From Diphasiastrum complanatum (lineage: Eukaryota > Streptophyta > Lycopodiopsida > Lycopodiales > Lycopodiaceae), in NCBI GenBank assembly GCA_029204225.1, contig CM055112.1, positions 46,329,063-46,393,062 on the forward strand: 64,000 nucleotides of DNA, written 5' to 3'. Below, one piece after another: positions 1 through 64,000 of this stretch. The position numbers and the translations under genes were made by a program. Numbering within the stretch: position 1 is the stretch's first letter; each line of letters begins with the position of its first letter. The notes under the pieces are model-generated. The model was given only the letters and a program-made list of their open reading frames with translations. It ran no database searches and was not told the origin of the DNA.

Positions 1-450
1 AGCTCTATGCTAAGGAATCGAAATGTGAGTTCTTCCAAACTAAACTCAAATATCTGGGCCATGTCATATCTGATAAAGGTCTTGAAATTGATTATGACAA
101 AGTTCGCATAAGCTTTCTCCTCGTTATAGCGGACCTTATAAGGTTGTAAAGAAAATCAACTCAGTCGCTTATCAGCTAGATCTTTTGATTGGGGTTGGCG
201 TTCATCTTGTTTTCCATGTAAGTCGTTTAAAAGAACGACTCAGTAGGAAGGATTCTCTAATTCCGGAAGGTGAACTGGTTGAGATAGAGGATCTGTCTAC
301 CTTTGTTCCTAACGTACTTGAAAAAGTGGTTGACGTTTGTCGTCACACAATTGAGAAACCGTCTGGTTTTTGAATTTTTTGTACGTTGAAAAGGCAAGTC
401 AGATGATGAGGACACGTGGGAGAGAGAAGACTATCTAAGACTAACTTCCC
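1..450 (+). pseudogene. Chromovirus (Ty3/gypsy) pol remnant with large internal deletion
   Basis: Bases 3-110 encode the end of a gypsy reverse transcriptase (LYAKESKCEFF, then [13 protein letters not shown]). At about 115 the frame jumps straight to the integrase C-terminal region (RYSGPYKVVKKINSVAYQLD, VFHVSRLK at about 210-235). About 1 kb of RNase H and integrase core is therefore missing. Bases 366-450 read as a chromodomain (FEFFVR, KGKSDDEDTWE) with its tryptophan codon turned into TGA at 387-389. This identifies the lineage as a chromovirus, whose integrase chromodomain is thought to guide insertion to heterochromatin. The left part of the element lies outside the window. It is a non-functional relic, followed by a polypurine tract and an LTR. 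Confidence 0.85.
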
Positions 451-479
451 TGGTTTGCTCCCATTAGGAGGAGACTCTT

Positions 480-950
480 AAAGGGGGAGGGAATGTTACG
501 TACCCATAAGGGCACGCAACAAGAAACTTGAGGTGACGGTCTCATTTATGGGACGGAACGCTGATCTGGAGCTATAGGTCTTTTGGGTGCCAAGTGTCAA
601 TGTCTTATTGGCGTGCACAACTGCCGCGTGTTGTTGGTCATGCGTGACTCCTATGGTCGGAGATGACCCCACCTGGACTATGTATATAGAGGTGGATCTC
701 CATGAGCTTGATATGCATTCTCTCTTGGAGAATGAAGAGCTCTTCCACTGGTGGTCAGGTCAGGACGATTATCTAGGCCTCAGGATGTAGATAGGCGAGG
801 GTCGAGGGTAAGGTATGGTGGTATCGGACACCATGGCTTATCGGAGATCCGAGCTTGCTTGATGGTGGGCTATAGCTCCAGTGTATGGGGGTGAGGTGGC
901 AGTACCTCTATGGTTGGGGGTGGTAACGTAGCATTCGTCACCTGTTTATG
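480..950 (+). repeat. Polypurine tract and 3' LTR of the first chromovirus relic
   Basis: A purine run (TTAAAGGGGGAGGGAA, about 478-493) is followed by TGTTACGTACCC at 494, the usual PPT/3' LTR junction. The repeat shares blocks with the LTR at 4912-5383 (the stretch around GATAGCTCCAGTGCATGGGGG and the later CGTCAC), so both belong to related families. The right end is not sharp and is placed near 950 because gypsy protease sequence follows. Confidence 0.65.
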
Positions 951-969
951 AATTTCAGGAAAGTACTCC

Positions 970-1545
970 ACATGTTATGAAAGTGTCCATGATCAGGAAG
1001 GGTGATGTAGTTCTTTTGCCACAATTGTTTAAAATGGCGCAACACAGGTATCAATTTCCTTGTACTTCTTTGAGTGTTATGAGTGGACAATTGTGTGATA
1101 GAAATGTGTTAGTTCTATTTGACACTGGGTCCTCCCATAATGTACTTGACTTTGATTGAGAAGTTGAATGTGAGCACACAACCATCCTTGTACGTACGCA
1201 GTGGAGAGGGTTGATGGAAAGGGTATTGTTGGGTGAGGTTTCAGGGTTGTGCATATGCCATTAACCATTCAGAGTTGTGTTAAGAAGTTGGATTTTAAGA
1301 CAAACGAGTTTGGTGCAGTTTAATGTGGTACTTGAAATATGTTGGCACATAGCACAAAAGCTTTATATCGTTTGGGATACTCATGTGTATGAGTTCTGGC
1401 ACGATGGTAGAATCCATTCACTTTGGGGTGAGCTCGATGTGCCTCTAGGACCTCTGATCACAACAACCAAGTTGTGGAAGGTTCGTTGTAAGTATATGTA
1501 CGTCTGTGTTTTAGACCTAGCCATCGATGTCGAAGTTAATTGAGA
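970..1545 (+). pseudogene. Gypsy-type aspartic protease fragment
   Basis: The 977-1159 frame contains VLVLFDTGSSHNVLDF, the retropepsin catalytic motif DTG/DSG followed by the SHN(F/V) context typical of Ty3/gypsy proteases. Further along, in shifted frames, FWHDGRIHSLWGELDVPLGP (about 1395-1460) matches the downstream protease/linker style of gypsy polyproteins. Stops and frame changes break the region and there is no adjacent RT. It is the isolated middle of another element, possibly joined to the preceding LTR by deletion. Confidence 0.55.
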
Positions 1546-1659
1546 CGCAACGAGAGGATAGGTGACAAGGTGCGTGGGTGACCAGGTGGGTCACTATGCC
1601 ATGTTGGGGCACGTGGGTGACCATTATTGGGCGATGCTAGTTTTGGAAGGGTACAAATA

Positions 1660-2225
1660 TTTAACTAGTATATGGTGTGATGGATGTTTGCTAATGGATT
1701 ATGACTAAATCATAAATTACAATGTTAAGTGGACTGTGGAAGTTGGAGAGTGCAATCTAGTTTGTGAAGTTTGAAATGTGTCCAATGTTTCGTGGACCTT
1801 TTCGAAAAGCCTTTATGCAATGCATTTGAAACACATTTGAAACGGAAAAGAATCGGCTTTGTCGGGAAAGAAACGGTGAAATGTTTTTAGAAATTAGGGT
1901 TGTCATGTGCACTTGTGATTCTGTGAACGCTGAATTGGAATATGGTTTCAGGCTTCAGCTTTCTACCAGCAACAATAAACTTTGAAATGTATGTTTTGAA
2001 TAGCAATCTAACATCTATAAGATTTTAGACACACTATAGACATTATACATATTACATTAGATATTTTCTATCATTATATCTAAAAAATGCAAAAAAGAAA
2101 ATAGCCGATTCTTTTCGATTCTTTTGGAAGGGACCTGGTTCAGAACCACGATCCATGTTGATTCATCTGATTATGAAAAGGTCGATTTTGAACTGGTTGG
2201 AAACACTAAATAGCAGTCTAAGATT
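1660..2225 (+). repeat. Dispersed repeat, family shared with 41955-42355 and 15660-15775
   Basis: This stretch matches 41955-42355 in the same orientation in many blocks (GTGTGATGGATGTTTG, GGTTTCAGGCTTCAGCTTT, AATAGCAATCTAA, then CCATGTTGATTCATC). A shorter inverted copy of its 1775-1905 part is at 15660-15775 (CCTTTTC, AAAAGCC, GACTTTGT and TTTTTAGGGTT blocks). No ORF or terminal repeat is evident. It may be an unclassified non-autonomous element or a retroelement leader. The chromovirus at 2236 is inserted at its right edge. Confidence 0.6.
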
Positions 2226-2439
2226 GGGAGGGTATTGTTATGTACCATAACAATACGCCCTTTAGTGACGGCCTCACAAGGGGCATGACGTAGGTCTGGT
2301 GTTATCGACATGTTTGGGTGCCACGCATCACCATCCTAGGTGGTCACGTGTCGCCGGCAGGACCGTGCTTGATGGGACCCACTATGCTATGCCTATATAG
2401 TGGTGGGGTTTCCCTCTTTCCATTCACTCAGCTCCCGGA

Positions 2440-4860
2440 TTGCAACGGCCATTATGTTTTTATGCGGTAAAGCGTGCTCATGGTGGCAGGATCTTAGGGA
2501 GCGTGCTACATTCCCATCTACTTGGGACGACTTCCAGGTAGCCTTTAAGGTTTTATGCCAGCCCTCGACGGTTTTGAGTATTATCGTCGATTTGCCACGT
2601 TGCAAATGGGGACGATACCCTTGGACGTCTATTTGCAAGACTTCCAAAAAGCTGCTTCGCGGTTTGTTAACCATATTGACGGAGTGCTCCTTAAGCTTCA
2701 TTTTATATTGGGCTTGCCCAAAGAGTATCAGTTGGAGGTCCGCCGCAATCAGCCACAATCCCTTGAGGATGCTGTGCGTTTCGCTCGAATTTTCGACGAT
2801 ACGGACACTATGACCCGCAAAGAGCGGCAGAAGCCTGATCCCAAAGACAAGCCCTCTTGGGTCCTTCCTTTAAAAAGGGCAAAGAGAGAGTTCTTGATGA
2901 AGCTTCCCCTTCAGGTAAGAAAAAGAAGCGCCCTCGGTTGGAGAGAGCCGACTTTGACAAGGCCAAAAGCGGTGGTTTGTGTTTCTCCTGCATGGAGAAG
3001 GGGCACCTTTCGAAGAATGACTGCCCGAAGAAACGGAAGAAGGGTGGTCGTTCTTTCAAGGCTCAAGGTAATTCTTCTATTTCTTGTATTGAGGTAATCC
3101 TTTACAGATGAAACTGTTTGTAGCAATTGTTATTTTAATACTACAGTGTTTGGACCTCACGACCTCATTCGTATGAGTCGGTTCGTAGGTAGCCAACCTG
3201 TGAGTATTTTATTTGACGACGATTTTACTCACAATTTTATTAATGCTAAGTTGGTGCAGAAGCTGCAGTTGGCAACCGCACCAAGTGACCACAAGTATGT
3301 GGTTAGGATGGCAGCTGGTGGGGAGCAGCAGGTTTGGGACCACTTTGTCCCCCACGTGCCATTGAAGATTCAGAACTATGTAGATAGTTTGTCTTTTCAT
3401 GTTATGAATCTTGATAAGGTAGATTTAATCCTAGGTAAGGAATGGTTTTATGCTAGGAATGAGTCGTTAAAGAAAGATTATGTTTCACATAGTATATCTT
3501 TCTTGCATAATGGCTCTATGGTTTGTCTTAAAGGCGATGAGCCTGATCTACCTTTTGTAACTGCTCATGAGGCTAATCAATGTATTTTGAATTTTGAGTA
3601 TCATTCGTATTTATGTTATCTGAAAGATGAATCGTACATGGATGCTTTTGTTACTCATGATTTCAATGTTGATGTATTGTCTTTCCCTAAAGCATTGTCG
3701 TTTTCGGATGTTAATCTAGAATCTACGTCTGAAGGCAAAATCTTTAAAAGATTTAGGGAGGAATATAGTGATATATTCCCTGAGCAGTTGCCTGAGGGTT
3801 TTCCCCCCTCTCGGGGAGTAGACCATCACATAGATCTCCTTGCCGATAACTCTCCTGTATTGCCTTTTCCCTACAGGATGAACCCGAAGGAAGTTGCTAG
3901 TCAACTTAAGGAGTTATTATGTAAGGGCCATAATAGGCCCAGTAAGTCCCCTTGGGGAGCTCCTGTTTTGTTAACCGGCAAGAAAGACGGCGGTATTCGT
4001 CTTTGTGTCGATTACAAAAAGCTTAATAAAATGACTATTAAGAATCATTATCCCTTACCTCGGATGGACGACTTAATGGACCGATTGAATGGTGCTAAGT
4101 ATTTCACCAAATTGAACCTTAGGTCAGGGTACCATCAAATTAGAATTCATGAGGGGGTTTTTGTTATAGGTATGGCCATTACGAATTTTTAGTTTTACCC
4201 TTTGGTCTAACTAATGCCCCGACAACCTTCCAACAAATGATGAACGATATTCTTTGTCCATATCTACGGAAATTTCTCACATGAAATTATTCCTTAAGCT
4301 TTCAACTTTTACCCAAGAATTATTAATCTTAGTCGGAACTTTTCATCTGGAATAAGTACTCAGAGATGTAACAATTCTTCAATTGCTTACCTCTATACAA
4401 GAATACTAACTCAGAATCCAAAAATACGCTAAGCTATAAATCTTCCAAATGGGTTGATCTTCTCCAACTAAAAGATATCACCTTCATGTACTTCCAATTA
4501 CATGAACCATTGGGGGAACTTTATTTAAGAGATCAAGTCTAAAAGCTAAGAGAATCCATTTTAATTATATTCTAAAATCTATTCACAATTTCTTGTAGAT
4601 GATAGTGTTTCTTGGTACAAATATTCTTAGAACACCACAATATTCCACGACACTACAATTCAATTTTTGGACGACATAATGATTTATAGTAAGACTCTTG
4701 AGGATGAGGCGCATTTGCGTACAGTCTTAGATAATCTAAGGTAGGCAAAGCTTTATCCTAAGGAGTCTAAGTGAGTTCTTTTAGACAAGATTCAAGTACT
4801 TAGGAGATATCGTTTCCGATCGAGGTCTTGAGATCGATTACGATAAGGTATGGAGAGTTC
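2440..4860 (+). pseudogene. gag-protease-RT remnant of the 2236 chromovirus
   Basis: Gag is read in several frames: FLCGKACSWWQDL (about 2460), then YYRRFATLQMGTIPLDVYLQ (2576-2640) through [16 protein letters not shown] zinc knuckle CFSCMEKGHLSKNDC (CX2CX4HX4C) sits at about 2980-3025. The protease frame from 3146 has [12 protein letters not shown] where DSG is expected, so the catalytic motif is lost. RT follows ([36 protein letters not shown]) until a stop at 4190. It continues in another frame ([17 protein letters not shown]), is split by about 390 bp of unrelated DNA, and resumes with FLDDIMIYSKTLE at 4668. At least four disabling lesions make it a clear pseudogene. Confidence 0.85.
4276..4667. 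mobile_element. Unclassified ~390-bp insertion inside the RT motif
   Basis: RT sequence stops after YLRKF and resumes with FLDDIMIYSKT at 4668. The intervening AT-rich DNA has no coding potential and no match to gypsy RT. No clear inverted termini or target duplication could be found, so it may be a decayed insertion or filler DNA left by repair. Confidence 0.5.
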
Positions 4861-4911
4861 GTGATTGGCCTGGTGTTTTCCCATAGAAGGAAGTTTTTAT
4901 GGGGGAGGGAA

Positions 4912-5383
4912 TCTTATGTACCATAATGATACGCCCTTCAGTAACGGCCTCGCAAGGGGCATGACGCATGTCTGGCGTTATCGACATGTTTGGGTGCCAC
5001 GTGTCACCATCCTAGGTGGTCACGTGTCGTCCGCAGGACCATGCTTGATGAGACCCACCATGCTATGCCTATATAATGGTGGGGTTTCCCTCTTTCCATT
5101 CACTCAGTCTACCCGGGAGTTGGTGGTGGATGGAGAGCATGTGCATTAGCCAAGATGTATCTCCAGGTTAGGAGATGTATGCTAGAGAGAGCCAAGGGCG
5201 ATGGCTAGTATATGGGACGCCAGTTATCGCAGGAGGCTCGACTAGGCATGACTATGTCGATAGCTCCAGTGCATGGGGGTGGGTCGGTTGTGACCCTATG
5301 GATGGGCGGATACGGTGCATCGTCACTGGTATGGGGTGTGCGATAACCTTCAAGGTAGTCGGAGATCTTAGGGAGTTGTAATA
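4912..5383 (+). repeat. 3' LTR of the 2236 chromovirus
   Basis: The LTR starts one base after a purine tract and shares its first ~200 bp with 2236-2435. It contains CCTATATAATGG, a plausible TATA region, at about 5067-5078. Its right end is set by the target duplication GGTAT at 5384-5388. Confidence 0.75.
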
Positions 5384-5388
5384 GGTAT

Positions 5389-5770
5389 TCATTCTTATCC
5401 TTGGCTAGCTTTGGAGTGTGGAGCTTGAGGAGACAACCTTATAACATGTGGATCCTTTTGGGCCCTGTAAAGCTTTACAAGCTTTCTAGCAATAAGTCGT
5501 TTATATAGAAATGTGCCTACATGACTCACAAATATGATGTTAGTTTATGTAAATGGAAATGATTTATTACCATAGGTTACTTTGACCCAAAAGGTTGAGA
5601 GTTGTGTAACCATGGTTTATTCACCTCCGTTAGGCCTATTAAACTTAGAGCTAGCTAAGTTAGTATGTTTCTACATAGTAGGGACTCGTGGGTCCACTAG
5701 GCCTAATTATGACATTATGTACCCCAACTTGACATTTGGGGGTACCTTATTTTTTTTTATTAAAGTAACT
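5389..5770. other. Non-coding stretch, nothing recognised
   Basis: AT-rich DNA between a chromovirus and a copia element. No ORF with family features, RNA gene or clear repeat was recognised. Confidence 0.5.
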
Positions 5771-7526
5771 TGTAGGAGCAGTTAGATAGTCATCTACAAA
5801 AAGTTAGATAGTTATATGGAAGGGTATATGTGTACATTTCCTTTGTATTTTACAATTGTAAGCATTCTAACTATTCTCTTGGAATTTCACGATTCTTTAC
5901 AAGAGGGCGACCAACCATCTCTCTCTTTCTCTTTGGAATGCTTTGTGTGATTGAATAGTTAAGATCTTGGATCCTTTGGTTTCTATCTCCTACATAGTAT
6001 CAGAGCCACATCAAGTATTTAGATTGCTTACAGGAGGGCGCCCTACAAAAAGAATCATCTTCTCTTTCGGTAACCGAAAATCAACAAGTGGCTGATTTTT
6101 GCAAGTAAAGATCTGTTCGTAATCTAATAGTTTTTTTCTGCAGGAAGGAGGGCGCCCCTCCTACTTTGAGGGTTTGCCGTAGGGCGCCCATGCTCAAGTC
6201 ATTTGCATGTGTTTTTTGAGTCTAATACATGCTGAAATTTTCAGATCCACTTGTTTGTAGGAGGGCACTCATCTACAAAAGAAGATACATGTGTTTTTTA
6301 CACATTTCTTGCTGAAACTTTCGAGTTGGCTAGCTTGCAAGAGGACGCTACCATCTGCCCTATACGTGCATGTATTGTGCACTCATTTTCGGCCACAAAT
6401 CTGGTTTTGGTGTTGGCTTCATTCGAAGTTTACCTATTTGTGTGCAATCTGATTTTTGTGCAGAAAATAGCCACCTATTTCATTATTCTTTGAGCAAATT
6501 GCATGTGGAGTATTGCAATCAATTGTGCTCATATTTTCAGCTTTATGGTTGCTACCCATTGAGTGGATTTTGTCTTGGAAAGTCTTTTTTCCTATCTACT
6601 ACAAGCTGATTTTTCTTTTTACTATGGCTAAAGAATTGGAGTCAATCGATTCCTTATTTGATGAAGATAGGTTGGATGGCACAAACTATTCTTACAACAA
6701 GAAGAACACATCTTCAACTTTACAAGTTGCTGTTTTTTCATCTTTTGAATGGGTGATTGATAGCGGTGCCACACGTCATATGACCTATTCCAAAGAGGTC
6801 TTCACAAAGCTTGTGAAAGTGCATGATGGAAGCAAAGTTCAAGGTGTTGATAACACCTCTTATCCTATCGAAGGTGTTGGAGTGATCGCCATTATCTTAC
6901 CCAATGGTGAGGAGAAGTACATTCGTAATGTAGTTTATGTTCCAGGAATCAAGAAGAATCTCATTTCAGTCTCTACAACCTTCAAGGCTTGGTTGTGGAG
7001 TTCAAAGAAGACAAAATTCTTATCAGAGACCAAAGAGATCTCTCATGATCATTGCTTCGAGAACATTGCGTGGTGGATTGTTCCTTATGGATACCTATGA
7101 GCGAAGGGCTTCATCATCTTGTCTTGTTGCATCACATTCTTTGGAGTTGGCTGAATTATGGCATGCTAGGTATGGACATCTCAATTTTGCTAGCTTGAAG
7201 ATGTTGAAGAGATTCAACATGGTTGAAGACATTCCTAATATTGAGCATCCCGAAGGACATCTCAATTTTGCTAGCTTGAAGATGTTGAAGAGATTCAACA
7301 TGGTTGAAGACATTCCTAATATTGAGCATCCCGAAGGACATGTATGCGAATGATGCATACTTGGAAAATTTCAAACGCAAGCTGAAACTATTGATGGTGG
7401 CAAGTTCGATTTGGTTCATATTGATGTGTGGTCCAATGAGGACTGAATCCATTGGACTTTCTCTTTGGAATGCTTGGTGTGATTGAATAATTAAGATCCA
7501 GGATCCTTTGGTTTCTATCTCCTACA
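5771..7526 (+). mobile_element. Ty1/copia deletion derivative
   Basis: The left LTR (5771-5994, 224 bp) begins TGTAGGAG and ends CTCCTACA, an 8-bp inverted repeat. A PBS complementary to initiator tRNA-Met (GTATCAGAGCC) follows at 5997-6007. The terminal ~68 bp of the LTR recurs at 7459-7526 and also ends CTCCTACA, so the 3' LTR survives only as a tail fused to integrase sequence. No matching 5-bp target duplication is seen. The gag start (MAKELESIDSLF) and the leader match the minus-strand copia relic at 16475-17900, so both are one family. Confidence 0.8.
6625..7450 (+). pseudogene. Copia gag-protease-GAG_pre-integrase remnant
   Basis: The gag start (MAKELESIDSLFDEDRLDG, from 6625) runs straight into the protease region: most of gag and the zinc knuckle are deleted. 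The protease motif [14 protein letters not shown] (about 6750-6790) carries the catalytic DSG. A GAG_pre-integrase motif (ELWHARYGHLNFASLK, about 7155-7200) follows in another frame. An 81-bp segment (7174-7254) is duplicated exactly and in frame (7255-7335), repeating 27 residues. Integrase begins (GPMRTESIG, about 7430) and is cut by the 3' LTR tail. RT and RNase H are absent. Confidence 0.8.
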
Positions 7527-8273
7527 TATGATAAGTTATTTCATATTAAGTATGGGATTTTGAAAATCAATTGAATACAAGTGAATTAGTTGTTGAATTG
7601 ATTCGATCCATTTGTGTTCAATTTGGTCAAAGCTTGCCGATTCCTTTTGATTAATAACAGTTGATCAGCGAAAATGTCATTTGCTGCATGTTATACCCAC
7701 ATATTTGCTTTTTTATTTGCATTTTTTGACATTCAATTGCTTCTCCTATCATGTATGGTACTTTGGATTCTCATCGTCTAATTAGCTACCTGATGTGGTC
7801 TTCTGTGGGTCGTGTTTGATATTGGGTCTGCGAGCTTCTTTGAGGGGAAAACCTAAAGTGCAAAGTTTTTTTGTAAGAGGTTCTGAAAGTCTATTCATTG
7901 TCGATTGTTCTGGAGACCTTAGTTTGATCTTAATGATCAATTGAAAGTGTGTTGCTTCTATCATGGTATTGATTCTATGTCTATGTTCGTGACTGGATTT
8001 CATAACAAGGTTTATTGTTTATGGTTGAATATGCATACTATGTTAGAGAACTCACAAAACGTTGTGTATATTGTATGTGTGTCTGGTGGCTATGGAGAAT
8101 TGCTCATACTTAAGGAATAATTACATACGTGCAGATAGTGTGGTAGTCATTCTCCATTTGGAGATACCAAAGTGATACATTGCTAATTATTGCAACTTTT
8201 GTTTGGAATTGAAAGCTATAGATAAGAAACTAATTTTTGTATTGTGACCTGGTGTTCTGTTACTTTCTTTCAG
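7527..8273. other. Non-coding stretch upstream of the first recognised helicase exon
   Basis: No coding feature was recognised. Because the exon at 8274 begins with a splice acceptor and an incomplete codon, this DNA is probably intron of the helicase gene. Confidence 0.5.
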
Positions 8274-8372
8274 GCTGGTATGATGTGACAGTCCTGCCCT
8301 TGGGTGCCCGAAAAAAATTCAGTTTCAAGGAGGGTGATATTGCTGTTATATCAACACCACGACCTGGTTCAG
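8274..8372 (+). CDS. Helicase exon 1 (of those seen)
   Basis: The acceptor TTTCTTTCAG precedes 8274 and the donor GTGCAT follows 8372. The exon reads [21 protein letters not shown] and onward to STPRPGS, matching the N-terminal accessory domain of SEN1-like proteins (a conserved F-KEGD-AV-S-PRPGS pattern). It ends with one base of a split codon that is completed by the exon at 8649. Confidence 0.8.
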
Positions 8373-10748
8373 GTGCATATCTAAAATAATCAAATTTATT
8401 TGTAGGCTTTTGCAAGTTGATTCTTTGCAGAGGTTGAACGATGTTCCTAAGTTTGGCGATTCATGTTCATGTTTCTTTGCGCTGTGGCCTACAGATTCTT
8501 TTGTTAGTGATACTTCACATACTCGAGCTATCGCCAACTTGGCAAAGAGTTGGGCATTTTATGTAAGGTCATTTTTGTTCTGAATTTTTTGGATCTGTCT
8601 AGGTCAAAGATTTTGTTATGGTAATAGTTTCTTTTATGTATCTCATAGACGTCCGTTTCAAAGGACGCGGAAAGGAGATTTTAGTTGAAGAGAACAATTC
8701 TGGAGAGAGTTTGAAGCGCGTGGCTGGAATTGTGCGTCGTTACTTACCAGTTGATGTTCGTGATTCACATGGAGCAGTTCTTCATTTTCATGTGTTAGAG
8801 AATGACATGGAAATCAGGTAAGTGTTTATTTCTGGCTTACGCGTTCATGAAAGTCATTTTTGTTTGCATTTTCAAGTTTCTTCAGTTTGGCTAGACCTGC
8901 TTACATTTGGAAAGTTAAAGATTACCAAATTGACAGATTATTTTTTGAATGCAATGAGTGCTACCCAATTCTGGAAGCAGAATTGGAACAATTTGATGCA
9001 AGATTGAAAGCGGAATTGAAAGCCTTAAAATAAGTTCAGATTTGACATAGCTAGAGTAGAACTAAGGATATAATCTTCGTTTTTGTATACATATAGGCCA
9101 TAGTTGCACAGAAACGCGTTTCTGGGAAAAAAACATTTCTCGAAACGTGTTTCTGGATCCAGAATCGCCGAAAAAAAAAACAGATTTAAAAAAATTAATT
9201 GGGATTGACAGAATCCAACAGGGATTGATGCACCTAGACTAGACCACATTGTACCCGAAACATGTGGCAACCTACCATAGAATTTATGAACCGGAATGCC
9301 AAAAAATTTGTGAAATGAGGAATTAATCTGTGAAATCTTTGAAATTTATTTGTGAAATCTGTAATTAATTATTATTTACAAATAATTTCACAGATTTCAC
9401 AGATTAATTTCAGATCTTAATAGGTAATTACAGATCAGATCAGATCAGATGATTACGGATTCTTATAGGTAATTACAGATTCTTATAGGTACCTGGTAAA
9501 TTACAGATTCTTATCATGGGTAATTGATTAATTAGATGAACCGTACCACGGTTCATGAACCGTGGTATGGTTCCTTCCACGGTTCCCAGGATCCATGGTT
9601 CTGGGAACCGTGGGTTCTATGCAACCTACATAAATGTACTGCCCTTAATTAATGCTTTGATTTGATACCCATATTGCCCACACAAAAAAAAAAACCACGT
9701 TTATGTGAAATGCTGCCCTCAATCAAAAACGTGTTTCTGGATGCTAAGCAACTATGATATTATTATAGGCACATGACATGAAAGTGGTTCTTGATGTGTT
9801 ACCTTGAATATTTTAGCAACTGAATCTCGTTATGGAGCTTGAAAATTAGATATAGCTGTTTCTATTTGATTGACTATCTCATTCAGCACCTTTGACTTCA
9901 CAGATACTTTGTGATATATTTCCGTATAATTTTGCTGAAGCATTGTTTTGAACCCTCTTTTTCATTGCACACAGAAGGTCGCATTCCTGTGCAGAGTATG
10001 TAATGTTTACTTCAAAATTCTTATAACCCTAAGATAAGTTGCGTCGGAGTGCAGTGTTTCTGAAGCATAGCGTTCTAGAACATGTCGGACCCTGGAAAAA
10101 AAAAAGAAAAAGAAAAAGAACCTCCAAGAAAGGATAGTGAAATGTGCATTGTTTAAATCCATGGCATTTACTATTCTTATGCCTGGCTCCCTCTCACAAC
10201 TATGGTGTTGCTCGGTGAACTATGGCTCCCTCTTACATCTAAGCATAGTTCCCGTGAACCGTGGACGGTTCACCACGGTTCTTGGAAAGTGAACCGTACG
10301 GTTCATAAAGTTTTTGACCAAGAACCGTGGTGTTAATTAATCAAATAATATTATTGTTTTTACCATAGGTTTTGTGGGGAAAAGGCCAAAAAAAAATTAA
10401 TCAATTAATTACATGAACCATACCACGGTTCATGAACCATAGTTTTGCCCAGAAACGCGTTTTTGGAGAAAAACGTTTCTAGAAACGCGTTTCTGGATCC
10501 AGAATCGCTGGAAAAGAATCAGACTCCAAAACTCTGTCTCGTGCCCTCGCTATCTCTCTCTCCTTGTGTGAAGTGCATCTGTTATCAATGTGCTCTCAAT
10601 TTTTGTTTAATTGTGTATGATGATTATGGCTGTGGGGTTTACTGATTAGGGTTCAATGATTGGACATGATGCATATGATCTGAGAGACATGAACATGCGC
10701 TTGTGTACCACAATAGCTCAAGCATTTACAGTTTCCATACCACGTCCG

Positions 10749-10779
<31 letters not shown>

Positions 10780-13700
10780 ATCTTGCACAGAGCAAACCAT
10801 TTCTAACTAACCATTCAAATTTCACAGAGCTAACCATTTGTAAGCAATCATGATAAACTAGCCATGACACGAATAAACTGTAAAAAAATATATACATCTC
10901 ATTTGATGCCAATAGACATGATAGTCTGTGTGTATCAATATCTACAAGTCTGTGCTAAAAAAATCATCCCTCTGCGTGCCAGATGCATCCTCAGGTGTGT
11001 CAAATACAAAGTCTGGCTGGGAGTCTGGAGGCATCTGGGACTCCTCCAAGTCTGGGCCAACACCTGCCAAGAGACGACTAGAAAAATCATCAGTGCGTCC
11101 CCTCTTGGTTGGCCTGCCTCTGGGTCTGCCGGAAGGAACCCTATGTGGTACACTCCTATCTGGGGGTCTCCCTCTGCCACGAGGGGGTCTTTGAGAAGAT
11201 TCGACTGCCTGTGATGCTCTGAATCGTCTCTGCGCAATCTGTGTCTGGGCGGCAGCCTCTGTCTCCCTCTCAAACTCTGACCAGCCATCATCTGAAAGGG
11301 GGCATGATGCGGGAGTACTGGGTGGGGCACGTGGACCATCCCTTGCAAGGTCGACCGTCTCGTCTGAATCATATGTGGGCTCATCATTAGAGGAGGGCAA
11401 TGGAACGTCAACATGAAGGGGTGGTGGTCTCATCGGTATCAGCATCATCCTTGGGATCACCCCGCAGAGCACGCCGAACGACATCGTCTGGATCAACAGA
11501 GGAGGGCAATAGAACGTCAACAGGAAGGGGTGGTGGTCTCATCGGTATCAGCATCATCCTCGGGATCACTCCGCAGAGCACGCCGAACGGCATCTTCTGG
11601 ATCAACCTCTGGCTCTGCCTCATGATCGGCCGCTGCAACCAGGCACTCATCGGGATTGACCTGCAGAAGTCAATCATTCGTGAGAATAGCCGAAGCAACC
11701 GTGAGGGCATTAAACTGAATGTCTTAAACTAATACGAAAGCAAACGATAGAGCATAGACATATACCTGCAACAGTAGGGAGCCTACGCCTCCTGTCCTCA
11801 TCCTGTCCTCATCTGAAAGGGGGCATGATGCGGGAGTACTGGGTGGGCACGTGGACCATCCCTTGCAAGGTCGACCGTCTCGTCTGAATCATATGTGGGC
11901 TCATCATTAGAGGAGGGCAATGGAACGTCAACATGAAGGGGTGGTGGTCTCATCGGTAACAGAGGAGGGCAATGGAACGTCAACAGGAAGGGGTGGTGGT
12001 CTCATCGGTATCAGCATCATCCTCGGGATCACTCCGCAGAGCACGCCGAACGGCATCGTCTGGATCAACCTCTGGCTCTGCCTCATGATCGGCCGCTGCA
12101 ACCAGGCACTCATCGGGATTGACCTGCAGAAGTCAATCATTCGTGAGAATAGCCGAAGCAACCGTGAGGGCATTAAACTGAATGTCTTAAACTAATACGA
12201 AAGCAAACGATAGAGCATAGACATGTACCTGCAACAGTAGGGAGCCTACGCCTCCTGTCCTCATCCTGTCCTCATTTGAAAGGGGGCATGATGCGGGAGT
12301 ACTGGGTGGGGCACGTGGACCATCCCTTGCAAGGTCGACCGTCTCGTCTGAATCATATGTGGGCTCATCATTAGAGGAGGGCAATGGAACGTCAACATGA
12401 AGGGGTGGTGGTCTCATCGGTATCAGCATCATCCTTGGGATCACCCCGCAGAGCACGCCGAACGGCATCGTCTGGATCAACAGAGGAGGGCAATGGAACG
12501 TCAACAGGAAGGGGTGGTGGTCTCATCGGTATCAGCATCATCCTCGGGATCACTCCGCAGAGCACGCCGAACGACATCGTCTAGATCAACTCTGGCTCTG
12601 CCTCATGATCGGCCGCTGCAACCAGGCACTCATCGAGATTGACCTGCAGAAGTCAATCATTCGTGAGAATAGCCGAAGCAACCGTGAGGGCATTAAACTG
12701 AATGTCTTAAACTAATACGAAAGCAAACGATAGAGCATAGACATATACCTGCAACAGTAGGGAGCCTACGCCTCCTGTCCTCATCCTGTCCATGATGCGT
12801 CGAACCACCCTGGTATTGGTGTTGCAGTACACCAAGTCATTGCATCGCTCAGTCGTCAGACGGTTCCGCCTGTTCGTGTGAACAAGGCTGAACGGTGACC
12901 AGTTTCGCTCGCACATGCAAGCAGAACAATCCTGCATTAATTGGCAACCACTCGAGTGAGTACCGACCTTGTAGAGAAAATGCGAAAACTAGTTGGACAA
13001 ATGAGATTAGACAACATACCTGTGAAAGGACTCGGAATGCGAGCGTCCTCAGGTCTAGCTGTCCAGCGCCGTAGCTCTCCCACCATGATACAAGCAAGAG
13101 CCTGTTCTCTCGGACACGTGCAAGGTCCTCGCCGAACAGCCCCAGACAGTGCTTGCAGTTGAGCAGCGATGTGCGTGAGTACACTTGAGCCCACAGAGGG
13201 AAATTGAACGAATGATAACGTACGACGGAGCAAGAGTTTACCTGTAACTGAGCCTCTGCTCCTCGAGCCTGCTGCGGATATTAGTGTCCCTGATGAGGAG
13301 GCAGATGTATGAGAACCAGTCCGCACGCAGCTCTGCATCGTCATAAGCCTCTCGCTCTGAAACAACGGATGCAGTATGTGGGCCCCACTGTGAATGGGCC
13401 AGTGAAACTTATCCCATCGTCGCCGCCACAACCGCCTGATAGGCTCCAACCTGTGGACCATACCATGTGGAGGCAACAAATACATACCATGGTTTGCGGC
13501 AGCAAGATGAAACAGAGTGCGAAATGGAAGAAAGGATGGTAAGACGGGAAAAAATTATACCTGGCAGGGTCCAGCTCAGAATGCTGGAGAGACTCGCCTA
13601 TGCGGTCCATGAACTCGTAAATGAGGCCCATAGTGCACCCCTCGCGATCAACGAGCCTCAGAACAGAGTAGATGGGGCGCATGACGTCCATCAGCTGCTG

Positions 13701-14219
13701 CATATCCACCCAGAAAGGCTCCATGAAGAGGATGTCGTGGAAGGCCAAGCCCTCTGGGGTCGTGGACAGGTCCATGGCGGTGAACTCTGCAGAAGTAGCC
13801 ATGCGCCGCAAATCACCCTTGGGCTTGTGTAGCCGCTCAAGCATGATGAACCGGTAGGCGAAGCGGGTGCGAGCGGGCTTCTTCAAGTCGAGCCTGCATT
13901 GACAAACGGAATGAGAGGCAGACATGAAACGAGCCAAAAGGACCGTGTAGATCTGACGGTAATGGCACAGGCGTAGGTGCAACAGTGGAGGCTGTGGATC
14001 CATGGGGAGTATTGGCGGAGGGGGTGGGGGTGGTTGTGGCAGATGCGGATGCGGCGGCGGGGGTGGGGGCGGTGGCGGTGAGTGTACCAGTGGCAAGGGC
14101 GGAATGCCCCCAAATGTGCTCGAACTTGAGAGGCGTTCCCTGTGAACTGCTTTCGACAAAAAGGGCAACGCCACTTTTTGTCGGGCATCAACTCCACCTC
14201 ATCCCAAATGGGACGAGCG

Positions 14220-14295
<76 letters not shown>

Positions 14296-14513
14296 GCACG
14301 CAAATCTAATATCTCTCTCTTTCTCTTCTCCTAAACCCCAAACCCTAGCACACAGACCCTAAACCTTAAACTCACACACACACACCATGTCTCGTACACG
14401 CGGGCGCACACACAAATCCTCTCTCTCTCTGTCTCTCACACTCATTGTCTCTTCCTCTCTCTCTCTCACACACAAATCACTACACACACACCTGTGCATA
14501 CACAAATCAACTA

Positions 14514-14556
<43 letters not shown>

Positions 14557-14620
14557 TCATATCACACACAATCATCACACGCACACACACACAGAACTCA
14601 TCACACACACACACACCGTA

Positions 14621-14658
<38 letters not shown>

Positions 14659-17600
14659 GCCCTCTCTCTCTCCTCTCTCTCACCTTCTCGAGCTTCTTGG
14701 GCTTCTGCGGACTGTTCCGCTGCCCGCACGCCTTTTTTTTTTTTTTTTTAAATTTAAAAAACGCGTCTGGGGCCCGGACGCGTCTGCGTTCAGAAAAAAA
14801 TTTTAATTTTTTTTTGGTACGCATCCGACCCCACGTCCGGGGGTTGGACGCGTCCGGGTCTAGGCGTCGGACACGGACGCGAAAAGCCCGCGTCCGGCCC
14901 GGACCTTCATGTCTGCTATAGATACATATTACATACTATGTTTGTAAGTTAGTATATATAAAATATACAAAATGTTTATGCATCTAGAGAGTTTATATAA
15001 AGTATGCATCTAAGTTGCAAAGTATTTTAAAACTTGTACAAAACAAGCATATCAGGATGCTCTTGAATATTGGACTTCAATTTGATGAGAATGTTGTCCA
15101 AACTCGAATTTTTTTTGAAATTTGTTTTGAATTTTAGATACACAACATTATCTAACGCTAATGGCAATAGAGATCTAATGTCTAAAATCTATGAGGTGTA
15201 GAATGTGTTTATTCAACTAACAACGAATTACAATTTATGCAGATGCTAGGGCTTGCAAATCCCAAAGTATGAACAACATATTATAACCTTGCACAATTAA
15301 ACAAACAGAGGTGCGATATTGCATCAATGTTTCACTGAAACACGTTTCATTGAATGAAGCTCCGTTTCGAAAAGTCCGTTTCAAATGGACCGTTCAAAAC
15401 GGATTTTAAAAGACGAGGGGAGAAAAACCACCCCTCCTCTGTGTGTGTGAAAGTTTGGCATATAAAAGGAATAGTAGAATTTTGAATACCTTCTGCATGT
15501 GCAGTACCAATTGTCATCTCAATGTCTCATTGTTAGTCATCTAAGTGTGATTACCAATTGTTTGTATTGTCATTGTATAGAGCTATATTCCTTTTCTAGA
15601 CACTTAAACAACACTTGGTTTTCCTTCAGCAAAAGCCTAGGAATAAAACCAAGCAAAAAAAAAATAAACCCTAAAAATGTTTCGCTATTTTTTTCTCTAC
15701 AAAGTCGATGCTTTGCATTCCAAATGCGTTGCGAAAAGGCTTTTTGAAAAGGTCCCACAAAACATTGTTTCGCATCAAACGATAATCCAAATCCTATAAT
15801 ATTAGCACCCATGTACAAGTGATTATTAACAAGAAGCAAGTACATTATTATACAAGTACTCTTTATAGTTGGTGCTTGGATAGACAAGAGAAAAAGATGC
15901 AAAAATAAGTATGAAACTTAGCATCATAAATCATGTGGTTGGTGTGCATGTGGGCATTTTGCAGTGCCTTTCTTCCTAGGTTTTGGGATTAGGGCTTAGG
16001 GATTTAGGGTAAGTCTTAGGCGTCCATTGCATAGGTACCAGGGGCCAGTTTTTTTATAGTGGCTACCTTGCATTTTCCTTAGCTGACACCACCATCTTCC
16101 ATGACATGATGAGGGAGATTGCAATTTGTGATGCCACTTGGAGACCCCCCACACGTGGGCGCCATTTGAGAGAGGAGCATGTATGCATCACAAGAGAGCT
16201 CAACCCTACACGACATGCCTGGGCCACATATGGTTGCTCTATTCTATCAGATGGGTGGATTGATATTAGGCACATGCCTATTATCAACATACATTCGTAA
16301 AACCAAAAGGTAAGACTTTTAGATACATCATCCGGATGTATCTTGATCTGATGATATCCCGTTCGCAAGTATTTCTGGTGAGTTTATTTAGACACTTGTA
16401 ATCCACGCATAGTCGGAAACCCCCATCCTTCTTATGCTTAAGAAGAATGGGTGCTCTCCATGGTCTAGTAGAGCGTCTAGTGTCTTGATCTCCACCCCAA
16501 TCCGAGTCACAAAAACCAGCCAAACGTGCATCATCACTAGAAGGATAAAACAGATCAAGTGTTTTACTTCCTTGAAGATATCAAAGGATCCTCTTCAATG
16601 CTTTCCAATGTGATGTCAACGGAGCATGCATGAATTGACTCATGAGGGAAACACTATAAGATATGTCTGGTCTTGAGTTGCATAAGTAAATGAGACTTCC
16701 AACCGCTTGACAATATAGTGTAGTATCAAATGGTTCACCACCACTTTGATTACTTAACTTCAGGCCCGTCTCAATTGGTGTAGCAACCGGCTTGCAATCT
16801 TCCATTTTGAAACGCTTCAAAATCTGCTTAATGTACCGCTGTTGGGTAATGAAGATTCCAACCTTTCCTTGCAAAAACTCAAGACCAAGGTAGAAATGCA
16901 ATTGGCCTAAATATGATGTATCATAAATTGAAGCAAGATCAGATTTTAAGGCTACAATATATTGTTCATTACTACCCGTAATGATAATATCATCAACATA
17001 TAGCAAAATGATGATGATAAACTCAGATGTATGCATGAAATAAAGCGTAGATTCACTAGGACTGTTAGAAAACCCATGATCACAAAAGTATGTGTGTATC
17101 TTTTGATACCACATCCTTGGGGCTTGTTTTAGTCCATAGAGAGCCTTCTTGAGAAAACACACTTTGTCTTCTTGACCTGTAACCAAAAAACCAGCAGGTT
17201 GCTGAAGGTAAACTTCCTCATTAAGATCACCATTGAGGAAGGCTGTCTTTATGTCAAGTTGGTGCATACGCCAACCATGATGGGCAACCAAAGCAGTGAC
17301 TATCCTTACGATAGTTATTCGTGCGGTAGTGTGTTGAGAGTTGATTACGTAGAAAAAGCACTTTCACCGTATTCTTCACTTGGAACATCTTGGCAAGTAC
17401 TTCCCAAGCACTCTTGGAAGTCTTGCATGATCGAATGTGAGGTAGGATTGATCTCTTCACGGATAGCGCTATGACTGAATGTGCTTGTGCGTCACGTCGA
17501 TCCCACTTCTTTTGTTCTTCGGAAGACACCTCCACATATGTTGAAGAAGTAGCTCTTGACGGTGTAGTAAGTGCCAAACTAGGTGGCCTCTCTTCATCAC

Positions 17601-20600
17601 CACTTACAACTTCAAACAAATGTTTAGCAATAAGGAGGTTTTTGATCATTTAGCACCACAAGGATAAATTAGTTCCATCCAACCTATCTTCATTGAACAA
17701 AGAACCTATAGATTCAGATTCTTTAGCCATTTCTGAAAATTCAGCTAATAGTAGATGGGAAAAACAGTTTCCAAGCCAAAGTCTACTAAAAAATCAGCAA
17801 GATCAAAGCTGAATTAATGAGCGCTATAGATTGCAATACACCACATGCAATAGCTCATTCACACTGCGAATCGCTATTCTGAACCCAGAATCGCAAATTT
17901 TTTTTTTTTTTTTTTTTGGAAAAATAGCTTATGGCTGAAATTTTTTTAGGGGATCAATGGTCAAAGCAGCGTTTTGCCTCTCAGAAGTGCAGTAGATGAG
18001 GCACAAACAGATCTTATTTTTAGTAGCTATCCGGTTGTCATTTGCTCTGGTTTTCAGTAGATGTTAATCCTACAGTTTGGGCTATCAGCTGAATGGATGA
18101 TGATCAATCGTTTCACTGGAGATGTGAGTGCAATGTGCATACAGTTGGGGGCATAAATATTGGGCCCTTTTCGGCGTGCATTTGGACCCCATTTTTATCT
18201 ACGGGGGGGCGGTAGCATTTTTATCTACAGTGTCTATATAGTAGGAAGCTCTAGGGGGTTCGGGGGGCGGTAGTCCCCCGGGAAACAGGGGGTTTGGAGG
18301 CCGGTAGCCCCCCGAGAAACAGGGGGTCCGGGGGGCGGTAGCCCCCGGTGGCAGGTTTGGGGGCCTTCCAACTCCCTGAGTGAAAACACACTTTTTGGTG
18401 TTTCGCACCCGAAACAGTCGGCAAACTATAGCTAAAATGAAGAAGTGTGCACCAGCATGGTCAAAAGCCCAAGGTATCCATAAGGCCCATGAATGAGAAG
18501 TAGCAATGGCACACGGTACCTTCAAGGCCCCTATCACGAGAAGAGCAGCATGCCAAAAGCTCTAGAAGGTCCAAGAAATCAATGCATCATCTAAAAAGAC
18601 ATGATGCATAAAAACAATAGCAACAAATCTAGAAATAGTAGAGGCCTCAACTGAAAAACTGTAGCCGAAAAACTCATCCAGAAAGACTGAGTCATATGGA
18701 CATACCAATCCATCACAGGATATACCAAAAACGGATGGAGAATCGGATGACCCATCGGAACTGGCCGCAAGTGTAATCCCAAAGTACACACCAGGTGCAG
18801 AAGTGAGGAATAAAACAAATGCATTGGAACAAGGAACAGGATCCCCAACATCAGTCGCAAGCATCGGATCAATATCCACGTGTAGCTGGGAATGAGTATC
18901 AAAGCACATATGAGCACTACTGAAGTATATGGCGACAACATTCCCAAAAACTATCCAAGAGAGGAGAAGGAACTCTCTCAAGGTACTCTGATGGTCTCGG
19001 AAAACCAGAACAAAGTGGCAACTCAGCATTGGAGACCAAGCGATATGGAGCAACCTAAAATGACGGGGAATTTGAAGATCACCTGGACAAACAGTAGCTG
19101 GAACGGAGGCAATAACCCAAGCCATCAGGATATGCCAAGCCTGACAATGAGCAACAATCCAAGGAACAGATAGAGAGCCACATGCATAATCATAGAGATA
19201 TCTGCACCATAGGCGATTAGTAATATGGAAAAACCAGCACCAATCAACATGTCCAAATGGAAACCAAGCTATACGTAATATCCAAGAATGCCATATATCC
19301 ATAGCATCGGCATGGACTGCAGCAAACCTATATGTAGAAACACAAGGAGACTGAAGGATGCTCGTATACTCATCTAGAAAGATCCCAGCATATAAATACC
19401 CTAGATAAGTAATAGTGACCATCTCGCAACTATCCTCGGATGGAAAATGTGTAACGGTAAGGGCCAAAGGCGCATGAATCATGTAAGGAACCGTAGAAAT
19501 ATCATGAGGTGGTTCACAAACCTCAAGCAAAGATCCATGGAGTAAAGCGAAAGAAGATACAACCTGATCACCAATAGCGAGGGAACCATCAAACGTGGAC
19601 CCATGAAGAACCCCATAGAAATCAGCAGGAACATCAGCCATAACGGACTCAAGAGATGGAGATATAGAGACCAATGGAGAAGATACTGCACCAACCACCG
19701 AACCAAGAGGGCTATCTGAGGTATGCGTAAAAGCAATAGTAGAAATACCACCAAGGTATACGGCCCGAATATCAATGAAACCAGGAATGACCACTGAATA
19801 CATTATCTGTGAATCAAGGCATATAGGCGCAAGGCACACAACAACCTGTAAATCCGAAGGAGCATCAACCTGAGGAAGAGGACCCATGAATGGTGAAAGT
19901 GAAGCAGCAACTGATGTACTATGAATGGAAAGAAGAGCTGCATCCTGAGCCTTTGGCAGGCTACGCATAAGTGTAAAGCAGCCAACTGGATCTTCTGAGG
20001 ATCAGTCTTAGGGTAGATCTGAAAATATGTGTCAAGCTTAGCAAACCAATTATCTAATAAGTTCCCGTCAGAGGAACCGGAATAGGTAGCAAGCTGTACC
20101 CTATCACGAAAGTCTCGAGCAAAGTGTGGCTCAGGAACTGGGGGACATGGAAAGAAACCAGGAGGTGGGTTAGGTGGAATGAACGGTCCATCACCAGGCT
20201 GACTAGCAGAAGAAGTTGGAAATCCAAATGGAGGGGGAGTCCCAAATGAAGGAAAGACATGAGTTTTTCCAGAACCATGAGGTTGTAAAGAATCAATATG
20301 TGACTGCATAGTAGGAAAGCCGGTCATAACTGTATCGAAGCGAAGAACGAGGCCAAAAAGGGTTTCATCCATGCGTCGAAACTGATCGGATAAGTTTTCC
20401 TGAACAGTTTCACTCGGGGTAGGTGAATGTGCCATAATGATAGTGGAAGGAATAGACGAAAACTTGAGGGAGCGGACTCTTGTCGTCACCCCAAATTAGT
20501 CTATTAAAACCAATATTATCACAACTAAGAAAGGGCAGCAATCAGCAAATGGAAAAAGTTAAAATGAAGGCTGTAAAAATGTGCTGGACAGCCAGGAGGG

Positions 20601-23600
20601 AAATGTCAAATTGGAATATCAAACGGAGTCGGAATTTCATGAAATGTGGTTGAGGATGGGCGCTGGAGAGCCTTTTGATAAACTGTGAAAGATGGCTGGA
20701 AACGGATAAAATAATAGGCGAAAGTGACAAGTCGGAAGGGCTGGGGCAGCGATGAACAAGCTGCAGGATTTTGGCAATTTGGAATAGCAAACGATTACGG
20801 AATTGGGTGATTTTTGGATAGGAGGCTAAAGAGAGAGAGAGAGAGGTGAAGATCTAAGCTGAAAATGGGTGCTGGGCAGCAGCTAGTAAGATCCACAAAT
20901 GTCCTGCAACATGATGGAAAAACCACTGAAAATGGTGATGAAGTAGGGCGCTGAACAACCTCCAAACAATCAGCAAAATGGACAGCAAATCGGTGGAGAA
21001 ATCCGTCGAAGATGGCAAGGTAGTAGGGCGTTGGGCAGTAGCTACCAATACCCGCACATAACCTGAAAAAAAAAGATGGAGAAAACAGCTGAAAATGGTG
21101 ATGAAGTAGGGCGCTGGACAGCCTCCAATCAAGCCATTCAATGGGCAGCAAATCGGTGGAGAAAATCGACAAAAGTGACAAGGTAGTAGGGCGCTGGCCA
21201 GCCTCTACCAAATTTGGAAAAACGATGGAAATCTGATGAAAAAATCGACGAAAGTGATGGGTTGGTAGGGCACTGGACAGCTTCTACTAAATCTGAAAAA
21301 ACGATGGAAATCTAATGAAAAAATCGACAAAAGTGATGGGTTAGTAGGGCGCTGGACAGCCTCTACTAAATCTGAAAAAGTAGTGCACATGAAAGTGCTC
21401 TGATACCAAGTTACGAATAGAGCCACAACTGATCTAGAGCTAAGCTATGAAAGCATCACATAAGCAAGACTTGAGCTATGGAAGCAACACATAAGCAAGA
21501 CTTAACCTTCTAGCAAGAAAGAGAGAGATTAAGGAGACTAAAGAGAGAGATCAATATCATCAGCTGAATAACAAATGACACAGTTTCCCTACTTATAGCC
21601 AATAGGAAGCCCTAAATGGAAGCTTCCGGTGGCTAGGGCCCAACTGGGAGGGAAAATAGCGCGCCCTCCAAGAAGGCCCCCACTCTCCAGTAATATGTCC
21701 AAATGGCCTAATAATGAATAAGAAGGCCAAAGGCCAACCATATAGTCTAAGTGTCACTAATGAATAAAAAAGGGCCCAAGGCCTGCTTATGCATAAAGTA
21801 AAGTAAATGTAAATGGACGCGGCGAATGTAATGAGCCGAGTCCACTTGCATAAATTGACTTACCACACCAACAACATAAGCAATATCAGGACGTGTGTGT
21901 GTCTCAAATAGATTAAACTGCCCACTAACTGCCTATATAAATATGCATCAACTTTCTCGGCTTCATCAAATGCAGAAAGTTTGGTATTGGCCTCCATTGG
22001 AGTACTTAGTGACTTGCAATCCTGCATAGTGAACTTATACAATAGATCCCGTGCATACTTGCTTTGCGTAAGAATAACACTGTCTACCTTTTGCCAAACT
22101 TCAATACCAAGGCAATAATGCATCAACCCTAAATCGCTCATGTCAAAGGTATGATTTGATTTCATCAATTAAGCCCATATTACTTTTTGTAATAATCAAA
22201 TCATCGACATAGAGGACAACGAACACTATCTCTGAGTTTTGCCTAAGAATGTAAAGATTAGGATCAACATCACTCTTTACCATTTCCCTTCGCTTGAAGT
22301 GTTCATCAATGTAAAGAGTACCACGCTCGTGCCGCTTGCTTCAATCCATATATGGCTTTGTTGAGTTTACAAACCAAATGATCTCTCCCTGGCTCAACAA
22401 ACCCTTGAGGTTGCTCATATACCTCTTCATCCAACACTCCAGTAAGAAAAGCAGATTTGACGTCCATTTGTTGGATTTTCCAATCATAGAAAGCAGAAAT
22501 TGCAATGATAGAACGAATAGTTACCATTTTGGCTACGGGTGCGAAGGTCTCCTCAAAGTCTATACCTTCCTGTTGCTCAAAACTTCTTCCACTAGTACCT
22601 TGTACTTGTTGAGTTGCCCATCCGCTTCATACTTCGTCTTGTAGATCCACTTACATGTGATAGGCATCTTACCGTTAGGTAGCTCAACCAAGTCCCACGT
22701 TTTGTTCTTCGATATAGCCTCCATTTTTGTTTCCGTAGCTGCACGCCACTCCTTGTGTTCTTTTGCTCTAAGGAGTCTTGGCTAAGAGGGTGTTGAGAGA
22801 ATTTTGAGGCCATAGTTCCCAAGAATGGTATGGAACACATCCAATCAGCCACCGCTCATGTCCCTTGGCAATGTGCTCACACGTAGGCATGCCAAGCAAA
22901 GGTTACACCATATCCTGGCGGGCCTTTCCTCCTCATTTTCCTCTTTATACCTCAAAATAGGATGACACAGCCAATTTACCAATGAATGCTATTTTCAGGA
23001 GGTTTGTCCATCTGACTTTTTTTTCAGAACAAGTGCTCGCACGACAAGCTTGTCACTACAAGCCAGTGACTTAGGGGCTCTTTCCATGCTTCCCCCCTCA
23101 CCCGCGCTACATCAACTTGCATCATCTTTCCACCTCACCCGTTCTCTCATGGTTCGGAAAAAATTGCAAACCCTCTCACCCGTTGAGCAACCCGTGCTGT
23201 TGCCTTTACGTCACTCTGCCTGGGTGAGAGGGTGAGCATGGAAAGGCGCTCTTAGCCATTTACATCAGGTCTTTGTCTATGAATGTACTTTTACAATGTT
23301 TATCTCAACAACTAATAAAAACTGAAAAGATATAACATTTTAGAAGATAGAAGTACATGCTAAAAATTTTCAACACATCCTCAGTAATAAGTATTTTGAT
23401 TCTATCTGACTTCACAATATTGCTATGGCTTGCAATGATCACGTGGATTGCTAGAATATGTTGCATGGACTTCTTTCTGGAGGTTAAGGTTGCTACACAT
23501 CTTTGGGTTTCAGAGGTGTGACTGGCTATTCATATTCTTGAGCACTTTATTGGAGAAACAAACACTATGCTTATTCACACTTTTCTTTTTTCAGAGGAAG

Positions 23601-26600
23601 AGGAGATACAATTTCATCCAATCCAAGCTCTATTTTGAGAAACTTGGAAAATAGCAAAGTTACCTGGTTTTTGACTGTACTTGGATCTCTTGCAACAACT
23701 CAGCGAGAGTATGTGGCTTTGCATGCTCTTCAGCGCTTACATGCTCAGGTGATTCTTTTAAATTTGGGACATTGAATAATTTGGATCTAAGCTACAAAAA
23801 ATAGTTCGATTATTCTTTCACTGTAAACGTTTCAAGGAGGTAGGTGATAAAGTTAGCAACAAACGTGGAAGTTTTTGATGTAAAAACTGACGGCCCATCG
23901 AAGGATCCCGTTCTTGGTGGGTGAATTTAACTGGTTGCTTAAATTCGCTGAATAGCAGATGATAAAGGCAATGGTGCAGCCACAGGCAGATCATTTCCCT
24001 CGATATGACCAAGAGCCTCCAGCAATGCCAGATTGTTTCACTGCTCCTTTTGTTCAGCATTTGCATGATAACTTTAATGGCCCCCAATTATCTGCCATTC
24101 AATGGGCAGGAATGCACACCGCTGCCGGATCTAGTGACATGGCTACAGGGTTAGGAAAAAGACAAGAACTGTGGCCATTCACTTTGGTACAAGGCCCACC
24201 AGGCACAGGAAAAACACATACTGTCTGGGGTATGCTGAATGTTATCCATCTTGTGCAATATCAGCGCTACTATGCGGCGTTGTTGAAAAAGCTTGCACCT
24301 GGAAGTTTATTGCCAAATTCGAGCAGCTTATACAATGATGAACAATCGGGGGGGATAGACGAAGTCTTGCAGAAGATGGATAGAAGTCTTTCTCGGATGC
24401 TTCCAAGGCTGTGCCCAAAACCACGAATGCTTGTCTGCGCTCCTTCAAATGCAGCTACAGATGAGTTGCTCTCGCGTGTCCTTGATCGAGGCTTCATTGA
24501 TGGTGAAATGAAAACTTATCGTCCTGATGTTGCACGCGTTGGGACAGATCCACAATCACGAGCTGCCCAAGCTGTCTCTGTTGAGAGAAGATCTGCTCAG
24601 CTATTGGGAAAATCTCGTGAAGAAGTAGTGGGATGGCTTCAGTCTTTTCGCATACGGGAAAGAAGTTTGGCGCAGAGTGTGGCCAATGTACAAAGGGATC
24701 TGCACGCTACAGCTGCAACACGATCTCAGGACACCGTAGGGGTGGATCCAGAGATGCTGGCAGCTCGTGATCAAGCTCGGGACTCGATGCTGCAAAAACT
24801 GGCTGCATTGGTAGAGGAACGTGACAAATTGTTGGTAGAGATGTCACGTCTTTATATGGTAGAAAGTGTGTCTAAGCCTGGCGGTGGTATTTCTCAAGCT
24901 GAAGCACGTGGGAAGCTGGAGGCAAGTTTTGCGAGTGAAGCTGAAATAGTATTCACAACTGTGTCAAGCAGTGGACGCCGTTTATTTACTAATCTTGCTC
25001 GTGGGTTTGATATCGTTGTAATAGACGAGGCTGCCCAGGCCAGCGAAGTGGCGGTGTTACCCCCCCTTAGCCTTGGTGCTGGACGTTGTGTGCTTGTTGG
25101 TGATCCACAACAGCTTCCAGCAACAGTCATCAGTCGTGTAGCAGACACAATGCAATACAGTCGTAGCTTATTCGAGCGCTTCCAGCAAGCTGGCTGCCCT
25201 ACAATAATGTTGACTGTGCAATATCGAATGCACCCTCAAATCAGAGATTTTCCGTCTCGATATTTCTATCAAGGTCGCCTTATCGACTGTGACAGAGTCA
25301 AGAATTTACCTGATGAAGTATTTCATCGTGATCCCATGCTGCAACCATACTTGTTCTATGATATCAGTCATGGCCGGGAATCTCATGGAGGTTCAGTTTC
25401 TTATCAGAATATAGATGAAGCACAATTTGCTGTACGCCTTTATCAGCATCTTAAAAGTGTTGTGCAAAGTGCAGGCATGTTCAACCTATCAGTTGGCATA
25501 ATCTCTCCTTACAAGATGCAACTTAAGTGTTTGCAGAAAGAATTTGAATCAATGCTTGGTGCTGATGCTAATTTGAAAGAGATATACATAAATACTGTCG
25601 ATGCTTTTCAAGGTCAAGAGCGAGACGTGATAATAATGTCATGCGTTCGGGCATCAACGAAAGGAGTGGGTTTTGTCGCAGACATACGCCGAATGAATGT
25701 AGCTTTGACCCGTGCACGCCGGTCTCTTTGGGTACAGAATAATTTCTATTCTAGCTCTCTGATTGCTTAAAAATAAAAGCTGTTTTGTAAAGTATCCTGA
25801 TTTCTGGAGCATATTGCTTGTACCGATCTATGGTTTTATTGTCTCTCTTGGGTTCTCCACTTACGGTGCCTTGAAAATGAATGTCCTCCTTCAGTTGCAG
25901 TATCTTGAATCTTGTAGAACTTTTTTTTCAGGTGACAATCAACATCTAAGCTAACTATGTCGGATGACCTCCAACTTTCATAAGAATCCTAGTTAAGTTC
26001 TGGATGAGTATTTCTAAGCACCCATTCTTACAAGTGTTTGCATTTGTCTACATCTTTGTATATGTCCATGCTTTTATTAAGGTGAGTGTACTGGTGCTTT
26101 TGGATATCTGTTGGCCCTAATCATTGTTCATAACATTCCAATATTCGATTGAAGGAAAGTTAACAAGCTCAAATTTAAACCGTAAATCTGAGAACCGTCA
26201 AAATTCAGTCATCCTTAGAAATGGTCATTTTGTGCTTTTGTGCTAAAAAAACATCTACTAGTAGTCTTGATAAGGGGAATGGTAAAGAACCATATTGTAG
26301 TTCGTTCATATTCAGCTATTTGGAGTAGCAGGGTGGAGCAGAAAAAAAAGTGATCTTAGCCTTTTGCAGAAAAAAGCCTGTCTTTCTAGATTGAGAATGC
26401 CTTATCTACTCATGATGATGTGACCTTTTGGACATATATGTGTCCGCTTGGTGTTATGAATAACTCTTTTGGCCAATCCTTCGTGCATTATGACTAATAG
26501 TTGGAAGGTGACTGGAGCAGGCGCAAGAATTCTTGACCATTCGTTCTTTAAGCCTTTGGAACGGTGAGATTTTTAGTAAAGCGTGCATCACTGTTGCATC

Positions 26601-29600
26601 CGTGCGTGTATGCAACCCCTTCCATGTACAGATGCGTACAGCCCCTTCCATGTGAAGATGCTCGCGATATGGGAATTACGATACACTTCTGCTGTAGACT
26701 TACAGCTGTTTGCAGATAGCGACACATTGTTTGCCGAGGAAAATTGCACTTCTCAGACTTCAACTTTAGACCATCAGGCTTCAATTTTGGACCATCAGAC
26801 TTCGAGATCAACGTTGCACAATGTTTCATTTTCAGATTCTGTGGCCTTGCAGCCCATTCTTCGTGACCCCTCCTCCACTCTTCAAGTTCAGATTTTGTGG
26901 CCCCTGCTCTAGGGCTTCTTCAAATCATAATATTCATAAAAGACTGGAACTTGGCCTTATGGCCTTATGGCAGGCTGCACCTTCTTCTGGGCCCATGGCT
27001 AAGTGGAAATGAATAGGGTGGCCTTCTATTTCCATTTGCAACACAAACACACACACAACAAAACCCCCAAACCCCCCCCCCCCTGCTGTTCTGGAAATTT
27101 TGGAATGTTCTGTTCCAGAACAGCTTTTTTTTATTTGGTAAATTTATTAGGTGTGTTAGAAAAGAAAAAAAGCCATAAAAGGCATCTAAACCACATATAA
27201 ATACCTTGTATCAAGCATCATATTCTAAGCAGTTATCTTTTGAATATTCACTTGAAAATCTGAATTGAGACTCCCATTTGATTTGATCAAGATTCAAACA
27301 ATTCAAATAGAGTAGTGTTTTCCCAGAAAAATAGTTGCTAAGATTTGTTGGAGCATGGTTTTTAAGGCTTTCCGGAATCAAAATATAAAAAACATGTTAA
27401 AAACTTTTAGTTTTACGGGCAATACTACATAGATGTGCAGAAGCAAGATACGTGATACAATGACTAATATCCTAATCCTATTCACTGTGCACAGATTTTA
27501 GCAAACTAGTGACATTCATGAGCTAGATTTCTGTTACACTCTTTGAACCGCAAACCACCAGGTGCCGGTCACCTTACGAGACCGAACGTCACACGATCCA
27601 CCCCGTCGTAGGATCCAATCCAAATCCACCCTCCGTGCCCTAGCCTATGACCTGTAACAAGCGAGATCCGACCTCCAACCCTAACAACATCCCATACCAC
27701 TGCTAGAGCCATCAACCATCTCCCCTAGCTAGCTCACATCTTGGCTGTGCACAAGCGCTCACCATCCACCTTCTCCTATGTAGAATGAATGGTAACTGAG
27801 ACCACCTCCCCTTGTATACCTCCAAGGTAGGAGTCTCAAAGCCAAGCACAAATCCTAGATCAAGACAAGTGGCAACCATGCAGGTCCACGAGTCACTGGT
27901 CAAGTCAAGAGGCCCAGTCGACGGTCCCAAGTTAGGGTTTGTGACCCAAGGAGTTGGGTCCCTAACATTCCCTCCCCCTTAAAAGACTCCTCTTGTAAGG
28001 AAGGGAATTTTGGTGTCGCTCCTTTTCCCAAGCGGTCTCGTCTTCCGAACTTCCTTTCCAACGAACCAAGTACTCAGTCACTTGCCGGTTTTTGAGCTCA
28101 CGTTGACATACATCAACATGGCTCGAGGTTCGAAAGGTACAAATGATGCAGATCCTCTAACTGAACTATCTTGTAGAATCAATTCATCCTTTCCACCGAG
28201 TCGTTCCTTTAAACGACTAATGTGGAAGGCTGGGTGAACACTGATTCCTTGAGGAAGGCCTTGTTGATAGGCATTCCGATTGAGTTTCTTTACAATATGG
28301 AAGGGCCAACATAACGAGGTGATAAGTTAGGACATTTTCCAGTCTTCAATACCGTAGAGTCTTTTGGGACTTTAAGATACACCCAAATCTCCTTCCGCAT
28401 GCACCCTAGGTTGTCGCTTTTGATTAGCATAAAACTGGGCTCTATCCCAAGCCTTTTTTACGCTATCGCGAGCAACAAGCAACATTTCTTGCATATCATG
28501 CAGGAAATCCACCGCCGCTTTAACTTTAAGGCTTATGAGGCCAATGGAGATTGGAGCACGAGGCTGAAAACCATACATCAGAGTGAATGGACTAAAACCC
28601 GTCGTTGAGTGCTTTACACTGTTATACGCATACTCGATCATTGGAAACATATGCACAAAGCATATCTTCCATAGACTTGTTCGTCTGTTCAGTTTGACCA
28701 TCTGATTCAGGATGATCTGTAGACCCTAGACTTAAGGTGGTCTCTAATTTCTCAAAGACCGACTGGATTTGCCAATGAACTTAGAACCCCGATCACTAAC
28801 AGTGTCATTCGGCAAACCAAACAACCTGAACAACTTTTCCACGAAAAGTTGAGCTTTGACAGATTGCTTGGTTGGAATGAATTGCACCATTTTGGTTAGT
28901 ATGTCGACTATAACCCAAGTAGTATCATTTGGCTTTCCCATCCGAGGAAGTCCAACCACAAAATCCATGGAAATACTTTTCCATTTTCTTTCGAGAATTT
29001 CCAATGGAAGTAACAAACCAGCTGCCTTAAGGCTTTTAGCTTTATTTACCTCGCATTGTCCGCATTTGTGAACATACGCCTCCACTTGACCAATAGAAGT
29101 TCCTTTTTATTAGGTCAAGCATTTTTTGTGAGCTAGGGTGGCCTGCACATGGGCTGTCATGACATTCATGCAAGATTTGGCCATAATATTATCATTTCTG
29201 GCACACACACTTTTCCATTCTTGAAAAGTAACCCATTCCTAATGGAATAGTACCTTAATGTCTTGTCCCGAGGAGAAATCTTGGAATCCTGCATTCCAAG
29301 CTCATCACCAGATCTAGAAGTACCTGCCAGGACGTCTAGCCAAATACGACCGAAATACCTGTCGGCCTTACACAAATTTCTTAGGGATAGACATATTGGA
29401 TCTAAAAAAAACTTCATTGATTAACCTCTCCAATCCGGTTTAAGGCATCCGTGACATTATTAGACGTACCCTTCTGGTACTTTATGTCATACTAGAATTC
29501 TTAGAGCATTTCTATGACCGCTAAGGTCAACCGCATCATTAATATACTTTAATGCTTGATGGTCAGTCACTATAGTAAATTTGGATCCATACAAGGAATG

Positions 29601-32600
29601 TCCAAAATTGTAAAGCATGAATTACTGCAAAAAGTTCCTTATCATAGGTGAAGTATCGCCTTTGATTAGGATCCAACTTTTTGCTTTCAAAAGCAAACGG
29701 TCTACCATCCTAATATAGGATTGCTCCTATAGCATAGTCGCTAGCATTCGTCTAAAGCACATACGGCTTGTTAGGATTTACTATGTGTAGAATAGGTGTT
29801 GTAGCCGCACAATATTTGAGGTTCTCAAAACTTTGATTCATCCCTTCTGTCCAAGTAATTGGAGGACTGAGCTTACTGTGTCGGCGAGTTCGTTTCGCCT
29901 CTTTGAGGACATTCATCAAGGGTAATGCAATTATCTCATAGTCCTTGATGAACCGATGAAAAAACCCTGTAAAGCCCCCAAAAAGGACTTAACCTCATGG
30001 ATGGTTAGGAGTATAGGCCACTCACGAACCTTATTAGGGTCAATTTGCAATCCATTGTCCGAAATAACGTGACCAAGGTAAACTAGTGTCTTCTAAAAGA
30101 ATTCACATTTGGATTCGTTGGCGAAGAGCTTCTCTTGTCTAAGTAACCTTAAGACAGTCTTGAGATGCTCCTCATGCTCCTCTAAGGTCTTACTATAGAT
30201 GAGAATATCATCTAAGTAAATTATGACAAACTTTCCCAAATATGGACGAAGAAGATCGTTTATCATCTGCTGGAAAGTCGCAAGAGCCGTCATCAAACCA
30301 AATGGTAAGAGTAGAAACTCATAATGGCCATACCTAGTCCCGATTTTCTCTACATCCTCACTCTTAATTCGACTATGATGATACTTTGATCTCAAATCGA
30401 TTTTGGTGAAGTACTTTGCACCATGTAATTGATCAATCAGCTCATCCATTCGAGGTAAGGGGTAACAATTTTTAATAGATAATTTATTTAATTTCTTTTA
30501 GTCTACACATAGACGAGTTCCTTCGTCTCTTTTATCAACTAGAATAACTTGCGCCCCCCAAGGGGACTTATTAGGCCTTACATGGCCCATCTTAAGATAA
30601 TTTTGCAATTGCTTATAAACTTCGTCCTCTTCGGTAGTACTCATCTTATAAGGGAACATAGATATAGGCGAGCTACCAGGAAGGAGTTTAATACTATGGT
30701 CGACTCCCCTAGAGGGGGGAAGACCCTCAAGAAGCTGTTTTGGGAAAACATCACTAAATTCTTGTCTAAGTCTTCTAAAGGTTTCGCCCTCTGGTAAATT
30801 TTCTTCATTTAGATGATCAGACATTAGTGCAAGTTGCATGTTATAACTTTGTAAATTTCATTCCGCATGAAAAGTAAAATCCTTTACCCAACACAAGTAC
30901 AAATTGCAATCCACAATATCCATGCATTCAACTGTTTCTAAACCAGAAAGCATGTTCCATTTAATTCAATGAGTGAGCCATTATGCAAGAACGACAAACT
31001 GTGGGTTACATAGTGTTTCTTTAACGACTCATTCCTTTCATAGAACCACTCCTTTCCAAGTATTACATCTAGTTTATCGAGATTCATAATATGAAACTCT
31101 AAATTATCCTTATATTCTTGAATTTGAATCGGTAGATGAGCGACTATCTAGTCCCATACTTGGCTTTCTGCTCCCGTGGCCAGCTTCACCACGTATCGGT
31201 GGTCTCTTTGCCTTGTTTCCACCTTTAGGCTCTGCATTCATCCGAATTAGGTCGTGGGGGCCAAAAATTGCCGTATTAAAGCAACAATGCTTATATACAA
31301 AATTATTAGCAAAGGAAAGATCAATACTTGATATGCTAGAGTTACCTGGCATTGTAAAAGAAGCCCCTTTCGCCTGCCTCCTTTTCTTCGGGTTGTCCTT
31401 TGCCATATGACCTGGTTTCATGCAATTAAAGCACAGGTTGTTGCTTCTGGCTTTCACAAAGGTCTCCTGGTCCATGGTAGATCTTTTCTTCAATTTACTA
31501 GGACGTGAAGATAAATTCTTCTCCTTTTCTTTTCCTTTCTTTGAAAAGAATGGTTTCTTGCCCTTTGCTTTGGGCAGTACACTAGGCTCAGGCCTTGCCA
31601 CTATACGAGTGTCATCGTATATGCGGACAAAGTGAACCATATCAATGAGGGTAAGAGGCCGGTGGTTCCTCTTAACCTCTAGTTGGTAATCCTTGGGCAA
31701 GCCCAATATAAAATGCAACTTATCAAAAAGAGGATCTATTCTAGTTGCAAAACGAGAATATACCTCGAGCTCTTGCAGATATTGATCAAGAGGCTGGTTC
31801 CCAATATGTATCGTCGCATATTGACAATAGAACTCCAAGTCATCCAAGATAGGCCTCCTTGAAGGCTTTGCAAACATCCTCCCATGTCCTAGGAGTTTCG
31901 GGCTTTCCCCTTAGATCCTGTCACCATGTAAATGCTTTACCTCACAATTGGTCTTGTTTTCATCGGAGGAATCGTGCATGGAAAAGTGCGAATTCCATCG
32001 ATCAATCCATGGCATGACAATGTCAGGGGACTTGTCCTCCTTTTTACTAGTGAACAAGGGATGATGCAGTAATCGCCTTACCTACGTCAGTTCCCTCAAA
32101 TCCTATTGATCCCTTGCATGTCTTGCCTGCATATCAACAATCTGTTGTTGTAGATTTTTGATTGCCAACATCAAAGCGTCAGGATCTAGAGCAGGAGCAG
32201 CTGCCATAGCTTTTGCGGACATAGGTTTTGTGGAAGGGCTAGGATCCATGTTTCTAACGTAAAGGAGGATAAACAAAGAGCAAGAGAAGAAGAGCACTCT
32301 TACCACTCAAGCTCACTCACAATCTCAGGCTTCTTGATCACAACAACTGCCACAAAGATTTGAAACCAACGAAGAGAGGGAATTGTGCAAATGGGTGGCA
32401 AACCACCACCCCCTCATCTTCTACAAGAAACAAAGGCAGTAGGGGGTGTGCTTCCCCCCTTGCCCACATCTCCCTGCCATATGGCCAGGGCCCCCCCTCA
32501 GCCACGCAGGCCAAGAGGCCAGCTGACAGCGGGCCAGCCAGCCTGTTGGCTGGCTGCCCAGCTGTGCGGCAGCTGGCTGCGCACAACAGCTGCACAGTCC

Positions 32601-35600
32601 AGCTGCACTGCTGTTGCAGCCTCAGCTGCTGCCGCTGCCAGCTCAGTGGGCAGCATGGCAGCCTGCGCGGCTGTAGCCATTTTTTTTTGAACTTCAAAAA
32701 AGAAAAAGGCAAAAACGTAAAAGTTTTTTGCAGACCGAGGAAAAGTGGAAAAAAGACGGGCTTTATGCTATGAAAACGATCAATTAGCAAGATGCAAACT
32801 TATAGTTTACCCACAATGGATCGATCAAACCTACGAGACCGAATGTCACGCGTTCCATCCCGCCTCAAGATCCAATCCAGATGCACCCTCGATGAGCTCA
32901 ATTAATGCCGTTGCCAAAACAACAAGAGTTGAGAAGGGTAAGGGTCCTTTGTGGGCAATGTGGGAGAAAACAACACAATTAAGACGCATGAGTTGCATTT
33001 AGGTAGCTTGTGTTGTCAAAGACACTTCCGTTTAGCATTGTGGACAGCCCTTTTATGAAAGAATTTGTGTCACATATATCAAAAAGAAGCAAATGCTTTT
33101 AGTCGAGTTCCACAATCATAGTGCTAAAAATTGTTAAGGCCTTGTGACACAATCCATGTATATGTACATTTTTCTAGAAAGTTTGCTTCATGTCAGAGAT
33201 ATCCGCGACACGGTTTGACGTACCCTTCCAGTACTTAACATCATACTGAGTTTCCTGGAGCAACTATGACCACCTGGTTTTATGACACTGAAGGTCAACC
33301 GCATCACAAATATACCTTGGTGCTTGGTGATCAATCACAATAGTAAAGCCATACAAATAAGGTCTCCAGAGTTTAAGAGCATTTATTATGGCAAAAAGTT
33401 CCTTATCATAGGTGGAATTACTGCCTTTGAGTAGGATCCAACTTTTTGCTTTCAAAAGCAACCGGTCGAGCATCCTGATATAGGAATCCCTCTACAACAA
33501 AGTCACTAGCATCCGTCCCAAGCACATACGGCTTGTTAGGATTGACTACGTGTAGTATTGGAGCTATAGACACATAGTGTGTCGTAGTTTCAAAACTTTG
33601 ATTCAACTCTCTAGTCCAAGTAACCAGAGGACTGATCTTATTGTGTCGGCTAGTTTTCTTCGCCCCTTTGACAAGATTTGTCAAGGGTAATGCAATTACT
33701 TCATAATTCAAAATGAAAAACCCAATGAAGCTGAGAAAGGTTTAAACTTCAAGTTTGGCCTGGGGAATCGGCCACTCATGAACCGTAGAACCGTATTAGG
33801 GTCAATTTTCAACCCACGGTCCGAAATAATGTGATTGAGATATTCTAGTCTTGCCTAGAAGAATCCACAATTGGATTCTTGGCGTAGAGCTTCTCGTCTT
33901 AGTAATCTCAAGATACTCCTGAGATGCTCCTTATGCTCGTCTAGTGTTTTATTGTAGATGAGGATACCATCCAAGTAAACTATTATAAACTTCCCCAAAC
34001 ATGGGTGAAGAAGATCGCTCATCATTTGCTAGAAAGTCGTAGGGGCATTCATCAGGTGGTAAAACTAGAATCTCATAATCGTCGTACCTTGTCCAAAACC
34101 TACTTTTTTTCATATCCTTAGCTTTAATTTGAATATGATGATTCTTAAATCGATTTTGGCAAAGTACTTTGCATCATGTAATCGATCAATCAGTTCACCC
34201 ATTCGAGGTTAGGGGTATCGAATCTTAATAGTTAATTGGGACTTACTAGGCTTTACATGACCCATCTTTGAATACTGTTGTAGTTGCCTATAGACTTCAT
34301 CTTCTTCCTTGGTGCTCATCTTGTAAGGATACAAGGATATAGGGGAGCTACCAGGGAGAAGTTCTATGCTATGGTCCACACCCGTAGAGGGGGGAAGACC
34401 CTCTGGTAGCTCGTTTGGAAAAACGTTACTAAACTCATGTCTAAGTTTTCTAAAGGCCTCACCTTCCGACGAGTGATTGAACAAAATTGTTATAGCTTGG
34501 CCACCTACGGTCCCATTCATCCGAATCAGGTCGTGGGGGCCAAAAAGTGCCGTATAAAAACAACAATGCTCACAAACAAAACTATTAGCAAGGGACAAAT
34601 CAATGCTAGAAATGTTAGAGTTACTTGGTGTCTTAAATGAAGCCCCTTAACATGAGCTGATAATCCTTGAGATAAAGCGCAACTTAACCAAAACAGAGTC
34701 TATTCTAGTTGTAAAACTGGGTGTGAAGAGAGGATGGTGCAAAGCTTGCGTTTGCACCAAATTTCTCCACTCTTGATTCTTCCTATAATGCCTTGCGTAC
34801 ATGTCAATAATTTGTTGTTGCAAATTATTGCTTGCCAACATAAGGGCTTCCTCATCCATAGCAGGCATAGACGTCACAACTTTTGGCTGGCAGCTGGTCG
34901 TGTGGCTGATGGCAGCTAGGACCTGCCATCAGAAATTTATTTATTTACTTTTTCAGTTCGTCGAAAAAAAGAACAAAAAACTTCAAAAAAAATTCCGTAA
35001 CCCTAATTTCAGGGTTTTGATGATTCGTTTTCCAAAAATTTTCAAAAGCAGCAAAATTTTACTTACATTTCGCCGAGATGGATCGATTGGTCGTCACGGT
35101 TTTCGGTAGCTCTGATACCTAGCTGTTACAACCACACTAACTGGAAACTGCAAGGTGTGGGTCAACACAAGAAATCAAATGCTCACGATCCACCTCGCTA
35201 CAGGAGCCAATCCAGATCTGCCCTTTGTGCCTTGAGCCCAATGACTAGACAACAAGTGGGATCTAGCTTCTAGCCATAACGACGTTCCATATCGCCACCA
35301 GCACCTTTGATTCTGATTACGACAACTAGTCAAGTCAATAGGCCCAGTCCAATGTCTGGTTTCAAGTTAGGTGTGGGACCCAAAGGGTTGGCTTCCTAAT
35401 AGTTGGGTCCCTAACATTCTCTGCTCCTTAAAAAGACTTTTCTTTTAAGGAAGGAAATCTAGGAATCTCTATCTAAGGTTATGCTCCTTTTCCCAAGTGT
35501 CCTTGTTGTCAGAACTACCTTTCCAATGAACCAAGACTTAGAATTTGCTTTGCACAGGAACACAGATCATGCCACACAGTAACACAGACAGAAAACACTC

Positions 35601-38600
35601 TCCACAACAAGCTCACATAGCAACTGTATTTCTCAAAATGAAATTACACTGTACATATAGTTGTTCACTCAGGCAACCCATGCATGACCCAGGTTGCCGT
35701 TGGTGGGACGCGTGTCCCGTCGACTTGCCTCGTGGCGAGGCCAACTGATCCTTATCCACTGATAGGACCCACAGTACAGTAACACAATGATTCTAACTTT
35801 AATTCTAACTCTCTCCCTTAAAGTAGAGTCACTTTTTATACAGTCATATACATAGCTTTAAAGTCAACAAACTTTAAGTACAGAAAGCTTTGATCTAAAC
35901 TTATCAAACTTTTCTCCAGTAAGTGGCTTAGTGAAAATATCAGCTAGTTGTTCTTCTGTGCTACAATGAACAACATGAATTTTACGACTCAGCAGCCTCT
36001 CACGTATGAAGTGATACTGAATCTCAATGTGTTTAGTTCTCGCATGGAACACTGGATTCTTTGCTAGCTGAATGCCACTCTGACTGCCGCTATGTAAAGT
36101 CGTGGGATTTTTCTGCTTCATGCCAATTTCTTCCAAGATTTGTCTCAACAATATAGCTTCCTGTGCAGCACTACACATTGCCTTATACTCTGCTTCTGTG
36201 GTGGAAAGAGCAATTGTACTTTGCTTCTTACTAGACCAGGAAAAACAACTACCACAAAACTGGAATATATATCCTATGGTGGATCTACGATCATCATAGT
36301 CACCTCCCCAATCCGCATCCACATAGCCACACAACTCAGGTAAACCATCATGCTTCCTGTAAATCAAGCCATACTCTGAAGTGCCTTTCACATAACGCAA
36401 AATGCGTTTAGCTGCCTTCCAATGCGTTTCCGTAGGTGCTGCCATAAACTGACTTACAATGCCAACAGCAGAGCATATATCTGGTCTAGTCATGCTAAGG
36501 TAAATCAAGCTCCCTACTAACTGTCTATATAGCGTAGCATCAAATGACTGTGACTCATCAAGCTTAGAAAGCTTTTTACCTGGTTCAATAGGAGTGTTTA
36601 CTGGTTTGCAATCCTGCAACCTAAACCTGTGCAGCAACTCTTTGACATACTTCACCTGTGTTAAACCCACTTCATGTCCTTTTTGCCACACATCTACTCC
36701 AAGGCAATAATGCATCAGGCTGAGATCTGTCATCTCAAATTGTTCCATGAGTTCTTTCTTGATCATGTCTATCATCTCTTGATTATTTCCCGTAATGATC
36801 AAGTCATCAACATAAAGAGCAATCAAAGCAACCATACCATCAAAGCATAAGACATATAGATTTGGATCAGAATGTGTTCTCACCATCCCCTTTGAACGAA
36901 AGTAGGCATCAATCCTGCTATACCATGCACGTGGTGCTTGTTTAAGACCATAAAGCGCTTTCTTCAAGCGACATACTTTATTTTCCTGACCTTTCGTTAC
37001 AAAGCCTTCAGGTTGATCCATGAACACTTCTTCTTCTAACTCACCATTTAGAAAAGCAGATTTCACATCCATCTGATGCAAAGGCCAACCAAAATGTGAA
37101 GCTAAAGCAATAAGTAGACGTAGAGTATTCCACTTACAAACCGGCGCAAAGGTCTCCTCATAGTCGATGCCTTTATTTTGTGCGTACCCTTTGATCACTA
37201 ATCTTGCTTTGTGTTTTGCTATACTTCCATCTGCATGGTACTGGGTCCTGTATACCCATTTGCAACCAATGGGTTTCTTGCCAACTGGTGGTTCTACTAA
37301 GTCCCATGTGCTATGCTTAGCAATTGACTCCATCTCCTCTCCCATGGCCTTGACCCAAATGTCATCATCCTTCGCTTCACCATAAGTCGAAGGTTCTTTG
37401 CTTTGAATAATGCTAGATAAGAGAGCATAATTTGCTTCATACCTTTCAGGTAGTATCTTCTCTCTCGTTGATCTTCGTAGCTCTCCCTGGTTAGATGATC
37501 TTGGAAAGTCATCTATGTCGCGGCTCTCCAACAATCTCTCAAACCACTTAGGGAGGTTTATGTCAGGTGATTGGCTTCCTGGTGAAAATGTATCCCACGG
37601 TACATCCTTCTCCTTGCGTTTGTCACCTGCAACTTCAATCCTTCTTGCACCAAAAGGTTTGTCCCTACCTCTCCAACCTGTTTCTTGAGGTTGAGTAGTA
37701 GTATCTTGAGATGTATCCTCATGTTCATCACTCGGAAGGTCAATGGATAGATCATCATCAGGTGGTATCCTCACTATACCATCTTTCCCACTGGATGTGT
37801 CTATCTTCTCAGCATCCTCGTCTTCATACATCTTGGATTCATCAAAGATAACATCACGGCTTATATGAATTTTGTTTTCGGCTGAATCAAAACATCTATA
37901 GCCCTTCACACGATCATCATATCCTAGGAATATGCACTTGATAGCTTTTACATCAAGTTTACGTCTCTCTTCCTTAGGAATGTGTACAAAGGCCTTACAT
38001 CCAAAGATTCGCAAGTGGTTCACCTTTGGCTTCTTCTTCGTAAATGCTTCCTCAGGTGTTATCTTTGGTATGACAATGGTAGGACTTCTATTTTGAAGAT
38101 AGACTGCCGTGCTACATGCTTCTGACCAAAAATCTTTTGGTAGTTTCATCTCAGCTAGCATAGATCTGGCACTTTCCACAATCGTACGATTCTTGCGCTC
38201 AGCTACACCATTGAGATCAGGAGTATGAGCTTGCGTAAATTGTCTTTTAATCCCACATTGATCACAAAGATCATTGAAGTCATTAGACTTGTACTCACCT
38301 CGAGTATCTGATCTTAGGACTTTGATCTTCCTACCTGTCTAATTTTTGACCAATGCTTTGAAGTTCTTGAAGTTATCAAATGCATCTAATTTCTTCTTCA
38401 AGAAGTAGATCCACGTTTTACGTGACATATCATCAATAAAGGTCATGAAATAGAAGGCTTTACCTAAGGACATGGTCCTCATAGGCCTGCATAAATCTGT
38501 GTGGATTAAATCCAGGATGTTCTTTGCTCTTGCAACACCCCCTTTATTGAACTTATCTCGATGCTGCTTCCCATATACACAAGATTCGCACATCGATTTC

Positions 38601-41600
38601 AAGTGATCTTCTATGGTAGGCAATCCTGTTACCATCTCCAATTTTCTCATCAAACTGAGGCTTCCCAAGTTCAAGTGACCAAGCCTCTTGTGCCACAACT
38701 CAGTTTGCGAAGGAATGGACGATACAAGTCCATGTTGCCCCTTGATTGTAGCATTCAACCTGTACAATTTTGTATTGGGCTCTCTTATTCCATCCGCAAT
38801 AACTTTGAACTTTTGGTTCACATCCTTCACAAAGCAACGATCATGGGCGAATTCTACTTTCAACTTTTGATCAGTAATGACTCCAACAGAAAGTAGATTT
38901 TTCTTCAAACCTGGTACGTAAAGTACCTCCCTGATCATCCTGCTTTTGCCATCAGGTAGTTGGATTGAAACGGTGCCTATTCCCTTGATCATGCACACCT
39001 CACCATTTGCTTGTGAAACAGATGTTCCATCATCCAACACCTTCAAACTACTGAACCAATTCTTGTTACTTGTCATGTGTCTTGTGGCTCCTGAGTCAAT
39101 ATACCATGCTTGATCATCTTGATTAGATGACAATGCAGATATGAAGATGCTAGAGTCTTCAATCTCACCCTCATCGACAAGGTTACCTGCTTGTTTTGGT
39201 TTCCCCTTGCCTTGCTCTGCCAGAAATTTGCGATGGAAGACATTCACTCTTCCGATGGCCCTTTTTACCACAATGGAAGCACTTGCCTTTCTTCTTATAC
39301 TGGAAGATCCCTCATCCTCCTGAGACTTGGCAAATTGTTGCTTAGACTTCTTCTTGCCCTTGCCCTTGCCTTGTTTTTGGCGTGTCGCAAGTGCCTGATC
39401 GTCAGTATTTTAACGTCTAGCTTTCACCATTTCTCGTCGTTGCTCTTCTTGCATCAAGATTCCTGTGAGCTCGTCAAAGGTTGGCAATCTTTCTCTTGAT
39501 GCTATTCCGCTCATGAACATCTGATAGGATTCTGCAATGCTGCACAATGCATTGTGCACCAGCTCCACATCACGTATGCACTCGCCAATAGAATGCAGTT
39601 CATCTCTCATTGTCTTGATTCTGGTCATGTACGTCTGAATGTGCTCTCCTTGCTCCATGTGGGCACTATTCAACTTTGACTTCAAAAACATGATTCTTGA
39701 CGGATTTGACGTCTCGAACTGCTCCTTTAGCACATCCCATACCTGTCTGGGTGTAATAGCATCACAAATGTGGGTAATGATGTGATCCTTCACTGACAAG
39801 TTAACGAAGGTCAAAGCTTTCCTCATCTTTTTGTCGAACACTTTGATGTCTGCTTCATTTGGCGGCCTTCTCTCATCACCTGTGACGACTTCCCACACGT
39901 CTTTCTCCATCAGTATGTTTTTCATTTTGAATTTCCACACTGCATAGTTGGAAATCCTGTCCAATTTGCTACTTTCACTCAAAATGGACTCTCCCATATT
40001 TGCCATCGCAAAACTGCTTGAAACTTCTGCCTTAGGCTAAGAACAGTATGCGGAGGCCAACAGTAATGTCAGAAGTTGAAAATAATGACCTGCACTTTTT
40101 CCCTTACCAGGCCACTCGCCACTTTTCCACCAATTTGAAAGCCAAATTGGTGTCGCCTTTCGAAATGCACTCAGTCGTCAACTCCTAACAACGTGCCCAG
40201 TGGAATGGTGAAATCACTTCTGGCGTACTTTGAACACTTTCTCCGCTGCAATCACTCTGTTTTGCTGTATCGTACTTGCAGGTACAGTCTGGGTGCCCTT
40301 CGTTTGGAGGTTATAGCCTTTCGTTTGGGTCAAAATGGGCAGAGGACCCAAAATAGGGACTTTTCTAGTTTTTGAACTGTTTCTTCACAATGAAGAAACT
40401 TCACTCTTCACTTGTGAAGGGACCCAACTCAACTTTCAGTATGAAAATTTTTAATGAAGTTGAAGGCCAGAATGCACTTCACTTCTTCAGGGCCCTGTTC
40501 AAAGCTCATCCAATGGCTGAACCAAATCTTGTGGTCCAAATTTTTCTCTCATCACAAGTTCTGGACCGTCGATTCATTTGACACCTCATCCAAAGGTCCA
40601 AACTACATCTGGGCATTGAACCATGCTCCTATAGTCGCTATGGTCTTCGAGACACTACACTGACTACTGCGTTGGGCGTGCGAACAGCCCGCGACCTCCC
40701 TGCCTGCGGCCGCGCCTCTCCTCTCTGAAAAATGTCAGATCAAACTCGCCTGTGGATCGTTTTGAGCACGATCTGAGGCCTGGAGCAAGGTCGCCCTACT
40801 GAATTCAAGACTGTAGAGTGTTCAGTCAGGAAATTCTGTGGAGAAACGGTGATTTTAGCTCAACTTGACAAAGTGGCTTTTTTCACCTTTTTACCGCAAA
40901 TTTGCTAGGTTAACTGTAAGGAGACAAATCTCTGACATAAACCTCAGAATCTCTCCATGGCTGGTTGACAATGTGATTAGCTTCCTTCCTGTCCTTACGG
41001 CATCCAAAACGGTGCACAAACAGCGAAGAAATCACCAGTTATGTATAAAAACCGTAACCCCAAGCCCGGTTTCAATTTTCAGCTGGCTTCAAAATTGTCA
41101 AATTTTCACCAAATTTTTCCCTGTCTGATGCTATGCACAGGCTAATAATCCCTCTGCTGAGCTTAGCAAGCCTCTATAAATAAGAAACCGTGCACCAGTG
41201 CTTCTCTTTCCGTCTTCAACCCGCCGTAAACCCCGAACTCTCAGAAGACAGTTCTCCCGAAACTCTCTTCAATGACGATGCTGTACTCTGTGTACACTCC
41301 CTGTACGGCTCTGATACCAACTTAGAATTTGCTTTGCACAGGAACATAGATCATGCCACACAGTAACACAGACAGAAAACACTCTCCACAGCAAGCTCAC
41401 ATAGCAACTGTATTTCTCAAAATGAAATTACACTGTACATATAGTTGTTCACTCAGGCAACCCATGCATGACCTAGGTTGCCGTTGGCGGGACGCGTGTC
41501 CCGTCGACTTGCCTCGTGGCGAGGCCAACTGATCCTTATCCACTGATAGGACCCACAGTACAGTAACACAGTGATTCTAACTTTAATTCTAACTCCAAGT

Positions 41601-44600
41601 ACTCAATCACCTGCTGGTTTTTGAGCCCACGTTGACGTACATCAACAATGGCTTGTGGTTCAGAAGGTACAGAGGTTGACACATCCTCTAATTGAACTAG
41701 CTCTTCTTATTGAATCAAACCATCCTTCACACCAAGTCGTTCCTTTAAGCGGCTTATGTGGAAGACTGGATGGTCTTTGATATTTTTGTAACCCTACTTT
41801 TAGGGTTTCGACTATCCATTTCATAAAATTTCGAAATTAATGAAATTTAACTTATAGTTTGCCAAGACGAATCGATCAGACCTGTTACGGTTTTCAGTTG
41901 CTTTGATACCAAGTTGTTACAATCACACTAACTAGAAACTGACATGTTCCGCCTAATGTAGTATGTACTGTGTGATGGATGTTTGATGATGGGTCATGGA
42001 TGAATTATAAATTACAATATCAAATAAAATTTGGAACATGGAATCTACTATCTAGTTTATGAAGTTTGAATTCTGTCTATTCAACACTGTCACATGCACT
42101 TGTGACTTTGAACAAAAATATGGTTTCAGGCTTCAGCTTTTTACAAGCAACAATGAAGTGTATGTATTCAATAGCAATCTAATATCTATAAGATTGTAGA
42201 AACATTGTAGACATTATGTTTTAGCATTATATTTATAAAATTTTGCAAAAATATTTCTTGTCGATTCTTTCCAAATATCCCTAGTTTTGAACCACGATTC
42301 ATGTTGATTCATCCAATTCTGAAAAGGTCGATGTTGAACAAGGTGGAAACACTAATAAAAAATCCTCAAACAACTAACATTTGGCTTTTCATCAAATAAC
42401 AATTCAAATGGTGTTTTTCCATCAATGGCAAACATTAGACACTACATTACACAAGTAGTTTGCACAATATATTGCCTCTCCCCAAAAGGACTTAGGAAGG
42501 AGGCATCCAACATTAATGCCTTTGCACATTCGCGTAGAATATCATTCTTCCTCTCAACAATTTCATTTTGCCGAGGTGTGTTAGGATATAAGATTGCTTC
42601 TAAAACAGTAGGTAAGCCACTTGCTTGGTTGCCAAATTGGCACGTGCTCCTAGAAATTAGGGCCTTAGTTTTGTCCATTTGTGAAGCCCCAAATAAGTAC
42701 AAGGGAAATGTTAACCTTAGCTTTCAATGAGACTCATACATCTCAAATTACAAGCAACATGGGATGGGGCACTTGGCCATCCATCATAAGGTGCCATGTG
42801 GCATACAAGCAGCTAGCTAGATTTTATGCATTTTCTTGCTAGTGGTCAGCGAGGAATGGATGAAGCACATGCTTAGCAAAAGCTCTATAGGGAGGGACGT
42901 TCATGATGTGGTCCTTGGCAAAGATGGGGGTTACTTTTGGGACAAGGCTGAGGTAATTATGGGGCTTACAAAATTAGTATCGAAATGTGTATTTTGCCAA
43001 TAGAGATGGAGGCACCATGGGATTGATCTATGAGTATCCTGATTGTACATTTGAGAAAACTCGAAGTGGAAGCATAAGGCAATGGAAGAAGTATGTCATA
43101 GTAGGTGGTTGATGTTGTACTTAGATTTGCATGCAGTTGGCATGATTTTGTGTCTTTATTTTTTGGCAAGGGTCAAGAAGAGAAATATTGAACATTCCCA
43201 AGGACTTATGGACTGCACTGGCATGTATAGCAAGGGAGATATGGACCTTGAATAAGTTGCTTGCACATTCGAGTTTGTATCGAAATAGAGTAGGGCCAAT
43301 GTTTTCCAATGCGGTGGTGGCTTGCAGGCCTGAAATGATTGCAGCACCTGTAACTTGGTGAGAGACATTCGGTTCTACTACACCGGTACTGCAAAAGATG
43401 ATCTTGAGAGTAGTAAGTCAAGGAAGCAACACATCCCCTTGTGAAAAAAGGTGGAGCACTTATTCCAAGATTCACACGAAGAAAAGGATTAAAGTGAAGC
43501 CGACAACAACAGAGAAGCTGGTCTACATTTATTGCAATCTCTGTTTATTGAGCAAAATAAAGGAAAACAGTATATAGCTCAATGAAGTGCAATTGGAAGA
43601 AGCTTTGAGGGAATTCAATGAAGACGGACTAGTGAACGTTGAAGAGACAGAAATGCTCAACGGCAATATCCCAAATGCTCTTTTAGATACTCAAGATGGA
43701 ACAAATGCTCGTTTATTAGCTGCTCATCATGAGGTTGGAGAAACTTGCAAAACAATCCATGAAGTCATTGATGCCAATGATGAAGATCCACGAAGCTTTG
43801 AGGAAATTGATTTTGTACTTGAATTTGGAGAATATACATCTCTTGATACCCTCTTATAAGCTTTTATGGCTTGTCCCATTGATAAGTCAATAAAATTTTC
43901 TTGTCAATGATGAGGTTCAAACTTTCAAATTATTGCTACACAATCTTTGATTTGAATTGTCTACCATCTGAAATCTGAATGTGTAATTTTGATGGTTATG
44001 TTTCAGGTTCCTATTTCATTTATGTTCAATTGCCCAATTTATAAGTAGCATGGATAACATTTTAGGTTGTTTTGCCTTTCTTATAATATATTTATTTTGA
44101 AAAACCATATGTTTTGTGACTTACGGGTATGACAAAATTGTTAAAATACTTGTATGGATGATGTACGGGGAGGCACCATTGTTATGCATAATCTTTTATT
44201 GGACAATTTCATGTGCTAGGTAAAACCTTATCTGACCCAAAGGAACTGTCACAATCTTAACATATTCTTTGTTTTTTTAAACACAAATTAGCGATCTTCT
44301 TGATGCTTGAGATTTGGGAATTTGATCATGGTGATGGCACCGACACAAACCAGGTAATATTGGATTTTAGCAAGTGTGGTTACTCCATCGCCATTATACA
44401 AGTATGGCTGAAAACGATCAAGACTTCCTTTTGGTTGGTTTTAATGCTTTGGATAGTTACTCCCATGTGGAAGAAGTTGCCATTGACAGCCTCCTTAGTT
44501 ACAGTTCTTACAGAACAGAATTAGCTATAAGTGCTCTGTGATCTGGTATCTTAAGTAGAGCATAAGTTTCTAAGTATATCTGTTATTGCTGCATTTGCTA

Positions 44601-45039
44601 GAGAGTGTATTTAAAAAGGTTCTTTTTGCTTTCCCAGGTTGTTGGCAATGCAACAACATTGTTACAGTCAGAGGATTGGGCTGCACTTATTGCTGATTCA
44701 AAAGCAAGAGGATGTTTTGTGCCTTTCGAGACATCCGTTGCAAGAGGTCTTCTTCCTGCTCCTTTTCCTGGACCAAACCACACGAGAGGCATAGGTCTTC
44801 CTCAAATTCCAAGGCAGAGAGGTGCATTTATCAGAAATATGCATGCAGGTGTTCAGTTGCAACAAAGGGGTAAAGATTGTACACAGGGTCCAAGTAGCAA
44901 AATTGAATTCTATGGAAATTCCAGGCAGAAAGTTTGGGGATCTGGAGGTGTTGGACAGCATCTCAATGGTCCCTTGAACCATCAGCAACATAGATTAGAT
45001 CATGATAAAGAGGCTGACAACAGACAAGGTTCTAAGTGA
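8274..45039 (+). CDS. SEN1/senataxin-like SF1 helicase (host gene, five 3' exons seen)
   Basis: Spliced exons 8274-8372, 8649-8817, 23595-23748, 23959-25731 and 44638-45039 join with matching phases at GT-AG borders into one frame. The product belongs to the Upf1-like SF1B helicases. It most resembles the plant proteins annotated as 'tRNA-splicing endonuclease positive effector'/SEN1-like; yeast Sen1 and human senataxin unwind RNA:DNA hybrids at transcription termination. The N-terminal exons encode an accessory domain and exon 4 carries the helicase motifs. Introns are 276, 14,777, 210 and 18,906 bp, the large ones filled with mobile elements. Upstream exons and the promoter were not found and are probably left of 8274 or outside the window. 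No frameshift or stop interrupts the joined frame, so the gene looks intact. The family call is firm; the exact orthologue is inferred from remembered family sequences. Confidence 0.88.
8649..8817 (+). CDS. Helicase exon 2
   Basis: The borders are TAG|AC and ATCAG|GTAAGT. The exon encodes [14 protein letters not shown], then [20 protein letters not shown] and LHFHVLEND, a conserved block just before the helicase core in this family. The two leftover bases pair in phase with the exon starting at 23595, across a 14.8-kb gap. Confidence 0.82.
9099..9762. mobile_element. Possible MITE with palindromic termini
   Basis: CATAGTTGC at 9099-9107 is repeated inverted as GCAACTATG at 9748-9756, and both ends carry the inner motif CAGAAAC-CGTTT. 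The left end holds a perfect 14-bp palindrome AGAAACGCGTTTCT (9110-9123). Flanks share TATAGGC (9092-9098 and 9764-9770), a possible but off-set target duplication. There is no ORF. It resembles a non-autonomous hAT-like or foldback element. Confidence 0.4.
9400..9617. repeat. Local tandem and palindromic repeats
   Basis: Copies of TTCTTATAGGTAATTACAGA follow each other from about 9410 to 9510. They are followed at 9536-9617 by near-palindromic GAACCGTGG/CCACGGTTC units that recur at 10238-10440. These give strong foldback potential and no coding capacity. Confidence 0.55.
10238..10511. repeat. Second cluster of GAACCGTGG and GAAACGCGTTTC palindromes
   Basis: The GAACCGTGG/CCACGGTTC inverted units of 9536-9617 recur at 10256-10440. 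The block 10437-10511 repeats the left end of the 9099 element in the same orientation, with palindromes at 10451-10464 (imperfect) and 10481-10494 (perfect AGAAACGCGTTTCT), followed by GGATCCAGAATCGC as at 9154. It probably marks another, partial copy of the same non-autonomous family. Confidence 0.5.
10942..14224 (-). pseudogene. hAT-superfamily transposase gene (BED finger, hAT core, dimerisation domain)
   Basis: ATG at 14222-14224 opens a BED zinc-finger exon ([19 protein letters not shown]). After a proline-rich stretch (about 13985-14130) the exon 13561-13893, between CAG and GTATAA, encodes [35 protein letters not shown] and [13 protein letters not shown], typical of plant DUF659/hAT transposases. 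The exon from 13450 carries [20 protein letters not shown] and then shifts frame. The C-terminal dimerisation region is at about 13160-12740 ([40 protein letters not shown]). The tail (to 10942) is acidic with AT-hook-like RGRP-type segments ([11 protein letters not shown]). It was a cut-and-paste DNA transposase. One frame change and a triplicated 3' end make activity unlikely. No terminal inverted repeats were resolved. Confidence 0.82.
11288..12790 (-). repeat. Tandem triplication of the hAT 3' exon region
   Basis: Three successive copies of a roughly 460-520 bp unit begin (on +) at about 11288, 11808 and 12271 with the shared text TGAAAGGGGGCATGATGCGG. Each contains the start of the acidic terminal exon, the preceding intron with its TACCTGCAACAG border, and the end of the previous exon. 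Units 1 and 3 also hold an internal duplication of about 105 bp (GAGGAGGGCAATGGAACGTC). Unit 2 lacks one inner copy. The original upstream exon continues only after the last unit, at about 12790. Confidence 0.85.
14225..14665. repeat. (CT)n and (CA)n microsatellite cluster
   Basis: (CT)n at 14225-14255 runs directly into (CA)n to 14292. Further (CA)n blocks lie at about 14516-14550 and (CT)n at 14624-14655. They are upstream of the hAT ATG on the minus strand, so they form its 5' flank. Confidence 0.9.
14730..14920. repeat. GC-rich segment with repeated CGGACGCG motifs
   Basis: After a T-run the sequence alternates GGACGCGTC, CCGGACGCG, GCGTCCGG and GGCCCGGAC units on both strands, giving several overlapping inverted repeats. 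It lies where the 5' end of the hAT element would be expected and may be its subterminal repeat region, but no matching partner was found on the other side. Confidence 0.45.
14921..15659. other. Intronic AT-rich DNA, nothing recognised
   Basis: No exon, RNA gene or element was identified. GTTTCA/TGAAAC inverted motifs around 15330-15400 give some foldback potential. Confidence 0.45.
15660..15775 (-). repeat. Inverted short copy of the 1660-2225 dispersed repeat
   Basis: The reverse complement shares AATGTTT, GGACCTTTTC, AAAAGCCTTT, GCATTTG, the CTTTGT block and a closing TTTTTAGGGTT with 1775-1905 in the same order. Divergence is substantial. Confidence 0.5.
15776..16062. other. Intronic DNA, nothing recognised
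   Basis: Non-coding, with a few degenerate TTAGGG-like words at 15988-16018 that are too few and irregular to call an interstitial telomere tract. Confidence 0.45.
16063..17900 (-). mobile_element. Copia relic fused to a gypsy RT fragment
   Basis: Reading the minus strand, a copia leader similar to 6480-6530 (about 17900-17731) leads to a gag start [19 protein letters not shown] at 17730 and a UBN2-type gag ([20 protein letters not shown]; to about 17300). This joins directly to copia RT (17291-16581: [47 protein letters not shown]). RNase H starts ([16 protein letters not shown], about 16500) and changes abruptly at about 16473 into gypsy RT ([20 protein letters not shown]; then [14 protein letters not shown] at about 16365). 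Protease, integrase and the LTRs are missing. A TGA interrupts the RT/RNase H link at about 16580. Confidence 0.82.
17901..18200. other. Short non-coding stretch
   Basis: A T-run at 17898-17918 and AT-rich DNA. Nothing recognised. Confidence 0.4.
18240..18365. repeat. Tandem hairpin repeat (GGGGGGCGGTAGCCCCC units)
   Basis: Three to four imperfect copies, about 34-36 bp each, of a G-run/CGGTAG/C-run unit separated by GGGAAACA. Each unit is self-complementary (GGGGG...CCCCC). Such arrays occur inside plant LTRs and may mark the 3' LTR of the neighbouring minus-strand element. Confidence 0.7.
18562..19968 (-). CDS. Unidentified 468-codon ORF in the pol position
   Basis: An uninterrupted frame of 468 codons directly downstream of gag, where pol would be expected. 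It contains no DSG, YVDD/YLDD, DDE or HHCC motif. It is rich in hydrophobic and aromatic residues, His and Cys, and the start codon is arbitrary because the frame overlaps gag by 166 bp. It is unusually long for this decayed region. It may be an additional ORF carried by the element, a captured sequence, or a chance open frame in T-rich DNA. No function is assigned. Confidence 0.4.
   Translation of the reverse strand: MRSLPKAQDAALLSIHSTSVAASLSPFMGPLPQVDAPSDLQVVVCLAPICLDSQIMYSVVIPGFIDIRAVYLGGISTIAFTHTSDSPLGSVVGAVSSPLVSISPSLESVMADVPADFYGVLHGSTFDGSLAIGDQVVSSFALLHGSLLEVCEPPHDISTVPYMIHAPLALTVTHFPSEDSCEMVTITYLGYLYAGIFLDEYTSILQSPCVSTYRFAAVHADAMDIWHSWILRIAWFPFGHVDWCWFFHITNRLWCRYLYDYACGSLSVPWIVAHCQAWHILMAWVIASVPATVCPGDLQIPRHFRLLHIAWSPMLSCHFVLVFRDHQSTLREFLLLSWIVFGNVVAIYFSSAHMCFDTHSQLHVDIDPMLATDVGDPVPCSNAFVLFLTSAPGVYFGITLAASSDGSSDSPSVFGISCDGLVCPYDSVFLDEFFGYSFSVEASTISRFVAIVFMHHVFLDDALISWTF
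19803..20489 (-). CDS. gag-like ORF of the 21844 LTR element
   Basis: The protein has a predicted coiled/polar start ([20 protein letters not shown]), a proline- and glycine-rich middle ([20 protein letters not shown]) and a gag core ([27 protein letters not shown]) like the retrotrans_gag domain of plant LTR elements (W...L--YF...K---A---L). After about residue 170 the sequence no longer looks like gag and overlaps the next ORF in another frame, suggesting a frameshift or deletion near 19985. Confidence 0.55.
   Translation of the reverse strand: MTTRVRSLKFSSIPSTIIMAHSPTPSETVQENLSDQFRRMDETLFGLVLRFDTVMTGFPTMQSHIDSLQPHGSGKTHVFPSFGTPPPFGFPTSSASQPGDGPFIPPNPPPGFFPCPPVPEPHFARDFRDRVQLATYSGSSDGNLLDNWFAKLDTYFQIYPKTDPQKIQLAALHLCVACQRLRMQLFFPFIVHQLLLHFHHSWVLFLRLMLLRIYRLLCALRLYALIHR
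20820..21390 (-). repeat. Tandem repeats in the leader of the 21844 element
   Basis: About six imperfect copies of a 70-130 bp unit that contains GTAGGGCGCTGGACAGC on + and ends AAAATCGAC-AAAGTGA. Short apparent ORFs on both strands here are by-products of the repeat. Confidence 0.75.
21397..21408 (-). promoter_or_regulatory. Primer binding site (initiator tRNA-Met type)
   Basis: The minus strand reads TGGTATCAGAGC immediately after the LTR end. This is the 12-nt complement of the plant initiator methionine tRNA 3' end, used to prime minus-strand cDNA. Confidence 0.85.
21845..22860 (-). pseudogene. Copia reverse transcriptase relic
   Basis: The minus-strand frames give the pre-RT region (22852-22592), [20 protein letters not shown] and [14 protein letters not shown] (22470-22310), a YVDDLIIT-type catalytic block in a broken frame (about 22215-22190), and [18 protein letters not shown] plus LVGSLIYL (22150-21920). 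The sequence runs to VVGVVSQFM and is then interrupted by the LTR element that starts at 21844. At least three frameshifts and stops are present. Gag, protease and integrase are absent. Confidence 0.82.
22870..23070. other. Short intronic stretch
   Basis: Nothing recognised. Confidence 0.4.
23074..23251. mobile_element. Tourist/PIF-Harbinger-like MITE, 178 bp
   Basis: The termini are imperfect inverted repeats: left GGGGCTCTTTCCATGCT, right (reverse complement) GAGCGCCTTTCCATGCT. Ten consecutive bases are identical, and a C-rich extension (CCTCACCC versus TCTCACCC) is shared. The element is flanked by TTA on both sides (23071-23073, 23252-23254), the 3-bp target duplication of PIF/Harbinger elements. 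It has no coding capacity and sits in the 14.8-kb helicase intron, about 340 bp before exon 3. Confidence 0.75.
23255..23594. other. Intron sequence before helicase exon 3
   Basis: No feature apart from the polypyrimidine tract and CAG acceptor at its right end. Confidence 0.5.
23595..23748 (+). CDS. Helicase exon 3
   Basis: The acceptor CTTTTTTCAG ends at 23594 and the donor GTGATT begins at 23749. The exon encodes a serine-rich linker and the conserved [20 protein letters not shown] segment immediately upstream of the RecA core. It completes the split arginine codon from exon 2 and ends in phase 0. Confidence 0.85.
23959..25731 (+). CDS. Helicase exon 4: full SF1 helicase core
   Basis: A phase-0 exon of 591 codons between AATAGCAG and the donor GTACAG; reading past the donor gives only a short artefact tail to 25770. 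Counting from its first codon, the visible motifs are Q/I region [12 protein letters not shown] (39-50), Walker A GPPGTGKT (79-86), motif Ia [12 protein letters not shown] (~160), motif [10 protein letters not shown] (~356), motif [12 protein letters not shown] (~381), the QYRMHPQIR block (~420), motif [12 protein letters not shown] (~547) and motif [11 protein letters not shown] (~580). All catalytic residues are present. A glutamine- and glutamate-rich stretch between motifs Ia and II (~200-310) is the usual family insertion. Function (ATP-driven unwinding of nucleic acid, nuclear) is inferred from the family. Confidence 0.93.
25732..27531. other. Start of the 18.9-kb last intron
   Basis: Starts with the donor GTACAGAAT. 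Non-coding, with small local duplications (CCCCTTCCATGT at about 26618 and 26642; CATCAG/TTTTGGACCATC at 26763-26800) and a C-run at about 27072. No gene or element boundary recognised. Confidence 0.5.
28010..32306 (-). pseudogene. gag-pol of the 27532-32900 chromovirus
   Basis: In order on the minus strand: gag start [20 protein letters not shown] (32306); gag core [20 protein letters not shown] and [15 protein letters not shown] (31860-31680); zinc knuckle [17 protein letters not shown], whose last Cys is lost (about 31430-31380); and RT starting [10 protein letters not shown]...RLCVD (30839-30498), then [19 protein letters not shown] and [15 protein letters not shown] (30449-30150). RNase H is broken (about 29900-29520). 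The integrase HHCC part is at 29417-29040 and the catalytic core [10 protein letters not shown]...[11 protein letters not shown] at 28990-28760. The integrase C-terminal part ([18 protein letters not shown]) is at 28640 and the chromodomain ([19 protein letters not shown]) at about 28080-28020. Many stops and shifts. Confidence 0.82.
32440..32690. repeat. CAGCTG/GCTGGC-rich GC island in the chromovirus leader
   Basis: A 250-bp GC-rich tract dense in CAGCTG, CCAGCC and GCTGCC words inside the otherwise AT-rich leader. It is nearly strand-symmetric and so strongly foldback-prone. The ORFs it produces on both strands are low-complexity and not credible genes. Confidence 0.6.
33180..35122 (-). 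pseudogene. Second minus-strand chromovirus, heavily deleted
   Basis: On the minus strand the PBS-like GGTATCAGAGC (35119-35109; first base changed) is followed by a leader and gag start [20 protein letters not shown] (34877). A fragment (34598-34209) jumps from [10 protein letters not shown] directly to [20 protein letters not shown], so the protease is deleted. RT traces (about 34190-33850) and RT-RNase H end follow (33711-33264: [35 protein letters not shown]). Integrase is missing. Same family as the 27532 element. Confidence 0.75.
35122..35416 (-). repeat. LTR shared by two chromovirus relics
   Basis: Its minus-strand start is TGTTAGGGACCCAAC at 35416 and its end GTAACAGC at 35122. A PBS-like sequence lies on its left (35109-35120) and a PPT-like TTAAGGAGCAGAGAA on its right (35431-35417). 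It therefore serves as 5' LTR for the relic to the left and 3' LTR for the one to the right, the pattern left by tandem insertion or LTR-LTR recombination. Confidence 0.65.
35417..35535 (-). pseudogene. Chromovirus 3' end, interrupted by a copia element
   Basis: The PPT and chromodomain-proximal end (35417-35535) continue at 41595 after the nested copia insertion. The join is shown by the CCAAG target duplication and by matching the uninterrupted order at 28020-28120. Confidence 0.75.
35864..38179 (-). CDS. Copia integrase C-half, RT and RNase H, 771 codons
   Basis: A long intact frame: the integrase C-terminal region ([34 protein letters not shown]) fills residues 1-170, followed by an acidic linker. 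RT occupies about 265-520 ([45 protein letters not shown], catalytic YVDDLIITG). RNase H is at about 600-740 ([36 protein letters not shown]). The position where copia RNase H usually has CDN reads HSG, a possible catalytic loss. The stop at 35864 is close to the expected end of pol. The upstream part of pol is cut off by the stop at 38339. Confidence 0.92.
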   Translation of the reverse strand: MESARSMLAEMKLPKDFWSEACSTAVYLQNRSPTIVIPKITPEEAFTKKKPKVNHLRIFGCKAFVHIPKEERRKLDVKAIKCIFLGYDDRVKGYRCFDSAENKIHISRDVIFDESKMYEDEDAEKIDTSSGKDGIVRIPPDDDLSIDLPSDEHEDTSQDTTTQPQETGWRGRDKPFGARRIEVAGDKRKEKDVPWDTFSPGSQSPDINLPKWFERLLESRDIDDFPRSSNQGELRRSTREKILPERYEANYALLSSIIQSKEPSTYGEAKDDDIWVKAMGEEMESIAKHSTWDLVEPPVGKKPIGCKWVYRTQYHADGSIAKHKARLVIKGYAQNKGIDYEETFAPVCKWNTLRLLIALASHFGWPLHQMDVKSAFLNGELEEEVFMDQPEGFVTKGQENKVCRLKKALYGLKQAPRAWYSRIDAYFRSKGMVRTHSDPNLYVLCFDGMVALIALYVDDLIITGNNQEMIDMIKKELMEQFEMTDLSLMHYCLGVDVWQKGHEVGLTQVKYVKELLHRFRLQDCKPVNTPIEPGKKLSKLDESQSFDATLYRQLVGSLIYLSMTRPDICSAVGIVSQFMAAPTETHWKAAKRILRYVKGTSEYGLIYRKHDGLPELCGYVDADWGGDYDDRRSTIGYIFQFCGSCFSWSSKKQSTIALSTTEAEYKAMCSAAQEAILLRQILEEIGMKQKNPTTLHSGSQSGIQLAKNPVFHARTKHIEIQYHFIRERLLSRKIHVVHCSTEEQLADIFTKPLTGEKFDKFRSKLSVLKVC
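38339..39271 (-). pseudogene. Copia protease - integrase N-half
   Basis: The frame contains the protease motif [14 protein letters not shown] (about 39100), GAG_pre-integrase [20 protein letters not shown] with the HHCC zinc finger ending [10 protein letters not shown] (about 38700-38560), and the integrase core [15 protein letters not shown] (first catalytic Asp), then [16 protein letters not shown]. It stops at 38339 where the sequence otherwise continues into the next ORF ([11 protein letters not shown]). One stop therefore separates it from the rest of pol. The start Met is arbitrary because the zinc knuckle upstream is in another frame. Confidence 0.88.
39410..40006 (-). CDS. Copia gag (UBN2-type), 198 codons
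   Basis: [20 protein letters not shown] leads into [20 protein letters not shown], the N-terminal pattern of plant copia gag. It continues through [15 protein letters not shown] to a stop at 39410-39412. Beyond the stop the frame would continue through a lysine-rich linker to a zinc knuckle ([14 protein letters not shown], about 39275-39230) in a shifted frame. Gag therefore ends prematurely, and the knuckle is separated from both gag and pol by frame changes. Gag normally packages element RNA in cytoplasmic particles. Confidence 0.85.
   Translation of the reverse strand: MANMGESILSESSKLDRISNYAVWKFKMKNILMEKDVWEVVTGDERRPPNEADIKVFDKKMRKALTFVNLSVKDHIITHICDAITPRQVWDVLKEQFETSNPSRIMFLKSKLNSAHMEQGEHIQTYMTRIKTMRDELHSIGECIRDVELVHNALCSIAESYQMFMSGIASRERLPTFDELTGILMQEEQRREMVKARR
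41595..41928 (-). pseudogene. Chromovirus remainder right of the copia insertion
   Basis: Continues the chromodomain-region sequence of 35535, then jumps by deletion to the leader and a PBS (TGGTATCAAAGC on the minus strand, about 41923-41912; one mismatch to the usual form). It ends in about 25 bp of LTR (GTTACAATCACACTAACT). Almost the whole coding region of this third family member is gone. Confidence 0.7.
41955..42355 (+). repeat. Second copy of the 1660-2225 dispersed repeat
   Basis: Shares the order GTGTGATGGATGTTTG, TAAATTACAAT, TCTAGTTT-TGAAGTTTGAA, GGTTTCAGGCTTCAGCTTT, AGCAATCTAA, CCA-GATTCATGTTGATTCATC and GGAAACACTAA with 1660-2220, but lacks about 150 bp in the middle. Confidence 0.65.
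42360..42710 (-). pseudogene. Copia integrase fragment
   Basis: The minus strand encodes [20 protein letters not shown] (about 42580-42530), the end of the copia integrase core with its catalytic Glu, and [15 protein letters not shown]-like wording nearer 42430-42360. It is isolated, with no RT or LTR beside it. Confidence 0.65.
42790..43860 (+). pseudogene. hAT transposase C-terminal relic
   Basis: In broken frames the + strand reads [20 protein letters not shown] (about 42890-42950) and [12 protein letters not shown] (about 43003-43040), equivalent to the FW... and [10 protein letters not shown] blocks of the hAT at 10942-14224. [17 protein letters not shown] (about 43438-43490) and [19 protein letters not shown] (about 43505-43560) are the hAT dimerisation domain. 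The following 90-codon frame (43587-43859: [20 protein letters not shown]...) is the acidic tail. Stops and shifts show it is dead. It lies just upstream of helicase exon 5. Confidence 0.72.
43861..44637. other. Intron sequence before helicase exon 5
   Basis: AT-rich. No element was recognised apart from the T-rich acceptor region ending TTTCCCAG at 44637. Confidence 0.5.
44638..45039 (+). CDS. Helicase exon 5: end of motif VI region and C-terminal tail
   Basis: The acceptor TTTCCCAG precedes 44638. Joined to exon 4 it continues RRSLW into [20 protein letters not shown], the segment that always follows motif VI in SEN1-like helicases (GNA-L--S-DW--LI-DA). The remaining ~100 residues are a basic, Gln/Gly-rich disordered tail with no recognised domain, ending at TGA 45037-45039. 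It lies 18.9 kb from exon 4. Confidence 0.88.
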   Translation, partial: VVGNATTLLQSEDWAALIADSKARGCFVPFETSVARGLLPAPFPGPNHTRGIGLPQIPRQRGAFIRNMHAGVQLQQRGKDCTQGPSSKIEFYGNSRQKVWGSGGVGQHLNGPLNHQQHRLDHDKEADNRQGSK

Positions 45040-46021
45040 GATACTTGGGGTGTATATGAAGGAGCAAGCTTGGTTTGTAAATACTCTCTCAAAGAGCCAT
45101 TTGATCACAATAGAAGTTAATTTTTGCTATTTTGTGAATCAAAGAAAGAATAATGTTGTCTGAGCATGCAGTCCTGCCTTTCCTGTGGCACAACACCTTC
45201 CCTTTTGTGGCTTGAGACTACTGTACATGGTTCTTGGGAACCTTGAACTATGACACAAAGGTTGACGTTGTGAATATGTTCCATATATTCTATTTTCAAA
45301 GAAATGTAGTCAGCAGAAATCTGAAGTAGTCTGTGGGGTCAGTTGAATCCTTTTTTCCAGCTTGCCTTTCTCTATTTGCTGGATCAGGCTTCTCTTCATC
45401 TTTTAAGTTGGTATGGAGAGGCTGTGGGCGAGAGGGTTGCTTTAGACAGGGTACATGCAGCTCATTGTCAAAGTCTCACAATTATTGGATTCATTGCAGA
45501 AATTAAGCATTTGAGGATCCACACAAATGCATGCCTAATGGCACTATTACAAGCATGTAGTGATTGAATTTCATTCTTGCACTCTGAATATATTGAAGGA
45601 GTTTTGACAGGAAGTATGTGCTTGACTTTTGCTTGCTTGAATGTGCAATATGGTAACTATGAAGGCATTATTTTGTTTGACAGGAGCAATGCGTAGTCCA
45701 TCCTCAAAAACTTGTGGAATAGTAACTCCAAACACTCCTGTATCTTGTTATATCAAAAACCATGCGAAACTTTGAGACATAGCTCCTATGCAGTTCTTTG
45801 GAGAACCCGTGTCCAAGATTTTCTTGCCTACCCCTTGAATTGTCTGCACTATTTACATAAAGCCAAGACTACTGGTACATACTTAAGCTCAAAAGTTTTG
45901 TAACTTAAATTGTGAAAGTGAGCAAGTCCAGCACACTCTAGAAGTTAGTTAATTTAGCTGGGAGTTGGCGATGACATCACTGAAAGCTGTGTTTTTATGG
46001 CAAAAAATATCAGTCTACTAA
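45040..46021. other. 3' flank of the helicase gene
   Basis: Probable 3' untranslated region followed by non-coding DNA. No convincing polyadenylation signal or other gene was recognised. Confidence 0.4.
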
Positions 46022-46559
46022 TCTATATCCAAGAGTTAAGCTAGCAACTCTGAGACAGTGACGTGCAGGGTGCCACTGACAATATTTCACTTTTTCTGAT
46101 ATTGTTCTTTACTTATAATTCACTGTTTTCTTCGACTCATATTAGGTGGCCATGTGTTACAAGAACTAGAAATAGGATGTATGTGCAAAGAAAATCACAA
46201 AGCAGATGGTTCCATTCTATTCTAATGTCCCAGGAGAGCTTTTTTTTGGAAAAGTTTTCAGCTTGACAAGATGACTGAGGTCGCAGTCTATATCCAAAAG
46301 TTGCGCTAGCAACTCTGAGACAGTGATGTGCAAGGTGCCACTGACAATACTTCACTTTTTCTGAGATTGTTCTTTATTTAAAATTTGCTGTTTTTGTTGA
46401 CTCATATTAGGTGGCCACGTGTTACAAGAACTAGAAATAGTATGTATGTGCAAAGAGAATCACAAAGCAGATGGCCTTTCTATTCAAATGTCGCAGGAGA
46501 GCTCTTTTTTGGAAAATTTTCAGCTTGACTGATGTAAGCAAGATGGCTGAGGTCGCAGG
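46022..46559. repeat. Tandem duplication, two ~270-bp units
   Basis: Unit 1 (46022-46286) and unit 2 (46287-46559) both run from TCTATATCCAA through CAACTCTGAGACAGTGA, CTCATATTAGGTGGCCA and CAAAGCAGATGG to GAGGTCGCAG. They have diverged by point changes and small indels, so this is an old duplication with no coding content. Confidence 0.85.
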
Positions 46560-47096
46560 AAGTCATTATGAAAGTCTTGATGGACCTCACGTGCAGGCCA
46601 GTTGATTTTATAGAAGTTGAGGGCAGAGAAATAGTTCCCTCTGTGATACAAAGGATTATTTTCATATTGCTAAATACGATCATTGTATGGATGATCTATT
46701 TGAAGTTTGAATAAGCTGCTAGCTTACCAGCCACTTAGTTTGGCCCTATAGGCCTGGTCTTATAAATGCTCGAATGCCTAGCAGTACAAATATCTTTCTT
46801 GGATGTTGCACAGTTGGAACATTTGATCACATTCAATGTTTCAAAGAGTCGTTTTTTAATTCTGCTGAGAATAGGTTCATCTTCAGAATTTTTCTGTAAT
46901 TAGGGGTGTCCATTTATAGATAGTCGAAGGTTTTGTGATCCTTGTATGAGCATCGGTTGGTGATGCATATGTTTGTTGTGTTGGCATTGAGATCTTCTAG
47001 AAAAATCTCAGTGCACGTGCTTTCCTCTGTTTTGGTGACCAGACCTCTATTCTTGTTTGTTCTGTAATTTCACCAACAACATTCTATTTTGCATTG

Positions 47097-47312
47097 TTAT
47101 ATGTCTTTGTGATTTCTTCATTTGGCCAAGCTCATGTTCTTGTGCAAAAATCTGAAAATACCCTTGAAGTTGCCTATAGCAGGCTCTGGTTAATGGGAGG
47201 ATCCTTATATATCTTAGTAATTTCTCTCTTTGGCCAAGTTCAAGTTTTGTTGCAAAAATCTGGAGATACCCTTGAATTTGCCTATACCAGTCTAGCTAAT
47301 GGGCGGACACCC
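47097..47312. repeat. Tandem duplication, two ~107-bp units
   Basis: Units at about 47097-47203 and 47206-47312 share TTTGGCCAAG, TGCAAAAATCTG, ATACCCTTGAA, TTGCCTATA and TAATGGG in order. Confidence 0.8.
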
Positions 47313-48160
47313 TCTGAGCTAACATCCGAACTTTAGGTTATCTTCTTTTAAAAACTCTGATACTATGGGAGGTCAATAAGATGTGTGTCATGGAAGGGCT
47401 CCCTTGCTTCGACTCCCAGTAAGCCATTCCATGTCTCTGAAAAATGTGAACCTACCTGAGTGCCTGTGGCTCTCTACTTGCGGGATTCACAAACTAGACC
47501 AAGGTACAATATTGTGTCAGAGCATACCAACTTGCACAATATCCATGTTTTGCCAAATACTGTTGTAGAAATATAAAGTATTGAGTGTGAAGTGATCAAC
47601 AAAAAATGAAAGCTCTAGTTATAGTGGAGTAATCAGGAGCTCAACAAGAACAATGTGATTGTACTAAGTAGAGAGAGTATTTGCAAAGTATCATAAGTGA
47701 GAACATGGATACATGCAGTCTTGAGGTAAAGGACCAAGTAGATGATGTGGTATAATACGTGAGAATATGGATATATGTAGTCTTGAGGGCATGCCTTCTT
47801 AAATCATGTGAGAACGCTTGGATCATATCTTTGTTGTTGCATATATCATACTGTCCAAAACCATACAAAATAGTAGGAAATGCTAGTGAATTGATGCTAC
47901 TCCCACAAAAGAAACAAAGCAATTGATTATCAAACTCTTAAACTAAACTTTGCTGTAAGGCTGGTAAATATTTTAAACAGGAGGAAGTGGATGAGGCTAC
48001 ATGGCCTTTTCTTGGTTGAGGCATATTCAAGTAGGTTTATTTTATAGAACATAAAAATACATAGATTTTTTGAGTGTCTCCTCCACAAAAGGTAGTCTCC
48101 CTTTGTCTACAAAGGTTGCATAAATTACTAATTCGTTGACAAGGGATTGTCCTTTTCTTC
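47313..48160. other. Intergenic DNA, nothing recognised
   Basis: No ORF with family features, RNA gene or element boundary was seen. Confidence 0.4.
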
Positions 48161-48167
48161 CTTATAG

Positions 48168-49820
48168 TTGCATTTGTTATCCCTGTCCTCTCTTCCGGTT
48201 ATCTCGTCTGCTGATGGTATCAGACAAGGTGATCTCTTGGGTGGTGTTCCTTTTGCTTTGGCGCACTTTCAGGCATTGCGTGCTTCTTCTGTTGCTTTTC
48301 CTTCTTGTTTGTTTCCCTCTATTGCTGATGACATGCATATTGTGGGACTTGCTAATGGCGTCTTTCCGGCTTTCCTACATTTCTCTCAGCAACTTTTGGC
48401 TTTGGGCCTCACTGTCAACCCCTTTAAGTGCGTTGCTCGGTGTCCTTAGGGCCTCCTTCTTGAGCTCGCTTTACCTATAGGTTTCAATACTCTGGTTGAT
48501 GGAATTTGAGCGCTTGGTATTCCTATAGGTTTCTCGGATTTTGTGGCTTTCTCTTTGCGGGACACTTTGGGCGCGCATCTTCCTCACGCTGATTTGCTAC
48601 CAAAGCTTGGCAATGCTCAAGTTGCTCTAGGGATTCTCACTCAATGCTTCGCTCAACGGCCAAGTTATATTCTACGATGTGTTCCTCCCTCTCTTGATGT
48701 TTTGGCTTTGCTACAGGATTTCGATAATACTTTATCAAATATTTTGGGTCGTTTGATGGGTTCAAAATCCTTTCGTATTCCCAATGGTCAGTTTGTTAAG
48801 TGACAAGTCTCTCTTCCCGCTTCATCCGGAGGTGTTGGTCTTTCTTGCACAACTTCTATTGCTCCAACTATTTTTATGAGAAATTGGGCCCTTGTTGCCT
48901 CTGCACTTATCTCTCGGTTTTAGCAGGACAACAAGCCCATTCTTCTTGATTCAATAGCTCATTTGGAAACAGACGTTCTTCCTCCAACAACATCTTCGTG
49001 CGGCCAAGGATCTCATCCCTCCACCTGTGCGAGCTTCTTTGCCTTCCTTTGAGACTTTGCTTAGCCATCAACATGCTCATTCTCAAAAGTATCTTTTGGA
49101 GTACTTCCACTCACATGCTTTCACTCAGCTTCTCAGTGATTCACCTTCCGATGAGACTCGGGCTCGCCTTCTGTCTTGTGCAGGCTCGGGTGTTGATGCT
49201 TGGCTTGTTGTGTGCCCTGTTGTTCCACACTTGATATTTCTTCAGAGTTGTTTCTCACCGCTCTTCGGGTTAGGTTGGGTCTCCCTCATCCAGTGCTAGC
49301 AGGTTTGACAATATGTTCATGTGGTCACCCTGTTGATCCTATTGGCACTCATCTCATGCGTTGCCCTTCTGGCGGAGAGCGCACTGCGACTCATGATTCC
49401 ATTCGTGACGTATTGGCATCTATTGCACATGAGTGCGGCTTTCATGTTGTCTGGGAGCAGACCCGCATCTTGTCTGTGTCTGATTCACAGTCACCTCGGT
49501 GTCGAAGTGATCTTGTTCTTTCACGCGAGGGGATTCGCACGCTTGGGGATGCTGTTGTTGCTGATCCTTCGCGGCCTGACCTCTTTCGCTGTGCTTCAAC
49601 TACTCAAGGTGCCGCTGCTTCTCATGCAGCTCTAGACAAAGAGCGAGATTATTCACATCGCACTCCTGGAGAAGACTTTATTCCTTTTGCTTTGGAAACA
49701 TATGGGTGCCTGCATAAGAAATTCGATGATTTTCTATCATCTTGTGCAGGTTTTGCAGCGAAACTCCAAGGACGTGGTGCCTCACCTTTATTTATCATTA
49801 CGGCTTATTATCGTCAATGA
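48168..49820 (+). pseudogene. Non-LTR retrotransposon relic: RT plus Cys-rich, nuclease-like tail
   Basis: The 48168-48449 frame carries the RT block GIRQGDLLGG...FALAHFQAL and the catalytic IADDMHIVG (YADD in active relatives), then LGLTVNPFKC. The thumb-like part continues at 48543-48803 and again at 49027-49299 (SGVDAWLVVCPVVP). The last frame, 49200-49820, has FLTALRVRLGLPHP, then CSCGHPVDPIGTHLMRC (a Cys-X-Cys...His-X3-Cys finger), THDSIRDVLASIAHECGFHV, WEQTRIL and RCRSDLVLS. The E...D arrangement after a Cys/His finger recalls the restriction-enzyme-like endonuclease of R2/CRE/Dualen-type elements, but this is inferred from spacing only. Stops at about 48447 and 48803 and two frame changes make it inactive. 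Confidence 0.72.
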
Positions 49821-49829
49821 GTTTCTATG

Positions 49830-50739
49830 ACTTTACAACGCACTCAAGCACTTGCAATACTTCGATGTGCTGTAGTTGCAGGAACGGTTTTTTCACAGCT
49901 TCCTGCACTATCTAAACTTCCAACTGTCTTAACTAGCGACTTACACCAAGCAGTAGGCTGAAATGGCACCAACCCCTACACCCTCAAGAAGGCCACTTGA
50001 TGTACTTGCCAATGGGTGTTGGCTAAATGGAAACGAAGGCTAGAAGGGCATGAAGATTAGCAAAGCCTCATTTTGAAGGAGGACACTTGAGATTTACTAT
50101 AAAAGGAGACCACTATTTGTGTTAAAATATAGTTGGATAATAATGTGAGAGTGAGATGATGTTGATAGTTGGAGAGTTGAAAGTTGGTATGGTTGGATGT
50201 AGTAGTTGTTGATTGAGAGTGATAATTTTTTAGAGTTGGTTGTCATGTAGTCTTGCATCTTGGAATCTTGTAGATTGCTGTCTTGTTGTCTTGTGAAGGT
50301 AGATTTGTTTGGTTGTAGTTGCTAGTACTTGTGTGGGATGTGAGTCATAATAGGTTAGTTGCTATTTTGAGTTTTGGTTACTTGTTTGAGAGAGGTTTGT
50401 TATTGACTTGTGTAATGTGGGTTCTTGTTTTGGTGGTTTATGCTTCTTGGATGAAGGTTGCTTTACTAGTATGTTTCTATCTTGAATGAGTAGGCTTGAA
50501 TGCTTGATTGCTTGGTGTGATTAATGGATTGTGGGTGTTTCTTACCTTGTTTGCATGAGCTGATTGATCGGTTGGAGATGTTAGGGTTTTACCAATAGCA
50601 TGATTGGTTGATTGATGGCAAAAGGTTGAGTGATTTGGTTATTATCACAAGTTTGTATGTGTCATTCTCTAAATCTCATGTTGAGAGAATCTTCTAGAGT
50701 TGAGAATTTCAATTTATACAAGCATCATGCTTTATAGTT
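49830..50739. other. Non-coding DNA downstream of the non-LTR relic
   Basis: Part may be the 3' region of that element. A TATAAAAGG word lies at about 50098. No LTR borders could be defined. Confidence 0.4.
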
Positions 50740-50754
50740 CATTCTTGAAACATT

Positions 50755-50840
50755 ACCCAATGGGGTTGGCTCAACTGGTTAGCTTGGCATCTAAAGTTTC
50801 TTTGGTCCCAAGTTCGAGCCTCCCCTTGGAAACCAAGAAG
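50755..50840 (+). mobile_element. tRNA-like short insertion (SINE-like), 86 bp, 15-bp TSD
   Basis: The 86-bp insert is flanked by a perfect 15-bp direct repeat CATTCTTGAAACATT (50740-50754 and 50841-50855). It contains an A-box-like TGGCTCAACTGG (50767-50778; 11 of 12 consensus positions) and a B-box core GTTCGAGCC (50812-50820) 45 bp downstream, with GGGG near the start and CCCC after the B box as in a tRNA acceptor stem. Long, variable target duplications are typical of LINE-driven retrotransposition, so a tRNA-derived SINE or retroposed tRNA is most likely. It lacks a long A- or T-tail and a separate 3' body. Confidence 0.72.
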
Positions 50841-50855
50841 CATTCTTGAAACATT

Positions 50856-52430
50856 GCACGAGTGAAAGATCTGTATGAGGTGTGTGAGGCATGAAAAATG
50901 TGTGATAAGTAGGGAGAGATTTTTAATTTCGTTAATTTTACTTTGGGAGTGTTATTATAGTTCCTTCATGGGAAGAAGAAATTTTGTTGTGAGGATGTGC
51001 TAGTGTCTTTGTGGGATGAATTCAACTTTGTTTGAGAGCTGAAAAACCTTCCTCAGTTGGGTAAAAGTGTGATGTTAATTTTCAGGAGACACAAGGATTG
51101 TAAGAAGAGAGCCATTGTAAGAAGAGAGCCATAGTTGACATTGCAACTGTACATCTGAAGTACAAGTACAATTGAATGCCAAATGCCATAATGGAGGCCC
51201 TATTTCATCGCTGCCTCAGTAGACATTTGTGAGCTACATATGAGGAGAGCCTCGTTTGGTCCTTTTCCAACTTGACTGCTGCTCAGTAGAGGCAACAAAC
51301 AGTATGACTGCGACACACAACAACTATTCGCTGCCCTGGCCTCTGCCTGGGTGCGATCCTGCTACGGCCACCTAATCTTTCTAACTCTTTGTGGGCTGTT
51401 TCTAACTCTCTGTGGGCTGTAGAGCATAAGGAAGCTAAGCGAAGATCCAAGACTAATCCTTTTGACAAAGAACAATCAGAGGAAGTCCAGCATGATATGC
51501 TAGAGCATTTCAAATGCTATACTCTGGATGATGTGGTTATCATGTTACCAAAAGCACATCGTGAACCTGAAGAACAAGTGCTAGAATTGAAAGATGTTTA
51601 CGATGGCTCAGCTAGGACACAGCCTAAAGATACATAGTCTGCATGTAGGTGAAAGAGATTTTGAAACATGGTCCAAGAAGAATAAGATGAAAACTATTTA
51701 ATAGTAGATGTTTTGATTAAGGTAGGGATTTTTGGATGTGGGTAATCAAAATCCTCCAACATAGCAATTTACTGGCAATCCACTGCTTGGGATTGTTGAT
51801 GTTGTCAATCCCAGACACCCATTTCTTGGCATGCACATGCTTCTCTTGTTGGTAATAAATGGAACTCCAGCAGATAGGAGAATGCATCACGATTCATAGC
51901 AAAAGCTCCTGTACTTTCTTTCACACAGATTAATGAAGAGGTAGTTGATCTTCGTTTTGTATCTAGTTCTTGATTGAGTTATCAGAGCTCTTGCTTCTTG
52001 CATTTTGCCATGAAATGGATATTACGTAGTTAATGGTACTCAATAGATTGCAAAGCTCTCTTTCCCTCTCTCCCTGCGCTCCAGTTTGCAAAAACAAAAC
52101 AAAAAAGTTGCTGAGTCTGCTGATTGTGCCAAATAAAGTAGATGACTAACCAAGTGCATTGTCTAAGTACCGCCCCCTTGGCTTCTAAATCCATGTCCCA
52201 CAGCAAACCTATGAAGTGCTCAGTCCCCAGCCAATCGCTTTGATCTCCTCGCTACTTAATCAATGAGCATTGTTATCCAACTTTTGTATTCCTGCTTGGC
52301 TATTGTTAATCAGTTCTAAGTTCTATTCTCTGCCTGCACTTGCTGCTATCGACGCCCAATAGGAAAGGAAAGAGACATTTGCTTGTTGATCCAACCCAAA
52401 AATTGAGAAGTATGAAGAAATGTGACTCCA
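50856..52430. other. Intergenic DNA with one small unidentified ORF
   Basis: Contains an imperfect direct repeat of GTAAGAAGAGAGCCAT (about 51099 and 51117). The only open frame of note is 51389-51637 (82 codons, HKEAKRRSKTNPFDKEQ...), charged and soluble-looking, with a possible splice acceptor (CTGTAG) at 51415-51420. No family was recognised and it could be an exon remnant or chance. Confidence 0.35.
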
Positions 52431-53430
52431 ACAAGAAAGAAACTTCCTGTTTTTATTAATAAAAGATGGGAAAACCCATCAGAGTACAAAGGAATGCATG
52501 TTGAAAGCGTAAAGGCCATAAGGCGAATTGAGATACTGTACAACTATAACAAAGCAACAATCTCACAGAGTATCCCCTTCCAAAACTAGCCAAAGTGCCA
52601 CTTTTGTCAAAAGCTAGAGGAGGTATCTACCAAACTTTTCTAGCCTCCAAGATCTTCTTGCATTTATTATCCAAAAGGTGGTTGAAGACTCTTGCCAACC
52701 TCTCTCTCTCTCTTGTTAGGTGTCTTCTATTTCCCTTGGTCTTTCATTTCCTTGGCCTTTTATTTGATTTTTCCTTGTAGCATGCACGGCCGGACTTTTG
52801 GCTTCTGGTTTTTGGCTCTTCGGGAGTTCGACTTGGTTCATGTATTTTGCCCATTTCCCGGAACTTTTCCAATTTTTTCCTGTTAGGCTTTTTGTAAATT
52901 TTCAATATTGCCCACAGTTCACAGTTTGGTGTTTGCTTGCTAAAATTTTTCTTTGACGGTTCTTTGACTGAAGTTGACTTTTTCGACGTTCATGACTAGG
53001 ACTCCCAACAGCACGGTTTCTCTGAAAATGCACTAGCCAACCATATATTAGTAAAAACCAACTCTGTACATGGTAGGATTTTAGCACGGCTATGCCGACT
53101 ATTTTCACAACTGGCCAAAAAGTCGTAAAACATTATCACAAGCCATTTCTAAGGCCGCAAAGTGGAGGTCGCCAATGTTAGCCAAATTTTTGACATAAAA
53201 AATTGAGCTAATTTAGGACAAAAAGTGGTTGCGGAGTATTTGATGAGCACCAAACTACTACAAATTCTAGGAAAGTTAATGCAGAATATTGGACTAGAAG
53301 GGGGTCCCAGCCCGTAGCCCTTAAAGTGGCTAGACAACGAGTGGCCAGTGAGCAGCCGTTAGCCTGTGGCCAGGTATGTGAATGATTGGTGGGCCAGCCC
53401 ATTGCTAATCCAAGAGCATATGCTATCACC
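52431..53430. other. Non-coding DNA left of the large chromovirus
   Basis: The segment around 52440-52500 resembles the 3' end of a plant LINE on the minus strand (a gene-like run ending in TTTTATTAATAAAA), but no LINE ORF is present. Otherwise nothing recognised. Confidence 0.35.
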
Positions 53431-53435
53431 AGTCC

Positions 53436-53919
53436 TTTATGTCCATGTCCTGTACAAGGGAATCAGAATTATTCCTGACGTGGATAGTCGGTCACTCCAG
53501 TTGTATGTGGTTATTAGTCATGCTACGTCATTCCGGACGTGGTCGTATTAAATAATTAATAATCATATGAGGGCCCAGACCTATAGTTGGACATAGGAGC
53601 ACATCCATGGTGAAGACTGCTTCAATGCAAGAATAGGAGATCAATAGCTCAATTTAGGTTGCATGGGGATCCTAAAGAGAATATTTTCTCTCTTGAGAAG
53701 CATAGGTCTAGTGGAACTCGCCCATCCTCCTATTGTGAATTGTGATTCTTGAGCGAGTTCTTCCTCTCCTCTCTTGTGTTCTTCACTGTGGCTTGGGGGT
53801 GGATTGGTTAGGGTATTGACTAGCCTCTCCATATTGGTTGGGTGGTTCATGCTCCACAGGTGTCCTTTTGGTTTGCATGTGATTGGAATCCTGTAGATCT
53901 TCACTTGGTGGTTCTTATA
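53436..53919 (+). repeat. 5' LTR of the 53436 chromovirus
   Basis: 484 bp. It starts in TTTATGTCCATG (the 3' LTR copy reads GTTATGTCCATG) and ends GGTTCTTATA, followed after one base by the PBS. No clean TATA box was assigned. Confidence 0.88.
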
Positions 53920-53920
53920 G

Positions 53921-53932
53921 TGGTATCAGAGC
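53921..53932 (+). promoter_or_regulatory. Primer binding site
   Basis: TGGTATCAGAGC, complementary to the 3' end of initiator tRNA-Met, one base after the 5' LTR. Confidence 0.92.
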
Positions 53933-55720
53933 TTGGATCACAGCTACCAGGAGGTGGAGCTTGAGGATCTTGGATTTTGCAGTTCTTTTGGTGTAGCTCT
54001 TTGCTTCTTCTTCCAGGTGTTGGAATTCAATTTCAAGTAGGTGGATTCTCAGATCCTTGGTGTACTTTTAGCCTAAAGATCATAATTGTGGATTTGTTCC
54101 ATGAATTTTGAAGGAAATCATTGAATTTCTGATTAATTTAGTGAATTTTCACCTAGAATTGATGGTTTTTGCAAGGAAATGATTATAGGATCTGGTGTAG
54201 TACGTGTTTCAAATTGTACTAGCTGTTTTACAGTCATTAATTACAGAATTTAGTGATTGCACGTTGGTTGAAAAGTCAAAAGGTTGATTAGATAGTGATT
54301 TGGACCAAAAATTGGGGTTTTTGGACCACAAATGGGCTATGGAAACCATGTTTGACTTGAATTAAAACTTTTAGTGCTTGCATGCAATGGATTTATAGGG
54401 ATTTGGATTTGAAGGCACGAATTTGTGGATTTCCCCCGAATTTGGGTCAAAATTGGTCAAAAATCATGGTTTTTTGATGTTTTTTGGACTAATTTTGGGT
54501 AGATCTCAAAATTCTCAGTCAAGAATTGGTAGGACGTTTTTAGAGATGTAATGAAGTTGTCCCTAAGCTGTCATGAAGTTTGGTAGGGATTAGACACCAT
54601 TAGGGGGCTCAAAACAAAATGGTGTATTTTTGATGATTTTTGAGCATGAATACCTCTCAATTGGGGGTTTGAACCTATTGGTTCTTGTTACAAGCTCAAA
54701 GATATGTTGGATTGCCTCTGATTTGAGCCATCATGCATCCAATTTGGATAGATGTGCATTAGACACCAGCATATTGTAGTTTTGCTTGTTGAAGAAGGCC
54801 AAAAATGCATTTTTTGCATGATCTGAGCTTATGATTGCTTGCTGGACCTGTTAGAAGCTTCTATGCCTCTCTAATGAACCTTAGTAGAGTGCTTGTAACC
54901 TTTGATCCAAGGCTTTTTGGGCTGGGATGTGTTTTTTGATGATACCTCTCCACAAAAGTGCACCCTCCTACCTGTTTTTCCAGCATTTAATGATCGCACA
55001 TGTGAAGCCAGGGATGCAGGGTGACATGGCAACTGCCTTGTAGACCCACTCTCCCTCCGTACTGTGCTTTACAGCGACCAATTTGGTGTCCTGTAGAGAA
55101 AGTTATGGCCGCCTGAAGTTTGGCAATTTCTGAACTAAAATTTGCAAAATTTTGGAATTGTTCTGATGCATGCATGCTTGTAAATCAGTATAGTGCTTTC
55201 CCTTTGATGGAAATGTATGGATAGACTGTATGCATGCCTAAATGCATGTTGCTTGTGTAACCAGTGATTTTGATCAATAGAATTCTTGCATGTGACTATT
55301 TTTGGCAATTCTAGATCAAAAAGTAGATTTCCTAGCAACTAGGCTATTTACGAAAAAATTTTACTTTTTTTGGAAAAGTCAGTACATGGCGAGTTAGTTC
55401 CATGCAGGATCTTTCGAAATTATATCGATTTGAGACAGTGCCTGTGTTTTTGCAAAATTGAACTGATTAATCGATTTTCACAGTTGGTCCATTTCGAACA
55501 GATTTCGAAAATTCTAATTTTTTGTAAAAGTTAGTGGTTGGTCATAAAAAGTTGTTGTTGCTTAATTGTTCTGATATTGATTTTGTGAAAGTTTGCTCAA
55601 ACGAGTGAAAGACCTTGCTGAATGATATTAGCTAGTTATGAAGGTTTTGAACGTTTCACTTATTAGTTGATGATTGGATCTCGACTAATTTAAGCAAATT
55701 TTGCATGTCAGGAAATCAAT
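53933..55720 (+). other. Long untranslated leader of the chromovirus
   Basis: About 1.8 kb between PBS and gag ATG, AT-rich, with many short T-rich stretches and no credible ORF. Chromovirus leaders are normally much shorter. Confidence 0.6.
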
Positions 55721-56823
55721 ATGGCAGACGATAATGCAAATGCAGCTCTCGATGGCCAGGTGCCAATGCCTACCTATATGCAAATTTGTCAGTCATTAAG
55801 CCAAGCGCTTAATGAGATAAACAACATGAACACTTTACGTGATCAACAAATGGAAGTACTGTTAAATCAAGTGAGAGCTTTGTCTACTCCGAATTTGGGC
55901 TTTCAGCCTGAACCATTTTCGGGGGAGAAAAAAGAGAAGAAGCCTGAAATTGTGGATGACTGGTTAACCAAGTGGACCGGTTATTTTAATCTACACAGAA
56001 TTCTTGAGGAGAAAAAGATAGAGAGTGTTATTCTGTTTTTCCGTGGTAAAGCTTCGTCGTGGTGGCGTGATTTACAACCTAAACCTACAACATGGGACGA
56101 GTTTATGGAGGTGTTCAGAAAGTCGTTTGTGGTTGTGGACGACTCAGATTTTTACCAAGGATTTGTGAATTGCAAAATGGTTACTCAGAGTTTGGACTCG
56201 TACCTACAAGATTTTATGGATTTGTGGAATAAAGTCCCCTCATTTGATGCAAAACTGGCACTGTGGCAGTCTATCCTAGGTCTGCCTGCAGATTATCAGA
56301 ATGAGTGTAAGCGTAACGTGCTTCAGACCTTTGATGATGTAGTTCGTGTTGCGAAAGCGTACGACTCCACGGTGGTGGCATCTAGGAAGCAGTTACAAGC
56401 TAATCCATCTGGATCATCCGGACCCAGCCAAAAAAAGGAAAGAAAAGAGTTCGTGGAAATAAGAATAAAAAATATTTTGACGAACTGGATCAAGCTGCAT
56501 CTGAATTTAGACAAAAGAAAAAGTTGTCCCGGAAAAAGGCTAGAAGGACCAATGTTTGTTTCCATTGTGGTCAGCCTGGACACGTTATGAAATTCTGCCC
56601 AGAACGAAAGAAAGGTGCAGCTCTAGTGATTGAGATGCCAGGTAAAGAGAATCTTAAGCTGGAAATTAATAAAATTAATTGTGAGTGTGATTATTCTTTC
56701 AGTACTACTTCATTCTTGCCAAATGAATTATTTCGTTTGAAAGGCACTGTTAATGGACATGAAGTTAGTATTTTAGTGGACAGTGGATTATCTCATAATT
56801 TCATTAAAACTGGTCTTGTGTAG
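55721..56823 (+). pseudogene. gag and protease of the 53436 chromovirus
   Basis: The gag ORF 55721-56590 (289 codons) contains the retrotransposon gag core (PEPFSGEKKEKKPEIVDDWL, FFRGKASSWWRDLQ, LDSYLQDFMDLWNK, ILGLPADYQNECKR). A frameshift near 56440-56520 moves the zinc knuckle CFHCGQPGHVMKFC into the frame 56524-56823, which also holds the protease motif VSILVDSGLSHNFI with an intact DSG. That frame ends at a TAG at 56821 inside the protease. The start ATG follows a normal leader and suits the family. Confidence 0.9.
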
Positions 56824-57084
56824 AGACTCGGGCTCAAAACTAAAGCCAATAACCATAGATATCGTGTATATCTAGCTTCAGGAGTGGAGTTGGAGACGTG
56901 GGATGTGAAAGTTCCATGACTCCCTGTTTGAATTCAAGACTATAGAGAGTTTATTGATTTCCATGTTTTAGATTTAGCACGTACATATATTATTCTAGGA
57001 TACGAGTGGTAATTTAATAAGCATCCTGAAATAGATTTTAAGAAGCATGTTCTCTCTTTTCAAGAAGGTAAAGAAATAGTTATA

Positions 57085-58747
57085 TTGTTTGGAGACAATT
57101 TTGTACATCCATCTGGGATAAGTTCATTTGCTAATGTAATGGAGATTTTTGATTCACAGTATGAAGCTTATTCTTTATTTGCTAAGCCAATTTTGGATTT
57201 ATCTGAAATGTATCTAAGTAGTTGTGAATTGTCAAAAATTCTTAACTCGATAGACTTAGATCAGGAGCAAATTGAGAAGAATAAATTACTGTCTGAATTC
57301 AAAGATGTATTTCCAGAAGAATTACCTCATGGATTATCGCCGTCCAGATCGGTAGATTGAGTTAATTTCAGGTAGTCACCCTATCTCTAGACAACCTTAT
57401 CGGTTTTCTCAGAAAGAAAATGTAGAGATTACTAAGCAAATTGAAAATTACCTGAAGATGAGCCATATTCAGCCAAGTAAGTCACCTTGGGGCGCTCTTG
57501 TTCTTCTGAAAGCGAAGAAAGATGGAGGCTTCAAGATGTGTGTGGACTACAAAGGGTTGAATAAAGTAACTATTAAAAATAAATATCCTTTGCCTCGTAT
57601 GGATGATCTGGTAGATCGATTAGGTGGAGCTAAATACTTCACAAAGATATATCTTAGAACTGGATATCATCAGATTAGGATTCATCCGGGTGACGTGTAG
57701 AAGACTAGTTTTCGAACGAGATTCGGTCACTATGAATTTCTCATGCTTCCTTTTGGGTTAACGAATGCACCAGCTACGTTCCAACAGATGATGAACGATC
57801 TTTTCCGTCCATATCTAGGGAGGTTTGTGGTTGTATTCTTAGATGATATTCGCATCTACAGTAGAACACTTAAGGAGCATTTGAGTCATCTTAAGACTGT
57901 CTTAGATATTCTCAGACGAGAGAAACTCTACGCTAAGGAATCTAAATGTGAGTTCTTTAAGCATGAGTTGTTGTACCTCGGTCATAAGATCACCTGTAGT
58001 GGGTTGGAAATTGACGAGAGTAAGGTCAAGACAGTGCCTGATTGGCCGATACCGAAGATGGTTAGAGAAGTTAAATCTTTTCTCGGTTTTATAGTTTTCT
58101 TTTGTAAGTCAATTGAGGATTATGCTAAAGTAGCAGCACCCTTAAATAATTTGACTACAGGCAGAGTTAATAAAAGGAAAAAGAGAGGTCAACCTAGCGA
58201 GCCTATTGAGTGGAATGATGAATTGAACCAATGCTTTGAGAAACTCAAGCAAATGGTTGCTTCAGCTCCTGTTTTACAGATCGCGAATCCTGATATACTT
58301 ACGTCGTGCGAACTGACGCAAGTGATTCGACAATAGGGGCAGTTCTTCTACAGGGGGATAGGCTGATAGCGTTTGAAAGCAAGAAACTCACGGGGCCTCA
58401 GTTGCATTATACAACTCAAGAGAAAGAGTTATTTGCTGTGATACATGCACTTAAAAACCTGGAGGCATTACCTTTATGGTAGTCAGTTTATAGTGTATAC
58501 AGATCACCAACCTCTAAAGTACTTTTGTAATCAGAACGATCTAAGGGGTCGTAAAGCTCGCTGGGCTAAGCTTATGCAAGAATTTGATCATGAGATCCGA
58601 TATATCAAGGGCAGCTCTAACCAAGTTGTGGATGCACTTAGTCGGATTGGTGAATTAAATGAACTTTCTTCCACCCAGATTTCCATTGATCTATATCTTT
58701 CATTGAGAGGAAAATGTGAATCAGATTCTCATTTTGGTCCCATCTAG
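57085..58747 (+). pseudogene. Reverse transcriptase and RNase H of the 53436 chromovirus
   Basis: A linker (57085-57360, ending [12 protein letters not shown]) is followed by a small deletion at about 57355. RT then reads [31 protein letters not shown] and [19 protein letters not shown] (57458-57700), breaks at a TAG after HPGDV, and continues [36 protein letters not shown] (catalytic LDD) and KFCG-loop sequence to a frameshift at about 58305. RNase H (FESKKLTGPQLHYTTQEKEL; then VYTDHQPLKYFCNQNDLRGR) lies in two frames to 58747. Four breaks prevent a functional polyprotein. Confidence 0.9.
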
Positions 58748-60120
58748 AAGATGATGGATACAGGAAAAAATGAAAATGGAATAGAGATTTACTCACAGGG
58801 GTTTCAGGTTCCTAGGAAAGATAAGAAGATAGTGGAACAGTTCTCTATCCAAGGTGGGTTACTATTTCGGAATGGGAAAATTTGTGTACCGGTGGATGAT
58901 GAGTTAAAGAAGAAGATTCTTTATGAGTGTCATGACATTCCCTGTGCAGGTCATCCGGGTATATGCAAGACTTTGGACTTGGTCAGAAGAGAGTTTCATT
59001 GGCCATTTGTCGAGTCTTATGTGGTTAAGTGTAGACCTTGCCAATTAGCCAAAACTGAACACTTAAAGACTGGAGGGTTGCTACATCCCCTAGATATCCC
59101 TCAGAAACAATGGAAAAGTATATCTATGGATTTTGTGGTTGGACTTCCAAGGACCCAATGGCAAAATGATTATATTTAGGTTGTGGTGGATAGGTTGACA
59201 AAGTTAGCTACTTTTATACCAGTCAAGTCAACTGCTAAGGCTTCAGATTTAGCCCAGATCTTTGTGGAAAGATTATTTAGGCTTTATGGATTGCCAAGTG
59301 ATATAGTTAGTGATAGAGATCCTAAGTTTACAAGTCACTTTTGGTCAGCTGTATTCCATAAGCTTGAAATCTCACTTAGTTTTAGTTCTTCTAATCATGC
59401 TGAATCAGATGGCCAGACTGAGAGCAAGCAATCTCAGTGGGAAGATTACATTCCTTTGATTGAGTTTGCTTATAACAGTAGAAAAATTTTGCTACTAATT
59501 ATAGTCCGTTTATGCTGATGTACGGTTCTCAACCTAGATCTCCGGTAAATGTGGAGACAAAGTCTGTTAAGATCCAGAAAGTTGCAGATTTCTTGCATGA
59601 TATGTGTGAAATGTTGCAGGTGGCCCGTGATTGTATCCGGAGTGCTCAGGATAGAGCTAAGCACTATGCCAATCTTAAGAGGTCTCCCAGAGATTTTAAA
59701 GTTGATGACTGGGTATATCTTAGAATACCTAAGGATTCTAAGACTATGAGTACAAGGAAGCATTATAAATTGTCTATGAGATATTGTGGACCGTTTCGGA
59801 TTATAAAGGAAATTGGTTCTTTAGCTTACGAATTAGATCTTCAAAACAAGACTACAGCTCACCCAGTGTTTCATGTAAGCCGGTTGAAATTAAGTTTGCA
59901 TGAAGGTGAAGTAGTTGGTTCAGAGGAAGATCTTACCCATTTGGAGGACTCATCAAGTGTTCCTTTAGAACCTGAAAAGGTACTCAGAACCAGAGATAAA
60001 CAATTGAGAAATCGTTCTATCTCTGAGTGCTTGATCAGGTGGAAGGGACGAATTGAGGATGATGATTCATAGGAAATGGTCGAAAGCATAAAGAAGAATT
60101 TCCCTAGTTTTCATTTCTAG
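58748..60120 (+). pseudogene. Integrase and chromodomain of the 53436 chromovirus
   Basis: The HHCC zinc finger is visible (HDIPCAGHPGICKTLDL ... CRPCQLAK, about 58930-59050). The catalytic core gives [11 protein letters not shown] (first Asp), VSDRDPKFTSHFW (second Asp) and ESDGQTESK (Glu), so all three acidic residues remain. A TAG at 59177-59179 stands at a tryptophan position before VVVDRLTK, and a frame change occurs near 59480-59515. The C-terminal region (HPVFHVSRLK) leads into a chromodomain (ECLIRWKGRIEDDDS) interrupted by TAG at 60070-60072, again at a conserved Trp. Confidence 0.9.
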
Positions 60121-60149
60121 ACATAGAAATGTTTTAAGGGGGGAAGAAT

Positions 60150-60638
60150 GTTATGTCCATGTCTTGTACAAGGGAATCGAAATTATTCCTGACGTGGATA
60201 GCCGATCACTCCAGTTGTATGTGGTTATTAGATATGCTACGTCATTCCGGACATGGTCGTATTAAATAATTAATAATCATATGAGGGCCCAGACCTATAA
60301 TTGGACATAGGAGCACATGCATGGTGAAGACTGCTTTAATGCAAGAATCGGAGATCAATAGCTCAATTTAGGTTGCATGAGGATCCTAAAGGGAATATTC
60401 TCTCTCTCTCTTGAGAAGAATAGGTCTAGTGAAAACTCGCCCATCCTCCTATTGTGAATTGTGATTCTTGAGCGAGTTCTTCCTCTCTTCTCTTGTGTTC
60501 TTCATTGTGGCTTGGGAGTGGATTGGTTGGGGTATTGACATGCCTCTCTATATTGGTTGGGTGGTTCATGCTCCACAGGTGTCCTTTTGATTTGCATGTG
60601 ATTGGAATCCTGTAGATCTTCACTTGGTGGTTCTTATA
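60150..60638 (+). repeat. 3' LTR of the 53436 chromovirus
   Basis: Follows the purine tract AAGGGGGGAAGAA. It starts GTTATGTCCATG and ends GGTTCTTATA, immediately before the AGTCC target duplication at 60639-60643. Confidence 0.88.
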
Positions 60639-60752
60639 AGTCCATTGTCGCCTCTCTACATAAAATATGTTGTCAATCATTTGAGCAGAGAAGTATAATT
60701 GTCAAGCTGAGTTACCCCTATGACCCATCTTTCAGATACATGTCAAACAAGG

Positions 60753-62177
60753 TTTAGGGCTTAGGGTTTTAGGGTTTCTAGGGTTTTAGGGGTTTTAGGG
60801 TTTTAGGGTTTTTAGGGTTGTAGGGTTTCTAGGGTTTAGGGTTTAGGGTTGAGGGTTGAGGGTTGAGGGTTGAGGGTTTAGGGTTGAGGGTTGAGGGTTT
60901 AGGGTTTAGGGTTTAGGGTTGAGGGTTGAGGGTTTAGGGTTTAGGGTTTAGGGTTTAGGGTTGAGGGTTGAGGGTTGAGGGTTTAGGGTTTAGGGTTGAG
61001 GGTTGAGGGTTTAGGGTTGAGGGTTGAGGGTTTAGGGTTGAGGGTTGAGGGTTTAGGGTTTAGGGTTGAGGGTTGAGGGTTGAGGGTTTAGGGTTGAGGG
61101 TTGAGGGTTTAGGGTTGAGGGTTTAGGGTTGAGGGTTTAGGGTTGAGGGTCTAGGGTTGAGGGTTGAGGGTTGAGGGTTTAGGGTTGAGGGTTGAGGGTT
61201 TAGGGTTTAGGGTTTAGGGTTTAGGGTTTAGGGTTAGGGTTTAGGGTTTAGGGTTTAGGGTTTAGGGTTTAGGGTTTAGGGTTTAGGGTTTAGGGTTTAG
61301 GGTTTAGGGTTTAGGGTTTAGGGTTTAGGGTTTAGGGTTTAGGGTTTAGGGTTTAGGGTTTAGGGTTTAGGGTTTAGGGTTTAGGGTTTAGGGTTTAGGG
61401 TTTAGGGTTTAGGGTTTAGGGTTTAGGGTTTAGGGTTTAGGGTTTAGGGTTTAGGGTTTAGGGTTTAGGGTTTAGGGTTTAGGGTTTAGGGTTTAGGGTT
61501 TAGGGTTTAGGGTTTAGGGTTTAGGGTTTAGGGTTTAGGGTTTAGGGTTTAGGGTTTAGGGTTTAGGGTTTAGGGTTTAGGGTTTAGGGTTTAGGGTTTA
61601 GGGTTTAGGGTTTAGGGTTTAGGGTTTAGGGTTTAGGGTTTAGGGTTTAGGGTTTAGGGTTTAGGGTTTAGGGTTTAGGGTTTAGGGTTTAGGGTTTAGG
61701 GTTTAGGGTTTAGGGTTTAGGGTTTAGGGTTTAGGGTTTAGGGTTTAGGGTTTAGGGTTTAGGGTTTAGGGTTTAGGGTTTAGGGTTTAGGGTTTAGGGT
61801 TTAGGGTTTAGGGTTTAGGGTTTAGGGTTTAGGGTTTAGGGTTTAGGGTTTAGGGTTTAGGGTTTAGGGTTTAGGGTTTAGGGTTTAGGGTTTAGGGTTT
61901 AGGGTTTAGGGTTTAGGGTTTAGGGTTTAGGGTTTAGGGTTTAGGGTTTAGGGTTTAGGGTTTAGGGTTTAGGGTTTAGGGTTTAGGGTTTAGGGTTTAG
62001 GGTTTAGGGTTTAGGGTTTAGGGTTTAGGGTTTAGGGTTTAGGGTTTAGGGTTTAGGGTTTAGGGTTTAGGGTTTAGGGTTTAGGGTTTAGGGTTTAGGG
62101 TTTAGGGTTTAGGGTTTAGGGTTTAGGGTTTAGGGTTTAGGGTTTAGGGTTTAGGGTTTAGGGTTTAGGGTTTAGGG
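60753..62177 (+). repeat. Plant telomere-type array, (TTTAGGG)n with degenerate left part
   Basis: The left third (60753-61239) mixes TTTAGGG with TTGAGGG, TTTTAGGG, TTTCTAGGG, TCTAGGG and one TTAGGG. From 61240 to 62177 the repeat appears perfect: 938 bp is exactly 134 x 7 and the phase is kept at both ends. The G-rich strand runs left to right, so if this is or was a chromosome end, the end lay on the right. Degenerate inner and perfect outer repeats are the normal polarity of real telomeres. It is followed without a break by PLE-related sequence instead of more repeats. Confidence 0.95.
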
Positions 62178-62467
<290 letters not shown>

Positions 62468-62517
62468 TAGAGAGAAGAGACACTTTTGCACACAAATGAA
62501 GGGAAAGTACTGATCAA

Positions 62518-62565
62518 TAGCAAAGCCAGACTAGTTTCGCTCGTGAGAGCTCATCAGTGGCGCTA
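62518..62565 (-). ncRNA. Type I hammerhead ribozyme
   Basis: On the minus strand all hammerhead core elements occur in order. The 5' strand of stem I is UAGC-GCCA (62565-62558). The core CUGAUGA (62557-62551) is followed by stem II GCUC-loop UCAC-GAGC (62550-62539) and core GAAA (62538-62535). A minimal stem III follows, in which the last A of GAAA and the next C pair with GU around a UA loop. The cleavage triplet GUC ends at 62529, and the 3' strand of stem I is UGGC-UUU-GCUA (62528-62518). Stem I pairs GCCA/UGGC and, beyond a UUU bulge, UAGC/GCUA. The very short stem III is typical of hammerheads found in Penelope-like elements. Predicted to self-cleave at 62529/62528. Confidence 0.92.
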
Positions 62566-62640
62566 AGGAAGAGGTGGACAGACCCCACACTCTCCAAAAG
62601 TACTAACTACAAGTGAGAGCAAAAGTGAGCCAAGGTATGG

Positions 62641-62648
62641 CTTTTATA
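62641..62648 (-). promoter_or_regulatory. TATA box upstream of the hammerhead
   Basis: The minus strand reads TATAAAAG about 75 bp before the first ribozyme base. A start site ~30 bp downstream would place the ribozyme at the very 5' end of a transcript, as expected for a promoter in a PLE pseudo-LTR. Function is inferred from position. Confidence 0.5.
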
Positions 62649-62667
62649 CTAGAAGAAATGGAATAAT

Positions 62668-63091
62668 CCCTGAGCATATGCTTCCAAGGGTCCAAAGTGC
62701 TAGTAGGCTAAAGTGCAGGTAGGGCTAAAGTGCTAGTAGGCTAAAGTGCAAGTAGGGCTAAAAATGACCGTTTGGGCTTAAAAAGTGACCGACGGAAATA
62801 ACCGTTAGATCGAATGTAGCCGACGGAGCATGAGAAGCACAAACTGCAAAATAGCTAATTTTTTCAAATTTTTCTAAGACTAGCAGTACCAACCAATGCC
62901 GATGATGCAGAAAAAACTGCTAAAAATAGGCATGGGGCAAAAATAGCTAAACTACCTGAAAAAGCAGTAAAACCCCGAGCTAATGCTTCAAGGGGTGAAG
63001 ATTACAATGGAAAGAGTAAAACCCTGAGCAAATGCTTCGAAGGGTGAACAATACATAGTAAAACCTCGATCCAATGCTCCGAGGGTGAGGA
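62668..63091. repeat. Hairpin repeats in the PLE 3' region
   Basis: Four related units: 62668-62690, 62972-62996, 63021-63045 and 63062-63086 (the last diverged). Each has an outer ACCC(C/T)...(G/A)GGGT stem and, in the first three, an inner AGC/GCT stem with a four-base loop. Between units two and three the outer stem changes by a compensating pair (ACCCC/GGGGT versus ACCCT/AGGGT). A separate 34-bp direct repeat (AAAGTGCTAGTAGGCTAAAG...) lies at about 62694-62760. Confidence 0.7.
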
Positions 63092-63097
63092 AGTACA

Positions 63098-64000
63098 TCA
63101 GTGAAATCTACTGTGAACCAAGTAACCCTGTAAGTTACGAGCCCGGAGCCAACAGATGATAGGCCGTCCGAAAAGTGTCGATAACTGCGGATCTTTCAGG
63201 AATGCGTCCGAGAGTTTAGGGTTTAGGAATGCCCCAAGGTTTAGAGCCTGAGTAAAAGGAGAGTGCTCAAGCTTCAGCACCAGGGGGGCCCGCCGAACTC
63301 TAGGAGGACCAGGAAGACATGCATCGAGAAGAGTAGATCTATCACTGTATGAAGCAGCAGCAGCAAAGCAAAGCAGGATGAATGCTCTGGGATAGCCACG
63401 AGCACGCAAGCGCTGATAAAAGCTGTGTCGAAGAGCAAGAAACCCATCCAAGGTACTTTCTCTGAGAATATAACGCTGAAGCTCACCAAGAATGAAAGCA
63501 CGCTTCTGGTGACGCGGGTGGCAGGAAGACCAAGGTAAATACTGATACCTGTTAAGGCTCTTCTGATGACAACTGGAAGAAAGGATACCAGAAGAGCGAA
63601 AAGCAGCATCCTTCGAAAAACAAATGTCGAGGATATCTATACTGAAGTCCGAAATCTGCCAGTGTATATGAATGGAGTCCACCAAGGAATCATACCTAGA
63701 GAGCCAATGCTCAAGAGAAGTGCGAGAACCCTGCCAGATACCAAAACCATCGTCGATGAAGCGCCTGAAGTAGATAGGCCAGGAGGAAGGGGTCGAAGAA
63801 ACTGCCAAATCATGCTCCAAACTGCAAAGGAAGAGACAAGCGTAGACAACTGCAAAGCTGGTACCCATAGCTGTACCTCTGACCTGAAGCCAAAAATCTG
63901 CATCAAACTGAATGTAGTTATGCTCAAGGACTAAAGAGGCAAGATTGAGAACAAGTCTTTCCAAAGGAACAGAGGAAAGCCTGCCAGCAATCATAGACTG
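63098..64000 (-). CDS. Penelope-like element reverse transcriptase (partial, C-terminal part)
   Basis: The minus-strand frame is open from the window edge to a stop at 63098. Counting from the Met at 63994, it shows FDADFWLQVRGTAMGTSF (30-47), the PLE RT block with GTAMG; FRRFIDDGFGIW (76-87), the catalytic motif; SIDILDICFSKD (118-129); and SCHPRHQKRAFILGELQ (157-173) followed by RLRARGYP (195-202), all diagnostic of PLEs. It ends in RARNLQGYLVHSRFH, just where the linker would lead into a C-terminal GIY-YIG nuclease, which is absent. That fits EN-deficient Athena/Coprina-type PLEs. The N-terminal half is outside the window, so a permuted N-terminal nuclease cannot be excluded. No frame break is seen. 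The 3' end points to the telomere array. Confidence 0.88.
   Translation of the reverse strand, partial: QSMIAGRLSSVPLERLVLNLASLVLEHNYIQFDADFWLQVRGTAMGTSFAVVYACLFLCSLEHDLAVSSTPSSWPIYFRRFIDDGFGIWQGSRTSLEHWLSRYDSLVDSIHIHWQISDFSIDILDICFSKDAAFRSSGILSSSCHQKSLNRYQYLPWSSCHPRHQKRAFILGELQRYILRESTLDGFLALRHSFYQRLRARGYPRAFILLCFAAAASYSDRSTLLDACLPGPPRVRRAPLVLKLEHSPFTQALNLGAFLNPKLSDAFLKDPQLSTLFGRPIICWLRARNLQGYLVHSRFH

Follow-up and report, generated by a model that had tools for sequence, protein, structure and literature searches.

What is a hammerhead ribozyme doing beside a telomere, at the end of a plant contig? The question is posed by a window of 64,000 nucleotides from the 1.74-Gb genome of Diphasiastrum complanatum (C21:46329063-46393062), whose right edge is also the end of contig C21 (46393062). 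Reading of its minus strand revealed a type I hammerhead within 48 nt, from 62565 to 62518, made up in order of UAGC GCCA, CUGAUGA, GCUC UCAC GAGC, GAA ACUAGU C and UGGC UUU GCUA. Stem I has 8 bp in two halves of four with a UUU bulge between them, stem II has 4 bp and the loop UCAC, and the core consists of CUGAUGA, GAA-A and a GUC cleavage triplet (an NUH), with helices I and II in place. Cleavage is predicted between 62529 and 62528. An earlier note on this DNA had called the hammerhead complete. The invariant core, helix II and the two-part stem I with its bulge are indeed there, but helix III amounts to at most 2 bp closed by a 2-nt loop. The pattern of core and three helices was found at this one site when both strands of the window were scanned. 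The motif is thus confirmed as real from the letters; its class is that of a PLE-type (Penelope-like element) minimal hammerhead only, and self-cleavage is predicted. Conservation of the core in other copies, which the note had made a condition, was observed: the 48 nt are identical in 35 of the 36 full copies read in the host genome, and the remaining one has U for C at the cleavage position. Judged by their likeness, the copies are too young for this identity to bear on selection, and with at most 38 substitutions per unit they are too alike for covariation.

We examined helix III more closely. The bases that would form it, ACUAGU, make up a palindrome, identical to its reverse complement, which allows two ribozymes to pair through a common helix III of 6 bp. 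In the monomer only the A15.1-U16.1 pair is realistic, and no stable helix III was found. The hammerhead fold of the monomer was computed at -5.3 kcal/mol versus -12.8 kcal/mol for the best alternative fold, the double hammerhead at -27.4 versus -28.0 kcal/mol for the dimer optimum, and two ribozymes on one strand with a spacer at -24.6 versus -26.7. In none of these three cases was the hammerhead the computed optimum. Because the monomer fold is weak and the double hammerhead nearly equals the dimer optimum, the ribozyme probably needs two copies to act, that is, it looks built as a dimer, energies not being activity. Plant PLE hammerheads were reportedly described as canonical in a 2014 paper. 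The design also has precedents: in the portions of two reviews that we cite, newt and PLE hammerheads are described as acting as dimers (PMC6155905, PMC7761336), and PLE hammerheads are reported to lack a stable helix III (PMC6155905). As summarized there, the PLE hammerheads of Lunse et al. 2017 resemble the present one in their core, near-absent helix III, tandem or dimeric use and pseudo-LTR location (PMC6155905, PMC7761336). Compared with these known examples, the present ribozyme has a palindromic helix III, belongs to a plant element that lacks an endonuclease (EN), and stands in real tandem units.

The host of the ribozyme was identified from its reverse transcriptase, of which the window holds the C-terminal 300 amino acids and the stop codon (63098..64000, minus strand). 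Homologue searches with this fragment returned 8 relatives by single sequence and 14 by profile. Among the EN-less relatives, identity was 49% for a protein of Selaginella moellendorffii (P0135), 49% for one of Cryptomeria japonica (P0129), 39% for one of Closterium (P0134) and 33-52% for unnamed proteins, versus 27% for the endonuclease-bearing PLE P0137. The reverse transcriptase stops at the C-terminus common to the EN-less relatives, whereas P0137 extends beyond it with its GIY-YIG domain. The predicted model of another relative, P0132 (mean pLDDT 82), matched telomerases in 10 of its top 12 PDB structures, the other two being R2 (in first place) and LINE-1. No Pfam domain was matched by the fragment, by ORF1 or by the complete reverse transcriptase frame, and weak RVT_1 matches were confined to some of the relatives; the only match of a PDB sequence search was irrelevant. 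With a PLE reverse transcriptase, no GIY-YIG domain after it and a 3' end on telomere repeats, the host element is, on its sequence features, an endonuclease-deficient PLE. The PLE assignment of the earlier note is thereby borne out; its use of the ribozyme as independent support was fair, yet the reverse transcriptase alone settles the matter.

Copies elsewhere in the genome revealed the complete unit, which is about 4.76 kb long (4.14-4.85 kb in the 15 units measured). In contig C17, where it spans 4755 nt and both reading frames are open, the order is TATA-like box, ribozyme, CT-rich leader, the heptamer AACCCTA, ORF1 (669 aa), reverse transcriptase (619 aa) and a 3' untranslated stretch, after which come the TATA-like box and ribozyme of the next unit. 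The ORF1 start codon lies 18 nt after the first base of AACCCTA, and the reverse transcriptase start overlaps the ORF1 stop by one base. The ribozyme had been placed in the PLE 3' region; it does stand 3' of the reverse transcriptase, but in arrays it also lies 5' of the ORF1 of the next unit. Because it lies there, behind a TATA-like box, the ribozyme stretch is, to judge by unit order, the shared promoter and 5' leader of the next unit. The proposed pseudo-LTR organisation stands as a likeness, but it is the whole tandem unit that repeats, and no separate repeat was seen flanking a single copy.

The window holds the end of one such element on its minus strand. Past the reverse transcriptase gene, which includes a 14-nt telomere-like motif, CCTAAACCCTAAAC, in codons L-N-P-K (63214..63227; run scan and copies), comes the 3' untranslated stretch (62660..63090; TRF and folding). 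It carries four related hairpin-forming repeats (63090-63051, 63052-63012, 63002-62962 and 62700-62660), which might be recognition sites; by eye, one pair shows a U-A to C-G change between copies, and singly the repeats fold not significantly better than shuffles (z 0.25 to -1.42). A motif scan placed the TATA-like box TATAAAAG at 62641..62648, upstream of the ribozyme; it is the sole one in the sense strand of the window's element part and is not rare across the window (4 found versus 3.1 expected). The ribozyme sits within a larger stem (62481..62627) closed by the 9-bp inverted repeat CACUUUUGC (62627-62619) and GCAAAAGUG (62489-62481), and the 181 nt around it folded clearly better than shuffles (z -3.33; 0 of 200 as good). 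From the cleavage site a 349-nt leader (62180..62528; sequence and comparison of copies) runs through a (CT)n tract (62310..62480; TRF), whose length differs between units as seen in the variable distance from ribozyme to leader, and its end GTTGCTT|AACCC meets telomere repeats at 62179/62180. The plant telomere context of the earlier note is thus confirmed: a plus-strand (TTTAGGG)n array occupies 60751..62179, degenerate proximally and perfect from 61234 to 62179 (946 bp; TRF and run scan). Elsewhere in the window we observed several CT/CA microsatellites (10749-14681, besides the leader tract) and a SEN1/MAA3-like helicase gene (23956-25770, plus strand) about 35 kb from the telomere array, whose best named match is a Selaginella moellendorffii protein (72%) and whose unnamed matches reach 73%. 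Large reading frames at 35864-40036 (minus), 55694-60072 (plus) and 16581-17363 (minus) we take, from protein motifs, to be Copia- or Gypsy-type retrotransposons. Scans for bacterial promoters and terminators were set aside as not relevant to a plant.

Related copies were located with leader and ribozyme probes, a sample that leaves copies with other 3' ends outside. With the last 131 bases of the element, the best 40 of 75 candidates all had 99-100% identity; with the ribozyme stretch, the best 40 of 71 were taken, and copy counts are lower bounds. Head-to-tail arrays, most with 4.74-4.85-kb spacing, were found close to the ends of chromosome-scale contigs: the right ends of C13, C18, C9 and C16 and, beyond 5000 N, the left end of C17. 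Copies were also found close to the right end of C21 and, beyond a run of N, the left end of C7. At 6 of these 7 ends the main copies have their 5' side facing outward. On contig C2821 a defective unit was seen standing in tandem. We also inspected 18 contig ends, all from contigs known to hold a copy and thus not a random sample. Four had the element within the final 1.5 kb (for C18, the reading stopped 99 bases before the end), C16 had telomere repeats beyond an element fragment, and five were N; the last 1.5 kb of the other eight of the 13 readable ends contained neither the element nor more than one telomere repeat, one having a single TTTAGGG.

Where the element ends was determined by reading 42 leader ends in 210,683 bases and 11 more in short stretches selected as not yet read, 53 in all. 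Inside arrays (27 of the 53), the leader end reads GTTGCTT|AACCCTATT followed by ORF1 of the next unit, the boundary as a whole running as GTTGCTTAACCCTATT; all 27 boundaries were seamless and without a doubled leader. Telomere repeats follow at 24 of the 26 others; in 23 of these the junction is no more than 3 nt from the internal heptamer AACCCTA, which lies 349 nt past the ribozyme. These junctions fall into type A, GTTGCTTAACCCTAAAC (n=8, the window junction included), type B, GTTGCTAAACC (n=6), and type C, GTTGCCTAAACC (n=9). The remaining ends are a short leader fragment on telomere (C13), a rearranged one (C2821) and that of C1717 (L081). The last joins, at the usual point of the leader, antisense sequence of the element's own reverse transcriptase gene; with PLE DNA as the partner at that point, something other than pairing with the telomere may determine where the junction falls. 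These 3' junctions do not lie at the unit's best telomere-like stretch, which is the 14-nt motif. Types B and C depart from the internal sequence and are seen repeatedly, so some junctions may have been inherited from templates or duplicated. Shared flanks (C7 with C4432, and C3207:15479 with C9:588740) mean that not all junctions are independent events. C17 and C1252 share a telomere-proximal flank yet differ in junction type, which suggests that they attached separately.

The 14-nt motif appeared instead at the 5' side. Counting as sense 5' ends at least three perfect CCCTAAA running straight into sense element, we found six in the 210,683 bases, four of which begin exactly at CCTAAACCCTAAAC (C17:5041, C1557:58739, C16:51421544 and C3207:9743); the other two begin in the reverse transcriptase gene (C2821, query position 52) and in the leader (C13). 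Two telomere edges with antisense element (C13 and C2821) lie outside this count. The capping telomere in C1557, C16 and C3207 (about 126, 290 and 356 bp) carries a further copy, and because these are joined by junction types C, A and B, respectively, the three caps look like separate histories. Because the motif also encodes a conserved Leu-Asn-Pro, it may owe its persistence to the protein. In one C9 copy it has gained 14 nt, a number not divisible by three. None of the 36 cleavage sites scanned in the same 210,683 bases coincided with an element 5' end, and in the one partial copy listed for the ribozyme stretch the sequence breaks off at position 79 of 181, before the cleavage site is reached. 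Because the ribozyme stands directly upstream in 36 of 36 cases, cleavage does not define genomic ends as suggested for Terminons. At the right end of C16 (L097), a sense copy stops 7 nt past the cleavage site and is followed by 203 TTTAGGG; the simple reading is a break healed at TTT.

On the basis of the reverse transcriptase, the arrays, these junctions and the dimer energetics, we consider it fairly probable that this endonuclease-deficient PLE is copied onto chromosome ends by telomere-primed synthesis from a fixed internal site, its ribozyme trimming multi-unit RNA. The 3' end of the telomere G-overhang would pair with AACCCUA in the element RNA and prime synthesis towards the 5' end of that RNA, and telomerase would later cap the new end, aided by the 14-nt motif. 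With helix III needing a partner, the ribozyme would fire mainly in two-unit transcripts, and array transcripts would be trimmed to unit length. Priming would occur 349 nt 3' of the ribozyme, so cleavage at both ribozymes would leave a linear RNA from which only 349 nt could be copied; the useful template would therefore be uncut, multimeric or circular. An uncut single-unit RNA would leave a doubled leader at the point where a second copy joined it, and since 0 of 27 boundaries show one, circles, multimers or recombination remain, a choice that sequence alone does not make. Against this reading stand the 8 bare ends among the 13 readable, the copies in both orientations on C16 and the short inverted fragment on C13.

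The alternative that survives best, a tentative one, is that one telomere-primed insertion is followed by array growth through DNA recombination, with the ribozyme as a passenger that plays no part in insertion. The 36 cleavage sites without an element 5' end fit this reading, and so does the report, in the part of the paper on which we draw, that ribozyme mutants of a lizard PLE had no effect on insertion in vitro and that unprocessed RNA was the main substrate (PMC11167929). A mere passenger is harder to reconcile with a ribozyme intact in all 36 full copies bar the one C-to-U change, or with the statement, in the text available of PMC6155905, that hammerheads occur in all available PLE sequences.

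Slightly more doubtful is rolling-circle copying, in which array transcripts would be cut, unit RNA would circularise, and telomere-primed reverse transcription would go round several times to give seamless tandem units. The 27 seamless boundaries agree with it, as does the position of the priming site, which demands an uncut, circular or multimeric template. Neighbouring units are also alike, differing by 0-12 substitutions per 4.1-4.7 kb versus 9-38 between units of different arrays (15 units, 6 arrays, CT tract collapsed), and two adjacent units at C2821:17249-25544 share a deletion of about 600 nt in ORF1. Unequal exchange or conversion, however, also homogenises arrays; C13 contains two sub-groups of units that differ by up to 19 substitutions, and CT tract length differs between neighbours. 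An extension that we regard as unlikely makes the hammerhead a copy-number switch: folding only with two units per transcript, it would let only end arrays yield cut, circularised RNA, telomere-primed rolling-circle synthesis would lay new arrays, and the telomere seed in the reverse transcriptase gene would let telomerase re-cap broken ends.

That the locus is an ordinary PLE beside interstitial telomere repeats, rather than a chromosome end, we judge improbable. Some copies are internal, namely those on C10 (50.45 of 64.46 Mb), C5 (63.1 of 77.9 Mb), C9 (at 0.59 Mb) and C1 (286 kb from the end), three of these four stretches containing N runs; but the window's right edge coincides with the end of C21, the ends of C9, C13, C16, C17, C18 and C7 have copies no more than 26 kb away, and the 946 bp of telomere repeats are perfect. 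Inside the C10 scaffold (C10:50451987-50453160, L074), a copy borders on (CCCTAAA)n, after which (TTTAGGG)n begins almost at once, an arrangement that may be a scaffold join or a rearranged end. Hardly credible at all is a chance match, as the note had already held: the Rfam score is below its cut-off and the isolated 48-mer is no more stable than shuffled sequences (z -0.69), but the pattern had 0 matches in 120 order-1 Markov simulated sequences of 64 kb (7.68 Mb), it lies in the expected place and strand of a PLE, and a hammerhead-like motif is also present in the distant PLE of contig L001, 5' of its first long ORF.

The Rfam search proposed in the note did place its best hammerhead match, Hammerhead_HH9 (RF02275), at 62561-62525 on the minus strand, with 20.2 bits (E 0.36 over 9 kb and 0.012 over 301 bases, each against 4227 families); membership of that family was rejected, the curated gathering cut-off being 52 bits. 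Contig L001, the one carrier of a distant PLE among prokaryote contigs, is filed under a Desulfobacteraceae MAG and is a probable eukaryote contaminant. Its motif (L001:700-760), just 5' of the first long ORF, has a 5-bp helix III and a helix II of 2 bp plus an extra U; it is not listed by Rfam and occurred in 0 of 600 simulated sequences, with a pattern set after the motif had been seen. A scan for the ribozyme pattern returned 49 viral contigs (L002-L050), of which 0 had a PLE reverse transcriptase, and no relative emerged from two scans of viral contigs by protein alignment.

Both PLE hammerheads and telomeric plant PLEs are already known. Telomere-associated EN-deficient PLEs (Gladyshev and Arkhipova 2007), as excerpted from PMC12477314, PMC3846280, PMC9033089 and PMC10088271, share with the present family the missing endonuclease, a telomerase-like reverse transcriptase, attachment to chromosome ends and telomere repeats at truncated 5' ends. 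The same excerpts name Selaginella as a plant host with telomere association and pine and spruce as hosts of EN-less PLEs, and say that Athena elements hold embedded telomeric repeats. Compared with the 2007 elements as described there, the Diphasiastrum family has seamless head-to-tail arrays, a fixed internal heptamer for docking in its 5' leader and, within the reverse transcriptase gene, a 14-nt motif at which capping recurs; these arrays, the docking site and the capping motif were not found in print in a literature search of incomplete coverage. Also close are the Terminons of bdelloid rotifers (Arkhipova et al. 2017), which, in the sections cited through PMC6431247 and PMC12477314, likewise combine an EN-less PLE reverse transcriptase, a hammerhead, C-rich telomere sequence for attachment, head-to-tail arrays and truncation by telomere repeats. 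The element was nonetheless not classed as a Terminon: those reach 40 kb with accessory genes, whereas the 15 units measured here have 4.14-4.85 kb (about 4.76 kb, two ORFs), and by that description their telomere sequence lies immediately beside the hammerhead, whereas here 349 nt separate the two, the leader standing between them in other copies too. A retrozyme, non-autonomous and without reverse transcriptase, was rejected given the 619-aa enzyme in the unit, and Drosophila-type retrotransposon telomeres given the TTTAGGG tracts between and beyond units, such as the 203 at the end of C16. The active lizard Poseidon PLE PAc, in the account drawn on from PMC11167929, is similar in its tandem organisation, its hammerhead near the ORF start and a reverse transcription that starts within the RNA. 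It differs in carrying a GIY-YIG endonuclease and cutting its target; in the present family the telomere end presumably serves as primer.

The text cited from PMC7761336 calls the role of PLE hammerheads unknown. A ribozyme, a priming site and tandem arrays united in one young, near-identical family make that role directly testable, and a priming site downstream of the ribozyme forces a choice among uncut, multimeric and circular templates. According to the portion cited of a 2025 review, no counterparts of the Drosophila-type telomeric retrotransposons have been found in plants, and Selaginella PLEs are named there as a rare case of telomere association (PMC12477314). Arrays close to several chromosome-scale ends would call for a revision of that view. 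If the copy-number switch is true, maintenance of these plant chromosome ends would be shared between a retrotransposon and telomerase.
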